Assembly: GCF_003112435.1 (NCBI RefSeq)
Contig: NZ_BDOQ01000019.1
Location: 62,001-126,000, forward strand
DNA from: Novimethylophilus kurashikiensis
Lineage (GTDB): Bacteria > Pseudomonadota > Gammaproteobacteria > Burkholderiales > Methylophilaceae
DNA: 64,000 nt
Direction: 5' to 3'
The notes below the pieces were generated by a model. It ran no database searches, was not told the DNA's origin, and worked only from the letters and a program-made list of their open reading frames with translations. Of the stretch, positions 1 to 64,000 are shown piece by piece. Position 1 is the stretch's first letter. The number at the start of each line of letters is the position of its first letter. The translations under genes were made by a program, and so were the position numbers.

Positions 1-1500
1 GAGCTGCTGATGCCCGCAGTGACACCCGCCGAGTTGTGGCAGGAAACCGGCCGCTGGGAAGTCTTCGGCCCGCAGATGCTGAAGATCAAGGACCGCCACG
101 AGCGCGATTTCTGCTTTGGCCCCACCCATGAGGAAGTCATCACCGATATCGCTCGCAAGGAAATTCGCAGCTACAAGCAGCTGCCGCTCAATTTCTACCA
201 GATCCAGACCAAGTTCCGCGACGAGATCCGTCCTCGATTCGGCGTAATGCGTGCGCGTGAGTTCGTCATGAAGGATGCCTATTCCTTCCACACCGACAAG
301 GCTTCTCTGGAGCAGACCTACGAGGTGATGTACCAGACCTACTCCAACATCTTCACGCGTCTGGGACTGCAATTCCGCGCCGTGCGTGCCGATACCGGTG
401 CCATCGGCGGCACCGGTTCGCATGAGTTCCACGTGCTGGCCGATTCCGGTGAAGACGCTATCGCGTTCTGCCCGGATTCCGACTACGCCGCCAACGTCGA
501 ACTGGCGGAAGCGCTGGCACCGACCACGCCGCGCGCAGAGCCTGCGCAAGCCATGCAAAAGGTGCATACTCCAGGCGCCAAGACCATTGAGCAGCTGTGC
601 GATTTCCTCAAGGTGACGCCGCAGCAAACCTTGAAGGCGTTGGCGGTGATGCACAACGACGCGTTCTCGCTGCTGCTGCTGCGCGGGGACCATGAGCTCA
701 ACGAGATCAAGCTGCAAAAAATTCTCGATCCGTTCCGGTTTGCCACGCCGGAAGAAATCGAGCGCCACATGGGCGGCAAGGCCGGCTACATCGGGCCGGT
801 GGGGGTTAGCGTCAATATCATCGCCGACCGTGCCGTCACGGCCATGAGCGATTTCGTCTGCGGTGCCAACGACGAAGGCTACCACCTGGCCGGTGTCAAT
901 TTCGGCCGCGATCTGCCGTTACCCACTCAAGTGGCAGACATTCGCAATGCCGTTGCCGGCGACCCCAGCCCCGACGGAAAGGGTGCGCTGGAAATCTGCC
1001 GCGGCATCGAAGTCGGCCATATTTTCCAACTCGGCAATAAATACTCCCAGGCGATGGAAGCCACCTATCTCGACGAAAACGGTCAGCACCAGGTCATGGA
1101 AATGGGTTGTTACGGCATTGGCGTGTCCCGCATCGTTGGCGCGGCCATTGAGCAGGGCAACGACGACCGCGGCATCATCTTTCCCGAAGCCATCGCGCCG
1201 TTCCAGGTCGCTATCGCAGCGATTGGCTTCGATCGCAGCGAAACCGTGCGTGAGGCTGCCGTCAAGCTGCACGACGAACTGCAGAACGCCGGTTTCGACG
1301 TACTGTTGGACGACCGCGGCGAGCGGCCTGGCGTGATGTTTGCCGACCTCGAGTTGATCGGTATCCCGCACCGGATTACGATAGGCGAACGCGGGCTCAA
1401 GGAAGGTCAAGTCGAGTACCAGGCCCGCAAGGGAGGTGAAATGCAAACGGTTGCGTTGGCGGAAGTCCAAAACTTCCTCAAGGAAGCATGTCTCGCCTGA
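1..1500 (+). CDS. proS: Prolyl-tRNA synthetase, 3' part (5' end outside window)
   Basis: Charges tRNA-Pro with proline in the cytoplasm. The frame is open to the first base of the window, so the gene starts upstream; roughly 70 N-terminal residues are missing compared with the about 570-residue bacterial enzyme. Visible are the class II core (GPTHEEV, then [12 protein letters not shown] with KDAYSFH), a long central insertion of the YbaK-like editing type (about residues 210-360 of the visible part) and the C-terminal anticodon-binding domain with [20 protein letters not shown]. It is thus the bacterial-type ProRS with editing domain. The last 13 bases overlap the start of the next gene. Confidence 0.96.
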
Positions 1501-2102
1501 TTCTGGTCTTGTTGCTCTGGCCGGCCCTGGCGCTGGCCGGTGCGCAGCGGGAAGAGCCGCTGTCAGCTAGCGTGCGTGCGGTGATGCAGAAAACCGTCTC
1601 CGACAGCGCGCCGCCGCGATTGGTATTCGATTCCGAAACCGAAGGGTATGCCTGGCTGGCGGAAATGTCCCGTCGCCTGGAGAAACGGATCCCTGACAAG
1701 GAGTTCCGCGTCGATTTCCTCAAGACTGTGCATTACGAGGCTACCCGTGCCGGACTCGATCCTCAATTGGTGCTAGGCTTGATCCAGGTGGAAAGCGGCT
1801 TCAAGAAGTATGCGGTTTCTACCGTCGGTGCTCGAGGATTCATGCAGGTGATGCCGTTCTGGGTCCGCCAGATCGGCACGCCGGAGCAAAACCTGTTTCA
1901 CCTGCGCATCAACCTGCGCTACGGCTGCACCATCCTCCGCCATTATCTCGACATCGAAAAAGGCGACCTCTACCGCGCGCTGGGCCGTTATAACGGTAGC
2001 CTAGGCCAGCCGGAATACCCCACCATGGTCGTCAACGCCTGGCGCAACAACTGGAGTTATCGACAGGTCGGTACGCTGGCCCAAGCAAAAACGCCGCTTT
2101 GA
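1488..2102 (+). CDS. Lytic transglycosylase, SLT domain, secreted
   Basis: 204 residues. Residues 1-18 look like a signal peptide (hydrophobic core [14 protein letters not shown]), so the protein is exported to the periplasm. The catalytic SLT core follows: IQVESGF with the likely catalytic Glu102, [10 protein letters not shown] around 114-123, and RYNGS at 167-171. Family knowledge: such enzymes cleave the MurNAc-GlcNAc bond of peptidoglycan, giving anhydro-muropeptides. The ATG lies inside the end of proS (13-base overlap), so the two are probably co-transcribed. A strong terminator overlaps its stop codon. It is shorter than Slt70 or MltC, being a single catalytic domain; the exact Mlt class is not assigned. 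Confidence 0.9.
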
Positions 2103-2116
2103 AGCGGCGTTTTTTA
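2087..2116 (+). terminator. Rho-independent terminator after proS-transglycosylase
   Basis: Inverted repeat AACGCCGCTT / AAGCGGCGTT followed by TTTTT. The TGA stop of the transglycosylase sits in the loop, so the terminator overlaps the end of the coding region. Flanking A and T runs let it work in both directions, which would also end the convergent gene beginning at 3017. Confidence 0.9.
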
Positions 2117-2132
2117 TTTGGATCGTGAGCGG

Positions 2133-3017
2133 TTATTCGCTCTTGGCCTGGTCCGAAATCCGGTAGCCGTGATAGGTGCCAAATTCCCCTTCAGTCTCGC
2201 TATATACGAAGAACATGCCGTTGGCGTAGCCCAAGCCGTTGTAGTGGTTCTGGGCGCGCAGCTTGATCCCGGCAGGTAGGGCACTGCGGCCGACGAACTT
2301 GCCGTTCTGGTCGAATACCAGGATGGCTTTATGGTCCACGTCCAGCACGGCCAGTTCCTCCGATGGAATGCCTGTCCATGCGACGTAGTGGTCGCTGATG
2401 TCGTCGAATTGAACGCCGGCGGCGTTCAGGTCCAGGTTGATTTCCGCGATCTTCTCGCGGCTCTCCAGTTTCACCACCAATACTTTATTGCTGCGTGCCT
2501 GCTTGGCGAAATAGCGGTTTCCGGCGGGATCATAGCTAGGCATGGTGCCGGCTTCGCCAAAGGCCGGATTGTAGTTGCCGACCTGGTCGCGGTCGCTCAC
2601 CAATGCGCCTTTGTCATCCAGCACGACGGAGAATACTCCGGCATTGGGCGTGAACCCTGCATCGCTGGAAATGTTGTAGGTGATAGCCTCCAGCTTGCGG
2701 CTGTTGGGGTTGTAGTAAAGCGAACGGCTATCCAGGCCTGGTTTTCCTGATTGCAAATACACGCCGTCGGCGCCGAAGGCATGCACTTCGGACTTGGGCG
2801 TGGGCACCCCGCCGTTTTCGTCCACACCGCCCAGGCCGCCGTCGGCAATATAGTAGCGTTTATAATCCGGCACGTAAGCAACGCCCATGGGGCGGGTCGT
2901 CGGTTTTTTTGCGAGGACGATCTTCATGGTATCGGCCGCCTCGGGCAGTACGGCCGAATGCGCCCATGGTGCGATGCCGAGCAGCAGGCCTGCGGCGATG
3001 AATAGTTTGATCTGCAT
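2133..3017 (-). CDS. Secreted protein of unknown function, possible beta-propeller
   Basis: 294 residues from an ATG preceded by AGGGA; the frame is open 28 codons further up, but MQIKLFIAAGLLLGIAPWAHSA is a clear signal peptide and fixes the start. The mature part has repeated YxxDGGLGG, FDxNGKFVG and VLDVDHKAILVFD-like strands with Asp/Gly turns, as in NHL or SMP-30-like beta-propellers. I do not recognise the family. No catalytic motif is evident. It faces the transglycosylase tail to tail across the 2087-2116 terminator and is divergent from the glycosyltransferase-like gene at 3100. Confidence 0.75.
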   Translation of the reverse strand: MQIKLFIAAGLLLGIAPWAHSAVLPEAADTMKIVLAKKPTTRPMGVAYVPDYKRYYIADGGLGGVDENGGVPTPKSEVHAFGADGVYLQSGKPGLDSRSLYYNPNSRKLEAITYNISSDAGFTPNAGVFSVVLDDKGALVSDRDQVGNYNPAFGEAGTMPSYDPAGNRYFAKQARSNKVLVVKLESREKIAEINLDLNAAGVQFDDISDHYVAWTGIPSEELAVLDVDHKAILVFDQNGKFVGRSALPAGIKLRAQNHYNGLGYANGMFFVYSETEGEFGTYHGYRISDQAKSE

Positions 3018-3099
3018 GTACTGTATCCCTCTTGAAGCGCTTGGTAGCCGGCCATTGTAAGAAAAAAGCCGGCCCTGTAAAGACTCATCTAAAGACCTC

Positions 3100-4200
3100 A
3101 TGAAAGCCGATTCTGTTCCTTATCTGTTGGTTTATATTTCCGGGCACGGTTTCGGTCATGCCGCCCAGGCTGCGCCGGTGATTAATCGCCTGTGCGAACT
3201 GGCGCCTAAACTTCGGCTGACCATTATTTCTGCGGTGCCTGCCGCACATCTTCATTCGCGGATACACGGCGATTTCGAGCATATCTCGGAAGCCGTGGAT
3301 TTCGGCATGAAGATGGAATCGGCCCTGGACGTGCTGCCGAAAGAAAGTCTGGAGGCATACCAGGAATTTCATCGCGATTGGTCACAGAAGGTGAATGCAG
3401 AGGCAAATCGGATCACGGCGCTTGACCCCGATTTCGTTCTCACCAATGTGTCGTATCTTCCGTTGGCTGCTGCCCGAAAAGCCGATATCGCGTGCGCGGC
3501 CATGTGTTCGCTCAACTGGATTGATATCTTCCAGCATTATTGCGGCGCTATGCCGGGGGCCGAGGCGGTGCTCGCTGAGATGCGCGAAGCTTATGTTGCT
3601 GCTGATCGATTTCTGCGCATTACACCCGGCATGACGATGGGAACGCTGCCCAATGTGAAGCCGATTGGGCCGATTGCCAGGATGGGGGTAAACCGTCGCA
3701 AAGAGATTGCGCAGCGATTGAGGTTGAATCCACGCGACAAGCTGGTGCTGGTGAGCATGGGCGGTATTGCCACGGACTCGCCAATGGCTAGTTGGCCGTC
3801 GATCCCCAGCGTGCGCTGGCTGGTGTCGCCAGAGTGGGCGTTGCCGCGTGAGGACGTTTCGAGCTTGGCCGAGTTGGGCATGGACTTCACCGATCTACTG
3901 GCGAGTTGCGACGCCATGCTCTGCAAGCCGGGCTACGGTAGCTTTACCGAGGCGGCTTGCAACGGCGTCGCCGTGCTCTACGTGAGCCGTAAGGACTGGC
4001 CGGAAGAGCCGTGTCTGGTTTCGTGGCTGGAGCAAGTTGGGCGGTGTCAGGAGATTTCGCGGGAGGCGTTCGAAACCGGCCGTTTTCAACAGTCGCTAGA
4101 AGACTTGCTGGCAAAACCCGTTAAACCGCCCATCGCCCCGACAGGCATCGACGAGGCAGCGCGTTATCTTTTGCGTTCGATCAGCATCGCATCGCCGTAG
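3100..4200 (+). CDS. Glycosyltransferase-like protein (GT-B, arabinokinase N-domain type)
   Basis: 366 residues. The N-terminus has [10 protein letters not shown] at about 14-23, the signature seen at the start of the glycosyltransferase-like half of L-arabinokinases and of UDP-GlcNAc-type GT-B enzymes. Near residue 274 is [16 protein letters not shown], the usual donor-nucleotide-binding region. No kinase domain follows, so this is a stand-alone transferase-like protein. The substrate cannot be deduced. No membrane segment or signal peptide is seen. The last 37 bases overlap the 3' end of the convergent queA, so both C-termini are encoded by the same stretch. Confidence 0.75.
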
Positions 4201-5192
4201 CTGAAAAAGCGATAACGCTGCTCCACGGCGTGGCGATAAGCCTCGCGGATATTCTCGACGCCGGCGAAAGCGGATACCAGCATCAGCAGGGTGCTCTTGG
4301 GCAGGTGGAAGTTCGTGAGCAGACGCTCGACCACCTGAAATTGGTAACCCGGCGTAATGAAAATATCCGTTTCTCCGCTCCCCGCCTTCAACTGCCCGTC
4401 GCGTGCGGCACTCTCCAGGGCGCGCATGGCCGTCGTGCCGACAGCGGTCACAGTCCTTCCTGCGGCGCGCGTCGCCTCAATGGCATCCACCGTGGCCTGA
4501 GGGACGTTGTAACGCTCGCTATGCATACGGTGTTCGGCGATGTTATCTACCCGCACCGGTTGGAACGTCCCGGCACCTACATGCAACGTGACATGGGCGA
4601 TGCCAATCCCCTGATTTTTAAGTTCCTCCAGCATGGCGTCGTCGAAATGCAAGCCCGCCGTCGGCGCCGCAACGGCGCCTGGTTCGCGGGCGTAGACGGT
4701 CTGGTAGCGGTTCTCGTCAAACTCGTCCGGGTTGTGCTGGATGTAGGGCGGCAAGGGCAGGGCGCCATATTCGTCCAGCAGGTCCAACAAGGGCTTTTCG
4801 CCAAGAAAGCGGAGCCGGAACAAATCCCCTTGGCGTTCGACCATTTCCGCCTCGACCGCATCTGCAAATATCAGGCGCTGCCCTGGTTTGGGAGCATGGG
4901 ATGCACGTACATGGGCCAAGGCCTCGTGTTCATCGAGAATGCGCTCGATCAGGGCTTCGACCTTGCCGCCGCTTTCCTTCTGGCCGAGCAAACGCGCCTT
5001 GATGACGCGCGTATCGTTGAAAATTAGCAAATCTCCCGGCACGAGCATGTTCGGCAAGTCCTTGAACCATGCATCGGACAGTGCGCCGCTGTTGCCGTCC
5101 AGCCGCAGCAATCGGCTTGCACGACGTTCAGGAGCGGGAAATTGGGCAATCAGGTCTTCGGGGAGATAAAAATTGAAATCTTCTGTTCGCAA
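4164..5192 (-). CDS. queA: S-adenosylmethionine:tRNA ribosyltransferase-isomerase
   Basis: 342 residues, close to the usual 345-356. QueA transfers and rearranges the ribosyl group of SAM onto preQ1 at position 34 of GUN-anticodon tRNAs, making epoxyqueuosine. Family hallmarks are [11 protein letters not shown], the PTAGLHF block and [17 protein letters not shown], all present. Its start is only 35 bases from the divergent tRNA-Leu gene, whose promoter -35 lies across the queA start. No tgt gene follows as it often does; instead the gene ends inside the convergent glycosyltransferase-like gene. Confidence 0.97.
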
Positions 5193-5214
5193 AATCGGGT
5201 CAGTTCGTTATAAT
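5186..5214 (+). promoter_or_regulatory. Sigma70-like promoter of tRNA-Leu
   Basis: TTCGCA (5186-5191), a 17-base spacer, and a perfect TATAAT (5209-5214), 12 bases ahead of the tRNA, with a GC-rich discriminator (GCTGCC) as in stringently controlled stable-RNA promoters. The -35 overlaps the start of divergent queA. Confidence 0.75.
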
Positions 5215-5226
5215 GCTGCCTCCCAA

Positions 5227-5311
5227 GCCGGGATGGCGGAATTGGTAGACGCAGCGGACTCAAAATCCGCCGCCGCAAGGTGTGGGGGTTCGAGTCCCCC
5301 TCCCGGCACCA
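5227..5311 (+). tRNA. tRNA-Leu (anticodon CAA)
   Basis: 85 bases with long variable arm. Acceptor GCCGGGA pairs with TCCCGGC; anticodon stem GCGGA/TCCGC encloses CTCAAAA, giving CAA for UUG codons; T-arm is GGGGG-TTCGAGT-CCCCC. The CCA end is encoded. Confidence 0.97.
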
Positions 5312-5402
5312 GATTTGAATTTTATATTCAAAATCAATGAGTAGCAAACGCGGGTGTGCCGCGTTTCTGCTTTCTTAAGCTGATGACCTCTCGTAGTGCT
5401 TT

Positions 5403-6575
5403 TTAAAGATTCAGTGGCATGTCGTCCGCAACGATGCGGTTTCTGCCTGAGGTTTTTGCACGATACATGCGCTTGTCGGCGATTTCGACGAGTTCTTTCC
5501 AGTTCAGGCTGTCGTCGGTGGAGATTTCCGCCAACCCGATACTGGCGGTGACTGGCGTGCCGTTAGGGCGCAACCCCAGGCCTTGCTCGGTGAGTCGCTC
5601 CAGGGCGGTCAATGCTTGCAGCCGGTCGGTATTGGGCATGACGAGCAGGAATTCTTCCCCGCCCCAACGTACCAGCATGTCGCCCATACGCATCCTGTTT
5701 CGGATGGTGGTGCTGGTCTTGATGAGCACTTCGTCTCCAGCGTCGTGTCCGTAGCGGTCGTTGATTTCCTTGAAGTGGTCGAGGTCCAGGAATGCGAGGG
5801 AGAGCGCCATGCCGCTGCGACGTGCAAGTGTGAATTGCAGGTCGATGAGTTCTTCGCCGCTGGGGCGAGAGAAGCAGCCTGTCATACTGTCCCGGATGTT
5901 TTCACGCACCAGTACGATCATGAAGGCTAATTGGGAAAGTCCGGCCAGGGCCGATACTGCGGTGATGAGGATCAACAGCCATAGCGAGGCTGCGACTGTT
6001 GGCCAGTCGAGTACCGGCCAGCGCATGACGGCGGCGAGCGATTGAAAAGCGAGGATGGGGCCTGCGAATGCCAGACATTCCGCCAAGGTCAGCGGAAAGA
6101 TGGAAAGGCCCGCCACAACGACGAACGGTAGGAACGCATAACCCGTACTGAAAGCGGCTTCAAACCCGTGCATCTCGAAATGCGCCATGTGCTGGTAGGT
6201 AAAAAGAAAGAACAGCATGGGGATGGCGAACAGCATGGCGAGCGCGCGATAGGCATTTTGTATGGTATCCATGCGTCGAGCTGCAACCAGGATCAGCACA
6301 AAGGCAATGGTGGCGCCGAGCCTAGCTGCCGCTAGTCCATGCCATACTTCGGGCTGAAAAGCGAAGACGTCGGCGACGATCCAGAGTGGGGTAAAGAGCG
6401 CGAACAATCCGGCCATGAGGCGGACGCGGGTAACGATGATGGTGGTGCGGCGACTGGTCAGCAGGGACATGTGATCGCGTGGGCGCAGCAGCCAACCGAT
6501 TTCCTGGCTCGTCATCTCCATCAGCACGAGCGACCAGGCGCGTAGCCATAGACGCTTCAAGGCATCGGTCAGCAT
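5403..6575 (-). CDS. Membrane-bound diguanylate cyclase (GGDEF)
   Basis: 390 residues. About 225 N-terminal residues hold roughly five to six hydrophobic segments (for example AGLFALFTPLWIVADVFAF, ALAMLFAIPMLFFLF), a membrane sensor module of no family I can name. The C-terminal third is a GGDEF domain: FLDLDHFKEIND, then RWGGEEF with the active GGEEF near 304-308. RMGD five residues upstream matches the RxxD inhibitory site, so product inhibition by c-di-GMP is likely. The usual DxLTGLxNR is changed to DSMTGCFSR. Start has AGGGACA ahead of the ATG. No EAL domain. The signal is unknown. Confidence 0.92.
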   Translation of the reverse strand: MLTDALKRLWLRAWSLVLMEMTSQEIGWLLRPRDHMSLLTSRRTTIIVTRVRLMAGLFALFTPLWIVADVFAFQPEVWHGLAAARLGATIAFVLILVAARRMDTIQNAYRALAMLFAIPMLFFLFTYQHMAHFEMHGFEAAFSTGYAFLPFVVVAGLSIFPLTLAECLAFAGPILAFQSLAAVMRWPVLDWPTVAASLWLLILITAVSALAGLSQLAFMIVLVRENIRDSMTGCFSRPSGEELIDLQFTLARRSGMALSLAFLDLDHFKEINDRYGHDAGDEVLIKTSTTIRNRMRMGDMLVRWGGEEFLLVMPNTDRLQALTALERLTEQGLGLRPNGTPVTASIGLAEISTDDSLNWKELVEIADKRMYRAKTSGRNRIVADDMPLNL

Positions 6576-6688
6576 GTTTCTGTGTCCCTCTCGATCAACA
6601 CAGGCATTTAAGATGTATGTAAAAGTTAAGTTAATATGTGGAGTTTATCATCCTTTATTCTGATAAATTCTGGCAGGAATGCTCTCGC

Positions 6689-6727
6689 ATGTCTAAAGTG
6701 CTATTTGATTCAAGTGTATTGGTTTGA
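6689..6727 (+). other. Possible 12-codon leader ORF or PIN-domain remnant
   Basis: ATG with AGGA about 10 bases upstream encodes MSKVLFDSSVLV then TGA, which overlaps the TTG start of the next gene. The peptide resembles the first strand of VapC-type PIN toxins (KxLxDxSVLV), but nothing downstream continues such a protein. It may be a coupled leader peptide, a relic, or chance. Confidence 0.2.
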
Positions 6728-7344
6728 AAACATTGAATAACTCTAAATCTACCATTGTCGATCTGATTCGTCACGGCGAACCTGTTGGCGGACGCAAGTA
6801 CCGCGGGCATCTTGATGACCCGTTATCTGAAAAAGGATGGCAGCAGATGTGGAGTGCTGTGGGAGCCTTTGACGGCTGGAATGCCATTTATTCCTCACCC
6901 TTGCTGCGATGTTCCGAATTTGCACAGGCTTTGGGCGAGCGGTTGGGCGTGGATGTCTATGTCGATGAGCGCTTGAAGGAAGGCGGATTCGGTGTGTGGG
7001 AGGGCAGGCTGCCGAGCGAGATTTGTGCCGAGGATCCGCAACGCCTATTCCGGTTTAAGCGCGATCCGATCGAAGCGGCGCCGGAAGGCGCGGAAGCTTT
7101 ATCGGCGCTACATGACCGAGTCGGGGAGGCATGGGGTACCATGTTGGATCGACATGTCGGGCAGCATGTGCTGGTCGTAGTGCATGCTGGAGTCATACGA
7201 ATGTTGATGGCCCATGCCTTGGGCCTGCCCTTGGCAAATATTTATCGTATCGAGGTAGGAAACGCCGCGCTGACTCGGCTCAAGGTCGAGCGGTGGGACG
7301 ATGAGATGCTCGCCAGCCTGGTATTTCATGACGGTAAGCTGTAA
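6724..7344 (+). CDS. Histidine phosphatase family protein (CobC/phosphoglycerate mutase-like)
   Basis: 206 residues, from a TTG start; no in-frame ATG lies upstream and the conserved domain begins at residue 11, so TTG is the best choice though no strong ribosome site is seen. LIRHGEP carries the phosphorylated His17 in RHG; WNAIYSSPLLRCSEFA and the second histidine in VVVHAGVIRML (near 153) complete the fold. EGGFGVWEG resembles alpha-ribazole phosphatase CobC, but no cobalamin genes are nearby, so the substrate stays open. Confidence 0.85.
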   Translation: MKTLNNSKSTIVDLIRHGEPVGGRKYRGHLDDPLSEKGWQQMWSAVGAFDGWNAIYSSPLLRCSEFAQALGERLGVDVYVDERLKEGGFGVWEGRLPSEICAEDPQRLFRFKRDPIEAAPEGAEALSALHDRVGEAWGTMLDRHVGQHVLVVVHAGVIRMLMAHALGLPLANIYRIEVGNAALTRLKVERWDDEMLASLVFHDGKL

Positions 7345-7422
7345 CGCGTTTGGGAGCACTTTGCAATCGTGTTACCCTTCCGCTCCATCGTCTTCTAACG
7401 CTCAAATTCTGCAATAACTCCG

Positions 7423-8256
7423 ATGAACTCCAATCCCATAGGCGTTTTTGATTCCGGTGTCGGCGGCTTGTCGGTACTCAGACATATCCGCGAAGAATTG
7501 CCGGCAGAGCACCTTTTGTATGTCGCGGATTCGGCCTATGCGCCTTACGGCGTCAAAACGCCGCGAGAGATCCGGGCTAGGACGCTGAAGTTGGCTGAGT
7601 TTCTTGTGAATCAGGGTGCCAAGGCTTTGGTGATCGCCTGCAATACTGCCACGGCAGCTGCGGCAGAAATGCTGCGCGGTAAGTTTGCTTTGCCGATCAT
7701 TGCCATGGAGCCTGCGGTCAAGCCAGCTGTTGCTGCAACGCGTAGTGGGGTGGTGGGTGTGCTGGCGACGAGCGGGACGTTGAAGAGTGCTCAATTCGCG
7801 GCTTTGCTTGAGCATTACGGGCAAGGCGTGCGCGTCACCACGCAGAGCGGTCATGGGCTGGTTGAATGCGTCGAGCGAGGGATGATGGATACCTCGGCTA
7901 CACGCGACCTGCTATGGGGCTATGTGCAGCCTTTGTTGGCTGAAGGCGCCGATACGTTGGTCTTGGGTTGTACCCACTATCCTTTTCTCAAGCCGCTTAT
8001 CGAAGAAATGACGGATGGCAGGGTGGCGATTATCGATACCGGTGCAGCCGTTGCTCGACAAGTCCGCCGGCGCTTAGTGGAGAGCGGTTTGCAGCGCATA
8101 AATCAGGAAGAACTTGGCGATGTGGCCTTTTGGAGCAGCGGGGAAATCGGTCAGGCACGTGAAATCATGAGCATGCTATGGGGAATGCCGACGGTGGTTG
8201 AAGCATTACCGCCGGCTTATCAATCTGATCAGGTAGAACCTACACCTGTCGGCTAG
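7423..8256 (+). CDS. murI: Glutamate racemase
   Basis: 277 residues. Makes D-glutamate for peptidoglycan precursors in the cytoplasm. IGVFDSGVGGLSVL at 6-19, the DSAYAPYG block, and the two catalytic cysteines in ACNTA (Cys73) and GCTHYPF (near 184) are all present. It is preceded by 78 bases of non-coding sequence. The stop codon overlaps by four bases the stop of the convergent zinc-finger gene. Confidence 0.97.
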   Translation: MNSNPIGVFDSGVGGLSVLRHIREELPAEHLLYVADSAYAPYGVKTPREIRARTLKLAEFLVNQGAKALVIACNTATAAAAEMLRGKFALPIIAMEPAVKPAVAATRSGVVGVLATSGTLKSAQFAALLEHYGQGVRVTTQSGHGLVECVERGMMDTSATRDLLWGYVQPLLAEGADTLVLGCTHYPFLKPLIEEMTDGRVAIIDTGAAVARQVRRRLVESGLQRINQEELGDVAFWSSGEIGQAREIMSMLWGMPTVVEALPPAYQSDQVEPTPVG

Positions 8257-8444
8257 TGGTGTTTCACCACTTCGCCGGCTTTCAGTCGATACTTGGTTCC
8301 GCAATAAGGGCACATGGCCTTGCCAGACTCACCGAAATCGAGGAATACGCGCGGGTGGGAGCACCAGAGCGCCACTTCGTCCGTAGGGCAATGAAGCGGC
8401 AGATCCTTAGCGGAAACTTCGAATTCACGATTGTCGTTGGCCAT
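8253..8444 (-). CDS. Small zinc-finger (CHCC-type) domain protein
   Basis: 63 residues from ATG 8444; a TTG five codons further up is possible but less likely. The tail WCSHPRVFLDF ... AMCPYCGTKY is the CHCC zinc finger related to mitochondrial complex I subunit NDUFS6, common as a stand-alone gene in betaproteobacteria. Its role there is not established. It lies 8 bases downstream of ilvE on the same strand and is probably co-transcribed with it. Confidence 0.85.
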   Translation of the reverse strand: MANDNREFEVSAKDLPLHCPTDEVALWCSHPRVFLDFGESGKAMCPYCGTKYRLKAGEVVKHH

Positions 8445-8467
8445 GTTGCGATGTCCCAATATTGGCG

Positions 8468-9394
8468 TTATTGATCGACCAGGGTGAGCCAGCCCATGTG
8501 CTCGGGAGAACGGCCCATCACCACGTCGAAGAACTTGGTCTGTAGCTTCTCGGTGATCGGACCGCGCTTGCCGGCTCCAATGGGGCGGTTGTCCAGTTCA
8601 CGGATAGGCGTTACTTCTGCGGCAGTACCGGTGAAGAAGGCCTCGTCGGCAGAATACACTTCGTCGCGGGTGATGCGCTTTTCCACTACTTCCAGGCCCA
8701 TCTCGGTGGCCAATTGGACGATGGTGTCGCGGGTGATGCCTTCCAGCGCACTGGTGAGGTCGGGGGTGAACAGCTTGCCCTTGCGTACGATGAAGACATT
8801 TTCGCCGGAGCCTTCGGCCACAAAGCCGTCCACATCAAGCAGCAGGGCTTCGTCGTAGCCGTCCTGTGCCGCTTCCTGGTGTGCCAGGATGGAATTCATG
8901 TAGTTGCCGTTAGCCTTGGCCTTGCACATCGTGATGTTGACGTGATGGCGGGCGAAAGAAGAGGTCTTCACGCGAATGCCGTTTTCCAGGGCTTCCTTGC
9001 CCAGGTAGGCGCCCCAGGCCCAAGCCGCCACGATGACATGGGTGGAAAGAGTTTTGGCAGAGATGCCCATGGCTTCTGCACCGTAGAATGCCATGGGGCG
9101 CAGATAGCCGGATTCCAGCTTGTTCTCGCGCACGGCAGCTTTCTGGGCTTCGGCGATGGTCTGCTTGTCGAACGGCATCTTCATGCCCAGGATGTGGGCG
9201 GAGCGGAAGAGGCGATCGGTGTGTTCCTGCAGACGGAAGATGGCCGTTCCTTTGTCGGTCTTGTAGGCGCGAACGCCTTCGAACACGCCCATGCCGTAAT
9301 GCAGGGTATGGGTCAGGACGTGAGTGGTAGCGTCCCGCCACGGCACCATTTTGCCGTCATACCAGATCACTCCATCACGGTCAGCCATCGACAT
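8468..9394 (-). CDS. ilvE: Branched-chain amino acid aminotransferase
   Basis: 308 residues, PLP fold type IV. Transfers the amino group between glutamate and the 2-oxo acids of leucine, isoleucine and valine. Seen: HTLHYGMGVFEGVRAY, the PLP lysine in CKAKANGNY (near 159), DGFVAEGSGENVF, EGITRDT and FFTGTAAEVTP. Start chosen at the first ATG, which has GGAGAA six bases upstream; a second ATG two codons on is possible. Followed by the zinc-finger gene after 23 bases. Divergent from the PfkB kinase. Confidence 0.96.
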   Translation of the reverse strand: MSMADRDGVIWYDGKMVPWRDATTHVLTHTLHYGMGVFEGVRAYKTDKGTAIFRLQEHTDRLFRSAHILGMKMPFDKQTIAEAQKAAVRENKLESGYLRPMAFYGAEAMGISAKTLSTHVIVAAWAWGAYLGKEALENGIRVKTSSFARHHVNITMCKAKANGNYMNSILAHQEAAQDGYDEALLLDVDGFVAEGSGENVFIVRKGKLFTPDLTSALEGITRDTIVQLATEMGLEVVEKRITRDEVYSADEAFFTGTAAEVTPIRELDNRPIGAGKRGPITEKLQTKFFDVVMGRSPEHMGWLTLVDQ

Positions 9395-9467
9395 CTTGTT
9401 TCTCCGAACTTAAAAAGTTTCAATTGTAAACGTAACTGCCTCGCTTTGGCAGTGCGGGAAAGGGTTT

Positions 9468-10325
9468 ATGACACAAATTCTGCTGGTTGGAACGGCTACG
9501 CTCGATATCGTTTTTCAATTTTCCGGTTATCCCTCCGAGGATGCGGAAGTCCGTGCAAACGGTCTACGCATGTGCCGGGGTGGTAACGCGTCGAACACGG
9601 CGGTGGTGTTATCCCAGTTGGGGCATCGTTGCAGTTTCGTCGGCGTATTGGCTGATGTCCCTGAAACGGCGGTAATCCTGGATGATTTTGCCCGGTTTGG
9701 CATCAATGCATCCGTTTGCCCCAGAGTTCCTGGACGTCCTCCCACCTCGAGTATCCAACTCACGCCTCATAGTCGCACCATTGTGCATTACCGTGATTTG
9801 CCGGAACTGACGGCAGAGCAGTTCGCGACAGTGGATTTGAGCTCTTTCGGCTGGGTACATTTCGAGGGACGTAACGTTCCGGAGTTGCTCAAGATGCTGG
9901 CACTAGTAAAAGCGATCAGGCCGGATTTGCCCATCTCCATAGAAATCGAAAAGCCGCGAGAAGGTATTGATGAAGTATTTCGCTACGCTTCGCTGCTAAT
10001 CGCTTCCAAGGGATTTGCTGCATCGCGCGGTTTCGATGCGCCGGAATCTTTCTTGCAGTGGTTGAGGTCGGCTTCCGATGGGGCTGAGGTGGTGGTGGCG
10101 TGGGGTGAGTTTGGCGCATTCGGTATCGATGGAAAGGGAATGCTTTCAAGTAGTTGTGCTTACCCGCCAAAAGAGATCATCGATACCCTAGGTGCAGGCG
10201 ATACCTTCAATGCTGGTGTGCTATCAGCCATGATCAATAATATGGGTTTTTCCTCTGCAATCGAGCAAGGATGCCGACTTGCTGGAAAAAAGTGTGGATT
10301 TTTTGGATTCCACTTGGCCCAGTAA
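9468..10325 (+). CDS. PfkB-family carbohydrate kinase (ketohexokinase-like)
   Basis: 285 residues. N-terminal RGGNASNTAVVLSQLG is the first PfkB signature and DTLGAGDTFNAG (about 238-249) the second, with the catalytic Asp in GAGD. Overall length and the SSIQL/TIVHYRDLPEL region resemble ketohexokinases rather than ribokinases or adenosine kinases. The sugar cannot be named from sequence. Isolated gene; a hairpin at 10361-10380 follows. Confidence 0.85.
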   Translation: MTQILLVGTATLDIVFQFSGYPSEDAEVRANGLRMCRGGNASNTAVVLSQLGHRCSFVGVLADVPETAVILDDFARFGINASVCPRVPGRPPTSSIQLTPHSRTIVHYRDLPELTAEQFATVDLSSFGWVHFEGRNVPELLKMLALVKAIRPDLPISIEIEKPREGIDEVFRYASLLIASKGFAASRGFDAPESFLQWLRSASDGAEVVVAWGEFGAFGIDGKGMLSSSCAYPPKEIIDTLGAGDTFNAGVLSAMINNMGFSSAIEQGCRLAGKKCGFFGFHLAQ

Positions 10326-10360
10326 TGTAAAATATCCGCCGAATGAGAAGGCTGCAATAA

Positions 10361-10380
10361 ATCAACATTAAGATGTTGAT
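10361..10380. promoter_or_regulatory. Perfect 8-bp dyad upstream of the cox promoter
   Basis: ATCAACAT-TAAG-ATGTTGAT, a perfect inverted repeat 20 bases before the -35 at 10401. Could be an operator for the cox operon or a weak terminator of the PfkB gene; it lacks a T-run. Confidence 0.4.
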
Positions 10381-10400
10381 ATCTCATAAAAATCCTCTGG

Positions 10401-10428
10401 TTGACAGTTAAAAAATCCCTATGTTAAT
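10401..10428 (+). promoter_or_regulatory. Sigma70-like promoter of the DUF2244-cox operon
   Basis: Consensus TTGACA (10401-10406), 16-base spacer, GTTAAT (10423-10428). The leader after it can fold CGTGCG/CGCACG (10437-10458) before the ribosome site. Confidence 0.6.
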
Positions 10429-10487
10429 TTCCGTGGCGTGCGGCAATTTGTCGCACGGCGCGCGGTGTTAATACAGGAGGCGCGGGT

Positions 10488-10964
10488 GTGGGCAGTGAGG
10501 TACTAGCGACGAGCGATGAAGACTTCAGCATCACAGCTAGGCCTAACTGTTCTCTCTCGCTGCATCAAAGGCTTGGCGTTTTTGGCGCCATAGCATCCTT
10601 CTCGCTGTGTGTTGCAACAGGTTTCACTCTGGCTGGCGCATGGCTCGTATTTCCCTTCGCCGGTTTGGAGCTGCTCGCACTTGGGGCGGCGTTTTACATC
10701 ATCCATTGCCATTCGGACGATTATGAGCGTCTCACAATTGCAGGCGACGATCTTGCAGTAGAAAAGCGTATTTATAAAAAAATTAGCCGGGTAGTGTTTC
10801 ATCGTTACTGGGCACGTGTAGTACTGCGGGAAACCCCAGACGGTGATCGGCAATTGTGGCTCCGTTCGCATGGAAGAGAAGTGGAATTCGGGCGCTATTT
10901 GAATAACGACGCGCGCTTGATTCTCGCAAAACAGCTAAAACAGCGGACCGGAGCGGGTTCTTAA
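10488..10964 (+). CDS. DUF2244 membrane protein, head of cox operon
   Basis: 158 residues, GTG start with CAGGAGG upstream. Two hydrophobic segments (about 29-68) followed by a cytoplasmic domain with VFHRYWARVVL and LWLRSHGREVEFGRYL, the DUF2244 pattern. Its function is unknown, but the family is habitually encoded beside cytochrome c oxidase subunit II, as here (25 bases before coxB), so a role in oxidase expression or assembly is inferred. Confidence 0.85.
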   Translation: MGSEVLATSDEDFSITARPNCSLSLHQRLGVFGAIASFSLCVATGFTLAGAWLVFPFAGLELLALGAAFYIIHCHSDDYERLTIAGDDLAVEKRIYKKISRVVFHRYWARVVLRETPDGDRQLWLRSHGREVEFGRYLNNDARLILAKQLKQRTGAGS

Positions 10965-10989
10965 CCGAGGAACGTTTCTGGGAGTGAGT

Positions 10990-12159
10990 ATGGCCTTCAA
11001 GCAATACCAACAGTCGGGGGCGGCGTTGATGCTGGCCTTGTGGTCGCTGGCTGCACATGCCGAAATGCGATGGAATTTCCCCAAGCCGGTCACGCCGATG
11101 GCGGAAGACACCCTGCACGTGCACAACAAGTTCATGATCATCATCATGGTGATCTTCCTTGTGGTGCTGGGGATCATGATCTATTCGATCTTCAATCACC
11201 GTAAGAGCAAAGGCCACACCCCCTCGCAATTCACCGGGCCCACCACCCGGTCGCAAGTTATCTGGACCCTCGTTCCGTTCGCTATCCTCCTCTACATCGA
11301 CTTTATCCTGATGGGCATTCCGGCCTATCACAGTGTCGTGATGATGGAAGACACCAAGAACGGCGCCGACATGGTGCTCAAGGTCACGGGAATGCAGTGG
11401 CGCTGGCAGTACGAGTACATGGACGGAGACGCCAAGGGTATCAAGTACGTCAGCAACCTTAAGACGCCGCAGGACGAAATCGACGGCAAAGCGGAGAAGA
11501 ATCCAGACTACCTGCTGGAGGTCGATAATCCGCTGGTGCTGCCGGTCGGCAAGAAGGTGCGCGTGCTGCTTACCGCCAACGACGTAATCCACACGTGGTG
11601 GGTACCGCAGTTCGGTACAGCGCGCGACGCAATCCCCGGATTCCTGCGTGAAACCTGGATCAAGATCGAGGAGCCGGGGACTTATAAAGGCCAGTGCAAA
11701 GAGCTCTGCGGCAAGGGCCATGGTTTCATGCCGGTAGTCGTCAATGCGGTGTCGGAGGCTGACTACAAGAAGTGGGTAGAAGCCAAGAAAACCGAGCTGG
11801 AAGCAGCCTCTGCCGGTGCCGACAAGCAGTGGAGCAAGGAAGACCTGATTGCTCACGGCAAGGAGGTTTACGAGAAAAACTGCGCGGTGTGCCACCAGGC
11901 TGACGGCAAGGGTATTCCCGGCACATTCCCGGCATTGGCTGGCAGCAAGATTATCAATGCGCCAATCTTCGACAAAGACGGCAAGCTTATGACCGACAGC
12001 CATCTCGACCGCGTATTCAACGGCAAGAACGTCATGCCGGCGTGGAAGGGCATCCTAAACGACGTAGATATTGCGTCGGTGGTGACCTTCGAACGTAATT
12101 CCTTCGGCAACAGCATGGGGGATATGGTGCAACCGGCGCAGGTCAAGGCCTTGCGCTAA
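10990..12159 (+). CDS. coxB: Cytochrome c oxidase subunit II with fused cytochrome c domain
   Basis: 389 residues from ATG 10990, with GGGAG just upstream (a GTG two codons earlier is possible). Residues 1-24 form a signal peptide ending AHA; two transmembrane segments follow. The CuA site has a His near 200 (VIHTWW) and CKELCGKGHGFM with Cys236, Cys240, His244 and Met247. A C-terminal c-type cytochrome has CAVCH (Cys298, Cys301, His302) and a distal NVMPAW methionine. It takes electrons from cytochrome c at the periplasmic face and passes them to subunit I. The fusion marks a caa3-like enzyme. Confidence 0.97.
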   Translation: MAFKQYQQSGAALMLALWSLAAHAEMRWNFPKPVTPMAEDTLHVHNKFMIIIMVIFLVVLGIMIYSIFNHRKSKGHTPSQFTGPTTRSQVIWTLVPFAILLYIDFILMGIPAYHSVVMMEDTKNGADMVLKVTGMQWRWQYEYMDGDAKGIKYVSNLKTPQDEIDGKAEKNPDYLLEVDNPLVLPVGKKVRVLLTANDVIHTWWVPQFGTARDAIPGFLRETWIKIEEPGTYKGQCKELCGKGHGFMPVVVNAVSEADYKKWVEAKKTELEAASAGADKQWSKEDLIAHGKEVYEKNCAVCHQADGKGIPGTFPALAGSKIINAPIFDKDGKLMTDSHLDRVFNGKNVMPAWKGILNDVDIASVVTFERNSFGNSMGDMVQPAQVKALR

Positions 12160-12184
12160 GACTTGCGGCATTGAGGAGAGTGAA

Positions 12185-13786
12185 ATGACAACTGCAACAG
12201 ACGTACACGCGCACGACGATCACCACGAGCATCATCCCGCCGGGATCATGCGCTGGCTGACTACTACCAACCACAAGGACATCGGGACCATGTACCTGAC
12301 GTTCTCGCTCATCATGTTCCTTGTGGGTGGCATGATGATTCTGGGCGTACGGGCCGAGTTGTTCAAACCCGGTTTGCAATTGATGCGGCCTGAATTCTTC
12401 AACCAACTCATCGGCGTACATGCGCTGGTCATGATTTTCGCGGCACTCATGCCGGCTGCGACCGGCTTCGCCAATTGGCTGTTGCCGCTCCAGCTGGGCG
12501 CGCCGGATATGGCATTGCCTCGCCTCAATAACTGGGGCTTCTGGCTGTTGCCGCCCGCAGCGATCCTACTCACGCTGCCGTTCACACTTGCGCTCTTCGG
12601 CATCGGTGACGGCGCGGTGGCAACCGGATGGACGCTCTATGCGCCGCTTTCGGTACAGGGCGGGCTGGGCGTGGACTTCGCCATCTTCTCGATCCACCTT
12701 CTGGGGATTTCCTCGGTACTGGGATCCATCAACATCATCGTGACGATATTCAACATGCGCGCACCTGGCATGACGTTGATGAAGATGCCACTGTTCGCCT
12801 GGGGCTGGTTGATTACCGCCTTCCTGCTGATTGCAACGATCCCCGTGTTGGCCGGTGCTGTCACCATGCTGTTGACCGACCGTCACTTCGGTACGCACTT
12901 CTTCGATGCGGCCGGCGGTGGCGATCCGATCCTGTTCCAGCACTTGTTCTGGTTCTTCGGCCATCCTGAGGTTTATATCTTACTGCTGCCGGTGTGGGGC
13001 TTTATTCCTCATATCCTCTCGGCTTTCACCCGTAAGCCGGTCTATGGCTACAAAGCTCAGGTGTATTCCTTCTGGGCGATCGGTATCCTCTCTGTCGTGG
13101 TCTGGGCCCACCACTTCCTGACAGTGGGTATGCCGGTACCGGCACTGCTGTATTTCATGTACAGCACGATGTCGATTTCGTTGCCGCTGGCGGTGCTGTT
13201 TTTCTGCTGGATCGCCAATATGTGGAAAGGCTCGATGAGCTTCGAGACGCCCATGCTGTTCGCCACCGGCTGGATCATCCTGTTCGGTATTGGCGGCTTG
13301 ACTGGCCTGGTGTTGGCGGATGTAGCTGCAGATGCGCAGTATCACCACTCCTATTTCGTGGTGGCGCACTTCCATTACACCTTGTTCGCAGGCGGCATCA
13401 TGGGTGTGATGGCTGGTGTTTACTTTTGGCTGCCCAAGATGACGGGGCGCATGTATAACGAGAAGCTGGGTAAGCTGCACTTCTGGCTGACGGCCATCGC
13501 TTTCAACATGACCTTCATCCCGCAGTTCTTTCTGGGCCTGGCCGGTATGCCGCGTCGGATTCCCGACTATGCGCTGCAATTCGCCGATTTCAACATGATT
13601 TCGTCGATCTCGGCTTTTGTGCTCGGGCTGTCGCAGCTCCTGTTCGTCTACAACATCGTGAGCTGCGTTCGCGGTCATGGTGAAAAGGCGGCAGATAAGC
13701 CTTGGGAAGGTGCGGAAGGGCTGGAGTGGACCTTGTCTTCTCCGCCGCCTTACCACAGCTTTACCGAGCAGCCTGTCATCAAGTAA
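12185..13786 (+). CDS. coxA: Cytochrome c oxidase subunit I (heme a / heme a3-CuB)
   Basis: 533 residues, about 12 transmembrane segments. Catalytic subunit reducing O2 to water and pumping protons. Seen: TTNHKDIGTMYLTF at the N-terminus, heme a ligand in GVHALVMIF, FWFFGHPEVYILLLP with the CuB His cross-linked Tyr pair (near 260), WAHHFLTVG with two more CuB histidines, and VVAHFHYTLF with the heme histidines. AAGGGDPILFQHLFWF is the usual A-type region. Good ribosome site GAGGAGAG. Follows coxB by 25 bases. Confidence 0.98.
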   Translation: MTTATDVHAHDDHHEHHPAGIMRWLTTTNHKDIGTMYLTFSLIMFLVGGMMILGVRAELFKPGLQLMRPEFFNQLIGVHALVMIFAALMPAATGFANWLLPLQLGAPDMALPRLNNWGFWLLPPAAILLTLPFTLALFGIGDGAVATGWTLYAPLSVQGGLGVDFAIFSIHLLGISSVLGSINIIVTIFNMRAPGMTLMKMPLFAWGWLITAFLLIATIPVLAGAVTMLLTDRHFGTHFFDAAGGGDPILFQHLFWFFGHPEVYILLLPVWGFIPHILSAFTRKPVYGYKAQVYSFWAIGILSVVVWAHHFLTVGMPVPALLYFMYSTMSISLPLAVLFFCWIANMWKGSMSFETPMLFATGWIILFGIGGLTGLVLADVAADAQYHHSYFVVAHFHYTLFAGGIMGVMAGVYFWLPKMTGRMYNEKLGKLHFWLTAIAFNMTFIPQFFLGLAGMPRRIPDYALQFADFNMISSISAFVLGLSQLLFVYNIVSCVRGHGEKAADKPWEGAEGLEWTLSSPPPYHSFTEQPVIK

Positions 13787-13823
13787 CGAGGAATGGCAGG
13801 CACGTGAGTGCCCGCCCTGAAGA

Positions 13824-13931
13824 ATGAGCGAACAGCAGCAACAGAAGACAAGCGTCAAGCTGGCCATCGTCCTCGGTGCGGTCGCTTTGGCTTGGTATGT
13901 GTTGTCCATGCTGGTCGTGTTGCACGGATGA
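13824..13931 (+). CDS. Cytochrome oxidase small assembly protein (35 aa)
   Basis: 35 residues, MSEQQQQKTSVKL then one transmembrane helix (AIVLGAVALAWYVLSMLVVL). It lies between coxA and ctaG, and its TGA overlaps the ctaG ATG (ATGA), so translation is coupled. Tiny proteins of this kind at this spot are annotated in betaproteobacteria as cytochrome oxidase small assembly proteins; the role is inferred from position. The ctaG frame is also open through this region, which can hide the gene. Confidence 0.8.
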   Translation: MSEQQQQKTSVKLAIVLGAVALAWYVLSMLVVLHG

Positions 13932-14464
13932 ATGCCGAGGACAGGGCGTTAGCCAACCGGAAACTGGTCAAGAAGCTGCTGTGGGTGATTGCCGGAGCCA
14001 TCTTGTTCACCATTGCGCTGGTACCGTTGTACAACGTGATGTGCCAGGTGACGGGGTTTAACGGCAAGACGGGGAATTCTGCTGAGCAGGCCGCGAAATC
14101 TATGAAGGTGGATAACACGCGGTGGGTGACGGTGGAGTTCACCAGCAACGTGATGCCGGGGTTGGCTTGGACGTTCTACCCCAAGCAGACCAGCATTCGC
14201 GTGCACCCGGGTCAGATCGAGCTGGCGACTTACGTAGCGAAGAATATCGCCAATCAAGAGGTGATCGGCCAAGCGATTCCTAGCGTTAGTCCGGGGCAGG
14301 CATCGCTGTATTTTAAAAAAATCGAGTGCTTCTGTTTCCAGCGCCAAACGTTGAAGCCGGGGGAATCGAAAGAGATGCCGTTGACGTTTTTCGTGAGCCC
14401 GGATCTGCCCAAGCAGATTGAGACGATCACGCTGTCGTATGCGTTTTACAGCGCCGTGAAATGA
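13928..14464 (+). CDS. ctaG: Cytochrome c oxidase assembly protein CtaG/Cox11
   Basis: 178 residues. Delivers copper to CuB of subunit I. One N-terminal transmembrane segment (LLWVIAGAILFTIALVPLYNV) then a periplasmic beta domain with PGLAWTFYP and the copper-binding ECFCFQRQ (Cys134, Cys136), ending FFVSPDLP. ATG 13928 is chosen over an upstream GTG because it overlaps the stop of the small assembly gene and gives the normal Cox11 length. Confidence 0.95.
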   Translation: MNAEDRALANRKLVKKLLWVIAGAILFTIALVPLYNVMCQVTGFNGKTGNSAEQAAKSMKVDNTRWVTVEFTSNVMPGLAWTFYPKQTSIRVHPGQIELATYVAKNIANQEVIGQAIPSVSPGQASLYFKKIECFCFQRQTLKPGESKEMPLTFFVSPDLPKQIETITLSYAFYSAVK

Positions 14465-14586
14465 ATGCGGCGCAGGAATGAATCAGGAAAGAGAGAGCAG
14501 CAGGTAGCAACACAACAACAGGGCTGATCGGCTTCAGGGAGGCCGATCAAGCGATAACTGATATAACACCGTAGAGGAGTGTAAGT

Positions 14587-15462
14587 ATGGCGACTGAAGC
14601 GCATCACTATTACGTGCCGAACCCGAGTCCGTATCCATTTATCCTGTCGACGGGCTTGCTGTTGATGACGTCGGGCTTCATTTTCAACATCAATCATTAC
14701 GCACCGGGCGTTTGGATGATGCTGTTGGGTTTCTTGTGCGTGCTTTATGTGCTCTACGGGTGGTTCGGCCGGATCATCGGCGAAAGCGAAGGGGGCGCGT
14801 ATTCCAAATGGGAGGACCGCTCTTTCCGCATCGGCATGATCGTATTCATCTCCTCAGAGGTGGCGTTCTTCGCGGCTTTCTTCGGTGCGTTGTTCTTCAT
14901 GCGGCGTATTGCCATTCCCGAATTGGCCAGTTTCGACCACGACTTCACCATGTACAAGAGCTTTACCGATGCGTGGCCGTCTGCCGGACCTGGTGGGGTG
15001 GTGCTGGGCCATGCTTATGAAGTACCGAAATTCACGCCGATGTCGGCTTGGGGCATTCCCGCCATCAATACGCTGATTCTGCTGACTTCCGGTGCAACGG
15101 TGACTTGGGCGCACTGGGGGTTGCTAAAGAACAACCGTCAGCAACTCATCATCGGGTTGTTTCTGACCGTTGCGCTGGGTATCGCCTTCCTCTGCCTGCA
15201 AGCGTTCGAGTATCACCACGCTTACACCGAAATGGGCTTGACCTTGGGTACCGGCGCTTACGGTGCGACATTCTTCATGTTGACAGGCTTCCACGGCTTC
15301 CACGTAACGCTGGGGACCATCATGCTCATCGTGATCCTGATGCGTAGCATGAAGGGGCATTTCACTTCCGATCATCACTTCGCTTTCGAAGGTGTCGCCT
15401 GGTACTGGCACTTCGTGGACGTCGTCTGGCTGTTGCTGTTTGTTCTGGTGTACTGGCTGTGA
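14587..15462 (+). CDS. coxC: Cytochrome c oxidase subunit III
   Basis: 291 residues, seven hydrophobic segments. Structural subunit stabilising subunit I. Hallmarks: YYVPNPSPYPFILSTG at the N-terminus, FISSEVAFFAAFFGALFF, LQAFEYHHA, FFMLTGFHGFHVTLGTIML and WYWHFVDVVWLLLFVLVYWL at the C-terminus. GAGGAGTG precedes the ATG. A 122-base gap separates it from ctaG, holding no gene I can support. A strong terminator follows directly. Confidence 0.97.
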   Translation: MATEAHHYYVPNPSPYPFILSTGLLLMTSGFIFNINHYAPGVWMMLLGFLCVLYVLYGWFGRIIGESEGGAYSKWEDRSFRIGMIVFISSEVAFFAAFFGALFFMRRIAIPELASFDHDFTMYKSFTDAWPSAGPGGVVLGHAYEVPKFTPMSAWGIPAINTLILLTSGATVTWAHWGLLKNNRQQLIIGLFLTVALGIAFLCLQAFEYHHAYTEMGLTLGTGAYGATFFMLTGFHGFHVTLGTIMLIVILMRSMKGHFTSDHHFAFEGVAWYWHFVDVVWLLLFVLVYWL

Positions 15463-15463
15463 C

Positions 15464-15497
15464 AAAAAAGGCGATGCATTTGCATCGCCTTTTTAAT
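15464..15497 (+). terminator. Terminator after coxC
   Basis: AAAAAGGCGATGCA / TGCATCGCCTTTTT with a two-base centre, one base after the coxC stop; symmetric, so it can also end the convergent DUF2909 gene. Confidence 0.92.
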
Positions 15498-15511
15498 TTA
15501 CTGCTGGTGAA

Positions 15512-15715
15512 TCAAGGATGGGGCTGGCCGATCAGCCCTAGCTTGAAGCTAATCAGCAACAGAATGAATAGCGTGATAGACAGCGAGATGCGGAGCGTCA
15601 AAGCCTTGGCTGTACGTTCACCCTTGCCTTTGTCTTTCATCATATAAAACAACGCAGAGAACAGGCTGGCGAGAATCAGTGCCAGCATGACGAGAATGAC
15701 GATTTTAGTCAGCAT
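15512..15715 (-). CDS. DUF2909 twin-transmembrane protein
   Basis: 67 residues from ATG 15715, with AAAGGAC upstream; the frame stays open 19 codons further but without membrane or conserved features. Two helices (ILVMLALILASLFSALFYMM and ISLSITLFILLLISFKLGL) joined by KDKGKGERTAKALTLR, the DUF2909 pattern. The family sits opposite the cox genes in many beta- and gammaproteobacteria; its function is unknown. Confidence 0.85.
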   Translation of the reverse strand: MLTKIVILVMLALILASLFSALFYMMKDKGKGERTAKALTLRISLSITLFILLLISFKLGLIGQPHP

Positions 15716-15759
15716 AAACAGTCCTTTGCATATAGGTTTTCCGATTATGCGGGGCGGTG

Positions 15760-16500
15760 ATGCCCTTGGCAATTAGAAAAAAACACAACGTGAATTTCGA
15801 GTTTCGACCCCAACTGATTCCTACGCTTGCAGCTATTGTGGCAATCGCCGTCATGGTGAAGCTGGGCTTTTGGCAATACAACAAAGCACAGCAAAAACTT
15901 ACCCTTCAGGCAGCCTATGTTGCACGACTGCACGAGCCTCCTGTTGCCTTGCCTGCAAAGGTCACCGATATCGAAGCATGGCGTTATCGCCATGTAACGG
16001 CTTCAGGTCATTACGATCCTCGCTATCAGATTTTGCTCGACAATCAGGTCGAAAATGAATCCGCCGGATATCACGTGATTACGCCGTTCATGCCCGATGG
16101 CGGTGGGGCAGTCGTGTTGGTTGACCGCGGATGGATTCCCATGGGGGATCGTGCGCATCTTCCTATTCCGAGCGTGCCGACCGAGACCATTCAAATCACG
16201 GGGGCTGCTTGGGTGCCGCCCAGCAAGTTTTTCGAATTGGCGACGCCGCTTCAATCTCAGGATTGGACGGCGCTATGGCAAAACCTGGATATCAAACGCT
16301 ATGCCGCTAGTGTGCCTTTCCCTGTGCTGCCATTTGTCGTGAGACTGGATTCCAATGTCGAAGGCGGGTTCGTGCGCAATTGGCCACAACCGGCAGAACG
16401 GGTGGAGACCAACATCGGCTATGCCTGGCAGTGGTGGGGCTTTGCCTTTACGCTGGCTTGCATTTGGGTCTATGTGAATTTCAGGAGAAAACCGGCATGA
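15760..16500 (+). CDS. SURF1-family cytochrome oxidase assembly protein
   Basis: 246 residues. Helps insert heme a into subunit I. Typical topology: an N-terminal transmembrane segment (LIPTLAAIVAIAVMVKLGFWQ), a periplasmic domain with WRYRHVTASGHYD, VLVDRGWIP and a C-terminal transmembrane segment starting NIGYAWQWWGFAFTLACIW. ATG 15760 follows GGGGCGG; a GTG one codon earlier is equally open. Its stop overlaps the next ATG (ATGA). Confidence 0.93.
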   Translation: MPLAIRKKHNVNFEFRPQLIPTLAAIVAIAVMVKLGFWQYNKAQQKLTLQAAYVARLHEPPVALPAKVTDIEAWRYRHVTASGHYDPRYQILLDNQVENESAGYHVITPFMPDGGGAVVLVDRGWIPMGDRAHLPIPSVPTETIQITGAAWVPPSKFFELATPLQSQDWTALWQNLDIKRYAASVPFPVLPFVVRLDSNVEGGFVRNWPQPAERVETNIGYAWQWWGFAFTLACIWVYVNFRRKPA

Positions 16501-17078
16501 ATTCGCAGCGCAAAGGCCGGCTGCAGTTATTGTTGCTGGTCATGGTATTCGTCTTACCCGTGTTGGCTGTTGTCGTGTTGCATTCAACCGATTGGCGGCC
16601 TGATGGCAAGAGCTATGGCGAATTATTTCAGCCGCCACGCCAACTCACTTTCCCTTCATTGAGCACTTCCGGGCACCAATCGTTTGATGCCGCCTCTTGG
16701 CAAGGGCATTGGCATTTAGTCTACGTGTCAGCGCAGGAGTGTGGAAGATCTTGCGGAGCCGATCTGCATATGTTGCGCCAATTGCACGCATCACTAGGCA
16801 AAGAAATCGATCGTTTACAGCGTGTCTGGCTCATTTCCGATTCATTACCGACAGATATCGCAAACATAGAAAATCAATACCAGGACTTGGTCATCCTTCC
16901 ACAATCCCGCGCACTCATCGCCCAGTTCGACCTACCGCACATACCTGCGGCTGACAGCAGAAGAATATATCTGGTGGATCCCTTGGGACATCTCGTCATG
17001 AGCTATCCGCCGAACAGCAATCCATACGGTATTCGTAAGGATTTGATGCGATTATTGTCTTATTCATGGGCGGGATAA
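16497..17078 (+). CDS. Sco-like membrane thioredoxin-fold protein lacking the copper histidine
   Basis: 193 residues: N-terminal transmembrane anchor (about 9-28) and a periplasmic domain with CGRSC (Cys82, Cys86), the CxxxC spacing of Sco proteins. Where Sco proteins have a DHSA histidine just before the YxxDPxG strand, this one reads ADSRRIYLVDPLG, so the third copper ligand is absent. It may work as a thiol oxidoreductase on CuA rather than as a copper donor. Start set at the ATG overlapping the SURF1 stop; the frame is open further up but within SURF1. Confidence 0.82.
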   Translation: MNSQRKGRLQLLLLVMVFVLPVLAVVVLHSTDWRPDGKSYGELFQPPRQLTFPSLSTSGHQSFDAASWQGHWHLVYVSAQECGRSCGADLHMLRQLHASLGKEIDRLQRVWLISDSLPTDIANIENQYQDLVILPQSRALIAQFDLPHIPAADSRRIYLVDPLGHLVMSYPPNSNPYGIRKDLMRLLSYSWAG

Positions 17079-17083
17079 TTAGG

Positions 17084-18055
17084 ATGCAGGCCAAATTCAG
17101 ATGGTTGGTATTGGGGACGGCGGCGCTGGCGCTCTGTGTAGTTGTCCTCGGCGCATTCGTAAGGCTTTCTGATGCCGGCCTTGGTTGTCCCGATTGGCCT
17201 GGATGTTACGGCCATATGGCGGTGCCGCAGGCCGACGCTGCTTTGCAGGCATTTCCGCAAAAGCCGCTTGAAGCGCATAAGGCCTGGAAGGAAATGGTTC
17301 ATCGTTATTTTGCGGGGACATTAGGTTTGCTGATCGGGGGGATTGCAATCGCTTCTTGGCGCGGTAAAGGTCGACTGCCTGTTACGCCGGTGATTCCAAC
17401 CGTGCTGGTGGGGCTGGTGCTGTTTCAGGCTGCATTGGGAATGTGGACGGTGACGCTGCTCCTCAAACCTGTGATCGTTAGCCTGCATTTGTTGGGTGGA
17501 ATGACGACCATGGCATTGTTGATGCTGCTTGCCAGCCTTCTTGAAAGTCAGCCTGTCCGTGTGCCTGAAGGAGTGAAGAGACTGGGTATTCTCGCCTTGC
17601 TGCTGCTGGTGGGGCAGATCGTACTGGGTGGTTGGACTAGTTCCAATTATGCTGCTCTGGCTTGTACCGAATTTCCCGAATGTCATGGCTCGTTTTGGCC
17701 AGCGATGGATTTTGGTAGAGCCTTTCATTTGATCCGTGAACTTGGCTTGAACGCAGATGGAACCCAACTTTCATCGGAGGCGCTGACTGCAATTCATATG
17801 ACACACCGAGTGGGTGCTTTGGTAGTCTTTTTGGCGCTAGGTTGGTTCGGTAGTCGCTTGTTAGTACTAGAACAAATGCGTTCGTGGGGAAGGTTGTTGT
17901 TGGGCCTGCTTACGATCCAAGTGGCGTTGGGTATCAGCAACGTGTTGTTGAGCTTGCAATTGCCCATTGCTGTAGCTCACAACGCTGGCGCAGCCTTGCT
18001 CTTGGCGACGATGGTAGTGATTAATTCTAAAACGATACGAGGAGATGCATCATGA
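17084..18055 (+). CDS. ctaA: Heme A synthase (COX15/CtaA family)
   Basis: 323 residues from ATG 17084; another ATG at 17066 would overlap the previous gene by 13 bases. Oxidises the C8 methyl of heme O to formyl, giving heme A. Eight hydrophobic segments; [21 protein letters not shown] near the N-terminus, the [11 protein letters not shown] histidine, the central [21 protein letters not shown] repeat and the second-half [11 protein letters not shown] are diagnostic of the Gram-negative type. Its end overlaps ctaB by four bases. Confidence 0.95.
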
Positions 18056-18960
18056 CGAGCGTAACCCTAAGCACCGGTCTTGAACGGCTCAGCATCAATT
18101 GCCGTAGCTTTTTCCTCATGTGCAAGCCGCGCGTGACGGCGCTTATTGTGTTTACCGCGTTGATCGGGATGTTTCTCGCAACGCCGGAAGCGCCGCCTCT
18201 TGGCTTGGTGCTAGCCGCAACCATCGGCATCGCCCTAACCTCAGGTGCAGCAGCAGCCTTTAACTGCTTGATCGAGCAGAAGATCGATGCCGTCATGGCC
18301 AGAACTCGTGCCCGTCCTTTACCTACAGGACAAGTCGGTTCCATTCAGACGGCGGTGTTTGCGACTGTGGTTGGTTTAATGGGGTTGGCTATCCTTTACC
18401 AGTACGTTAACCCGCTAACCATGTGGCTCACCTTCGGCACCTTCGTCGGATATGCCGTGATCTACACGATATTTCTTAAGCCCGCGACCCCGCTCAATAT
18501 CGTCATTGGCGGCGCCTCAGGTGCCATGCCGCCGATCCTGGGCTGGGCCGCCTTGACCAATACCGTCTCGCCGGATTCCTTGATCCTGTTCCTGATCATT
18601 TTTGCCTGGACGCCTCCGCATTTCTGGGCATTAGCCCTTTACCGCCGTAATGAGTACGCAAAATCTGGACTGCCCATGTTGCCGGTGACACACGGGGAAG
18701 AGTTCACACGCTTGCACATCTTGCTCTACACCATCATCTTGGTTGCTGTCACCTTGATGCCGATGGGCACGGGAATGTGCGGTGTAATTTATCTTGTTTC
18801 CGTGCTCGTGCTGGACGCCATCTTTATGGGATACGCCATCCAGATTTACCGTCGGTACAGCGACGAACTGGCCAAGCGTACATTCCGTTTTTCGATCATC
18901 TATCTCACCTTGCTGTTTGCAGTACTGCTTCTTGATCACTACCTGAAATTCCCGCTATAA
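18052..18960 (+). CDS. ctaB: Protoheme IX farnesyltransferase (heme O synthase)
   Basis: 302 residues, UbiA superfamily, about eight to nine membrane helices. Adds a farnesyl group to heme B. The prenyl-diphosphate site appears as Asn71-x3-Glu75-x3-Asp79 followed by [12 protein letters not shown], and the second site as the [20 protein letters not shown] loop; [15 protein letters not shown] is also diagnostic. Start overlaps the ctaA stop (ATGA). Also known as cyoE when linked to a bo3 oxidase; here it belongs to the aa3 set. Confidence 0.96.
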
Positions 18961-18990
18961 GCTTCTAATCCAGGCGGGGCGCCGATTTTG

Positions 18991-19021
18991 AGGGGTGTTG
19001 TATATTTGATACAACACCCCT
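18991..19021 (+). terminator. Hairpin terminator after ctaB
   Basis: 13-bp perfect stem AGGGGTGTTGTAT / ATACAACACCCCT with a 5-base loop, followed by AATTCTTT. The T-run is interrupted, so termination may be partial. The 130 bases after it up to ompW are very AT-rich and probably hold the ompW promoter, which I cannot place exactly. Confidence 0.7.
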
Positions 19022-19152
19022 AATTCTTTAGGTTTAATTCTTTTGTTCAGTTGCATTTAAAAACTGATGTAGTAATATTCTTAAACAAGATATTGATATC
19101 CGTTATACATTTTTATCCATTTATATTTTTTAAAGGCAAGGGAGCTTTGAAC

Positions 19153-19875
19153 ATGAAAAAAACTCTAGTGGCAATGGCAATCGCTGCAGCATTTGTGCCT
19201 GCAGTGGCAATGGCTGAAGCTGGTGACATCGTCGTGCGTCTGCGTGCTACTCATGTTTCGCCGGACGAGAGCAGTGATCTGGGTAAGCAGACCAACAACG
19301 TTTATGGCTCTACTACGCTCGCAAATACGGTTTATGGCAGCAATAACGCTGAGTTGCGCGTTGACAGCAACACCATTCCTGAGCTCGATTTTTCTTACTA
19401 CATCACCAAGAACATTGCTGCAGAATTAATCCTGGCGCTTGGTACTCGTCACGATGTTAGCGTGTCTGGTTCCGGCGGCATTCTCAATAAGCGTGGCCTG
19501 GGTAGCGTTAATCTCTTGCCCCCCACCCTTACCTTGCAATGGCACTTCATGCCCGATCAAACGTTCGATCCTTATGTCGGTGCCGGTCTGAGCTATGTTC
19601 GTGCGATGGACAACAGCTTGACTGCTCGCACGGCTCTTGGTGACTTGCCCATTCGGGTTGATCGCAATGCGTGGGGCCCTGCAATTCAAGCTGGCTTCGA
19701 CTACAACCTGCAAGACAAGTGGCTCATCAACGTTGATGTCAAAAAGATTTGGTTCGATACCGACGTTAAGCTGAACGCTCTAGGCGCAGCTGGTTTGCCC
19801 GTGGGATATCGCAAAATCGACAGCCTCGACGTAGATCCCTGGGTCGTCAGCGTCGGCTTCGGTAAGAAGTTCTAA
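19153..19875 (+). CDS. OmpW-family outer membrane protein
   Basis: 240 residues. MKKTLVAMAIAAAFVPAVAMA is a signal peptide cut after Ala21. The mature N-terminus GDIVVRLRATHVSPDESS is the OmpW signature; an amphipathic eight-strand barrel follows with FDPYVGAGLSY and a terminal Phe (VSVGFGKKF) for Bam recognition. OmpW proteins form narrow hydrophobic channels. GGGAG precedes the ATG. It has its own terminators on both sides and separates the ctaB operon from the Sco gene, which in related clusters usually stand together. Confidence 0.92.
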   Translation: MKKTLVAMAIAAAFVPAVAMAEAGDIVVRLRATHVSPDESSDLGKQTNNVYGSTTLANTVYGSNNAELRVDSNTIPELDFSYYITKNIAAELILALGTRHDVSVSGSGGILNKRGLGSVNLLPPTLTLQWHFMPDQTFDPYVGAGLSYVRAMDNSLTARTALGDLPIRVDRNAWGPAIQAGFDYNLQDKWLINVDVKKIWFDTDVKLNALGAAGLPVGYRKIDSLDVDPWVVSVGFGKKF

Positions 19876-19911
19876 ACGTGTTTTTCTGGTGCATCTCCTT
19901 GACGTTGCCTT

Positions 19912-19945
19912 ACCCCTTCCGGCCACATCGGAAGGGGCTTTTTTT
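19912..19945 (+). terminator. Terminator after ompW
   Basis: CCCCTTCC / GGAAGGGG stem (19913-19920 with 19930-19937) followed by CTTTTTTT. Confidence 0.92.
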
Positions 19946-19989
19946 GAGGTAAAAGGGATGTGCTAAAGTGCATCGGAGGAGGATTCCCG

Positions 19990-20571
19990 ATGCGAAAGAT
20001 TGCAGTAGCTGTATTGATGTTGTGTTTGCTTGGGTGCGCCGATAGGCAAGCCAAGGTCGAGTTTGTTGGGACGGATGTATCGGGAAGCCAGATCGGTGAC
20101 GATTTGGGATTGACCGATCAGGATGGCAAGGTTCGGCATTTATCCGATTTCAAAGGAAAGCTGGTCGTCCTTTTTTTTGGATATACACACTGCCCGGATA
20201 TCTGTCCGACAACGTTAATGGAGTTGACGAAGGCGATGCGACTGCTCGGGCCGAAAGGGCGAGAGGTTCAAGTGCTCTTCGTGACGCTCGATCCGGCCCG
20301 GGATCAGCCCGGTGTGCTCAAACAGTACGTGCCTTCCTTCGATCCCAGTTTTATCGGGCTCTGGGGAAGCGAAAAGCAGACGCAACAGGTCGCCAAGGAC
20401 TTCAGGATTTTCTACGCGAAACAGGCGTCCGGCGGCAGATCCGGCTACAGCATAGACCACAGCGCTGGACTTTATATATTTGATAAAAAAGGGAGAATCA
20501 GGGTTTATTCCAACCCTGGGCAGGGGGCGAAAGACATTGCTGGCGACTTGGGTAAGTTGCTGAATGAATAA
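19990..20571 (+). CDS. SCO1/SenC-family copper chaperone, lipoprotein
   Basis: 193 residues. Signal peptide with lipobox LLGC (Cys16), so it is anchored by lipid. The Sco domain has HCPDICPT (Cys68, Cys72) and the copper histidine in DHSAG (His157), all three ligands present, unlike the gene at 16497. Delivers copper to CuA of subunit II, and in some bacteria to cbb3. GGAGGA precedes the ATG. It sits between ompW and ccoN, so it could serve either oxidase. Confidence 0.95.
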
Positions 20572-20578
20572 GACAAAC

Positions 20579-20607
20579 TTGTCGTGTTAATTCGTTTGGC
20601 ATATACT
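20579..20607 (+). promoter_or_regulatory. Sigma70-like promoter of ccoNOQP
   Basis: TTGTCG (20579-20584), 17-base spacer, TATACT (20602-20607). The -35 overlaps a 12-base palindrome GACAA-AC-TTGTC (20572-20583) that starts right at the end of the Sco gene. I found no TTGAT-N4-ATCAA anaerobox between here and ccoN. Confidence 0.6.
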
Positions 20608-20669
20608 CGCCGGCCTGGAAAGCCACTTTGCCGCTGAGTTCGAGGCGTGGTTTGAGTGCAGTTTTTACG

Positions 20670-20681
20670 TTTTATTGGGGG
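20670..20681 (+). promoter_or_regulatory. ccoN leader motif shared with the microprotein gene
   Basis: TTTTATTGGGGG, 6 bases before the ccoN ATG. The same 12 bases occur at 63157-63168 before the microprotein ATG. The G-run probably acts as the ribosome site in both; no AGGAGG is present. Confidence 0.45.
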
Positions 20682-20687
20682 AAGCTA

Positions 20688-22127
20688 ATGGCAACGGTAA
20701 GTGTGGCTGCGAGCGAGCAATACAATTACGATATTGTCCGCAAATTCGCTATCATGACCCTAGTCTGGGGTGCGGTGGGGATGCTGGTGGGGGTGTATAT
20801 CGCCTCCGAATTGGCATTTCCGTTTCTAAATTTTGATATTCCTTATATCACCTTCGGTCGTCTGCGTCCGGTTCACACCGGTGCCGTGATTTTCGGTTTC
20901 GGCGGCAGCGCACTGTTTGCAACGTCTTATTACATCGTCCAGCGTACCTGCCAGGCACGTCTGTTCGGTGGCGGTCTTTCCACCTTCACCTTCTGGGGCT
21001 GGCAAACGATTATCGTGCTGGCGGCATTGGGCGATGTGCTGGGTTATTCCCAAGGCCGTGAATATGCTGAAATGTGCTGGCCGATCGACCTGTTGATCGA
21101 AGTGGTCTGGGTGGCATACCTAGCTGTCTTCGTCGGTACGATCATGAAGCGCAAGCAAGAGCATATCTATGTCGCCAACTGGTTCTACCTGGCCTTCATC
21201 CTGGCAACTGCGCTCCTGCATACCTTCAACAACCTGGCAGTGCCAATCAGCATGTTCTCGCTCGAGTCCTACAGCCTGTTCTCCGGCGCACAAGACGCGA
21301 TGACGCAATGGTGGTACGGCCACAACGCCGTGGGCTTCTTCCTGACCGCAGCCTTCCTGGGCATGATGTACTACTTCGTGCCTAAGCAAGCCGGCCGTCC
21401 GGTGTACTCCTACCGCCTGTCCATCGTCCACTTCTGGGCGCTGATCTTCCTGTACATGTGGGCGGGTACCCACCACCTGCACTGGACCGCGATCCCCGAC
21501 TGGACATCGACCCTGGCTGCCACCTTCTCCATCATGCTCTTGCTGCCTTCCTGGGGCGGTATGATCAACGGCATCATGACCCTGTCCGGTGCCTGGGAAA
21601 AGCTGCGCACCGACCCGGTCATGCGCTTCCTGATCGTGTCCTTGTCCTTCTACGGTATGTCTACGTTCGAAGGCCCGATGATGTCGCTTAAGGACGTGAA
21701 CGCGCTGTCTCACTACACTGATTGGACCGTCGGTCACGTGCACTCCGGTGCATTGGGCTGGGTGGCCATGATCTCCTTCGGTTCGCTGTATCACATGATT
21801 CCGCGTCTGTGGAACACCAACATGTACAGCAACAAGCTGATCAACGTGCACTTCTGGCTCGCAACTATCGGCATCCTGCTCTACATCACCGCAATGTGGA
21901 TCTCCGGCATCATGCAAGGTCTGATGTGGCGTGCATTCGATGATTTCGGCAACCTGCAATACTCCTTCGTGGAATCCGTTGCTGCGATGCATCCGTTCTA
22001 CGTGATGCGTGCACTGGGTGGTGTGTTCTTCCTGAGCGGCATGTTGCTGATGTGCTACAACATGTTCAAGACCATCAAGCAGGGCAGCGCAGAGCCGCAA
22101 ACTGACGCAGTCGCGGCAGCCGCCTGA
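20688..22127 (+). CDS. ccoN: cbb3-type cytochrome oxidase subunit I
   Basis: 479 residues from ATG 20688; the frame is open 20 codons further but that part has no conserved feature. About 12 transmembrane helices. High-affinity O2 reduction with heme b and heme b3-CuB. Seen: [17 protein letters not shown] with a heme b histidine, the [18 protein letters not shown] block (CuB His), [17 protein letters not shown] with the paired CuB histidines, and [15 protein letters not shown] for the hemes. Codons are strongly C-ending, as expected for high expression. Confidence 0.98.
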
Positions 22128-22156
22128 TCGGACGAGTTGAGATTACTGGAGCTGAA

Positions 22157-22909
22157 ATGAAACACGATAAAATCGAACGTAACCTCGGGCTGATGCTGGT
22201 GTTGACCATGCTGGCAATCAGCGCCGGGGGCCTGGTTGAAATCGTTCCGCTGTTCTTCATCAAGGACACGGTGGAAAGCGTCAAGACCGCAGACGGCAAG
22301 GAAATGGTTCACCCCTATTCCCCGCTTGAACTGCGCGGTCGCGACATCTACATCCGCGAAGGCTGCTACCTGTGCCACTCGCAGATGATCCGCCCGTTCC
22401 GCGATGAAGCCCTGCGTTACGGCCACTACTCGCTGGCTGCCGAGTCCAAGTACGACCACCCCTTCCAGTGGGGTTCCAAGCGTACCGGTCCGGACCTGGC
22501 CCGTGTAGGCGGCAAGTACTCCAACGACTGGCATGTGCAGCACTTGACCGCACCGCGTTCCATGGTGCCGGAATCCGTGATGCCTAACTATCCATGGCTC
22601 ATCAAGACGCCGTTGGATACGTCGGACATCGGGCTGCGCATGGCTGCCTTGCGTGTGACTGGCGTGCCTTACTCCAAGGGTGAGGCCGAATATCAGCAAA
22701 ACGTGAAGACCTTCGGGGAAGACGTCGCGAAGAACCTGCGTATCGAAAATGCCGAAGCCAACCTGCGTGCGCAGGCTGCCAGCGGCAACTACGATAACAA
22801 TCCGAGCGATGTGACCGAAATGGACGCACTCGTGGCTTATCTGCAAGTGCTGGGCACGATGGTCGATTTCAAGCAGTTCGACGACGACTACTTCGTCAAA
22901 TTCCGCTAA
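22157..22909 (+). CDS. ccoO: cbb3-type cytochrome oxidase subunit II (monoheme c)
   Basis: 250 residues. One N-terminal membrane anchor ([23 protein letters not shown]), then a periplasmic cytochrome c domain with [14 protein letters not shown] (Cys70, Cys73, His74) and the distal methionine region SVMPNYPWL. Accepts electrons from CcoP or soluble cytochrome c. The C-terminus DYFVKFR ends the fold. CTGGAG precedes the ATG; 29 bases after ccoN. Confidence 0.97.
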
Positions 22910-22927
22910 TCGAGAGGAATCGCCGAA

Positions 22928-23089
22928 ATGGAAATGTTGATGTGGTTTACCAAGTTCGAGAATACCAAGCCCTTGGCACTGGTCATTTTCTTCACTTTGT
23001 TCTGCATGATCTTGTACTACGTGTTCGGGAGCAAACAGCGAGGCGAGCGCTTGGAAGACCACAAAAACATTCCGCTGCAAGACGACTAA
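22928..23089 (+). CDS. ccoQ: cbb3-type cytochrome oxidase subunit CcoQ
   Basis: 53 residues: one transmembrane helix (LALVIFFTLFCMILYYVFG) followed by KQRGERLEDHKNIPLQDD, the standard CcoQ/FixQ tail. Lies 18 bases after ccoO and 40 before ccoP; GAGAGGAA precedes the ATG. CcoQ stabilises the CcoP interaction in the assembled enzyme. Confidence 0.93.
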   Translation: MEMLMWFTKFENTKPLALVIFFTLFCMILYYVFGSKQRGERLEDHKNIPLQDD

Positions 23090-23129
23090 TTGCATGCTGA
23101 TTAACACGCATGACTGAGGGATCAAAATC

Positions 23130-24059
23130 ATGAGTCAGGAACAAAAGAGTACCGTTCAAACGACAGGCCACGTCTGGGACGACGACCTGCGCGAAGCAAC
23201 CAATCCGTTGCCAAATTGGTGGCTGTGGACCTTCTACATCACCATCATCTTCGCAATCGTCTACTGGGTCCTGTACCCGGCATGGCCGATCGGCAAGAGC
23301 TTCACCAAAGGCATGGGCAACAACATCAGCTACACCGCCAAGACCGTTGATGGCAAGGAAGTACAGAAGTCCACGCACTGGAACATGCGTGCCAAGCTGA
23401 TGGCCGAAATGAACGAAGCGCAAGCCGCGCAACAGAAGTACGTCGCCAAAGTGGCTGCAACGCCGCTGGCCGATGTGCCCAAGGATGCCGAGCTGATGCA
23501 GTTCGTGCAGTCCTCCGGCAAGACGCTGTTCTCCGACAACTGCGCAGCCTGTCACCAGGCCGGCGGTCAAGGCAAGGTGGGCATGGCGCCTAACCTGGTC
23601 GACGACAGCTGGATTTACGGCGGTAGCTACGAGAAGATCAACGAGACCATCACCAACGGTCGTAACGGCATGATGCCGGCTTTCCACGGCGTGCTGACCG
23701 ACGAGAAGATCACGCAAGTTGCTAATTATGTGTTGAGCCTCTCAGGCGAACCGCATAATGCAGAAGCCGCCAAGGCTGGCGACGCGATCTTCCACGGCGA
23801 AGGCGGTTGCTTGGTCTGTCACGGTCCGGATGCCAAGGGTAACCAGGATCTGGGTTCTGCCAATCTGACCGATAAGATCTGGCTGTGGGCAAACGTTCCC
23901 GCGCAATCCACTCCGGAAGGCAAGCTGGATGAAGTGCGCAAGGTCATCACCGCAGGCGTCAGCCGCGGCAAGATGCCGACTTGGGGCGGCCGTCTCTCCG
24001 CAGAACAGATCAAGGTGCTGACCGTTTACGTGCACGACGTGCTGGGTGGCGGTAAGTAA
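23130..24059 (+). CDS. ccoP: cbb3-type cytochrome oxidase subunit III (diheme c)
   Basis: 309 residues. N-terminal GHVWDDDLREATNPLPNWWLWTF precedes one visible transmembrane segment (here single, as in beta-type CcoP). Two c-type heme sites: CAACH (Cys138, Cys141, His142) and CLVCH (Cys227, Cys230, His231), each with a downstream methionine (NGMMPAF, GKMPTWGG). Feeds electrons to CcoO. A terminator follows, so ccoNOQP is the primary transcription unit. Confidence 0.97.
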   Translation: MSQEQKSTVQTTGHVWDDDLREATNPLPNWWLWTFYITIIFAIVYWVLYPAWPIGKSFTKGMGNNISYTAKTVDGKEVQKSTHWNMRAKLMAEMNEAQAAQQKYVAKVAATPLADVPKDAELMQFVQSSGKTLFSDNCAACHQAGGQGKVGMAPNLVDDSWIYGGSYEKINETITNGRNGMMPAFHGVLTDEKITQVANYVLSLSGEPHNAEAAKAGDAIFHGEGGCLVCHGPDAKGNQDLGSANLTDKIWLWANVPAQSTPEGKLDEVRKVITAGVSRGKMPTWGGRLSAEQIKVLTVYVHDVLGGGK

Positions 24060-24105
24060 TCAAGAACTGCAATAATCTGCCGTAGTTTGTAGCATCTCAA
24101 ATCAA

Positions 24106-24142
24106 CAAAGGCTCGCGTATGTACGTGGGCCTTTGTGCTTTT
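24106..24142 (+). terminator. Terminator after ccoP
   Basis: CAAAGGC / GCCTTTG (24106-24112 with 24129-24135) around a 16-base loop, then TGCTTTT. A weak stem, so read-through into ccoG is likely. Confidence 0.6.
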
Positions 24143-24159
24143 AGGAAATTAGCAAAGTC

Positions 24160-25599
24160 ATGTCGGAAACAGGGGCGTTGTACCAGAAGCGGATTCCCAT
24201 CTACACCCGTTCGGTCAAGGGCAAGTTCAGAAACTTCAAGACCGGCGTCCTGATTCTGGCATTTAGCATATTCTTTGGCTTGCCGTGGCTGCCATGGCAT
24301 CGCAGCAGCGCTGCTGCCCAGGCGTTGATGTTCGACCTGGAATCGCGCCGATTTTTCATCTTCGACCTGGTGGTCTATCCGCAAGATATTTTCTGGCTGG
24401 CGCTTCTGCTGTTCATCGCCGCCGCATTCCTGTTTTTTGTGACAGGGCTGGTTGGCCGCGCCTGGTGCGGATATTTCTGCTTCCAGACACTCTGGCTCGA
24501 CTGCTTCATGTTCATCGAGCACTTTTTCCAGGGCGAACGTCCCGCACGCATGCGCCTGGCCAAGCAATCCTGGAATGCCGAAAAAATAATGAAGGTCGGG
24601 GGCTCGCATCTGGTGATGCTGCTTGTCTCGTTCTGGACCGGCTTCACCTTCATTGCCTATTTCACCTACGCACCCGATTTCTTCATCAATTTCTTTCACG
24701 GCGCCGCACACCCCACCGCATATTTTTCGGTGCTCACCCTAACCCTGACCACCTATGCCGCCGGCGGTGTTGCCCGGGAACAAATCTGTACCTACATCTG
24801 CCCGTATGCCCGCTTCCAAAGTGTCATGTACGAGCAAGATACCCTGGCACCCAGCTACGACCTGAAGCGTGGTGAAGGCGCAGCCGGACGTGTCGCGCCC
24901 AAGGCCGGCATCAAGACCCAGGAAGAGCGCCAATCCAAGGGCCATGGCGACTGTATTGACTGCGGCTTTTGCGTGCAGGTGTGCCCCACGGGGGTCGATA
25001 TTCGCAAGGGCTTGCAGTATCAGTGCATCTCCTGCGGGCTGTGCGTCGATGCGTGCAACACCATCATGGATTCGCTGGGCTGGAAGCGTGGCCTGATCCG
25101 CTACGACTCGGAGCGCAACGTTCATAGCCCTGCACCAGCCAAGCCACAGCTCAAATGGAAGAATCTCAAGGTAATCGGATACGCCACGGCCTTGATCGTC
25201 ATGAGTGCGGCTTTGGTATACAACATCGGCACCCGCAGCGACGCCGAGGTGCGTATCTCCCAGGTCCGTCAGCCGCTCTTCATACATCTCTCCGACGAGA
25301 AAATCCGCAACCGCTACGAGGTGCATATCGTCAACAAGACCGAGCATGACGAGAGCTATACGATCAAGGTACATGGCATTCCTGAGGATGCCTTGAACAT
25401 GGGCGTGGAACCCAATCCCATGACGATTCGTGCCGGCAAGGATCGTCGCGTGCCGGTCAAGGTCGACCTGGATGAGCATCTCGCAGAAAAAACGCGCGAG
25501 TTCGATTTCGTCATCGTGGCCAAGAGCAATCCCGAGACGCCGGTGGTGCGCAGCGTACACTTCAATGCCGAGCATCAGGAAAACGACGAGCATCATTAA
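24160..25599 (+). CDS. ccoG: cbb3 oxidase maturation protein CcoG (RdxA/FixG)
   Basis: 479 residues, about five transmembrane helices with two cytoplasmic 4Fe-4S clusters: CIDCGFCVQVCP (Cys265, 268, 271, 275) and CISCGLCVDAC (Cys289, 292, 295, 299), plus the membrane motifs RAWCGYFCFQTLW and CTYICPYARFQ. A C-terminal Ig-like periplasmic domain follows from about 370. CcoG is thought to reduce Cu(II) for the cbb3 CuB site. Ribosome site before ATG 24160 is AGGAA. Confidence 0.96.
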   Translation: MSETGALYQKRIPIYTRSVKGKFRNFKTGVLILAFSIFFGLPWLPWHRSSAAAQALMFDLESRRFFIFDLVVYPQDIFWLALLLFIAAAFLFFVTGLVGRAWCGYFCFQTLWLDCFMFIEHFFQGERPARMRLAKQSWNAEKIMKVGGSHLVMLLVSFWTGFTFIAYFTYAPDFFINFFHGAAHPTAYFSVLTLTLTTYAAGGVAREQICTYICPYARFQSVMYEQDTLAPSYDLKRGEGAAGRVAPKAGIKTQEERQSKGHGDCIDCGFCVQVCPTGVDIRKGLQYQCISCGLCVDACNTIMDSLGWKRGLIRYDSERNVHSPAPAKPQLKWKNLKVIGYATALIVMSAALVYNIGTRSDAEVRISQVRQPLFIHLSDEKIRNRYEVHIVNKTEHDESYTIKVHGIPEDALNMGVEPNPMTIRAGKDRRVPVKVDLDEHLAEKTREFDFVIVAKSNPETPVVRSVHFNAEHQENDEHH

Positions 25600-25611
25600 C
25601 AAGAGGTGAAT

Positions 25612-26388
25612 ATGACTATTACCGAAACGCTGTTCGGCGGACTGTTCGCAGTCGCCATCCTGTTCATGGCAGCCCGTCGTTTGGGGCTGTCGTATTACTG
25701 GAGCGCCATCTTGGGCGGCGCCTTGCCTTTCCTGACTTTCCTGGGGTGGAGCATGGCAACCACAGGCTTGGGCGGCGACGTACTGGCGATTCACCTCGTG
25801 GTCTACATGGCTGGGGCGGCCGTGCTTGGGGTGTTCGGCAACATGCAAAGCAAAAAAGAACCGATGCATTGGGCACCCAAGTTGCTCATCGCGTTCTTTG
25901 TCGTATTGACGCTGTTCATGGCGGCTTTCGTTTCTATCGCGACTAACGGTTTACCCGACTCGGTGGCTCAACTCATCATGCCCAATGCCCACAACCAGGC
26001 AACGCATACCCGTTTTCCGGGTGCCGTACCGCATGATCGTAACCACCTCTACGAACCTCATCTCCAACGGCTGGAGCAGCAGCGAAACCTGGGTTGGCAA
26101 GTCGAATTGAAGGGCTTCGACGCCATCAAGGAAAATACGCCTGCCCAGGTCCAGATCGTTGCCAAGGACAAGCAGGGCGCGCCCATCGAAGGCGCGAAGG
26201 TGACGCTCGACCTGTGGCGCATGGCCAATAGCGCAGACGACCGCAAGGTGGAGATGACCGAGAAGTCTGCCGGGGCCTATGCCACCGAACTCAATTTGGG
26301 CGATGCCGGTAACTGGATCGTCGAGATTTACGTCGAGCGCGGGCAGGATAGCTACCTTGTACAGCAGCCCCTTACGGTAGTGGAATAA
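25612..26388 (+). CDS. FixH/CcoH-like protein with extra N-terminal membrane domain
   Basis: 258 residues from ATG 25612, which has AAGAGGTGAAT directly ahead. The C-terminal half (from about 150: LGWQVELKGF, VQIVAKDKQGAPIEGAKVTLDLWR, NWIVEIYVERGQ) is the periplasmic FixH domain needed for cbb3 assembly. Ordinary FixH has one membrane anchor and about 160 residues. Here about 115 residues with roughly four hydrophobic segments precede it, so it looks like a fusion or extended form. Position between ccoG and ccoI supports the FixH role. Confidence 0.83.
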   Translation: MTITETLFGGLFAVAILFMAARRLGLSYYWSAILGGALPFLTFLGWSMATTGLGGDVLAIHLVVYMAGAAVLGVFGNMQSKKEPMHWAPKLLIAFFVVLTLFMAAFVSIATNGLPDSVAQLIMPNAHNQATHTRFPGAVPHDRNHLYEPHLQRLEQQRNLGWQVELKGFDAIKENTPAQVQIVAKDKQGAPIEGAKVTLDLWRMANSADDRKVEMTEKSAGAYATELNLGDAGNWIVEIYVERGQDSYLVQQPLTVVE

Positions 26389-26397
26389 CGCATATCG

Positions 26398-28803
26398 ATG
26401 GACGCAGTGACGACCAGCTGCTATCACTGCGGCCTCCCCGTTCCCGCCGATACTGACTTCAAGATCACCATTCTCGAAGTGCCGCGGGAGATGTGCTGCC
26501 ACGGCTGCATGGCGGTGGCCGAATCCATCGTTGAGAACGGCCTGGACGATTATTATCGCTACCGGACCGAGATGCCCAAGACGGCCGAGGATCTGGTCCC
26601 GGACGAACTGCGCAAACTCGATTTGTATGACCTGCCGGACGTGCAGAAGAGCTTTGTGCGAGCCGAGGGCGAGCATATCAAGCAGGCGTCTCTCATCCTA
26701 GAAGGTATCACTTGCGCCGCCTGTATCTGGCTTAACGAACGCCATCTCAAGCAGTTGCCCGGCGTTAAGGAAGCCAATGTCAATTACGCCTCGCACCGTG
26801 CTCGTGTCACCTGGGACGAGCGCGAGATCAAGCTCTCCACCATCCTGGCGGAGATCCGCAAGCTCGGCTACCAGGCCCATCCCTTCAACGCGCAGCAGCA
26901 GGAATCCTTGCGCAAGCAATCCCGTAAGATCGAGTTTCGCCGTATGGCGGTCGCTGGCTTGTCGACCGGACAGGTCATGATGCTGGCGGTGGCCCTGTAT
27001 GCCGGAGCCGCGCAAGGCATGGAAATCGCCACCGCGGCTTTGTTGCGCTGGTTCAGCCTGCTCATGACCGTGCCGGCCATGTTGTACTCGGCCGTACCGT
27101 TCTACCAATCGGCGGCGATGGCGCTGCGGCGCAAGCAGGTCAACATGGACGTGCCCATTGTGCTGGGTCTGCTGGCGGGGTTTGTCGGCAGCCTTTGGGC
27201 GACCTTCCGCAATGAAGGCGTAGTCTATTACGACACGCTGACCATGCTGATTTTTCTGCTGCTTTCCACGCGTTTCCTGGAGCGCAATGCACGGGAAAAA
27301 TCCGTCGAGGCGGCTGAGAACCTGCTTCGCTTGACGCCGGCCATGGCGACCAAAATCAGCGATGGGCAGTCCGAGATGGTTCCCGTTATGGACCTCCTGC
27401 CCGGCGATTTCATCCTGGCCAAACCAGGTGAAACCATCGCTGCCGACGGTCTGGTGGAAGAGGGGGCCAGCAGTGTCGACGAATCTCTATTGACCGGCGA
27501 AAGCCGCGCCTTGCCCAAGTCGATTGGCGACAAGGTCGTGGCCGGCAGCATCAATTACGAAAGCCCGCTGACGATTCGCGTGACCGAAGTTGGCGAAGAT
27601 ACCGTGCTGGCCGGCATCGCACGCTTGCTGGATCGTGCCCAGGCCGAAAAGCCGCGCATGGCACAAACGGCAGACCAACTCGCCGTCTGGTTTACCTACG
27701 TGCTGCTGGCGATCGTGGTACTGGCAGGCCTAGGCTGGTGGTATTTCAACCCTGCCAAGATTTTCGACGTGGTGCTCTCGGTGCTGGTGGTGAGCTGTCC
27801 TTGCGCGCTCTCCCTGGCGGCTCCAGCTGCGTTTGCAGCAGCGGGTTCGCATCTGGTCAAGCGGGGAGTGCTGCTGACACGCGGCCATGCCCTGGAAACC
27901 CTCGCCAAGGTCACCCACGTGGTGTTCGATAAAACCGGCACATTGACTGAAGGCAAGCCCGCGCTGGTCGCGCATCATGTTTATAGCGAGGTCGATCAAG
28001 CGCAATGCCTGCGATTGGCTGCCAGCCTGGAACAGGCTTCTGAACATCCCTTGGCAAAGAGCTTTCTCAAAGCAGTAGAAAAGTATCATTTGGCTGCCGT
28101 GGATGGCGCAGAGAATCTGCCGGGACAGGGTGTGGCTGGCTTCATTGAAGGCATTCGCTACACCTTGGGCAACGCCGCGCTCACACCGGCGCTTACCTTG
28201 CCCACCGTGGAAGGCATTCCTGGCGCCACCGTGGTTTGGCTGTGCGATCCGCGACGTGTGCTGGCGGCTTTTGTTCTGGCAGATGCTCCGCGTCCGCAAG
28301 CGGCTGAACTCATTCGTACGCTTAAAGAGCAAGGCGTGCGCGTATCCATGTTGAGCGGGGACGCACCTGAGGCGGCTACCTGGCATGCGGCAGCCTTGGG
28401 CATCGACCAGGTGTTCGGAGGGCTTTCTCCTGACGGCAAGCTCAATGAACTGATGCGTATGCAAGCCAGCGGCGAGGTGATCGCCATGGTAGGCGACGGC
28501 GTCAACGATGCCCCCGTGCTGGCCGGCGCTCCGGTATCTATCGCCATGGGTAGCGGTACGCAAATGGCGCGGGCCTCAGGCGATATCGTGCTTTTGTCGG
28601 AAAACCTCATGGAGATTGCCCACGCGCGCTACATGAGCCGTTTTACCATGAGCGTGATCCATCAGAACTTCATCTGGTCGCTGGCGTATAACCTGATTGC
28701 CGTACCGGTGGCCGTGGCCGGCTATTTGTCGCCATGGCTTGCGGCATTGGGGATGTCGGTGAGCTCGTTGATCGTAGTGCTGAATGCCCTGCGGCTGCGA
28801 TAG
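26398..28803 (+). CDS. ccoI: Copper-exporting P-type ATPase CcoI/FixI for cbb3 assembly
   Basis: 801 residues. N-terminal cysteine-rich region (MCCHGC at 32-37, with Cys8 and Cys11), then a heavy-metal domain with ITCAACIW (Cys106, Cys109). Transmembrane copper site Cys467-Pro468-Cys469, phosphorylation motif DKTGTLTEGKP (Asp511), LTGESRALPKS in the actuator, and AMVGDGVNDAPVLAGAPVSIAMGSG at the hinge. Exports copper for the CuB centre of CcoN rather than for detoxification. Begins 9 bases after the FixH-like gene. No ccoS follows, against the usual order. Confidence 0.96.
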   Translation: MDAVTTSCYHCGLPVPADTDFKITILEVPREMCCHGCMAVAESIVENGLDDYYRYRTEMPKTAEDLVPDELRKLDLYDLPDVQKSFVRAEGEHIKQASLILEGITCAACIWLNERHLKQLPGVKEANVNYASHRARVTWDEREIKLSTILAEIRKLGYQAHPFNAQQQESLRKQSRKIEFRRMAVAGLSTGQVMMLAVALYAGAAQGMEIATAALLRWFSLLMTVPAMLYSAVPFYQSAAMALRRKQVNMDVPIVLGLLAGFVGSLWATFRNEGVVYYDTLTMLIFLLLSTRFLERNAREKSVEAAENLLRLTPAMATKISDGQSEMVPVMDLLPGDFILAKPGETIAADGLVEEGASSVDESLLTGESRALPKSIGDKVVAGSINYESPLTIRVTEVGEDTVLAGIARLLDRAQAEKPRMAQTADQLAVWFTYVLLAIVVLAGLGWWYFNPAKIFDVVLSVLVVSCPCALSLAAPAAFAAAGSHLVKRGVLLTRGHALETLAKVTHVVFDKTGTLTEGKPALVAHHVYSEVDQAQCLRLAASLEQASEHPLAKSFLKAVEKYHLAAVDGAENLPGQGVAGFIEGIRYTLGNAALTPALTLPTVEGIPGATVVWLCDPRRVLAAFVLADAPRPQAAELIRTLKEQGVRVSMLSGDAPEAATWHAAALGIDQVFGGLSPDGKLNELMRMQASGEVIAMVGDGVNDAPVLAGAPVSIAMGSGTQMARASGDIVLLSENLMEIAHARYMSRFTMSVIHQNFIWSLAYNLIAVPVAVAGYLSPWLAALGMSVSSLIVVLNALRLR

Positions 28804-28818
28804 CGCAGCCCGCATTCG

Positions 28819-29523
28819 TTAAACAAGGTGTAAATCGGCGGACATCGCCTTGAGTTCGTTACGCGATTTAGCATATTCAGGACAGAGCTTTTCCACCCAG
28901 GCCCAGAATTTCGGGCTGTGATTCATTTCCTTCAAATGCGCCAGCTCGTGCGCAACCACATACTGAATGATGTGCGGCGGTGCTTGGATCAGCCGCCAGT
29001 GCAGCCTGATTTCACCACGTGAATTGCAGCTGCCCCAGCGCGTTTTTGCGTTGGAGAGAAATACGCTGGGCATCGGCACGCCCAACTTAGCAGCCAGCAG
29101 TTCCACGCGTCGCCGGAAATCCTCGATCGCGTGCTTGGCAAACCATTGGCTGACCTTGCGTTGGATCACGGCAGTGTTTGTAATATCGGGCTGGGCGACG
29201 ACGAGCGATTCGCCGTCCAGTACCGGCTGGCGATTGCGCGCATCCTGCCGAAGGCTGAGGACGATAGGCTCGCCCAAGTAGAACAACGTCGTGCCATCTT
29301 GCCACGTAACCGGTTCCGGCCGGTTCTCGCGTTCTGACAGCTTTTCGATAATCCAAGCGGATTTCTCCAGCAACAGCTGTTCCACATGGGGCCAGTGGAT
29401 GCGCTTGGGGATGTGGACGGTGAGCCCATGATCGTCGATGCGGAGGCCGATAGTACGGCGCTTGGCGCTGATCTTGAGCGTGTAGGGGATAGTGCCGGAG
29501 GGGAGTTTCAACAACTGTTGCAT
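28819..29523 (-). CDS. YgjP-like zinc metalloprotease (DUF45, WLM/M48-like)
   Basis: 234 residues. HELAHLKEMNHSPKFW near 190 gives the HExxH-type zinc site (here HELAH) with the second histidine in NHSPKFW, the pattern of the YgjP/DUF45 family. KTRWGSCNSRGEIRLHWRLI upstream is equally typical. Predicted cytoplasmic; the physiological substrate is unknown. It is convergent with ccoI, 15 bases apart. Confidence 0.9.
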   Translation of the reverse strand: MQQLLKLPSGTIPYTLKISAKRRTIGLRIDDHGLTVHIPKRIHWPHVEQLLLEKSAWIIEKLSERENRPEPVTWQDGTTLFYLGEPIVLSLRQDARNRQPVLDGESLVVAQPDITNTAVIQRKVSQWFAKHAIEDFRRRVELLAAKLGVPMPSVFLSNAKTRWGSCNSRGEIRLHWRLIQAPPHIIQYVVAHELAHLKEMNHSPKFWAWVEKLCPEYAKSRNELKAMSADLHLV

Positions 29524-29587
29524 GCGATTATCAGGCTGAAAATTTTGTCCTCGCGAAAACCTGTGAATGCAGGCGAGGCCGTCTGCG

Positions 29588-30298
29588 CTACAGGCTTTTC
29601 AGCCGTGGCATTTCGGCGGTAATCCAGGCTTCGACCTGTTTGTTCAGTTCGTCCGGTTTCATGCCTTGCGTGTCGATTGGTTTGCCGATACTCACCGTGA
29701 TTGTCCCCGGCGTTTTCAAAAAACTATTCTTGGCCCAATGCTCGCCGGCATCCAGGGCAATCGGCAAGGCCAGCGCACCGGTATGCGTGGCCAACCATGC
29801 GCCGCCGATATGGAACTTGCCGTTTTGACCCGGTGGCATACGCGTGCCTTCAGGAAATACGACCACGAAGAAGCCCTTGGCGAGCCTATCCTTACCTTGT
29901 GAAACCAGCTGTTTCAATGCTTCGCGGCCGGCGGCGCGATCGATGGCAATAGGGTTGGTCAACGCCAAACCCCAGCCGAAGAACGGAATCCACAGCAACT
30001 CGCGTTTCAGCACCCAGACTTGCGGCGGCAGGACTTTCTGGAAGGCCAGGGTTTCCCACGCCGATTGATGCTTGGAAAGCACCACACACGGCTGGTTTGG
30101 AATGTTTTCCGCACCGATCACCCGGTACTTGATGTCGCAAGTGAATTCCAGCCAACGCAGCATCGTTTTTGCCCAGATGCTGATGATGCTATAGCGGCGA
30201 TGCTGCGAGAGCGGAAACGTCAGCAGGATCAGCGTGCAGAAAACGGGCGTGAACAGCCATTGCCCCAACGCAAAAATGAACGAGCGCAGCCAGGTCAT
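29588..30298 (-). CDS. plsC: 1-acyl-sn-glycerol-3-phosphate acyltransferase
   Basis: 236 residues from ATG 30298, which overlaps the gmhB stop (ATGA); the longer open frame lies in gmhB and is not coding. Makes phosphatidic acid at the inner membrane. N-terminal hydrophobic region, then VVLSKHQSAWET: the HX4D catalytic motif appears as HX4E, a variant common in this branch. FPEGTRMPPG (near 149) binds the glycerol phosphate, and ALPIALDAGEHW follows. Confidence 0.92.
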   Translation of the reverse strand: MTWLRSFIFALGQWLFTPVFCTLILLTFPLSQHRRYSIISIWAKTMLRWLEFTCDIKYRVIGAENIPNQPCVVLSKHQSAWETLAFQKVLPPQVWVLKRELLWIPFFGWGLALTNPIAIDRAAGREALKQLVSQGKDRLAKGFFVVVFPEGTRMPPGQNGKFHIGGAWLATHTGALALPIALDAGEHWAKNSFLKTPGTITVSIGKPIDTQGMKPDELNKQVEAWITAEMPRLKSL

Positions 30299-30837
30299 GC
30301 GAATTCGCGGATGATGTACTGCGCTGCCTCGGCAAGGTCGGCAAACACCTTGGTGCCTTCGGGCAGGCCGCCGGCAGCCAGCGTGCCTTCGCCCTTGCCG
30401 GTGCGGACCAACATGGGGAGTGCGCCCAGCGGCAAGCCGGCTTGCAAGTCTCGCAGTGAATCGCCCACGCTGGGAACGCCATCCAGATCCATGCCGAAAC
30501 GGCGGGCGATTTCCTCCAGCATGCCGGGCTTGGGCTTGCGGCAAGTGCACTCGGCTTCCGCCGCATGGGGGCAGTAGAACAAGGCGTCGATGCGGCCGCC
30601 AAACTGCGCCAGTGAGCGATGCATTTTGTCATGGATGGCGTTAAGCGTCACCATGTCGAGCAACCCGCGGCTGATGCCGGATTGGTTGGTCGCCAATGCA
30701 ACCCGGAACCCGGCCTGGTTGAGCGAGGCAATCGCCTCCAGGCTGCCGGGAATAGGCTTCCATTCGTCCGGCGTCTTGATGAACTGCGGACTATCGTAGT
30801 TGATGACGCCGTCGCGATCGAGGATGACGAGTTTCAT
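30295..30837 (-). CDS. gmhB: D-glycero-beta-D-manno-heptose 1,7-bisphosphate 7-phosphatase
   Basis: 180 residues, HAD superfamily. VILDRDGVIN carries the nucleophile Asp7 and acid Asp9; ATNQSGISRG is motif II; YCPHAAEAECTCRKPKPGM is the zinc-binding loop with lysine of motif III; GDSLRDLQAG is motif IV. Removes the 7-phosphate in ADP-heptose synthesis for lipopolysaccharide. Lies 10 bases after glyS and is coupled to plsC, an arrangement common in betaproteobacteria. Confidence 0.94.
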   Translation of the reverse strand: MKLVILDRDGVINYDSPQFIKTPDEWKPIPGSLEAIASLNQAGFRVALATNQSGISRGLLDMVTLNAIHDKMHRSLAQFGGRIDALFYCPHAAEAECTCRKPKPGMLEEIARRFGMDLDGVPSVGDSLRDLQAGLPLGALPMLVRTGKGEGTLAAGGLPEGTKVFADLAEAAQYIIREFA

Positions 30838-30847
30838 GCGTTCCAGT

Positions 30848-32941
30848 TTACGCTGCCAGTTTGGAAAGGTCAGCCACGCGGTTCATGGCTTGGTGCAATG
30901 TGGCGAGCAGGCCCAGGCGATTGGCGCGCAGGGCCGCATCTTCGGCGTTGACCATGACGTTGTCGAAGAAGTCGTCCACGGGGGCCTTGAGCGCCGCCAG
31001 GGCTTGCAGCGAGGCGGTGTAGTCACCTTGCTCGAAGGCGGCGTTAGCCGTCGGCGCTACTTGGGCGAGTGCCTGGTTGAGCGCGGTTTCAGCGGCTTCT
31101 TTCAGTAGGCCGGCATCCACTTTGGCGTCTACCGTGCCTTCGACCTTCTTGAGAATGTTGCCGACGCGCTTGTTGGCTGCTGCCAGGCTTTCGGCTTCCG
31201 GCAAGGCTGCAAAGGCGCGCACGGCGGTGAGGCGCTTGGCGATATCTCCAAGTTGTTGCGGGCGCAGCGACAGCACTGCGTCTACTTCCTGAGCGCTGTA
31301 GCCTTGTTCGCGCAACAGGCCGGCAAGACGTTCGAACATGAAGTCTGCCACTTGTGTAGCGACATCTTCGGTAAAGCCACGTACACCAGCAGCGATGAAT
31401 AGCAGTGCATCAAGTTGCAACGGCAGGTCGCGCTCCATGAGGATGCGGATGACGCCGAGCGCGTGGCGGCGCAGGGCAAAGGGATCTTTGTCGCCAGTCG
31501 GAATCTGGCCGATGCCGAACAGGCCGACCAGGGTTTCCAGCTTGTCGGCCAGCGCCACGGCAATGCCGATGTTGTTGCGCGGAAGACTATCGCCGGAGAA
31601 GCGCGGTTTGTAGTGGTCTTCGATGGCATCGGCGATGTCGGTCGAGAGACCATCGTGAAGCGCGTAATAGCGGCCCATGATGCCTTGCAACTCGGGGAAT
31701 TCGCCCACCATGTCGGTTAACAGGTCGGCTTTGGATAGTGCGGCGGCCTTGCTGGCGGCTGCTTCGAGTTCCTTGCCGCCGAGTTGTGCAGCAATCGCAG
31801 CGGCGATCATTTGCACCTTTTGGCCGCGTTCGCCCTGGCTGCCCAGCTTGTTGTGGTAGACCACTTTATCCAATCCGGCCACGCGCGACTCCAGCGTCTT
31901 CTTGCGATCCTGGTCGAAGAAGAACTTGGCGTCGGCCAGGCGCGGGCGCACCACGCGCTCGTTGCCGCCGACGACGGCAGAAGCATCTTCTGGGCGAATG
32001 TTGGAGACGATGAGGAACTTGTTGGTCAGCTTGCCGTTGGCGTCCAGCAGCGGGAAGTACTTCTGGTTGGCCTTCATGGTCAGGATGAGGCACTCCTGCG
32101 GGACTTCGAGGAAGGCTTCCTCGAATTGCCCCAAGAGCACATTCGGACGCTCGACCAGCGCGGTGACTTCGTCCAGCAGTGCATCGTCCTCGATAGGCTT
32201 GAGGTTCTGCTTGGCAGCCGCTTCGGAGAGTTGGCGTACGATCTCGGCGCGACGGGCTTCAAAACCGGGAATCACGGCACCTTCGGATTCGAGCTGCGCG
32301 GCGTAGCTGTCGGCGTCCTTGAGTACGACCGGATGTTTCGCGGCTTCAAAGCGATGACCTTGTGTGCTGTTGCCAGCGGTAAGTCCCAAGGTGGAAACCG
32401 GAACAATCTCTGCCCCGTGCAGGGCAACCAGGCCGTGCGCAGGGCGCACGAAATTGACGCTGCTCCAGCCGTCGGTGAGCTGGTAGGTCATGACCTTGGG
32501 AATAGGCAGCTTGGCGAGGGCTTCTTCCAGCGCCTTTTGCAGGCCTTCTGCCAGCTTGGCGCCGGGCATGACAGTATCCAGGAACAGCACGTCGGCTTTG
32601 CCGTCGTTTTCGCGCTTGAGGTTGGGAACCACCGAAGCATCGGCACCCACAGCTGCCAGCTTCTTGAGCAACGCGGGCGTGGGTTGGCCGTTGGCATCCA
32701 CGCCGACACTGACCGGCATCAGCTTTTGCGAGACCGGCTTGTCCGCGGCCTGTGCTACGACTTCGGTGATATGCGCCGCCAGACGACGAGGCGAGGCGTA
32801 AGCGGTGACTACCGCGCCAGCACCTGCCAGTCCTTGGCTCTTGAGATTCTCCAGCAACACGCTGGAAAACGCTTCGCCCAGCTTCTTCAATGCTTTGGGC
32901 GGCAATTCTTCTACAAACAATTCGACCAGCAAGTTCTTCAT
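30848..32941 (-). CDS. glyS: Glycyl-tRNA synthetase beta subunit
   Basis: 697 residues, normal length. Binds tRNA-Gly as part of the alpha2-beta2 enzyme. N-terminal LLVELFVEELPPKALKKLG, central NQKYFPLLDANGKLTNKFLIV, FFFDQDRKKTLESRV and LADKLETLVGLFGIGQIPTGDKDPFALRR are strongly conserved marks of this subunit. Follows glyQ by 2 bases and heads gmhB and plsC. A long open frame on the opposite strand inside it is an antisense shadow. Confidence 0.98.
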   Translation of the reverse strand: MKNLLVELFVEELPPKALKKLGEAFSSVLLENLKSQGLAGAGAVVTAYASPRRLAAHITEVVAQAADKPVSQKLMPVSVGVDANGQPTPALLKKLAAVGADASVVPNLKRENDGKADVLFLDTVMPGAKLAEGLQKALEEALAKLPIPKVMTYQLTDGWSSVNFVRPAHGLVALHGAEIVPVSTLGLTAGNSTQGHRFEAAKHPVVLKDADSYAAQLESEGAVIPGFEARRAEIVRQLSEAAAKQNLKPIEDDALLDEVTALVERPNVLLGQFEEAFLEVPQECLILTMKANQKYFPLLDANGKLTNKFLIVSNIRPEDASAVVGGNERVVRPRLADAKFFFDQDRKKTLESRVAGLDKVVYHNKLGSQGERGQKVQMIAAAIAAQLGGKELEAAASKAAALSKADLLTDMVGEFPELQGIMGRYYALHDGLSTDIADAIEDHYKPRFSGDSLPRNNIGIAVALADKLETLVGLFGIGQIPTGDKDPFALRRHALGVIRILMERDLPLQLDALLFIAAGVRGFTEDVATQVADFMFERLAGLLREQGYSAQEVDAVLSLRPQQLGDIAKRLTAVRAFAALPEAESLAAANKRVGNILKKVEGTVDAKVDAGLLKEAAETALNQALAQVAPTANAAFEQGDYTASLQALAALKAPVDDFFDNVMVNAEDAALRANRLGLLATLHQAMNRVADLSKLAA

Positions 32942-32943
32942 GC

Positions 32944-33861
32944 TTATGCGGCTTTCTTTTCCAGTTGCGCCAATACTTCCTCAGCCCATTCCTTGGGCGC
33001 CATGGGGAAGCCGAGTCTTGCGCGGCTGTCGAGGTAGGCTTGCGCGACGGCGCGCGCCAAGTTGCGGATGCGGCCAATGTAGGCGGCACGCTCGGTGACC
33101 GAAATGGCGCCACGAGCATCCAGCAGGTTGAAGGTGTGCGCAGCCTTGAGGACTTGCTCGTAGGCGGGCAATGCCAGCTGTTGTTCAATCAGGTGCTTGG
33201 CCGTGCCTTCATACGCGGTAAACGCCTGCAGCAGGAATTCCACGTTGCTGTGCTCGAAGTTGTAGGTCGATTGTTCCACTTCGTTCTGGTGGAACACGTC
33301 GCCATACTTGAGGCCCGGTGCGTAGGTCAGGTCGTAGACGTTCTCCACGCCTTGCAGATACATGGCAAGACGTTCCAGACCGTAGGTGATTTCGCCGGTG
33401 ATCGGCTTGCAGTCGATGCCGCCGACTTGCTGGAAATAGGTGAATTGCGTCACTTCCATGCCGTTTAGCCATACTTCCCAGCCTAATCCCCAAGCGCCCA
33501 GCGTCGGGTTTTCCCAGTCGTCCTCGACGAAACGGATGTCGTTTTTCTTAAGATCGAAACCCAGCGCTTCCAGCGAGCCGAGATAGAGTTCCAGGATGTT
33601 TTCGGGCGCGGGCTTCAACACCACCTGGTATTGGTAGTAGTGCTGCAAACGGTTGGGGTTCTCGCCGTATCTTCCATCTTTAGGCCGGCGGCTAGGCTGC
33701 ACGTAGGCGGCTTTCCACGGCTCCGGGCCGATGGCGCGCAGGAAGGTCGCGGTGTGGCTGGTGCCTGCGCCGACTTCCATGTCGTAGGGTTGCAGCAGGG
33801 CGCAGCCTTGCTTGTCCCAGTATTGTTGCAGGGTAAGGATGATCTGCTGGAATGTGAGCAT
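32944..33861 (-). CDS. glyQ: Glycyl-tRNA synthetase alpha subunit
   Basis: 305 residues, class II catalytic subunit forming glycyl-adenylate. [20 protein letters not shown] starts the protein; the frame is open 25 codons upstream without conservation, so ATG 33861 is used. [46 protein letters not shown] and [11 protein letters not shown] are conserved. Transcribed lnt-glyQ-glyS-gmhB-plsC. Confidence 0.98.
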
Positions 33862-33898
33862 CGAATTGGAATTCTTAATTTCGCAAAAGGCGTTGATT

Positions 33899-35392
33899 TT
33901 ACTTCTTTTTGCGCACCCACAAAACCCCGAGTCCAAGGAAAATCAGGGCGATGGCGGGAACATTTCCCCAGAGTACATAAGGCGTCGTTCCGGCATAGCC
34001 TTGCGCCGCTCCATCGAGCGAAAGTTGCTTGAAATGGGGGGCGTGGGCGATGACCCTGCCTTCACGGTTGATGACCGCAGTAGCGCCGGTATTGGTGGCG
34101 CGCAGCACCATGCGGGCAGTTTCCAAGGCGCGTGTCATCGACATCTGCATGTGTTGGTCTGCCGCCAGCGATTCGCCATACCAGGCATCGTTGCTGACGT
34201 TGATGAGCAGGGTGGCCGCGGGGAGCTGGCGGATGATTTCCTCACCGAACACATCTTCGTAGCAAATGTTCATGGCAATTTTCTGCCCGGAAAGCGCCAT
34301 CGGCTGTTGATACTTGTCGCCGGAGGCCAGGTCGGCCAGCGGGATATGCAGCAGGTTGCGGTAGATCCAGCCGAACACGGGTTTGAATGGAATGAATTCG
34401 CCGAACGGCACCAGGTGGAACTTGCGGTATGCCTGGGTGGGCGCCGTGCCGTAGCTCAGCATGGTGTTGTAGTAGAGCGTTTCGCCGTCTTGACGCTTTG
34501 CCTCCGGTACGCCGATCAAAATATCGCCGCCCTGCGCTTTGGCGTGTTGGGCGAGTTTGTCCAGATAGTCGCGAGGCACTTCGTCCATCAGTATCGGCAA
34601 GGCCATTTCAGGCATGACGATGAGCTGGGCGTGGCTTGTTAAAGCCATATCGCGGTAGGTCTGGAAGGTTCTTACAACCTCGTCCTCACGCCATTTCAGG
34701 TCTTGGGAAATATTGCCTTGTAGCAAGCTGAATGTGAGTGGCGTCCCGACAGGATGGCTCCACTCCACATGCTTGAGTGCGGCCCCTGTGATCCAGAGAC
34801 CTAGCAGGGCAAAAGCCCATTGCTTGCGGGCTAAACGACCATGTAAAGCGCCTGCGACAATGGCTGCCGCAATGGCCGTCAACAGCGAAACGCCAAATAC
34901 GCCTAATACTGGGGCAAAGCCGGCAAGCGGGCTGTAGGGGACTTGCGAGTAGCCCATCGTGAGCCAGGGGAAACCGGTGAAAATCCACCCGCGCACCCAT
35001 TCCTGCCCGACCCACAACAATGGGGCAGCCAGTAGCGGTGCATGCGGAAAATACCTCTTCAGTGCCCAGCCGGCGCTCATCGGCAGTAAAGAGATAAAAG
35101 CGAAGAAGGCTGCTGTCGCGAAAATCGCCGCTGCTGACGGCATGCCACCGAAATCATGCAGGCTGACGTAAATCCAAGAAACCCCGGCGCCGAACAAGCC
35201 CATGCCGAAGGCGAACCCCAGTTGCATTGCATGTTTTTGCGTTTCTGCATCGCGCCAGAAATAGAACAATCCTGCCAATGCAAGGATAGGCGTCGGGTAA
35301 ATGTAGTAAGGTGCAAATCCAAACACGGAAAGCGCACCAAGTGCGGCTGTGAAGATTAGTTGAAACGTGGGATGACGTAAGAAAGTAAGCAC
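33899..35392 (-). CDS. lnt: Apolipoprotein N-acyltransferase
   Basis: 497 residues, GTG start. Adds the third acyl chain to lipoproteins in the inner membrane. Six or more N-terminal helices with the HDFGGMP motif, then a nitrilase-type periplasmic domain with the triad Glu (VMPEMALPI, about 262), Lys ([15 protein letters not shown], about 324) and Cys ([11 protein letters not shown], about 379). A final membrane helix ends in RKKK. corC, often its direct upstream neighbour, lies 1 kb away on the same strand, with mscL placed between. Confidence 0.95.
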
Positions 35393-35465
35393 ACAGCTAG
35401 ACCGGTTATGGAAGTTTCTGCATTATAGCGGCTGACTTTGATCGTCCATGAAAGGAGAACAAGAG

Positions 35466-35921
35466 ATGTTAAAGGAGTTCAAGGAATTCGCCGTGCGCGG
35501 CAACGTGGTCGATATGGCGGTGGGTATTATCATCGGCGCATCGTTCGGATCGATCGTGAAATCCCTGGTAGACGACATCATCATGCCGCCGATAGGCCTG
35601 CTGCTGGGCAATGTGGATTTCACCAATTTGTATGTAGTACTGAAGGCGGGAGCCGGCGACGGCGTCTATACCTCGCTGGCAGAAGCCAAGAAGGCAGGCG
35701 CAGTGACCCTGAATTACGGGGTTTTCATTAATTCGGTGGTGAGTTTCCTGATTGTCGCGTTTGCCGTATTCTTGCTGGTTCGCACCATCAATCGCTTGCG
35801 CGAACAGGTAGAAACAACCGCAGAAGCCGCACCTGAAAATACCAAGGAATGCCCGCGTTGCCGTAGCACCATCCACAAGGATGCCACGCGCTGCCCGAAC
35901 TGCACGTCGGAATTGGGCTGA
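35466..35921 (+). CDS. mscL: Large-conductance mechanosensitive channel with C-terminal zinc ribbon
   Basis: 151 residues from ATG 35466, with AAAGGAG upstream (an ATG six codons before is not favoured). Releases solutes under osmotic downshock. [25 protein letters not shown] and the second helix [18 protein letters not shown] are normal MscL. Instead of ending near 136, the protein continues with two CxxC pairs (Cys129/Cys132 and Cys143/Cys146), a zinc-ribbon-like tail on the cytoplasmic side. Single gene between two leftward operons. Confidence 0.95.
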
Positions 35922-35956
35922 GGTAAATCCAGGCCTTGGATCTAGCCCCTGGCAAC

Positions 35957-35992
35957 AAAAAGCCGCTGCTGTAATGGCAGCGGCTTTTTTAT
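35957..35992 (+). terminator. Bidirectional terminator after mscL
   Basis: AAAAAGCCGCTGC / GCAGCGGCTTTTTT around a short loop. It ends mscL and directly abuts the stop of the convergent gene at 35993. Confidence 0.9.
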
Positions 35993-36388
35993 TTAGAATA
36001 CGTTGGCGCGATCGAGCGATGAAGGCGTAAACGCAGAATCCGGCGGCGTGGGCTGATCTTCACCGGTGTCTTCGTCTTCGTTGTTGATCAATACGATATT
36101 GGCGACCTTGGTGCCGACGAAATCGAGTTCCGTCGTCTTGTAATACTGGCCGTCGTCGCCTGTGGTGACGCCGTGATAGTGCCAGATCGAGCCGACGACC
36201 TGGCCATCGTCGTCCTTGATGTCGTATTGATAGGCGGGGTCGCCCAGCAATTCGGCGATTTCGGACTGTTGCAGGGTCTGGACGGTGTCTACGAAGTCCT
36301 GCTCTTTTTCCGGAATCGCCTCGACAGAGGCTGCAAAGGCGGGGCCGGCTATCGCCAGCGCGATCAGAGGTGTCCAGCGAGTCGTCAT
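35993..36388 (-). CDS. Exported small protein, possibly BamE/SmpA-like fold
   Basis: 131 residues. Signal peptide TRWTPLIALAIAGPAFA, no lipobox. The mature part begins KEQDFVDTVQTLQQSEIAELLGDPAYQYD and goes on to WHYHGV ... LDFVGTKVANIVLI. The pattern helix, xLGxP, W-x-Y strand, and final strand with xxVxxI is what BamE-like domains show, but I do not recognise the family. The tail is acidic and Pro-rich (NNEDEDTGEDQPTPPDS), probably disordered. Confidence 0.65.
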   Translation of the reverse strand: MTTRWTPLIALAIAGPAFAASVEAIPEKEQDFVDTVQTLQQSEIAELLGDPAYQYDIKDDDGQVVGSIWHYHGVTTGDDGQYYKTTELDFVGTKVANIVLINNEDEDTGEDQPTPPDSAFTPSSLDRANVF

Positions 36389-36439
36389 TTGAAGCTCCCT
36401 ATCGAGTAGAAGTCCAATATGTGACGTCGAAAAAACGGG

Positions 36440-37282
36440 TTAAGTTCCCTCGATCTCCGGGACGACTGGCAGACGCTCAAGTAGCAGGGAATGTACGCGG
36501 CGGCTGTCGGCGCGCAGCACGGTGAATTTCATGCCATCGAAGGTAATTTGTTCGCCGCGCTTGGGCAGGTGGCCGAACTTGCTGATGACAAGCCCGCCGA
36601 TGGTGGAGAACTCTTCGTCGCTGAACTCGACCCCCAGTACTTCGTTGAAATCGGCGATCTCCGTCAATGCCTTGACACGGTAGCGCCCGCTGGCATCGCG
36701 GAAGATGTTGTCCTCGGTTTCGTCGTAATCGTATTCATCTTCGATATCGCCGACGATCTGCTCCAGCACGTCTTCAATGGTCACCATGCCGGCCACGCCG
36801 CCGTACTCGTCCACAACGATGGCGATGTGGTTGCGGTTGCTGCGGAATTCTTTAAGCAGCACATTGAGACGTTTGGATTCGGGAATGAACACCGCAGGGC
36901 GCAGCATGTCGCGCACGTCGAAATCTTCGCCAGCGTAATAGCGCAGCAAATCCTTGGCGAGCAGGATGCCGATAACGTCGTCCTTGTTCTCGCCGATGAC
37001 AGGGAAGCGCGAGTGCGCGGTTTCGATGACGAAAGGAATGAATTTCTCGGGAGGATCGGTAATGTCGATCACGTCCATTTGCGAGCGCGGCAGCATGATG
37101 TCGCGCACTTGCATTTCGGAGACCTGCAACACGCCCTCGATCATGGTGAGGGCGTCGGCGTCCAGAAGATTTTTTTCGTAGGCGGAATGCAGCAGTTCTA
37201 TGAGTTGTTCCCGGTCCACGGGCTCGCGCAGCAGCAGCGCCGCAATGCGCTCGACCCATCCCGGTTTGTCACCTTCAGCCAT
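36440..37282 (-). CDS. corC: CorC/HlyC-family protein with CBS pair
   Basis: 280 residues. Two CBS domains (about 55-190: [15 protein letters not shown] ... [21 protein letters not shown] ... [33 protein letters not shown]) and a C-terminal CorC transporter-associated domain ([21 protein letters not shown]). No membrane segments, so the cytoplasmic CorC form. Linked to magnesium/cobalt efflux in enterobacteria; role here inferred. Starts inside the end of ybeY (8-base overlap). Confidence 0.93.
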
Positions 37283-37748
37283 TTATTATTTCCACTTCCT
37301 TTTCAATGCGATAGGGGTCAGGATACCCCAATTTTGTGACGATTTGCGTTTCCAGCGCTTCCATCTCTTCAGCATCGGCGTCGTTCTCGTGATCGTAGCC
37401 CTGCATGTGCAGCATGCCGTGGATGAATAGGTGCGCGTAATGCGCTTCCAGCGATTTTCCCTGCTCGGTCGCTTCTTTCTCCACTACTGGCGCGCACAGC
37501 ACGATGTCGCCGATGAGGATGGGGTCATCCTCCAGAGGGAAGGTCAGTACGTTGGTAGCATAATCCTTGCCACGGTAGTCGCGGTTGAGCTCGCGGCCCT
37601 CGGTTTCGTCCACGATACGCAATGCGACTTCCGCATCGCAGCCTAATGCCGCGAGTGCCCACTTACGGAATTGATGGCGTGTGGGAACGGTTTCAGGCTT
37701 GAAGGCGTATTGCACCGCCAGATTCAATTTCGGTTTTGCGGCGCTCAC
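37275..37748 (-). CDS. ybeY: Endoribonuclease YbeY (rRNA maturation)
   Basis: 157 residues. Zinc site [11 protein letters not shown] gives the H-x3-H-x5-H motif (about 110-120). [15 protein letters not shown] is the other conserved block. Acts in 16S rRNA 3' processing and ribosome quality control. Its start overlaps the phoH stop by four bases and its end overlaps corC, the standard phoH-ybeY-corC order. Confidence 0.96.
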
Positions 37749-38692
37749 TCGGATTTGCTCTGGTCGTAGCGTTCGTAGGCGTTGATGATTTTCTGCACCA
37801 AAGGATGGCGTACCACGTCTTCGGACAAGAATTGCGTGAAGGCGATGCCGCGTACGTCATTCAGTATCTTTTGAGCCTCGATCAGGCCGCTTTTTTGGCC
37901 GCGGGCGAGGTCGATCTGCGTCACGTCGCCGGTGATAACAGCCTTGGTGCCGAAGCCGATGCGGGTGAGGAACATCTTCATTTGTTCCGGCGTCGTGTTC
38001 TGGGCTTCGTCGAGGATGATGAAGCTCTGATTCAGCGTGCGGCCGCGCATGTAGGCCAGCGGTGCGACCTCAATTGCGCCGCGTTCGAACATCTTGCTCA
38101 CGGCATCGAAGCCCATGAGGTCGTAGAGTGCATCATAGAGCGGGCGTAGATACGGGTCGACTTTCTGCGCGAGATCGCCCGGCAGGAAGCCCAATCGTTC
38201 GCCTGCTTCCACGGCAGGGCGCACCAGGACGATGCGTTTGACGCGATCACGGGTAATGGCGTCCACCGCGCTGGCGACAGCGAGGTAGGTCTTGCCGGTG
38301 CCAGCCGGACCGATGCCGAAGTTGATATCGAATTCCTGGATCTTTTGCAGGTACTCCACTTGGCGTGGCGTACGACCATGCAGGTCGTGTCGACGCGTCA
38401 TCAGCACCGGCATTGCGGCAGAGGCTACGGCCTCGGGTGCCAGCTTGCCGATCTCGACTAGGCCGAGCTGGATATCTTCCAGCGAGATGGGATTCTTTGC
38501 GCGTTCGTAGAAGTTCTGCAGCATTTGTACGGCCAGCTGCATGTGCTGCTTGCTGCCCGACAAGCGAAAGTGTCCCCCGCGGCGGGCGATGGACACGTCG
38601 AGCGCGTCTTCGATCTGTTTCAGGTTCTCGTCGAGAGAGCCGCAAAGGTTGGCGAGGAGCGTGTTGTCCTCGGGTGAAAAATTAATTTCCAA
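37745..38692 (-). CDS. ybeZ: PhoH-like ATPase (YbeZ)
   Basis: About 315 residues if translation starts at TTG 38692, giving [18 protein letters not shown], which matches the usual beginning of the family; the frame is open to an ATG at 38767 inside miaB. KH-like N-terminal domain, then Walker A GPAGTGKT (Lys134), [16 protein letters not shown], and Walker [10 protein letters not shown]. Partner of YbeY in RNA metabolism; phosphate-starvation role is historical. Overlaps the end of miaB. Confidence 0.92.
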
Positions 38693-40028
38693 GAGTTTGG
38701 CTCGCGAGTTCGCCGCGCAAGGTATGCGACATGGCTTCAGTAATGGTAACCACCGCAAATTGATCAATCAAGCCGACAGGTCCCGGAAAATTGACAATGC
38801 GGTTGTTGTCGGTGCGGCCGGCTAATTCATTCGGGTCGCGCTTAGATGGGCCGATGACCAGCACACGCTGTTGCGTACCGACCATCTTCTGGCTGATAGC
38901 AAAGGCTTGTGCATCGATAAGTCCTTGTAGCTTTTCCAAACGGGCCAGCTTGATCTCCTGCGGGGTGTCGTCGGCAAGATAAGAGGCCGGCGTACCGGGG
39001 CGGGCGCTGTAGATAAAGCAGTAGCTGGCGTCGAAATCCAATTCTTCCGCGAGTTTCAGGGTGGCTTCGAATTCAGCCTCGGTCTCGCCGGGAAAACCTA
39101 CGATGAAATCGGACGACAGGCACAGATCAGGCCGTGCCGCACGCAACTTGCGAATGATGGATTTGTATTGCAACACTGTGTAGTTGCGCTTCATCGCCAT
39201 CAGTACGCGGTCGGAGCCGGCTTGCACGGGCAGATGCAGGTGCGACACCAGCTTGGGGTTACGCGCAAAGGCCTCGATGAGCGCAGGCGTCATTTCGTTG
39301 GGGTGCGATGTGGTGTAGCGCAGGCGCTCGATACCGGGGATTTCGCTGATGTAATCCAATAGCATGGCGAGGTCTGCTATCTCACCACCTGCCATGGTGC
39401 CTCGATAGGCATTGACGTTCTGGCCCAGCAGGGTGATTTCCTTCACGCCTTGACGGGCTAATTGCGCTGCCTCGGTCAGGATGTCCTCGAATGGACGGGA
39501 CACTTCCTCGCCACGGGTATATGGCACCACGCAGAACGTGCAGTACTTGCTACAGCCTTCCATGATGGAAAGAAACGCCGCTGCGCCCTCGACCTTGGGC
39601 GGCGGCAAGGCATCGAATTTCTCGATTTCTGGGAAGCTGATATCGACTTGCGAGGCGCCGGTCTTGCGCTTGGCCGAAATCAATTCCGGGAGACGATGCA
39701 ACGTTTGCGGGCCGAACACAATATCGACATAAGGCGCGCGGTCGACAATGGCCGAGCCTTCCTGACTCGCCACGCAACCGCCGACACCGATGACGAGGTT
39801 AGGGTTGGCCTGCTTCAGCTCCTGGAAGCGGCCTAGTTGGTGAAACACTTTTTCCTGCGGTTTTTCGCGCACCGAGCAAGTATTGAGCAGGATGAGATCG
39901 GCTTCCTCGGGGTTCTCGGTCGGCTCCATGCCTTCCGTGGCACGCATGAGGTCGGTCATGCGGGACGAGTCGTACTCGTTCATCTGACAGCCGAACGTTT
40001 TGATAAAAACCTTTTTAGGAGCGCTCAT
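38682..40028 (-). CDS. miaB: tRNA-2-methylthio-N6-dimethylallyladenosine synthase
   Basis: 448 residues, radical SAM methylthiotransferase acting on A37 of tRNAs. N-terminal domain [14 protein letters not shown] with three cluster cysteines (GCQMN, TCSVRE, GGCVAS), the radical [18 protein letters not shown] (about 158-165) and a C-terminal TRAM domain with [15 protein letters not shown]. Leads the miaB-ybeZ-ybeY-corC operon. Confidence 0.97.
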
Positions 40029-40286
40029 GAAAATACCCGAGAAGCGAATGTACTAATGACGAAAATTGAAGCTGACTTGTTTTGACAATGCGCGCGAGGA
40101 ACCATGTTCTTCCATTCGATCCATCAATGAAAGCAAACAAGCTCTTGCTCAGCGGTAAGGTAGTGATTCTTAAAGATACAGCCGAAATTTTACAATCCGC
40201 TAGTTTAATGTGACGGCCCCCGGTATGGCAAGGAAGCCATCCTTATCCACCTGTATTTCCGCAAGCCAAAAGTCGTCGTTTGAAAG
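40029..40286. other. Intergenic region upstream of miaB, no gene seen
   Basis: About 260 bases. No open frame with a ribosome site, no repeat and no tRNA. It must hold the leftward miaB promoter, which I cannot place with confidence. Confidence 0.5.
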
Positions 40287-40316
40287 CAAAACGGCCTCCG
40301 TTTGGAGGCCGTTTTG
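40287..40316 (-). terminator. Terminator of tRNA-Met
   Basis: 13-bp perfect stem CAAAACGGCCTCC / GGAGGCCGTTTTG with a GTTT loop; read leftward it ends in TTTTGCTTT. Confidence 0.9.
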
Positions 40317-40318
40317 TT

Positions 40319-40395
40319 TGGTGGTGATGGGGGGACTTGAACCCTCGACCTACGGATTATGAATCCGTCGCTCTAACCAGCTGAGCTACATCACC
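40319..40395 (-). tRNA. tRNA-Met (anticodon CAT, elongator type)
   Basis: 77 bases with encoded CCA. Acceptor GGTGATG/CATCACC, D-arm AGCTCAGCTGGTTAGAGC, anticodon stem ACGGA/TCCGT around TTCATAA, T-arm GAGGG-TTCAAGT-CCCCC (first pair mismatched in register). First base pairs with position 72, so it is not an initiator; an Ile2 reading of CAT is less likely from the body sequence. Confidence 0.93.
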
Positions 40396-40413
40396 GAAAC
40401 CGGAAAGGCCGCA

Positions 40414-40442
40414 ATTCTATAGGCTCAGGGTGGGCTTGTAAA
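40414..40442 (-). promoter_or_regulatory. Sigma70-like promoter of tRNA-Met
   Basis: Leftward TTTACA (40442-40437), 17-base spacer, TAGAAT (40419-40414), 18 bases ahead of the tRNA, each hexamer one base off consensus. Confidence 0.75.
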
Positions 40443-40526
40443 GCCCGTATCCGCGCCGAATTAATTTCTGGTTTGAGGCAATCTTGAAGCATTAGGGCGG
40501 TTGCCCGAAGTATTGCAGGAGGCGTC

Positions 40527-42240
40527 ATGCCTGAATCTCATACATCTGGTCCTGGACGGCGGCAGCGGTCCCCTTCCCGCAAGAAGTTCTCCTTGCCCCG
40601 AGATCGCGCATTGGCTGAGCTGCTCAGTCACTTTGGCGTCGAGCGCTTACGTCCTGGGCAGGTAGAGGTGATCGAGAGCGTGCTGGATGCGCGAGACACT
40701 TTAGCCATCATGCCGACGGGTGGTGGCAAGTCGCTGTGCTATCAGCTTCCGGCACTTATCATGCCGGGGACGACCGTGGTGGTCTCTCCGCTGATTGCGC
40801 TCATGAAGGATCAGGCCGAAAAGCTCGATATGAAGGGATTGCAGCCGAGCAGGTGAACAGCACGCTCAAGGCTGACGAGGAGCATCAGGCGCTGCGCAAT
40901 ATCGAAAAGTCTCGCAGCGAGATCGTCTTCGTGACCCCCGAACGTCTACAGGACGAAGATTTCATGGCGCGGTTGCAAGGCCTTCATATCGATCTTTTCG
41001 TGGTGGACGAGGCGCATTGTATTTCGCAGTGGGGCCGCGACTTTCGGCCGGCATTCCTGCATTTGTCGCATGCAATCCGTCAGCTCGGTCGCCCTCCCGT
41101 ACTGGCACTGACCGCAACGGCAACCGAGGAAGTTGCTCGAGATATCGGGGAGCAACTGCAAATGAGAGTGCCGCGGGTCGTCAACCTCGGCATTTATCGC
41201 GACAGCCTCCAGTATCGTGTCGTGCCGGTGACAAGCGAAAAGGAGCGGAGAGCCCAGGCGCTCGCATTAGCGAGAGAAACACCGGGTTGCGGCATCATAT
41301 ATGCCGCGACGGTGAAAGCTGTGGAGGACGTGTTTGATGTGTTGCTTGAAGTGGGGGAATCGGTCACGCGGTATCACGGCAAGCTGAACGCGAGGCAGCG
41401 AGCCGAGAACCAGGAGCAGTTCATGCGTGGTGAGGCCCGGATCATGGTGGCGACTAATGCCTTTGGGATGGGTATCGATAAACCGGATATCAGATTTGTG
41501 ATCCATTACCAGCTGCCGGCTAACCTGGAAACCTATTATCAAGAATCAGGTAGGGCCGGGCGTGACGGCAAGCCGGCGCAATGCCTGCTGATTTACTTGC
41601 CTCAGGATAAGCGGTTGCAGCAGTTTTTTCTGGCAAAGGCGATGCCTGAGGCGGCAGATTTGAAGCGTATCTACGAGGTGCTTCAGCAATGGGGGACGGG
41701 GGAAGAACCTAAGCAGCAGCGCTGGAGGAAAAGGTGGCAGAACTCCCGACGGCGCGATTGCGGGTAGCGCTCAACCTGCTGAAAGAAGCCAAATTGATTA
41801 GGCAGTCACGTGATGCCAGGCTGCATTTGACGAAGCGCCAACCCAAACCTGAACAATTCGAGCAACTGGCGGATCAACATCGTGTGCATCTGGAGAACGA
41901 TAAAGAAGCGCTCGAGCGCATGATCGGCTATGCACAGAGCGGGTTTTGCCGTTGGAAGGTGTTGATGACGTACTTTGGTGAGGAAGCTTTTGACCAGTGT
42001 GGCGGTTGCGACAATTGCCTGCATCCGCCTTCCGCCCTCGTGGAAACGGCAGAGACTAAGGATGAGTCCAGCAGCGAAGAGGCGGCCGAAGTTAAGGAAG
42101 TCTTTACACCCGGCATGATGGTAAAGGCGCCTAAATACGGGCAAGGGCAGGTGCAAGCACAAGTTGGAGAGCAAGTGACGGTGCTGTTCCCCGACAACGA
42201 AACGCGGACCTTTTTGAGCACCTACCTGAAGCCGGTATAG
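40527..42240 (+). pseudogene. recQ: RecQ-family DNA helicase, broken by two frameshifts
   Basis: Three consecutive frames join into one RecQ of about 571 residues. Frame 1 (40527 to about 40845) has the RPGQ Q-motif and PTGGGKS. Frame 2 (to about 41712) has DEAHCISQWGRDFRP, LALTATAT and the helicase C half with GMGIDKPDIRFVIHY and QESGRAGRDG. Frame 3 (to 42240) has the RQC zinc cluster CRWKVLMTYFGE ... CGGCDNC and a short KAPKYGQGQV tail; no HRDC domain. Each junction needs one extra base: a fourth G in AAGGGATT and a third A in CCTAAGCA. Either real decay or homopolymer sequencing error. Confidence 0.88.
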
Positions 42241-42249
42241 CACCAATAA

Positions 42250-42277
42250 AAACGCGGCTCTCAAGGGAGCCGCGTTT
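42250..42277. terminator. Bidirectional hairpin between recQ and ychF
   Basis: 11-bp perfect stem AAACGCGGCTC / GAGCCGCGTTT, 6-base loop. T-runs on both sides are short. Confidence 0.7.
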
Positions 42278-42302
42278 GAAATAGACGGGTGACTGCTAGC
42301 GA

Positions 42303-43388
42303 TTAGACGTTGAAACGGAAGTGCATGACGTCGCCGTCCTGCACTACGTACTCCTTGCCTTCCAGGCGCATCTTGCCGGCTTCCTTGGCACCTTGCTCGC
42401 CTTTGCATGCCACGAAGTCTTCATAGCCGATCACTTCGGCGCGGATGAAGCCTTTTTCGAAATCGGTGTGGATGACTCCGGCGGCTTGCGGGGCGGTATC
42501 GCCCTTGTGGATGGTCCAGGCGCGTACTTCCTTCACTCCCGCCGTGAAGTACGTTTGCAGGCCCAAAAGATCGTAAGCGGCGCGAATGACGCGGTCCAGG
42601 CCGGGTTCTTCCAGGCCCATTTCGGACAGGAACAAGGTTTTGTCTTCGTCGTCCAGATCGGCGATTTCCGCTTCGATCTTGGCGCAAATCGCGACCACGG
42701 GGGCGTGTTCTTGCTTGCCCAAGTCTTGAACGCGAGCCAGCAGCGGATTATCGCTAAAGCCGTCTTCGTTGACGTTGGCGAGATACATGACCGGCTTGAC
42801 GGTAATCAGGCAGAGCGGCTTGAGCATTACCAACTGCTCTTTGTCCAAGCCCAGGGTGCGCACCATCTTGCCTTCGTCGAGGTGCTTCTGCACTTTTTCC
42901 AGCAAAGCACACAAAGCAATCGCCTCCTTGTCGCCGGACTTGGCTTTCTTGCTTTCGCGGGCGATGGTTTTTTCCACCGTTTCCATGTCGGCGAGTGCGA
43001 GTTCGGTATTGATGACTTCGATATCGGAGAGCGGATCGACCTTGCCGGCCACGTGCACGACGTTGCCGTCCTCGAAACAACGCACGACGTGGGCAATGGC
43101 GTCGGTTTCGCGGATGTTGGCGAGGAATTTGTTGCCGAGACCTTCGCCCTTGGATGCACCGGCGACCAGGCCTGCGATATCGACGAACTCAACGATGGCC
43201 GGCTGCGTCTTTTGCGGTTTGACGATATCGATCAGCGGATTCATGCGGGGGTCGGGCACTTCCACGATGCCGACATTGGGCTCAATCGTGCAGAACGGAT
43301 AGTTTTCTGCGGCAATGCCTGCCTTGGTGATGGCGTTGAACAGGGTGGACTTGCCGACATTGGGCAAACCGACGATACCGCATTTCAT
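42303..43388 (-). CDS. ychF: Redox-responsive ATPase/GTPase YchF (OLA1 family)
   Basis: 361 residues (family about 363). P-loop GLPNVGKST at 7-15, [20 protein letters not shown] switch, coiled-coil insertion, and the C-terminal TGS domain with [26 protein letters not shown] ending [10 protein letters not shown]. Obg-related; binds ribosomes and prefers ATP. Follows pth by more than 900 bases here, because a cytochrome b gene lies between them. Confidence 0.97.
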
Positions 43389-43506
43389 ATTCTGGAATTC
43401 CTCAAACTGAAAGAATGCGCGCCATGGCGACCCGGGATAGACTTCGGCCGACGCGAAAAGGGGCTATTGTACCTTGCGAGGGGAGTGGCGCCAAAACTTT
43501 GAATAA

Positions 43507-43543
43507 TAAAGAAGCCTGCATCTCTAGGCAGAAAGATGCAGGC
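43507..43543 (-). terminator. Terminator after cytochrome b561 gene
   Basis: 10-bp stem GCCTGCATCT / AGATGCAGGC with a 10-base loop; leftward tail TTCTTTATT. Confidence 0.75.
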
Positions 43544-43563
43544 GTTCTCGCCGGAGAAGCAGG

Positions 43564-44124
43564 CTATTTTTGATCGACCGAAAGATGGTCGTGCTTGGCG
43601 TGCGGATGGCGTTGCTTGAAGCCGGTGATCATGGAGGCGATCAAGTTTTCCTTGAGCAACACGCTTTCAACCAGCACGCCGGTCACGTGGGTGCCGACCA
43701 GCGCGAGCCAGGTCCAGGCCAGCGTCTTGTGGATTTCGCCGATACCGTCCGCCCAATCGAAATAGGCTTCGTAGAAGTGCAAGATACCGGTTGCAATCGT
43801 GGATAACCCGACGACCAGCATGCCGTAGATGACCAGGCTGCCTGCTGGATTATGGCCGATGAAGCGTTTGGCGTGGCCGGTGATGGATTGCCAGGCGTAG
43901 CGAATCCCTGCGATGGGGCGAAACGGAAACTTGGCGAAGTTGCAGTAACCCTTGGCCGTGATGCCCCAGACAATACGCGCGATCATCAGTACAGCGGCCA
44001 GATAGCCGGCTTTGACATGGATGCCTTCATACCAAAGGCTTTCGCTGGTCAGAAAGGCCACGGTAAAACACGTAACCAATAGCCAGTGGGTGGTGCGAAT
44101 AAATAGACTCCAGACATAGAGCAT
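43564..44124 (-). CDS. Cytochrome b561-family membrane protein
   Basis: 186 residues, four hydrophobic segments. Candidate heme histidines are His13 (RTTHWLLV), the GHNPAG motif, the HFYEAY and IHKTLAW histidines and GTHVTGVL near the C-terminus, as in Ni/Fe-hydrogenase-type cytochrome b561. It should pass electrons between a periplasmic carrier and the quinone pool; partner unknown, and no hydrogenase or c-type partner is nearby. GGAGAC precedes the ATG. It interrupts the usual pth-ychF neighbourhood. Confidence 0.88.
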   Translation of the reverse strand: MLYVWSLFIRTTHWLLVTCFTVAFLTSESLWYEGIHVKAGYLAAVLMIARIVWGITAKGYCNFAKFPFRPIAGIRYAWQSITGHAKRFIGHNPAGSLVIYGMLVVGLSTIATGILHFYEAYFDWADGIGEIHKTLAWTWLALVGTHVTGVLVESVLLKENLIASMITGFKQRHPHAKHDHLSVDQK

Positions 44125-44291
44125 GGTCGTCTCCTAGTAATGCAAAAACAGTCGAATTAAAAGCAAGTTGAATGCCAATTGCCGAACAGGCTACAACCCT
44201 GTCAAAAAGAGTTGTAACTGAATAGCTTAGTAAAAAAGTATGACATTAGTTTGAAGTTTGGCCGCGTGGACCATGGTTGGTTTTGGTGCGC

Positions 44292-44876
44292 CTAGTGCTT
44301 TCTGGTGTGCAGCTTAAGCATGGCGGCTTCAAATTCGCCGGAGAGCAGTTGCGGGAGCAATGCCATGCTGTCGTCAATGGTGCTCTGGATCAATTGCGCC
44401 TCATCGCGCGAGGGTGCATGCAGAACGAAATTGACCACGGCGCTACGCTCGCCGGGATGCCCGATGCCGAGGCGCAAGCGCCAATAATCTGGCGTGCCGA
44501 GATGGGCTGTGATGTCTTTCAAGCCGTTATGACCGCCGTTGCCGCCGCCTTTTTTCAGCTTCGCTGTTCCTGGCGGGATATCGAGCTCGTCGTGGACGAC
44601 CAGAATGTTTTGCGGAGCGATGCGGTAAAACTTGGCGAGGGCGCCTACTGAGCGACCGCTGGCATTCATAAAGGTCGTGGGTTGCAGCAACCAGACTTCC
44701 TTGCCGTTTACCTTGAGCTTGCCGATCTTCCCGAAGAATTTGGATTCGGTGTTGAGGCTAACGCCGTGGCTGCGGCAGATCTCATCGATCCACCAAAAAC
44801 CGGCATTGTGGCGGGTATCTTCATACTCGGAACCGGGATTACCCAAACCGACCAGCAGTTGAATGCCTTCGCTCAT
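44292..44876 (-). CDS. pth: Peptidyl-tRNA hydrolase
   Basis: 194 residues. Frees tRNA from dropped-off peptidyl-tRNA. LVGLGNPGSEYEDTRHNAGF contains the catalytic His23; PTTFMNASGRSVGAL, VVHDELDIPPG and KKGGGNGGHNGLKDI are the conserved blocks. Downstream of rplY after 72 bases with a terminator hairpin between, so partly independent expression is likely. Confidence 0.97.
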   Translation of the reverse strand: MSEGIQLLVGLGNPGSEYEDTRHNAGFWWIDEICRSHGVSLNTESKFFGKIGKLKVNGKEVWLLQPTTFMNASGRSVGALAKFYRIAPQNILVVHDELDIPPGTAKLKKGGGNGGHNGLKDITAHLGTPDYWRLRLGIGHPGERSAVVNFVLHAPSRDEAQLIQSTIDDSMALLPQLLSGEFEAAMLKLHTRKH

Positions 44877-44893
44877 ATCGATCTCTTGAAATG

Positions 44894-44925
44894 AAAAACG
44901 CGCGACCGGCGGACCGGACGCGCGT
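44894..44925 (-). terminator. Hairpin terminator after rplY
   Basis: ACGCGCG / CGCGCGT stem, leftward tail TTTTT, between rplY and pth. Confidence 0.75.
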
Positions 44926-44948
44926 CGTTTCTACTCGTTGCGTCCTAC

Positions 44949-45551
44949 TTATTCCGCAGCAGCAGCTTCGTCGGCCACAGCACCGCGCGGCTTGGTCACG
45001 GATGCGACAGCGGAGTCGTCGCCGTGAGCCAGCTTCACGAATTCAACGCCCTTGGGCAGCTTGATTTCGTGCAGGTGAATGGTCTGGCCGGCTTCCATCT
45101 TGCCGAGGTCGACTTCGATGAACTCAGGCAGATCCTTGGCCAGGCAGCTTACGTCGGCTTCGGTCAGGATGTGGGTGACGATACCGCCACCGGTCTTCAC
45201 GCCAGGAGCGGTGTCAGCGTTCACGAAGTGGAGCGGAACCTTGACGTGGATCTTTTCGGTGGTGCTGACGCGTTGGAAATCGATGTGAGCGATTTCGGTG
45301 CGCACGGGGTGCATCTGGTAGTCGCGCAGCAGCACGGGTTCCTTCTTGCCATCCAGGTTCAGCGTGAGGATGGAAGCGTGGAAAGCTTCGTGACGGAACT
45401 GCAGGAACAGTGCCTTGTGATCCAGTTCGATGGAAGCGGCGTCCTTGCCACCACCGTAAACGATGCCCGGCACTTTGCCAGCGCGGCGCAGGCGGCGGCT
45501 CGCTCCGGTACCCTTGCTATCGCGCGAATTGGCGATGATTTCAATAGTCAT
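44949..45551 (-). CDS. rplY: 50S ribosomal protein L25 (CTC form)
   Basis: 200 residues, the long general-stress-protein CTC type rather than the 94-residue form. Binds 5S rRNA. N-terminal [27 protein letters not shown] is the L25 domain; the C-terminal beta domain follows ([19 protein letters not shown]) and ends in Ala-rich [21 protein letters not shown] precedes the ATG. A hairpin at 45568-45595 sits just ahead of it. Confidence 0.97.
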
Positions 45552-45567
45552 GTCTAACTCCTAAAGT

Positions 45568-45595
45568 TAAAAAAGCCGTCCGCGACCAGACGGCT
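45568..45595 (-). terminator. Terminator/attenuator between prs and rplY
   Basis: AGCCGTC / GACGGCT stem followed leftward by TTTTTT, ending 4-5 bases before the rplY ribosome site. It should limit read-through from prs into rplY. Confidence 0.8.
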
Positions 45596-45635
45596 GCTTA
45601 TTCGGCCTGTACTTGTTAGTACAAGCCAGAATTCT

Positions 45636-46586
45636 TTACTCCATAAACAGCGAGCTTACCGAATCCTCGCGGCTGATGCGGCGGATGGTTTCGGCCAGAA
45701 GCTCGGCGGCGGAAAGCTGGCGGATTTTGCCGCACTCGATGGCTTCCTGACGCAATGGAATGGTATTGGTAACGACCAGTTCATCCAGTGCAGAATCAGT
45801 AATGCGCGGGATGGCTGTGCCGGACAGCACTGGGTGCGTACAGTAAGCGACAACCTTTACGGCGCCTTGCGCCTTCAACGCAGCTGCAGCTTCGCACAAC
45901 GTATTGGCGGTATCGACCATGTCGTCCATGATGACGCAGGTACGGCCAGCCACGTCGCCGATGATGTGCATCACCTTAGCAACATTGGGCTTGGGACGGC
46001 GTTTATCGATGATGGCCAGGTCGGAATTCAGTTGCTTGGCGAGCGCACGTGCTCGCACCACGCCGCCGACGTCGGGGGAAACGACCACCAGGTTGGGGTA
46101 GTTATGTTTCCACACGTCGCCCAGCAAAATCGGCGAGGCATAAATGTTGTCGACGGGAATATCGAAGAAGCCCTGGATCTGGTCGGAGTGCAGATCCATG
46201 GTCAGCAAGCGGTCGATGCCGACGGAGGTCAGCATGTTAGCCACCACCTTGGCGGTGATCGCCACACGGGCAGAGCGCGGACGGCGATCCTGGCGTGCAT
46301 AGCCGAAGTAGGGGATCGCGGCGGTAATGCGAGCCGCAGAAGAGCGGCGCAGCGCATCCACCATGACCAGTACTTCCATCAAGCTGTCGTTGGTCGGCAT
46401 GCACGTGGACTGGAGGACGAAAACGTCCTTGCCGCGAACGTTTTCCAGCAACTCCACCATGACTTCGCCATCGCTGAAGCGGCCAACGGTGGCCTTGCCC
46501 AGGTCGATATTGAGGTGACTGACGACCTCCTCGGCGAGCCGTGGGTTGGCGTTGCCCGTAAAGACCATCATCTCCCCGTTAGCCAC
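45636..46586 (-). CDS. prs: Ribose-phosphate pyrophosphokinase
   Basis: 316 residues. Makes PRPP from ribose 5-phosphate and ATP for nucleotides, His and Trp. [16 protein letters not shown] start, [64 protein letters not shown], and the PRPP loop [13 protein letters not shown]. Preceded by tRNA-Gln and its terminator, so either read-through or its own promoter drives it. Confidence 0.98.
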
Positions 46587-46611
46587 TGCGCAATCCTTTT
46601 TCTCAGTCGAT

Positions 46612-46645
46612 TAAAAACAAAAAGCGTGTAGTTTCTCTACACGCT
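46612..46645 (-). terminator. Terminator of tRNA-Gln
   Basis: GCGTGTAG / CTACACGC stem, 5-base loop, leftward tail TTTTTGTTTTTAA, between tRNA-Gln and prs. Confidence 0.88.
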
Positions 46646-46658
46646 CTCTTTGATTGTA

Positions 46659-46735
46659 TGGCTGGGGAGGAAGGATTCGAACCTTCGCATGCCGGAATCA
46701 AAATCCGGTGCCTTAACCAGCTTGGCGACTCCCCA
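46659..46735 (-). tRNA. tRNA-Gln (anticodon TTG)
   Basis: 77 bases with encoded CCA. Acceptor TGGGGAG/CTCCCCA, D-arm CGCCAAGCTGGTTAAGGC, anticodon stem CCGGA/TCCGG around TTTTGAT, T-arm AAGG-TTCGAAT-CCTT. Its first 23 bases are also the end of the ispE reading frame. Confidence 0.96.
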
Positions 46736-47573
46736 ATTGTTCATTTGCATTTTCCCGGAGAGGATGAATGTCCAATCCTTGTGCCGCAAACCCGCGCATT
46801 CCGCTCGGCTTTTCCGCTACTACTTTATTCGCGGCTTCCATCGAGGGAAGCTCCACAAACACGCTAGCACCAGAGCCCGACATTCTAGCATCTCCGAACT
46901 GCTTTAGCCAGTCCAAAGCCGCTGCGACTTCGGGGTACATGCTGCACACCACGGGTTCCAGGTCATTATGACCGTAGCCCTTGGAAAAGGCCGCTATTTT
47001 CGCGAGTCTCGTATCCCTTGTCAATTCCTTTTTTGAAAAAATTGCGGGGGTCGAGACGTGGATATTCGGCGTCAACACGGCGTAACAAGCCGGTTCCAGC
47101 TTGATGGGCTGGAGTTTTTCCCCGATTCCTTCCGCCCAGGCGCTTTCGCCGAAAACGAATACAGGAACGTCAGCGCCGAGTTGCAATCCCAGGTCGATAA
47201 GTTGCTGGCGCGAGAGGTTCAGGCCCCATAGGCGGTTGAGCGCGAGCAAGACAGTAGCAGCGTCCGAACTGCCGCCGCCAAGGCCTCCCCCCATTGGGAT
47301 GTGTTTGGTCACTTGTATATCTGCGCCCAAGGTGCAGCCGGTTGTCTGTTTGAGCAGTTGCGCGGCACGGATGGCGAGGTCGATCGCTTCGGGCACGCCC
47401 TCGACATGGTTCAGGCGCCGGATTTCCCCGTCCTGACGCACCTCGATTTCAACGGTGTCGCCGTAGTTCAGGAATCGGAACACGCTTTGCAGCAGGTGAT
47501 AGCCATCGTCCCGGCGACCGACGACGTGCAGAAATAGATTGAGCTTTGCCGGCGCAAGAAAGGCTTGCAGCAT
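46713..47573 (-). CDS. ispE: 4-diphosphocytidyl-2-C-methyl-D-erythritol kinase
   Basis: 286 residues. GHMP kinase of the MEP isoprenoid pathway. [22 protein letters not shown] at the start, the ATP loop [14 protein letters not shown] near 97, and [10 protein letters not shown] near the end. ATG 47573 overlaps the lolB stop by one base (TAATG); the open frame further up lies in lolB. The reading frame has no stop of its own before tRNA-Gln: the last residues (about LGSRQAG) and the TAA come from the 5' part of the tRNA gene. Confidence 0.95.
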
Positions 47574-48172
47574 TATTGGCTTTCGACGTGCCAGTTTTCC
47601 ACGACTAGCTTGAGGTCGAGCTTGCGGCTTTTCAGGACAATCTTGGTGGGTAGCTCGAAACCCTGGTTCTGGTAAGTGGGGTACTCGATATCCCATCCCT
47701 GTTGGCGGAGTTTGCTGATACGACCTGCGGTATCCCAGGCGAGGATTTCGGCGTCGCCCTTGGTGGGGCGGCCGAGCGCCCAATCGGGCAGTCCACGCAG
47801 AGGCAGGCTCCAGCCCAGCGTTTGCTGCGTCAGGGTTTCGGCATCCGCTGCGTGATAGGTTTTCTGGCTGGTGGTGAGCGTGACGCCGTTTGCGTCGGCT
47901 TCCAATTCGCCGAGCTGGGTGCCTAGCGGCGAGTAGAAGGCGATGGTGTCGCCGTCGTTGCGATGGTGCCAGCGCATGGTGCCGGAGAATCCCTTGGTTT
48001 CGGTCAGCACCCCGATGCGTCCTTCCAGGCCGAAGTTTTCAATGGCTGCGAGATGCTCAAGGTGAACCCGGTATGCCACGGGTTCGACCGGTTTCTGTTC
48101 TGCGGATTTTTGCTGGACGGGAAGGGCGCTGCAGCCTGCAAGCAGCAGCGCCGGAATCAGTCGCAACCACAT
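47573..48172 (-). CDS. lolB: Outer membrane lipoprotein LolB
   Basis: 199 residues. Signal peptide with lipobox LLAGC (Cys14). Takes lipoproteins from LolA and inserts them in the outer membrane. [24 protein letters not shown] and [18 protein letters not shown] are typical LolB blocks, the latter holding the exposed-loop region. Start overlaps the stop of the TPR gene (ATGA), so the three genes are coupled. Confidence 0.93.
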
Positions 48173-49881
48173 CACTTCATGAATTTCTTGGAAGTGTTGA
48201 GGAGCGTCTCGTTGTCCGGGAAGGCGTGCAGGGCTTCGTTCCAGGTTTTGACAGCCTCGTCGTGCTTGCCTTGCTGCCACAAGACCTCGCCTAGATGGGC
48301 TGCGATTTCCGGGTCGGCTTGTACCGAGTAGGCGCGCTTGAGGTAATCGGCTGCCTGGGTCAATTGACCGCGACGGTATTTCACCCACCCCATGCTGTCC
48401 AGCACATAGTAGTCGCCCGGGCTCAGCGCCAAGGCTTTCTCGATCAGCTTCTGTGCTTCATCCAGGCGCTCGTTCCGGTCTGCCAACGAGTAGCCCAGGG
48501 CATTGTAGGCATGCCACATCTCCGGCTTCAGCACGATAAGCTTGCGCAGCTCGTGTTCCATGACATCGAAGCGATGAACGCGCTCGGCGGCCATGGCATA
48601 GTCATAGATGAGGTCCGGGCTGTTGGGCAGGGTTTCGACGGCCTGCTTGAGCAGGTCGAATGCTTCTTGCGGGCGCTTGGCCTGAACCAGCAAGTTGGCT
48701 TCAGTCTGGAGTGCTACCACGCGCTGCTCATTGGTCAGGTTGGGAATCTCGGCGATACGCTTGCGTGCTTCTTCGACTTTACCCTGCTGGGCGATCAGCG
48801 AGGCGGAACGCAGTTGAGCGTCGAGGTACTGGTTGCTGTCCTCGCCGACCTTGCCGTACCACTCCTGTGCCTTGGCGAGGTCTTTCTGGCGCTCGGCGAT
48901 TTGCCCCAGATAAATATAGATCTGGTCGGGCTCTTTGTAATTGAGCGTCAGGGCTTTCTTGAAGTTGGTTTCGGCCTCGGCCAGGTCTTCCATTTGCACG
49001 TTGAGCAAGCCGACGACGACATGCATCTCGGCATTCTCAGGAGCATCCTCGATCAGCTGCTCGAATTGCTGCTTGGCTGGCTCGAACTGCTTTTCATTGA
49101 CCAGCAGCTTGGCGTAAGCGAGGCGAACTTCGTTGCTGTGTGGGTTTGTTTCGAGAAAGTCATGGTAGAACTGCAAGGCATCCTTTGGGCCTTTGCGCAT
49201 CAAGACCTGGGCCTTGAGCAGGGCGGCTGGCTCCCAGCCTGGGTTGAGCTTGTCCGCGGTTTGCAATTCGCTCAAGGCGAGCTTGTCCTGCTCTGCGGTC
49301 CAGGCAGCATGGGCGATGGCGAAGTGGGCTTCGGGCAACTCAGGATAAGGTTTGGCCAGGTCCTGCATGAGCTTGAGGACGGCGTTCTTGTCCGGCACCC
49401 GGCTGAACATCCCCACCATATATAAGAAGGCCGCGGCATGGTCGTCTTCGCCGGCGATGAGTTTTTGCAGCGGTTGCCGGAGCTCCGACACCTTGCCGGA
49501 TGCGATCAATAGCTGCGTGAGAACCTGGTAGCCTTCCTTGGCGTTGGGATCGAGTTCGACCCAAAGGCTAGCGGCCCGCAAAGCCATGGCTTGCTGGTTG
49601 CCGTAGAGGGCTGCGCGGGTGGCACGTTCTGCTAGCCGGGGATCGCGCGTGCTTTTGGCAAGGTCGAGCATGACGGCGCCGGCAAGACCCAATTCCCCGC
49701 GCTGCCCCGCGATCTCGCCTAGAAGATACTTATAAACGAATTCTGCAGTGAGTCCGGAAGTACTGTTGGTTGCGACGGTTTTAGGTGCGGCCGTTTGTTT
49801 TGCATTGTCGGCCAGTACCCCTGTAGAACCCAGCGCCAACGTCAGCGTAATGAGGGGCACATAAAAAAGTTTGCGTTGCAT
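48172..49881 (-). CDS. Exported TPR-repeat protein
   Basis: 569 residues from ATG 49881; the frame runs 31 codons further but residues 1-24 from here form a clean signal peptide ending GVLA. The rest is many tetratricopeptide repeats, for example EVRLAYAKLLVNEKQFEPAK, AEMHVVVGLLNVQMEDLAEA and MGWVKYRRGQLTQAADYLKRAY. TPR arrays hold protein complexes; this gene at the head of lolB-ispE is a recurrent betaproteobacterial arrangement. Partner unknown, presumably in envelope assembly. Confidence 0.9.
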   Translation of the reverse strand: MQRKLFYVPLITLTLALGSTGVLADNAKQTAAPKTVATNSTSGLTAEFVYKYLLGEIAGQRGELGLAGAVMLDLAKSTRDPRLAERATRAALYGNQQAMALRAASLWVELDPNAKEGYQVLTQLLIASGKVSELRQPLQKLIAGEDDHAAAFLYMVGMFSRVPDKNAVLKLMQDLAKPYPELPEAHFAIAHAAWTAEQDKLALSELQTADKLNPGWEPAALLKAQVLMRKGPKDALQFYHDFLETNPHSNEVRLAYAKLLVNEKQFEPAKQQFEQLIEDAPENAEMHVVVGLLNVQMEDLAEAETNFKKALTLNYKEPDQIYIYLGQIAERQKDLAKAQEWYGKVGEDSNQYLDAQLRSASLIAQQGKVEEARKRIAEIPNLTNEQRVVALQTEANLLVQAKRPQEAFDLLKQAVETLPNSPDLIYDYAMAAERVHRFDVMEHELRKLIVLKPEMWHAYNALGYSLADRNERLDEAQKLIEKALALSPGDYYVLDSMGWVKYRRGQLTQAADYLKRAYSVQADPEIAAHLGEVLWQQGKHDEAVKTWNEALHAFPDNETLLNTSKKFMK

Positions 49882-49944
49882 ACGGTGATTTTTCCGAAAT
49901 TGGCTCGTGGGCTTTGACCATGGCACAAGCCAAGGGTTTCGTAT

Positions 49945-49974
49945 AGTATAAGCAACCGGTTCGGATTGCCACAA
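49945..49974 (-). promoter_or_regulatory. Sigma70-like promoter of the TPR-lolB-ispE-tRNA-Gln operon
   Basis: Leftward TTGTGG (49974-49969), 18-base spacer, TATACT (49950-49945). Confidence 0.55.
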
Positions 49975-49999
49975 GCGCGGTTAAGCCCGCGCTTTTTTG
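49973..49999 (+). terminator. Orphan rightward terminator
   Basis: AAGCGCGG / CCGCGCTT stem followed by TTTTTT on the + strand, between divergent genes, so no annotated rightward gene ends here. Confidence 0.65.
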
Positions 50000-50088
50000 T
50001 ATCTAGAATCCAGATATTTCAAGCTCGCTTGACAAGATTCAAGCGATTTTTTAACTTAGCAACCCCCTTCTGGACCACATAGATCGAT

Positions 50089-51024
50089 ATGGATAATGTG
50101 ACTGTCGAGGCCGATGCGCTGAACCGCGTATACGGCAGCAACGCTGTGGTACGCGACGTGAATTTCAGCCTGCGCAAGGGCGAAGTTCTCGGTTTCCTCG
50201 GCCCTAACGGTGCCGGCAAATCCACCACGATGAAAATGCTTACCGGCAATCTCGCGCCGACATCCGGCAGCGTCAAGATTTGCGGTATCGATATCATCGA
50301 ACAGCCCAAGGAAGCCAAGGCGCTCATCGGCTATCTGCCGGAAACGCCGCCGCTCTATAAGGAGCTGACGGTCGATGAAATGCTGACCCTGTCAGCCCGT
50401 CTGCACGGTGTAGCACGCGGCAGCGTGAAGAAGGCCGTCGAATCCGCCAAGGAGCGTTGCGGGCTGACCGAGATGAGCAAACGCCTCATTGACAACCTGT
50501 CCAAGGGCTACCAGCAACGCGTGGGCATCGCCCAGGCCATCATCCACAACCCGATGGTCGTCATCCTTGACGAACCCACCGTCGGTCTCGATCCGATCCA
50601 GATTCGCGATATCCGTGCCCTGATCAAGGAATTGGGCGGCGAGCACAGCGTGATCCTGTCCACCCACATCCTCCCGGAAGTCGAAATGGTGTGCGACCAC
50701 GTGCAGATCATTCACAAGGGTCAACTGGTGTTCAACGGCTCCATCGACGTGCTTAAGCAGCAACGTCACGGCAACCGCCTACTGCTCGGCTTGACCAATG
50801 CGCCTGATACGGAAGAACTTCTCAAGATCGACGGCGTCGTAAGCGTTGAGCCGGCGGCTAACGGCCTACTGCGCCTGCGCTATGCCGAAGGTGCTGCGCC
50901 CGCCGAACGCATCGTGCAATCGGCCGTAAACAACAATTGGGGGCTTTACCAGATCAATCCCGATCAGACCAGCCTGGAAGAAGTGTTCATGCAGCTCACT
51001 TACCAGGAAGCGGCTGCTAACTAA
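50089..51024 (+). CDS. ABC transporter ATP-binding protein (GldA-type)
   Basis: 311 residues. Walker A GPNGAGKST (Lys44), signature LSKGYQQR near 137, Walker B VVILDEPTVGLDP near 160, switch His in ILSTHILPEVE. The C-terminal 80 residues end with SLEEVFMQLT, typical of ABC-2 exporters. Heads a four-gene operon with a permease, a GldG-like protein and a DUF4340 protein, the arrangement of gliding-motility ABC genes of Bacteroidetes found also in proteobacteria. A TTGACA at 50029 may be its -35. Confidence 0.92.
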   Translation: MDNVTVEADALNRVYGSNAVVRDVNFSLRKGEVLGFLGPNGAGKSTTMKMLTGNLAPTSGSVKICGIDIIEQPKEAKALIGYLPETPPLYKELTVDEMLTLSARLHGVARGSVKKAVESAKERCGLTEMSKRLIDNLSKGYQQRVGIAQAIIHNPMVVILDEPTVGLDPIQIRDIRALIKELGGEHSVILSTHILPEVEMVCDHVQIIHKGQLVFNGSIDVLKQQRHGNRLLLGLTNAPDTEELLKIDGVVSVEPAANGLLRLRYAEGAAPAERIVQSAVNNNWGLYQINPDQTSLEEVFMQLTYQEAAAN

Positions 51025-51052
51025 TTCGCGTTAATTCAACGGAACCGCAATC

Positions 51053-51799
51053 ATGATTCTTACCGTCGCCGGCAAGGAACTCAAAGCCATGTTCTCGTCC
51101 CCCATGGGATGGGTCATCCTGGCCTTGCTCCAGTTTATATTCGGGACTTTCTTCCTGGTCGGCATCGACCAGTACTTCCAGACCATGTCCGGCATGATCC
51201 GCCCGGAACAACGCGTCGGCGTCACCGAATTCGTGGGGCATAACGTGTTCAGCATGGCCTCATTCATCATGCTGTTTGCCGTGCCGCTGCTGTCCATGCG
51301 CCTAATCAGCGAAGAGCGCAAGAATCAGACCTTGCCGTTCCTGTTCAGCGCACCGTTGTCGTTGACGGAAATCGTGCTGGGCAAGTTCTTCGGACTGGTG
51401 AGCTTCCTCACGGTGATGATCGCCATCATCGGCGTGATGATCTCCTCGCTGAATATCTGGGCGGAGCTTGATTTTGGCTACGTGGTCGCCAACCTGATCG
51501 GCCTGTGGCTCCTGGTCGCGAGCTTCTCTGCATTGGGTATCTTCGTGTCCAGTCTGACGCAGCAACCCATCATCGCCGCCATCATTACCTTCGTGGCCTT
51601 GTTCGGCTTGCTGATCCTAGATTACTTTTTCGCCAGCGATCCCAACAGCACGTTGAACTACCTGTCGCTGCTGCGCCATTTCGAACCGTTCTCGCGCGGT
51701 CTGATCGATACCCGCGATCTGGCTTATTTCGCGTTGTTCATCCTGACTTTCCTGACGTTCACGGTGCGCCGCCTCGATGCGGACCGCCTGCGCGGCTAA
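51053..51799 (+). CDS. ABC-2 permease (GldF-type)
   Basis: 248 residues, six hydrophobic segments. KELKAMFSSPMGWVILALLQFIFGTFFL at the N-terminus, MRLISEERKNQTLPFLFSAPLSLTEIVLGKFFGLV between helices, and FEPFSRGLIDTRDLAYF before the last helix match GldF-like ABC-2 permeases. Pairs with the ATPase 28 bases upstream. Substrate unknown. Confidence 0.9.
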   Translation: MILTVAGKELKAMFSSPMGWVILALLQFIFGTFFLVGIDQYFQTMSGMIRPEQRVGVTEFVGHNVFSMASFIMLFAVPLLSMRLISEERKNQTLPFLFSAPLSLTEIVLGKFFGLVSFLTVMIAIIGVMISSLNIWAELDFGYVVANLIGLWLLVASFSALGIFVSSLTQQPIIAAIITFVALFGLLILDYFFASDPNSTLNYLSLLRHFEPFSRGLIDTRDLAYFALFILTFLTFTVRRLDADRLRG

Positions 51800-51817
51800 C
51801 CGGGGCTTTAGACGATT

Positions 51818-53173
51818 ATGAAGATCAACCGCAAACTGCGCATTCAGCTGTTCATGCAGAACAGCATTTTCGTGGTCCTGTTCCTGGCCCTGGTCGGGCT
51901 GGTGGGCTACTTGTCCTACGAGTTCCACGGCTCGCGCGACATTACCCAAAGTGCCCGCAACACGCTTACCGAGGGTAGCGTGAATGTCTTGAAGCAGATG
52001 AAGGGCCCGGTCAGTATTACGGTCTACGCATCCAACGACGATACCTACCGCAAGGGCATCGTCGACTTCGTGACGCGCTACCAGCGCGCCAAGCGAGACA
52101 TCCAGTTCAAGTTCGTCAATCCGGCCGAAAACCCCAAGCAGGCGCAAGAAGCCGGCGTTCGTGCCGAAGGCGAGTTCGTCGTCGAATATAAGAGCAAGAG
52201 CGAACATCTGCTGCCGCCCATCGTCGAGCAGGATATGACCAACCTGCTGGTGCGCTTGTCCCGCGAGAAGTCGCGCAACGTGATGTTCCTGGATGGTCAC
52301 GGCGAGCGTCGCCTCAACGGCCTCAAGAACTTCGACCTGGGCGATTTCGGTAAGCAGTTGGAAAAGAAGGGCTTCAAGCTCTCTAACCCCGACTTGACCT
52401 TGTCGCCGGATGTGCCTGCCAACGGCGCGATGTTGGTGATCGCAAGTCCGCAGGTGGATATTCCTGAAATCGAAGTCAACAAGATCAAGAAGTACATCGC
52501 AGAAGGCGGCAATCTGTTCTGGCTCATCGACCAGGACTCCATGCACGGCCTGATGCCCATCGCCGAGCAGCTCGGTCTGCAATTGACGCCGGGCATCGTG
52601 GTGGACCCGATGGCTGCGCAATATGGCGGCGACTACAAGATGGCCTTCGGCGTGCAGTACGGCGATCACCCGATTACCCAGGGCTTCGGTCTGCGTACGC
52701 TGTTCCCGATGGCCCGCCAGATCGATTCCAACGGCCAGGATCGCGGCTGGACGGTTTCCCACCTGGTAGACGTTTCTGCCACTGGTTGGCTGGAAACCAG
52801 CCCCATCGAGGGTACGCCGAAATTCGATGCTAAGACTGACGTAGGCGGCCCGATCAATATCGCGGTGGCGCTTGAGCGCAAGATCGAAAACAAGGACCAG
52901 CGCGTGGTGGTAGTCGGCAGCGGCGGTTTCCTGGCCAATACTTTCCTGGGTAACGGTGGCAACCTCGATCTCGGCGTCAACATGATCAACTGGCTGGCCG
53001 GCGACGATAACCTCATCACCATCCAGCCGCGTCCGCTCAAGGATGTGAACATCACCATCCCGCCGGGGGACAAGATTCTGGCGATCCTGATCTTCTTCGG
53101 CTTCCGTCTCGGCCTGCCGATTGTGCTGCTGATCACTGGTGTCGTCATCTGGCTGAAGCGCCGCAAGAGATAA
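51818..53173 (+). CDS. GldG-like ABC-associated protein
   Basis: 451 residues. N-terminal membrane helix (SIFVVLFLALVGLVGYLSYEF), a periplasmic domain starting ARNTLTEGSVNVLKQMKGPVSITVYAS (GldG N-domain) followed by FLDGHGERRLNG and FWLIDQDS (ABC transport auxiliary domain), then a C-terminal helix ending LKRRKR. GldG works with GldF as the exported arm of the transporter. 18 bases after the permease. Confidence 0.88.
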   Translation: MKINRKLRIQLFMQNSIFVVLFLALVGLVGYLSYEFHGSRDITQSARNTLTEGSVNVLKQMKGPVSITVYASNDDTYRKGIVDFVTRYQRAKRDIQFKFVNPAENPKQAQEAGVRAEGEFVVEYKSKSEHLLPPIVEQDMTNLLVRLSREKSRNVMFLDGHGERRLNGLKNFDLGDFGKQLEKKGFKLSNPDLTLSPDVPANGAMLVIASPQVDIPEIEVNKIKKYIAEGGNLFWLIDQDSMHGLMPIAEQLGLQLTPGIVVDPMAAQYGGDYKMAFGVQYGDHPITQGFGLRTLFPMARQIDSNGQDRGWTVSHLVDVSATGWLETSPIEGTPKFDAKTDVGGPINIAVALERKIENKDQRVVVVGSGGFLANTFLGNGGNLDLGVNMINWLAGDDNLITIQPRPLKDVNITIPPGDKILAILIFFGFRLGLPIVLLITGVVIWLKRRKR

Positions 53174-53185
53174 GCGAGGGCAGGT

Positions 53186-54061
53186 ATGAAATCTCGTTGG
53201 ATCGTTAACCTGGTATTGCTGCTGTTGGTGGCCGGCATTGCCGCTTTCCTGTACCTGCGGCCGAAAACTGCGGATCAGAAGCCGACAAGCTATGCGTTGT
53301 CGCAGCTCAACCCCAACAAGTTCGAGCATTTGAACATCGAAGTGCCGGGCAAGAAGCCGGTAGTGCTGGAGAAGCAAGGCGGCCGCTGGCGCTTGCTCGA
53401 GCCGGCCAAAGGCCGTGCGGATCTAGCCTCCGTTGGGCGCGTGCTGTCGTTGGCGATTGCCTCTTCGGCAGAGAAGTTTCCGGCAACGGACCTCACCCGC
53501 TTCGGTCTCGACCATCCGGCATTGACCGTGCGCATGGACAACGAGGAATTCACTTTCGGCATGTATCACCCGGTGACGGGCGACCAGTACATCAAGTACA
53601 AGGGTGCCGTGTACCTGCTGCCGACCATGTTCTCGGAAGGCGCCTCCATGCAGCCGCTGGAGTTCCTGGACAAGCATCCGCTGGACCTCAACGAAGAGAT
53701 CGTTGGCTTTGATTTCTCCGGCCTGGAGCAATGGGAAAAATCCCGCCTCTCCATGCAACTTGAAAACGGCAAGTGGAAGGTTTCCGCACCTGATGCCAAG
53801 CCCAAGCAGGATGAACTGAAGGAATGGTTCTCCAATAACTGGCAGCAGTTGACGGCCAAGTCGGTCGAACCCGCCAAGCTGGACGGACATCCGCAGCCCT
53901 GGTTCTCGGTCAAGCTCAAGAGCGGCAAGGTGGTGAAGTTCCTCAAGTTGCAAGAGTCGCCCGAACTCCTGCTGGTGCGCGAGGATGAAGGCTTGCTTTA
54001 CCACTTCTCGCAAGACACCGGCTTTACCATCCTCAATCCGCCAGTCGGCTACAAGGAATAA
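53186..54061 (+). CDS. DUF4340 protein, partner of Gld-type ABC transporter
   Basis: 291 residues. One N-terminal membrane anchor (IVNLVLLLLVAGIAAFLYL), then a periplasmic domain with WRLLEPAKGRADLASVGRVLSL, FGLDHPALTVRM and FTFGMYHPVTGDQYIK, the repeat pattern of DUF4340. The function is unknown; the family is usually encoded after GldG-like genes, as here (12 bases). mutM follows after 9 bases and may be in the same transcript. Confidence 0.88.
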   Translation: MKSRWIVNLVLLLLVAGIAAFLYLRPKTADQKPTSYALSQLNPNKFEHLNIEVPGKKPVVLEKQGGRWRLLEPAKGRADLASVGRVLSLAIASSAEKFPATDLTRFGLDHPALTVRMDNEEFTFGMYHPVTGDQYIKYKGAVYLLPTMFSEGASMQPLEFLDKHPLDLNEEIVGFDFSGLEQWEKSRLSMQLENGKWKVSAPDAKPKQDELKEWFSNNWQQLTAKSVEPAKLDGHPQPWFSVKLKSGKVVKFLKLQESPELLLVREDEGLLYHFSQDTGFTILNPPVGYKE

Positions 54062-54070
54062 GGCCTCTCC

Positions 54071-54883
54071 GTGCCTGAGTTGCCCGAGGTCGAGACAACG
54101 CGCCGAGGGCTGCTCGGCGTCGTTGGTCAGCGCATCGATCAGGTCGTCATCCGCGACCATCGCCTGCGCTGGCCCATCCCTCTCTCACTTCCAGAAATTC
54201 TTAAAGACCAGCATTGGCTTGAGCTAGACCGCCGCGCCAAATACATCCTGGCGCGCTGCGAGCGCGGCACTTTGCTGCTGCACCTCGGTATGTCGGGGCG
54301 GCTCTGTCTTCTAGCGGGCGACGAGCCTGCGCAGAAGCACGACCATATCGACATCGTGTTCGAAAGCGGCCAGCGCGTGCGTCTGCGCGATCCGCGTCGG
54401 TTCGGCGCCGTGTTATGGCTGGAGGGAGATCCCTTGCAACACTCGCTGTTAGCCAGCCTGGGCCCGGAGCCACTGGAAGATGCGTTCGATGGCGCTTATT
54501 TGTACCGAGAAACGCGTACTCGCAGCGCACCGATCAAAACCGTCATCATGGACAGCCATCTCGTCGTGGGCGTCGGTAATATCTATGCGAGCGAATCGTT
54601 GTTCCGTGCAGGCATTAATCCCAAGATTCCCGCAAACAAGCTCAGCAAACCTCGTTGCGAGCGATTGGTGGCGGAAATCAAAGCCACGTTGACCGATGCC
54701 CTTGCCGCGGGGGGTAGCAGCTTGCGGGATTTCTTCGGCGCGGATGGAAATCCGGGATATTTTCAGCAGACGTATTTCGTCTACGGGCGGACGGATGAGC
54801 CATGCCGAGTGTGCGGCGGGGCCGTGAGGATAATCAAGCAGGGGCAGCGCTCGACTTTTTATTGTCCAAAATGCCAGCGCTGA
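54071..54883 (+). CDS. mutM: Formamidopyrimidine-DNA glycosylase (Fpg)
   Basis: 270 residues, GTG start, which is sure because the mature protein must begin Pro-Glu (PELPEVETTRRGL), Pro being the catalytic nucleophile. RAKYIL holds the conserved lysine; the H2TH region is VGVGNIYASESLF; the zinc finger has Cys245, Cys248, Cys265 and Cys268. Removes 8-oxoguanine and nicks abasic sites. No relation of function to the ABC genes ahead of it is known. Confidence 0.97.
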   Translation: MPELPEVETTRRGLLGVVGQRIDQVVIRDHRLRWPIPLSLPEILKDQHWLELDRRAKYILARCERGTLLLHLGMSGRLCLLAGDEPAQKHDHIDIVFESGQRVRLRDPRRFGAVLWLEGDPLQHSLLASLGPEPLEDAFDGAYLYRETRTRSAPIKTVIMDSHLVVGVGNIYASESLFRAGINPKIPANKLSKPRCERLVAEIKATLTDALAAGGSSLRDFFGADGNPGYFQQTYFVYGRTDEPCRVCGGAVRIIKQGQRSTFYCPKCQR

Positions 54884-54953
54884 TTGGCCATCCTAAACTA
54901 ATCGCCGGTTTGTGAACTGGACACATCCAGACCAATTTAAGCGGCCTAAGAAC

Positions 54954-54985
54954 TGTAGCGCAGGCGAGTCGCGGCCTGCGCTACA
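54954..54985. repeat. Palindromic element, REP-like
   Basis: 12-bp perfect inverted repeat TGTAGCGCAGGC / GCCTGCGCTACA with an 8-base loop (GAGTCGCG), between mutM and the convergent symporter. No T-run follows. It has the look of short dispersed repeats of betaproteobacteria; no second copy was seen in this window. Confidence 0.55.
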
Positions 54986-55021
54986 AATGGCGGTCCTCTT
55001 TACATCGGTAAGTTGTGCGAA

Positions 55022-56506
55022 TTACTCGGGCCGATGCGTCACATGCGGCTGATGGGCGGCGTGTTCGTGCAGGTAATCGTGCGGCTCGACATGCGCCTCA
55101 TGACCGAAGTAAGTGGGCATCAGCGAGCCAACAACCATCCCTAGCGTACTGGCGATCAGCCCGGCGAACTGAGCCGGAATCAGCGGGTCTTCCGGACCGA
55201 CGAGGAGCACGGCAAGCCAGGTGCTCAAGCCTAGGAAGATCGACAGGAGGGCGCCCTGATTGGTCGCGCGCTTCCAGTACACCCCACATGCCAATGGTAC
55301 GAATGCCATAACGAGCGTGACCTGATAGGCGTTCTCCACCATCTTGAAGATGCTCATCTTGGAATTCATCGCATAAAGCGTGACGAGTACCGTGAAAGTG
55401 AGCGTCACCACCCGCATCCAGTACAGCAGTTTCTGATCGCTCATCTTGCTCATCATCGGGCGCAGGATGTTCTCGGTAAACGTGACCGAAGGTGCCAATA
55501 GCGTGGCCGATGCACAGCTCTTGATGGCGGACAGCAGGGCGCCGAAGAACATCACCTGGGCAAACAACGGGGCGTGTTGCAGCACTAGGTTGGGCAGGAT
55601 CATCTGCGGGTCGGCGTCGATGAATTTCTTGACCATCTTAGGATCGATGAGCGTGGCAGAATATGCCAGGAACATGGGTACAAAGGCGAAGATGAAATAC
55701 AGGCTGCCGCCCAGGACCGAGCCCCAAATGGCGATTTTCTCGGTCTTGGAGGATTGCACGCGCTGGAAGACGTCTTGCTGCGGAATCGAACCGAACATCA
55801 TGGTGATCCAGGCTGCTGCAAAGGCGATGACTTCCTTCAAATCCATCGTCGGCCAGAACGAGAACTTTCCAGCCTCGCTCGCATGCTGCACGACTGCCCC
55901 CACGCCGCCCACCATGCCGCTCACCTCGCCGCCGATATACAGCATGCCTACGCAGATGATGATCATCTGGAGGAAGTCGGTGATCGCTACCGCCCACATA
56001 CCGCCGAACAAGGTATAGATGAGAATGGTACCGGAGCCGATCATCATGCCCATATGGCGACTGATCTCGCCGTTGGATACCACATTGAATACCAGTCCCA
56101 GCGCCGTGATTTGGGCGCCCACCCACCCCAGGTAGGAAATCACGATGGCGACGGTCGTCATCACCTCGACCTTTCGGCCGAAGCGTTTTTTGTAGAAATC
56201 GCCGATTGTCAGCAGATTCATGCGATAGAGTGGCGCGGCAAAGAACAAGCCGACCAGGATCAGGCACAGCGAGGAACCGAATGGATCGGCCACGACGCCG
56301 TGCAAGCCTTCCTGCAAGAAGGTGGCAGGAATGCCCAGTACGGTTTCCGATCCGAACCAGGTGGCGAATACTGTCGCCGTGACCATGTAAAAAGGAAGAT
56401 GGCGCCCGGCAATGGCGAAATCCTTGGTGGTATGCACGCGGGAAGCGGCCCACAGGCCGATGCCGACGGAAATGACCCAGTAGGCGATAACGAACCAGAG
56501 AAGCAC
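55022..56506 (-). CDS. Sodium:solute symporter family protein
   Basis: 494 residues, about 13 transmembrane helices. Starts FVIAYWVISVGIGLWAASRVHTTKDFAIAGRHLPFYMV; FATWFGSETVLGIPATFLQEGLHGVVADPFGSSLCLILVGLFFA and GDFYKKRFGRKVEV are the sodium-site and loop signatures of the SSS family. The solute cannot be named. The C-terminal tail after the last helix (about 27 residues) is His-rich with eight histidines, which may bind metal. Confidence 0.9.
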   Translation of the reverse strand: MLLWFVIAYWVISVGIGLWAASRVHTTKDFAIAGRHLPFYMVTATVFATWFGSETVLGIPATFLQEGLHGVVADPFGSSLCLILVGLFFAAPLYRMNLLTIGDFYKKRFGRKVEVMTTVAIVISYLGWVGAQITALGLVFNVVSNGEISRHMGMMIGSGTILIYTLFGGMWAVAITDFLQMIIICVGMLYIGGEVSGMVGGVGAVVQHASEAGKFSFWPTMDLKEVIAFAAAWITMMFGSIPQQDVFQRVQSSKTEKIAIWGSVLGGSLYFIFAFVPMFLAYSATLIDPKMVKKFIDADPQMILPNLVLQHAPLFAQVMFFGALLSAIKSCASATLLAPSVTFTENILRPMMSKMSDQKLLYWMRVVTLTFTVLVTLYAMNSKMSIFKMVENAYQVTLVMAFVPLACGVYWKRATNQGALLSIFLGLSTWLAVLLVGPEDPLIPAQFAGLIASTLGMVVGSLMPTYFGHEAHVEPHDYLHEHAAHQPHVTHRPE

Positions 56507-56731
56507 AAAAATCCTTTCCGGATAAGCTTAAATTGGCGTTATTCTAGCAATTTGCAAATAAAAGTCGGCGTTTACGATGAGCTTGGGAAGAATTTTTATT
56601 TCTTGCCCATATCTGAGTAATAGCGGGCTTAGGATTCAACGCAATTATCTGGGACGGCACGTATGGATTCCGTTTGTAGAAATCTCTGGCCCAGGCATTG
56701 AAACAAGGACGATTGCAACAAGGACAACCCA

Positions 56732-57562
56732 ATGAGTGAGCACGAAAAGAATCTTGAATATTGGCTCAAGTTTTTGACTGCCGCTGAAATCCCCGTGTTG
56801 AAGCACACCGCACGGGAATTGGAGCGTTTGCACGCCGATGAGGAAAACCTGGGAGCACGGAGTGTTTCCAACGTGGTGATGCACGATCCACTGATGGCAG
56901 TGAAGCTTCTGCGCTTCATGCAAAACCACAAGCACAGCCGGCAAATGCGCGATCTGGTGCAAATTGAACAAGCCATCATGATGATGGGCACCACGACTTT
57001 TTTCCGCGATGTGCCTGCCATGCCCATCGTCGAGGAGATGCTGCACGAGCATCTGGACGCATTGGTGCGGCTTCTTCGCACCGTCCAGCAAGCGCAAAGG
57101 GCAGCGCATTACGCCTTTGACTGGGCCTTGCTGCTGCATGACCTTCATGCAGAAGAAGTGCGTATCGCCGCCTTGCTGAGTTACCTCGGGGAAATGCTGA
57201 TGTGGTGCTTCAATCCGCTTCCCATGCTGGAAATTCGGCGTCGCCAGGAAGCGGATAAGACCCTCCGTAGCGCCACCGTGCAGGAAGAAGTGCTGGGCTT
57301 CAAGGGCTTGGACCTACAGCGTGCGCTGGCCACTCACTGGAACTTGCCGCAATTGCTCAAGGATATGCTGGACCCGGCGTTGGCTGAGAATCCGCGGGTA
57401 AAGAACGTGATGCTGGCGATCAACCTTGCCCGTCATTCAGCCAACGGTTGGGACGATGCTGCGCTGCCGGACGATTACAAGGACATCGGCGCGCTGCTGC
57501 GCATGAAACCCGAGGATGTGAAAGCCTTGGTGATGCCCAAGGAAGAAGCCAAGCTAGTTTAG
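56732..57562 (+). CDS. HDOD-domain protein
   Basis: 276 residues. HDOD domain from about 15 to 210: [54 protein letters not shown], and the degenerate HD region [17 protein letters not shown] proteins lack the catalytic HD pair and act in signalling or stress regulation; no GGDEF or EAL partner is fused. AAGGACAA precedes the ATG. Ends 4 bases into the convergent ubiB. Confidence 0.85.
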
Positions 57563-59112
57563 CGCGTTGTTGCTAAGAGCCACACCGTAGGCGCCAGCTG
57601 CACGGCCAGGATAAGGAACAGCAGCCATGCAATGACGGCCAGCCTGCGGTTTTCGCGCCGCTCCTGGGCGATGAGCAGTGCCTCTATCTCGAGCAGGTGA
57701 TCGGATTGGCTGCGAGCGAGCTGCCCATGCAGCAACCGCGGTAGTTGCGGCAGTAGTTTCCCCCACATCGGCGCTTCTTTTTGCAGCGTTTCCAGTGCGC
57801 CGCGCCATCCCAGCTGTTCCGACATCCAGCGCTCCAGATAAGGCCGAGCAGTTTTCCAGAGATCGAGCTCAGGATCGAGATCGCGTCCCAATCCTTCGAT
57901 ATTGAGCAAGGTCTTTTGCAGCATGACCAGCTGCGGCTGGATTTCCACGCCGAAGCGGCGCGAGGTTTGGAACAGGCGCAGCAGGACGCGGCCGAAGGAA
58001 ATATCTTTCAGCGGCTTATCGAAAATCGGCTCGCAGACAGCGCGAATCGCCGATTCGAACTCATCCGGTGGAGTATCGGCAGGTGCCCAACCGGATTCGA
58101 TGTGTGCCAAGGCGACTTCCTTGTAATCTCGACGGAAAAACGCGAGAAAGTTGCGGGCCAGGTAATTTTTATCGGTGTCGTTGAGCGTGCCCATGATGCC
58201 GAAATCGAGGGCGATATAACGCCCCGCATGCGGTCCTTCGGCTTCTACCAGGATATTGCCCGGATGCATGTCGGCATGGAAAAAACCGTCGCGGAACACT
58301 TGGGTGAAAAAAATCTGCACGCCGTCGCGCGCCAGTTTCGGAATATCAACGCCCAGCTCGCGCAGCCGTCCCACTTGGCTCACCGGCACGCCGTGCATGC
58401 GCTGCATCACCATGACCTGCTCGCGGCAGTAATCCCAATACACCTCTGGTACAGCCAGTAGCGGGCTGTCGAGAAAATTGCGGCGTAGCTGGCTGCAATT
58501 CGAGGCTTCCTGGATCAGGTCCAGTTCCTTGTGCACATGCTTGGCGAATTCGGCCACGACTTCGCGCGGCTTGAGGCGTTTGCCGTCGGACCAGAGCTTT
58601 TCCAGAAGGAGCGCTGCGGCATCCAGCAGCGCAAGGTCGTTCTCGATGATGGCGCCGATGCCGGGACGGAGGATTTTAACGGCGACTTCCGTGCCGTCCG
58701 GCAACCGCGCGAAATGGACTTGCGCGACAGAGGCGCTGGCGACCGGGATCGGGTCGAACTCGGCGAACACCTTTTGCGGGTACTGGCCATAGGCGAGGAA
58801 TACGACTTGCTGCACGATCTGCGGAGCAAATGGCGGAACCTGATCCTGAAGTTTGGCCAGCTCGTCGGCGATGTCGAGGGGGATCAGGTCGCGGCGGGTG
58901 GAAAGCATTTGGCCGAACTTGACGAAGATCGGTCCCAAATCTTCAATCGCGAGCCTCAGTCGTACGCCGCGGGGTTTGCTGAGCGTGCGCCAGAACAGCA
59001 GGGCACGCGCCAACCGTTGCAGCCATCGGAAGCGGGCGTGGCCGAGGAAGAATTCCTCCAGGCCGTGACGCAGAGTGACGCGCAGGATTTTCGCAAGCCG
59101 CAAGAGGCGCAT
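57559..59112 (-). CDS. ubiB: Ubiquinone biosynthesis kinase-like protein UbiB
   Basis: 517 residues. Atypical kinase of the ABC1/ADCK family. [16 protein letters not shown] gives the KxGQ motif, [14 protein letters not shown] the Ala-rich loop, VAVKILRPG the lysine strand, HADMHPGNI the catalytic loop and ALDFGIMG the metal Asp. Two C-terminal membrane helices ([16 protein letters not shown] and after). Supports coenzyme Q synthesis through ATPase activity on lipid precursors. Start abuts the ubiJ stop. Confidence 0.96.
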
Positions 59113-59690
59113 CAGTGCTGGGTTTCCAGTTTTTCGATGCGTTTGGCGAGGCGGGCGAGGTCGTCGCGCAAGGTGTCTACTTCCTGTGAAAAGGCCTCGA
59201 GATGACGCTGCTTGGCGATGAGCGGCTGCTCTTCCAGCCAGTAGTCGGCAAGCATTTCGCCGAAGGCGCGCAACTGGCGCTTACCTTCGCCGACAACGCG
59301 TTTTCCGGTGCTGACCAGTTGATGTGCCGGGATATCGCCTAACAGGCGGCTCAGGTCTTCCTCGACTTCCCATTCCAACTGTTGCAGCACGCGGCCGACA
59401 CCGGTTGCGAGGTCTAGGTCGCCTTCCATGCGCGCTCCGCTCAGGTCGAATTCGCGGCTTAGCGCAAAGCGGAACGCGGCGGTGGGGGAGAGGGCGATGC
59501 TGGCGTCGATGACCGGATTCTCGACGGCGGGAACCAATAGTCCGCTATCGACGATGGTGATGTCTGTCGAAAATGGCGCGAGTTCCAGGCGCAGGGTTTT
59601 CCCAGCATAGGGTTGTAGATGCTCGGGCGCCCAGGCGTTCTGGTGCAACAAATGATTCAATGCATCGACCGCGGGACTCAATATTTCCAA
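59112..59690 (-). CDS. ubiJ: Ubiquinone biosynthesis accessory factor UbiJ (SCP2 domain)
   Basis: 192 residues. N-terminal SCP2-like lipid-binding domain ([20 protein letters not shown] ... [39 protein letters not shown]) and a C-terminal coiled coil ([16 protein letters not shown]). UbiJ binds ubiquinone intermediates and organises the Ubi complex. Its start overlaps ubiE by 13 bases, and it lies between ubiE and ubiB as in E. coli. Confidence 0.92.
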
Positions 59691-60409
59691 CCCTTGTGCA
59701 GCGCCACTACGCCGGCCGTGAGGTTGTGATACTCCACGCGGCCGAAGCCGGCATCCAGCATCATCTGCTTGAGTTCTTCCTGCCCCGGATGCATGCGAAT
59801 GGATTCGGCGAGATAGCGATAGCTGTCTTCATCGTTCGCCAGGAGCTTGCCCATGATCGGCAGCAGCTTGAACGAATAGGCATCGTAGGCCGGTTTCAGC
59901 GGCGACCACACCTGGGAGAACTCCAGTACCAGCAAGCGGCCGCCGGGTTTCAGCACGCGGTGCATCTCGGCCAGTGCGCGGTCTTTGTGTGTCATGTTGC
60001 GCAGGCCGAAGGCGACGGAGACGCAGTCGAAATAATTCGAGGGGAAAGGCAGTTTTTCCGCATCGCATTGCAAGGCCGGCACGGCGGCCCCGTCGTCGAT
60101 CAGACGGTCGCGGCCGACGCCGAGCATAGAGGCGTTGATGTCGGTGAGCAGTACCTGACCGGTAGGGCCTACTTTCTTGGCGAACAGGCGTGAGAGATCG
60201 CCGCTGCCGCCCGCGACGTCCAGCACGCGATCGCCGCTGCGTACGCCGCTGGTCTCGATGGTAAAGCGCTTCCACAAGCGGTGCAGCCCGGCTGACATGA
60301 CGTCGTTCATGAGGTCGTAGCGACGGGCGACGGAGTGAAATACCTGGCCGACCTTCTTGGCCTTTTCTTCTTCGGCGACGGTTTCAAAGCCAAAATGCGT
60401 GGATGTCAT
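59678..60409 (-). CDS. ubiE: Ubiquinone/menaquinone C-methyltransferase
   Basis: 243 residues, SAM-dependent methyltransferase. [43 protein letters not shown] start, SAM loop [15 protein letters not shown], and [44 protein letters not shown] end are diagnostic. Methylates the C2 position of the quinone ring. Preceded by a DUF971 gene 31 bases upstream on the same strand. Confidence 0.97.
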
Positions 60410-60440
60410 GATGAACCTGCGTCAATCTGCCGTATCGGCG

Positions 60441-60815
60441 TTATTGCTTGCGTTGAATTCCTGCTGCGGCGAGCCGGTCCAGATATTCCTGCCACAGATG
60501 TTCGTGGCGCATGCACAAGTCGAACAGGTAGTCCCAGGAATAGAGGCCGGTGTCGTGACCGTCGGAAAATGCCAGTTTGATGGCGTAGTGGCCGACCGGT
60601 TCAATACCGACGATAGTGACGTCTTCCTTGCCGACTTGCAGCACTTCTTGCCCGGGGCCATGGCCGCGCACTTCCGCTGATGGGGAATAGACGCGCAAAA
60701 ACTCGCAAGGAAGCACAAAGTGCATGTAGTTATCCCAGGCCAGCTCGAGCTTGCGTGATTGCTGATGCAGCTTGATTTCGGTGGGGCGTGGGGTGGTTGG
60801 GGTCAGTCCGCTCAT
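60441..60815 (-). CDS. DUF971 (gamma-butyrobetaine hydroxylase-like N-domain) protein
   Basis: 124 residues from ATG 60815; the frame is open 18 codons earlier. PTEIKLHQQSRKLELAWDN ... LPCEFLRVYSPSAEVRGHG ... VGHYAIKLAFSDGHDTGLYSWDYL is the DUF971 fold, which in eukaryotes is the N-terminal domain of gamma-butyrobetaine hydroxylase and in bacteria is linked to iron-sulfur biology. No function proven for the stand-alone form. Commonly precedes ubiE in betaproteobacteria. Confidence 0.88.
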   Translation of the reverse strand: MSGLTPTTPRPTEIKLHQQSRKLELAWDNYMHFVLPCEFLRVYSPSAEVRGHGPGQEVLQVGKEDVTIVGIEPVGHYAIKLAFSDGHDTGLYSWDYLFDLCMRHEHLWQEYLDRLAAAGIQRKQ

Positions 60816-60979
60816 AGGCTTGAAATCATACCAGAAAGGCCAGGGTTCAAATTGCGCCGTCGCCCACATAGCAACGTCGAGATGCCGCGCTAAAAGCCCG
60901 TCATATTATGCTGATTCCGTTGAATTTTCATTAGTTTGTGCTAGAGTTCCACCAATTCTTAAGTCCGGATTCGCGCTAC

Positions 60980-62935
60980 ATGGGTACTCTTGCCGATCAG
61001 TTCAATGCATACAGTCAATGGCGCGGCGGCCTGGTCGACACGCTTTGCGATTACCGTGCATGGCTGAACGAGCAGGAACTCAACGACGCCCAGATCGACC
61101 TGCGTATCCAGCATTTGCTGGATCGGTTGCGCGACGACAAGCTCAACGTGGCCTTCGTCGCCGAGTTTTCGCGCGGCAAATCCGAACTCATCAACGCCAT
61201 TTTCTTCGCCGATTACGGCCAACGCTTGCTGCCTTCCAGCGCCGGACGCACCACCATGTGCCCGACCGAACTGCTGTACGACGAGTCCAAGCCGACTTCA
61301 TTGCAGTTGTTGCCCATCGAGACACGCACTTCTGATGCGACGACGACCGAATACAAGCGTTATGCCGACGAGTGGAAAGTGTTCGAGTTCGACCTCGATT
61401 CCAGCGAGAGCATGATCGCCGCGTTCAAGCAGGTGAGTCTCACCAAGCAGGTATCGCAGGACGAGGCTGTGCGCTATGGGTTGTTCGACCCGAACAATCC
61501 GGATGACGCCATGAATCTCAACCCGGACGGTACAGTCGATATCCCGGCTTGGCGCTATGCCGTCATCAATTTTCCCCACCCTTTGCTCAAGCAAGGACTG
61601 GTGATCCTGGATACTCCTGGGCTCAACGCCATCGGTACCGAGCCGGAGCTCACGCTCAACATGCTGCCTAACGCGCACGCCGTGCTGTTTATCCTGGCGG
61701 CCGATACCGGCGTCACCAAGTCCGAGATCGATGTCTGGCGCCATTACATCAGCGGGACACGCTGGAAGCAAAAGGGCCGCCTTGCAGTGATGAACAAGAT
61801 CGACGGTCTGTGGGATGAGTTGAAAAGCGATGCCCAGATCGAGCGCGAGATCGGCAAGCAGATTGCAACCAGCGCTGAGTTGCTGGGCTTGCAACCCAGT
61901 CAGATTTTCCCGGTGTCTGCGCAAAAAGGCCTGCTTGCCAAGGTCAACCAGGACGATGCACTGCTGGATAAAAGCCGCCTGCTGGAACTGGAGCGCGCAC
62001 TGTCGGACGAGTTGATTCCTTCCAAGAAGGAGATCGTGCGGGACAACACCCAGAATGAGATCGAGGACCTGCTCAGCAATTCCGCCAATCTCCTCGATGC
62101 GCGGTTGCACAACCTGATCGAGCAACTGGAAGAGCTTCGCGGACTGAGAGGCAAGAACGAAGACGTGGTCGAGCACATGATGGCCAAGGTCAAGGTGGAC
62201 AAGGAGAGCTTCGAGAAAGGCTTGCAGCGCTTCCAGGCGCTGCGTAGCGTGTTCTCGCAGCAAACCAATAACCTGTTCACCTACCTCGGCATGGAAACGC
62301 TCAAGGCCGAGGTGGCGAAGACGCACGAGGCCATGGTGAAAAGCAATTTCACCAAGGGCATCCGTACCGCGATGGACAACTTTTTCGCCGACTTGAAGTC
62401 CAAACTGACGCAATCTGAAAACCAGGTCGCGGAAATCAAGAACATGATGGATGCCATGTATAAGCGCTTTTCTGAAGAGCATGGCTTGAAGCAAGTCGAG
62501 CCGCCGGCATTTTCGACGCTACGCTATCAGAAAGAGTTGAACAAGCTGGAGCGCGCCTATAAGGAGCAGTTCGATACCGCATTTAACATGCTGACCAACG
62601 AAAAGATGACGCTGACCACCAAGTTCTTCGAAACCTTGGCAAGCCGCGTCATCCATGTGTACGAAGTTGCCAATCGTGACGTTGAAAGCTGGCTGAAGGC
62701 GGTGATGGCACCGATGGAATCGCAAGTGCGTGAGCATCAATTGCAGCTGCGTCGCCGCCTGGAAAGCATCAAGCGCATCTACCAGGCCACGGGAACGCTG
62801 GAAGAGCGTATCGGCGAGTTGGAAGCCATGGAAAAGTCCATACACGCACAAATGAAGGATGTGCGAGTGCTGCGTCAGCATATCGGCAACGCGCTCGCCT
62901 TTGATGTGCCGCACAAGGAAGAGCAAGCAGCATGA
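60980..62935 (+). CDS. Dynamin-like GTPase (bacterial dynamin family)
   Basis: 651 residues from ATG 60980 (a GTG 14 codons earlier is open). GTPase domain: G1 AEFSRGKSELINA (Lys67), the SSAGRTTMCPTEL switch I threonines, G3 DTPG (Asp211) and G4 NKID (Asn272). The rest is long helices with heptad-like leucines (IEQLEELRGLRGKNEDVVEHMMAK, LRRRLESIKRIYQATGTLEERIGELE), expected for a stalk. No obvious transmembrane paddle helix. Bacterial dynamins bind and remodel membranes. Its TGA overlaps the ATG of ccoS, so the two are translationally coupled. Confidence 0.88.
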   Translation: MGTLADQFNAYSQWRGGLVDTLCDYRAWLNEQELNDAQIDLRIQHLLDRLRDDKLNVAFVAEFSRGKSELINAIFFADYGQRLLPSSAGRTTMCPTELLYDESKPTSLQLLPIETRTSDATTTEYKRYADEWKVFEFDLDSSESMIAAFKQVSLTKQVSQDEAVRYGLFDPNNPDDAMNLNPDGTVDIPAWRYAVINFPHPLLKQGLVILDTPGLNAIGTEPELTLNMLPNAHAVLFILAADTGVTKSEIDVWRHYISGTRWKQKGRLAVMNKIDGLWDELKSDAQIEREIGKQIATSAELLGLQPSQIFPVSAQKGLLAKVNQDDALLDKSRLLELERALSDELIPSKKEIVRDNTQNEIEDLLSNSANLLDARLHNLIEQLEELRGLRGKNEDVVEHMMAKVKVDKESFEKGLQRFQALRSVFSQQTNNLFTYLGMETLKAEVAKTHEAMVKSNFTKGIRTAMDNFFADLKSKLTQSENQVAEIKNMMDAMYKRFSEEHGLKQVEPPAFSTLRYQKELNKLERAYKEQFDTAFNMLTNEKMTLTTKFFETLASRVIHVYEVANRDVESWLKAVMAPMESQVREHQLQLRRRLESIKRIYQATGTLEERIGELEAMEKSIHAQMKDVRVLRQHIGNALAFDVPHKEEQAA

Positions 62936-63111
62936 CCCCGATTCTTTTATTTCTCTTCGGCTTGACGTTGGTATTCGTGGGCTTTGCCGCAGTGGGTATC
63001 CTATGGGCCATCAAGAGTGGCCAGTTCGACGACCTCGAAGGCCCTGCGCAGCGAATCCTGATGGATGACGACGATCCCATGATCCCGTTCAACGCCAAGC
63101 ACAAGCCTTAG
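62932..63111 (+). CDS. ccoS: cbb3-type cytochrome oxidase assembly protein CcoS
   Basis: 59 residues: one transmembrane helix (ILLFLFGLTLVFVGFAAVGILWAI) and SGQFDDLEGPAQRILMDDD, the CcoS signature. CcoS is needed to put heme b and copper into CcoN. It should stand after ccoI, but here ccoI at 28803 has no ccoS, and this gene is 34 kb away, joined to the dynamin-like gene by an ATGA overlap. Confidence 0.93.
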   Translation: MTPILLFLFGLTLVFVGFAAVGILWAIKSGQFDDLEGPAQRILMDDDDPMIPFNAKHKP

Positions 63112-63113
63112 TA

Positions 63114-63142
63114 TTGAAAGCTGGAAGGGGTTGGATTAAAAT
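63114..63142 (+). promoter_or_regulatory. Sigma70-like promoter of the microprotein gene
   Basis: TTGAAA (63114-63119), 17-base spacer, TAAAAT (63137-63142). Starts three bases after the ccoS stop. Confidence 0.7.
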
Positions 63143-63156
63143 GCGACGTCTGCGTC

Positions 63157-63168
63157 TTTTATTGGGGG
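63157..63168 (+). promoter_or_regulatory. Leader motif shared with ccoN
   Basis: TTTTATTGGGGG, identical to 20670-20681; 9 bases before the microprotein ATG. Confidence 0.45.
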
Positions 63169-63177
63169 TCAAATAAC

Positions 63178-63276
63178 ATGGGTAAGCTCTTCACTTGGGA
63201 AAACGCTCCGATGACGGTGATCGTCACTTTGATCGTCTGGTCTTGGATCGCTTTCTTCTCCGTCATCCTGGCCTAA
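63178..63276 (+). CDS. Unrecognised 32-residue single-helix membrane microprotein
   Basis: MGKLFTWENAPMT then one hydrophobic helix (VIVTLIVWSWIAFFSVILA) to the C-terminus. It has a promoter (63114-63142), a G-rich ribosome site and its own terminator (63303-63335), so it is a complete small transcription unit and not a chance frame. Lying behind ccoS and sharing a leader with ccoN, it may be an accessory subunit or assembly peptide of the cbb3 oxidase. I do not recognise the family; an sRNA with an incidental frame is the alternative. Confidence 0.65.
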   Translation: MGKLFTWENAPMTVIVTLIVWSWIAFFSVILA

Positions 63277-63302
63277 CCGGATCCGGATTTAGAATTCACC
63301 AA

Positions 63303-63335
63303 ATAAAAACGGCTGCCTAGGCAGCCGTTTTTATT
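63303..63335. terminator. Bidirectional terminator between microprotein and rpoH
   Basis: Perfect palindrome AAAAACGGCTGC-CTAG-GCAGCCGTTTTT (63305-63332) with A and T flanks; ends both convergent units. Confidence 0.92.
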
Positions 63336-63351
63336 TTCTGTGCTTGGCTTA

Positions 63352-64000
<649 letters not shown>

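Follow-up and report, generated by a model that had tools for sequence, protein, structure and literature searches.

A 32-residue single-helix peptide encoded behind ccoS, a probable overlooked component or helper of one branch of cbb3 oxidases

Here, we describe a small gene directly downstream of ccoS in Novimethylophilus kurashikiensis, whose product is probably a hitherto overlooked component of, or helper to, one branch of the cbb3 oxidases, enzymes that allow bacterial respiration at very low oxygen. Judged by its conservation and codon-level selection, the gene is genuine and belongs to a family that extends across beta- and gammaproteobacteria. The family keeps almost entirely to genomes with ccoN, sits mostly behind ccoS, and accompanies a single well-supported clade of the catalytic subunit CcoN. 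A first-pass annotation had proposed the cbb3 link from the gene neighborhood; co-occurrence with ccoN and restriction to one CcoN clade now carry this proposal further.

The gene lies near the end of the window, i.e., the whole analyzed stretch of 64,000 nucleotides (contig NZ_BDOQ01000019.1, positions 62,001 to 126,000). Its open reading frame (63178..63276, + strand) encodes the 32 amino acids MGKLFTWENAPMTVIVTLIVWSWIAFFSVILA, a putative single-helix membrane protein, and ends with a TAA stop. A G-rich ribosome-binding site, GGGGG (63164..63168, + strand), was read directly from the sequence 9 nt ahead of the ATG at 63178. Further upstream is a putative sigma-70-type promoter (63114..63142, + strand, 10 of 12 consensus positions matched) with a -35 element TTGAAA (63114-63119), a 17-nt spacer, and a -10 element TAAAAT (63137-63142). 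The frame is followed by a perfect 16-bp hairpin, AAATAAAAACGGCTGC-CTAG-GCAGCCGTTTTTATTT (63301..63336, no strand assigned), with an A-run and a T-run. All of these elements had been listed in the first-pass annotation between ccoS and rpoH, and all were confirmed in the sequence. Directly 5' of the peptide region, ccoS (FixS; 62932..63111, + strand) encodes the cbb3 oxidase assembly protein and is matched by PF03597 (66.2 bits, cut-off 23.1) and TIGR00847 (49.9 bits, cut-off 28.35). On the minus strand, the convergent frame at 63352..63999, which we take from its sequence to be rpoH, runs past the window end.

The rest of the cbb3 cluster in the window (ccoN, O, Q, P, G, H, I; 20688-28803) is situated about 40 kb upstream of ccoS. 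The catalytic subunit gene ccoN (20688..22127, + strand; TIGR00780, 753.3 bits, cut-off 583.15) belongs to the peptide-bearing clade, and the nearest solved chains to its product are 9g6b, 3mk7/5djq, and 8smr; a literature search for entry 9g6b returned no paper. From the list of open reading frames and the gene order, we presume that the following genes, all on the + strand, are ccoO (22157..22909), a separate ccoQ between ccoO and ccoP (22928..23089), and ccoP, ccoG, ccoH, and ccoI (23130..28803). The window CcoQ had no match of note among PDB sequences. A weak haem-copper oxidase match was seen at 12902-13513 (22 bits, below the ccoN cut-off), followed by frames that presumably represent ctaA, cyoE, and a Sco protein and then by the cbb3 cluster; the region from about 12900 to 28800 reads as a respiratory-oxidase island.

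In a search for relatives of the peptide, 28 of 61 genomes gave a match at E ≤1 with the single sequence, some of them clearly by chance, and matches inside long or unrelated frames (among them those in G006, G012, G018, G021, and G026) were dropped. With a profile of 23 rows (A1), the own family yielded accepted matches for 39 of 187 genomes (any match at E ≤0.05: 52), an order sample for 55 of 399 (any match: 64), and a class sample for 54 of 369 (any match at E ≤0.01: 57), after genomes with a best E >1e-3 had been dropped (13 of the 52, 9 of the 64, and 3 of the 57, respectively). Both larger samples were drawn evenly from larger groups and have the window genome in common. The weakest accepted class genomes had E values of 1e-4 to 5e-4; two of them carry ccoI, ccoS, and the peptide gene in a row (G628, G764) and the third has the peptide gene without cco genes (G692). 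Carriers include Thiohalophilus thiocyanatoxydans, Thiohalobacter thiocyanaticus, and Plasticicumulans lactativorans.

Comparison of 173 codon cores of 21 codons each shows that the peptide frame is under purifying selection and that the shifted frames are not. Across 75 independent pairs pS was 0.42 and pN 0.11, corresponding to a dN/dS of about 0.19, which agrees with the Ka/Ks below 1 that the first-pass annotation had named as a check. In three divergence classes pN/pS ranged from 0.16 to 0.36 for the peptide frame, as compared to 0.84-1.04 and 2.4-2.8 for the shifted frames, and mismatches at codon positions 1, 2, and 3 numbered 9741, 3841, and 15956. Conservation and codon selection together rule out a chance open reading frame. 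The peptide has a hydropathy maximum of 2.5, and AlphaFold run without an alignment predicted one helix spanning residues 10-31 (mean pLDDT 84.9). Among 166 distinct peptides the helix has a conserved core, [SA]-[WY]-x-S-x-x-[ST]-V, preceded by an FTFxNxP cap. Cysteine occurs in only 3 of these 166 peptides and histidine in 24, in 13 of which it is confined to the last two residues. Direct delivery of copper or haem is therefore unlikely, as there is no conserved cysteine and no generally conserved histidine, and the conserved pattern would fit a packing helix better than a metal carrier.

Conservation beside ccoS, proposed as a check in the first-pass annotation, was sought by profile search and found: ccoS precedes the peptide gene by less than 500 nt, in the same orientation, at 140 of 173 loci (E <1e-6), and no locus has it in another orientation; the median gap to the profile start is 54.5 nt. 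A census of 178 distinct peptide loci (E ≤1e-3 in the pooled set) gave ccoS close upstream together with a convergent rpoH downstream at 102 loci, ccoS only at 39, rpoH only at 20 (no ccoS within 500 nt), and neither at 17, so that ccoS is near the peptide gene at 141 and rpoH at 122 of the 178 loci; that rpoH comes close to ccoS in frequency weighs against a role tied to the oxidase. Synteny with rpoH alone is insufficient to explain the association with ccoS, because at 39 loci ccoS is present and rpoH is missing from the next 1 kb; for 36 of them at least 1 kb of sequence was available in which rpoH could have shown. At 88 of the 140 ccoS-linked loci, and at most loci outside the own family, ccoI stands ahead of ccoS. 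Elsewhere in the order, outside the own family, either ccoI-ccoS or ccoG-ccoH-ccoS precedes the peptide gene, and rpoH faces it convergently. At L088, L100, and L105 the order is ccoP-G-H-I-S-peptide and then rpoH and two genes that we take from their sequences to be ftsX and ftsE; L090 and L091 have the same order from ccoG onward, and L098 is a cluster end without rpoH. The class genomes often have ccoN 5-10 kb upstream on the same contig (e.g., G652, G904, G695). The own family has parted the ccoS-peptide-rpoH group from ccoI, with no ccoI within reach at 39 of 39 loci; this parting, and the roughly 40 kb to ccoN in the window, likewise count against a role tied to the oxidase. Tandem pairs of the peptide gene were observed at L067, L073, L106, and L205.

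Nearly all peptide-bearing genomes carry ccoN, called by TIGR00780 at E ≤1e-100. This gene was detected in 272 of the 399 genomes of the order sample and in 196 of the 369 of the class sample, and in 53 of the 55 and 54 of the 54 peptide-bearing genomes of these samples, a co-occurrence with hypergeometric P values, both of which ignore shared ancestry, of 5.3e-8 (order) and 2.7e-17 (class). The order sample has two exceptions, both drafts: G218 (92% complete) and G305 (86% complete), in which ccoI or ccoI-ccoS directly precedes a peptide copy (L178, L165).

The reverse does not hold, as most ccoN-bearing genomes are without the peptide, and the phylogeny of CcoN divides the two groups. A first tree of 60 rows comprised 26 CcoN of peptide genomes (mostly from the cluster adjoining the peptide gene), 14 further copies that these genomes carry, and 20 CcoN of peptide-free genomes; all 26 peptide CcoN were split from the 34 others with a support of 100/100. 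After addition of 20 further CcoN, 15 of them from own-family peptide genomes, the 80-row tree placed 41 of 41 peptide-genome CcoN in one clade (SH-aLRT 99). The 14 other copies from peptide genomes (11 gammaproteobacterial, 3 own-family) all fell outside this clade, as did 24 of 25 CcoN of peptide-free genomes, the exception being G012, a genome of 76% completeness in which ccoS was likewise not found. The same separation was apparent within the own family: among 37 genomes, a CcoN of this clade (clade a) is present in each of the 22 that carry the peptide, and among the 15 peptide-free ones G012 alone has it; seven of the remainder have CcoN of the other kind only and seven no ccoN above the cut-off. 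Two own-family genomes, G006 and G026, carry an extra divergent CcoN (725-728 bits) that groups with the peptide-free kind. A broad profile of 64 rows (A3) gave no convincing match in 42 ccoN-bearing, peptide-free genomes, the best (E 0.016) lying inside a 1019-residue frame; 40 of the 42 have ccoS. A related open reading frame was also sought 3' of ccoS in peptide-free genomes and none convincing was found among 30 loci, at 17 of which ccoS could be placed by its motif (at L228 wrongly, and at L243 with 131 nt of downstream sequence).

It is reasonable to propose, and in our judgment more likely than not, that the peptide is a single-helix accessory subunit of the cbb3 branch defined by the peptide-bearing CcoN clade, analogous to CcoM and CydX. 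Briefly, the peptide would be made from the housekeeping-type promoter of its own gene, perhaps also by read-through from ccoS, and would insert into the inner membrane as one helix formed by approximately residues 10-31. The conserved face [SA]-[WY]-x-S-x-x-[ST]-V might then pack against clade-a CcoN, with the FTFxNxP cap at the membrane surface. The peptide would stay bound as a stabilizing accessory subunit, a role that CydX fills in cytochrome bd and CcoM in the cbb3 oxidase of Pseudomonas.

The main rival to the accessory-subunit reading is that the peptide serves the same CcoN clade only transiently, during assembly. It would then help CcoS to insert cofactors or join subunits and be absent from the finished enzyme. 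The most constant neighbor of the peptide gene is indeed the assembly gene ccoS and not the structural genes, and CcoS, CcoI, and CcoG are described as assembly factors in the part of PMC8267372 used here. On the other hand, the peptide gene often has its own promoter, the peptide lacks conserved metal ligands, and it follows one CcoN clade whereas ccoS accompanies both kinds of CcoN. None of these three points is decisive, and we regard a role confined to assembly as unlikely, though as a serious alternative.

A more far-reaching, and improbable, version of the accessory-subunit reading is that the peptide marks a functionally distinct kind of cbb3 oxidase. Comparing the 42 CcoN rows of the peptide clade with the other 38 gave 17 clade-specific positions, of which six fall within 266-282, in and just after a segment that presumably holds active-site histidines; these positions were sought post hoc and are exploratory. 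In this version the peptide would dock near CcoN 266-282 and tune oxygen binding or proton uptake, with its unlinked paralogs as exchangeable isoforms. If true, bacteria with both kinds of oxidase would set how one of them works by means of a microprotein.

Not all copies of the peptide gene are close to cco genes. At 33 of 173 loci there is no ccoS within 500 nt. Contig ends are close to three of these (L039, L142, L145), two more are the second copies of tandem pairs, and another two follow ccoI without a ccoS match. At one locus ccoS is 1.4 kb upstream, ten have rpoH beside them and no close ccoS, and about 14 are paralogs in unrelated surroundings, G692 and G743 having added two more of the latter. 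For two rpoH-side copies (G615, G755) the complete cco cluster was found upstream, at 7-16 kb and in the same orientation. No cco gene was detected in the 5-19 kb upstream of the copies in G228, G272, G382, G440, G646, G661, and G875 (the G440 stretch stops at the contig end), in 13 kb around the peptide gene of G520 (6 kb of it upstream), or in longer stretches around the paralogs in G312, G469, and G497. The genomes of these ccoS-unlinked copies all carry ccoN elsewhere, except G218. Some unlinked copies may do something else or may serve the oxidase from a distance, and the paralogs may be isoforms or may reflect a family with other uses. Family members off cco loci were noted at L086, L087, L089, L092, L093, L095, L096, L097, and L099 and further at L101, L102, L160, L162, L167, L171, L328, and L329, several of them extra copies. 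The loci that lack cco genes in long upstream stretches slightly lower our confidence that the peptide is a bound subunit.

These copies bear on another alternative hypothesis, namely that the peptide is a small membrane protein with a general function in stress or regulation and that its adjacency to ccoS is nothing but old synteny. Unlinked paralogs in varied surroundings would be expected of such a protein, as would the eight genomes that have an rpoH-side copy and no cco gene found nearby. A general protein is, however, difficult to reconcile with the occurrence of ccoN in every peptide-bearing class genome and with the absence of the peptide from all 14 own-family genomes (of 37) that lack a clade-a CcoN, and we consider this hypothesis improbable.

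The peptide family appears to be new. Neither the window peptide nor the 23 members of profile A1 matched any Pfam or NCBIfam family. The search of PDB sequences at E ≤10 revealed no relative of the single sequence, and the profile gave chance matches only; matches to the mineralocorticoid receptor (E 0.05-1.1) and a reaction centre (E 7.7) were rejected as such. Among the open-licence literature matches listed, none pointed by title or beginning of the abstract to a small protein behind ccoS. The first-pass annotation had likewise named no known small oxidase subunit (CcoQ, CydX, CcoM) as a match.

Few small partners of cbb3 oxidases are described in the text of PMC8267372 that we draw on, namely CcoQ, CcoH, and CcoM, and CcoZ in Campylobacter. 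According to the same part of that source, CcoM of Pseudomonas is a single-helix subunit needed for stability and not for activity, and its length is given as 36 amino acids in an excerpt of PMC10433244. CcoM of Pseudomonas stutzeri thus resembles the peptide in length and in having a single helix, and it is accessory to a cbb3 oxidase; yet CcoM is described, in the portions of these sources at hand, from some Pseudomonas, whereas the peptide family occurs downstream of ccoS across many families of beta- and gammaproteobacteria. CcoQ (FixQ) is also a small single-helix protein of the cbb3 cluster, but the peptide does not match PF05545. A detached CcoQ was ruled out as the identity of the peptide because the window has a separate ccoQ. 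CcoS, in turn, is also a small membrane protein and an assembly factor of the same oxidase, encoded directly upstream, but the peptide has neither a PF03597 match nor the LEGPxxRILMDDDDP tail that is found in ccoS. It seems to us a slim chance that the peptide is a distant CcoM or CcoQ instead of a new family: the size and single-helix build shared with CcoM would allow it, but the window encodes its own CcoQ and a search of PDB sequences at E ≤10 with the single sequence and the profile retrieved no chain named CcoM or CcoQ.

The closest precedent, as far as the consulted part of PMC4325964 shows, is CydX, a 37-residue single-helix subunit whose presence groups with one CydA clade, just as the peptide follows one clade of CcoN. 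CydX, however, belongs to an unrelated oxidase, cytochrome bd, whereas the peptide is without a Pfam or NCBIfam match and has cco genes as neighbors.

The promoter and the terminator were evaluated by their recurrence. In the window alone the promoter was not above chance (1 found, 0.8 expected), and a terminator scan of the window did not report the hairpin at 63301-63336; RNA folding of 63277-63345 gave -27.5 kcal/mol (z -5.1), with none of 200 shuffles as good. Of 172 peptide loci with sufficient flanking sequence, 98 had a promoter matching at least 9 of 12 positions within 120 nt 5' of the gene, as compared to 15.4 expected from shuffles, and 116 had a terminator hairpin within 130 nt 3' of it (3.3 expected). 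The corresponding numbers for 38 own-family loci were 27 promoters (4.6 expected) and 33 terminators (0.8 expected), and most of these loci again showed TTGAAN-17-TAAAAT or TAAACT. By eye, a G-rich stretch is present at a similar position in many relatives. We accept both elements because their recurrence across loci far exceeds chance, unlike the window-only test. The hairpin is symmetrical (A-run, stem, T-run) and sits between convergent genes, and therefore it is probably bidirectional, terminating the peptide gene and also rpoH. No terminator was detected between ccoS and the peptide frame, so that read-through from ccoS is possible alongside transcription from the gene's own promoter. The description of the gene as self-contained in the first-pass annotation consequently stands for the recurring promoter and terminator and has to be softened in that the terminator is probably shared with rpoH. 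That the mRNA or a small RNA and not the peptide is what matters would suit the short predicted transcript with its promoter and strong terminator, but codon-specific selection and the lack of any Rfam family reaching its gathering score over 62000-64000 (eight weak matches, the best with 27.4 bits against 54) leave this explanation almost no probability.

A family of about 30 residues that is present in roughly one seventh of the sampled order and class genomes is covered by no Pfam or NCBIfam model. It could account for unassigned helices in future structures and serves as a simple genetic marker of one cbb3 branch; in addition, the peptide gene is a small, easily deleted target for studying how helper helices act on haem-copper oxidases.

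A dynamin-family GTPase gene (60938..62935, + strand; Dynamin_N 62.7 bits, cut-off 27) precedes ccoS in the window, and a gene of this family does so at 25 of the 39 own-family peptide loci. The end of the window gene and the start of ccoS share four bases; this suggests that translation of the oxidase assembly gene is coupled to that of a membrane-remodelling GTPase.
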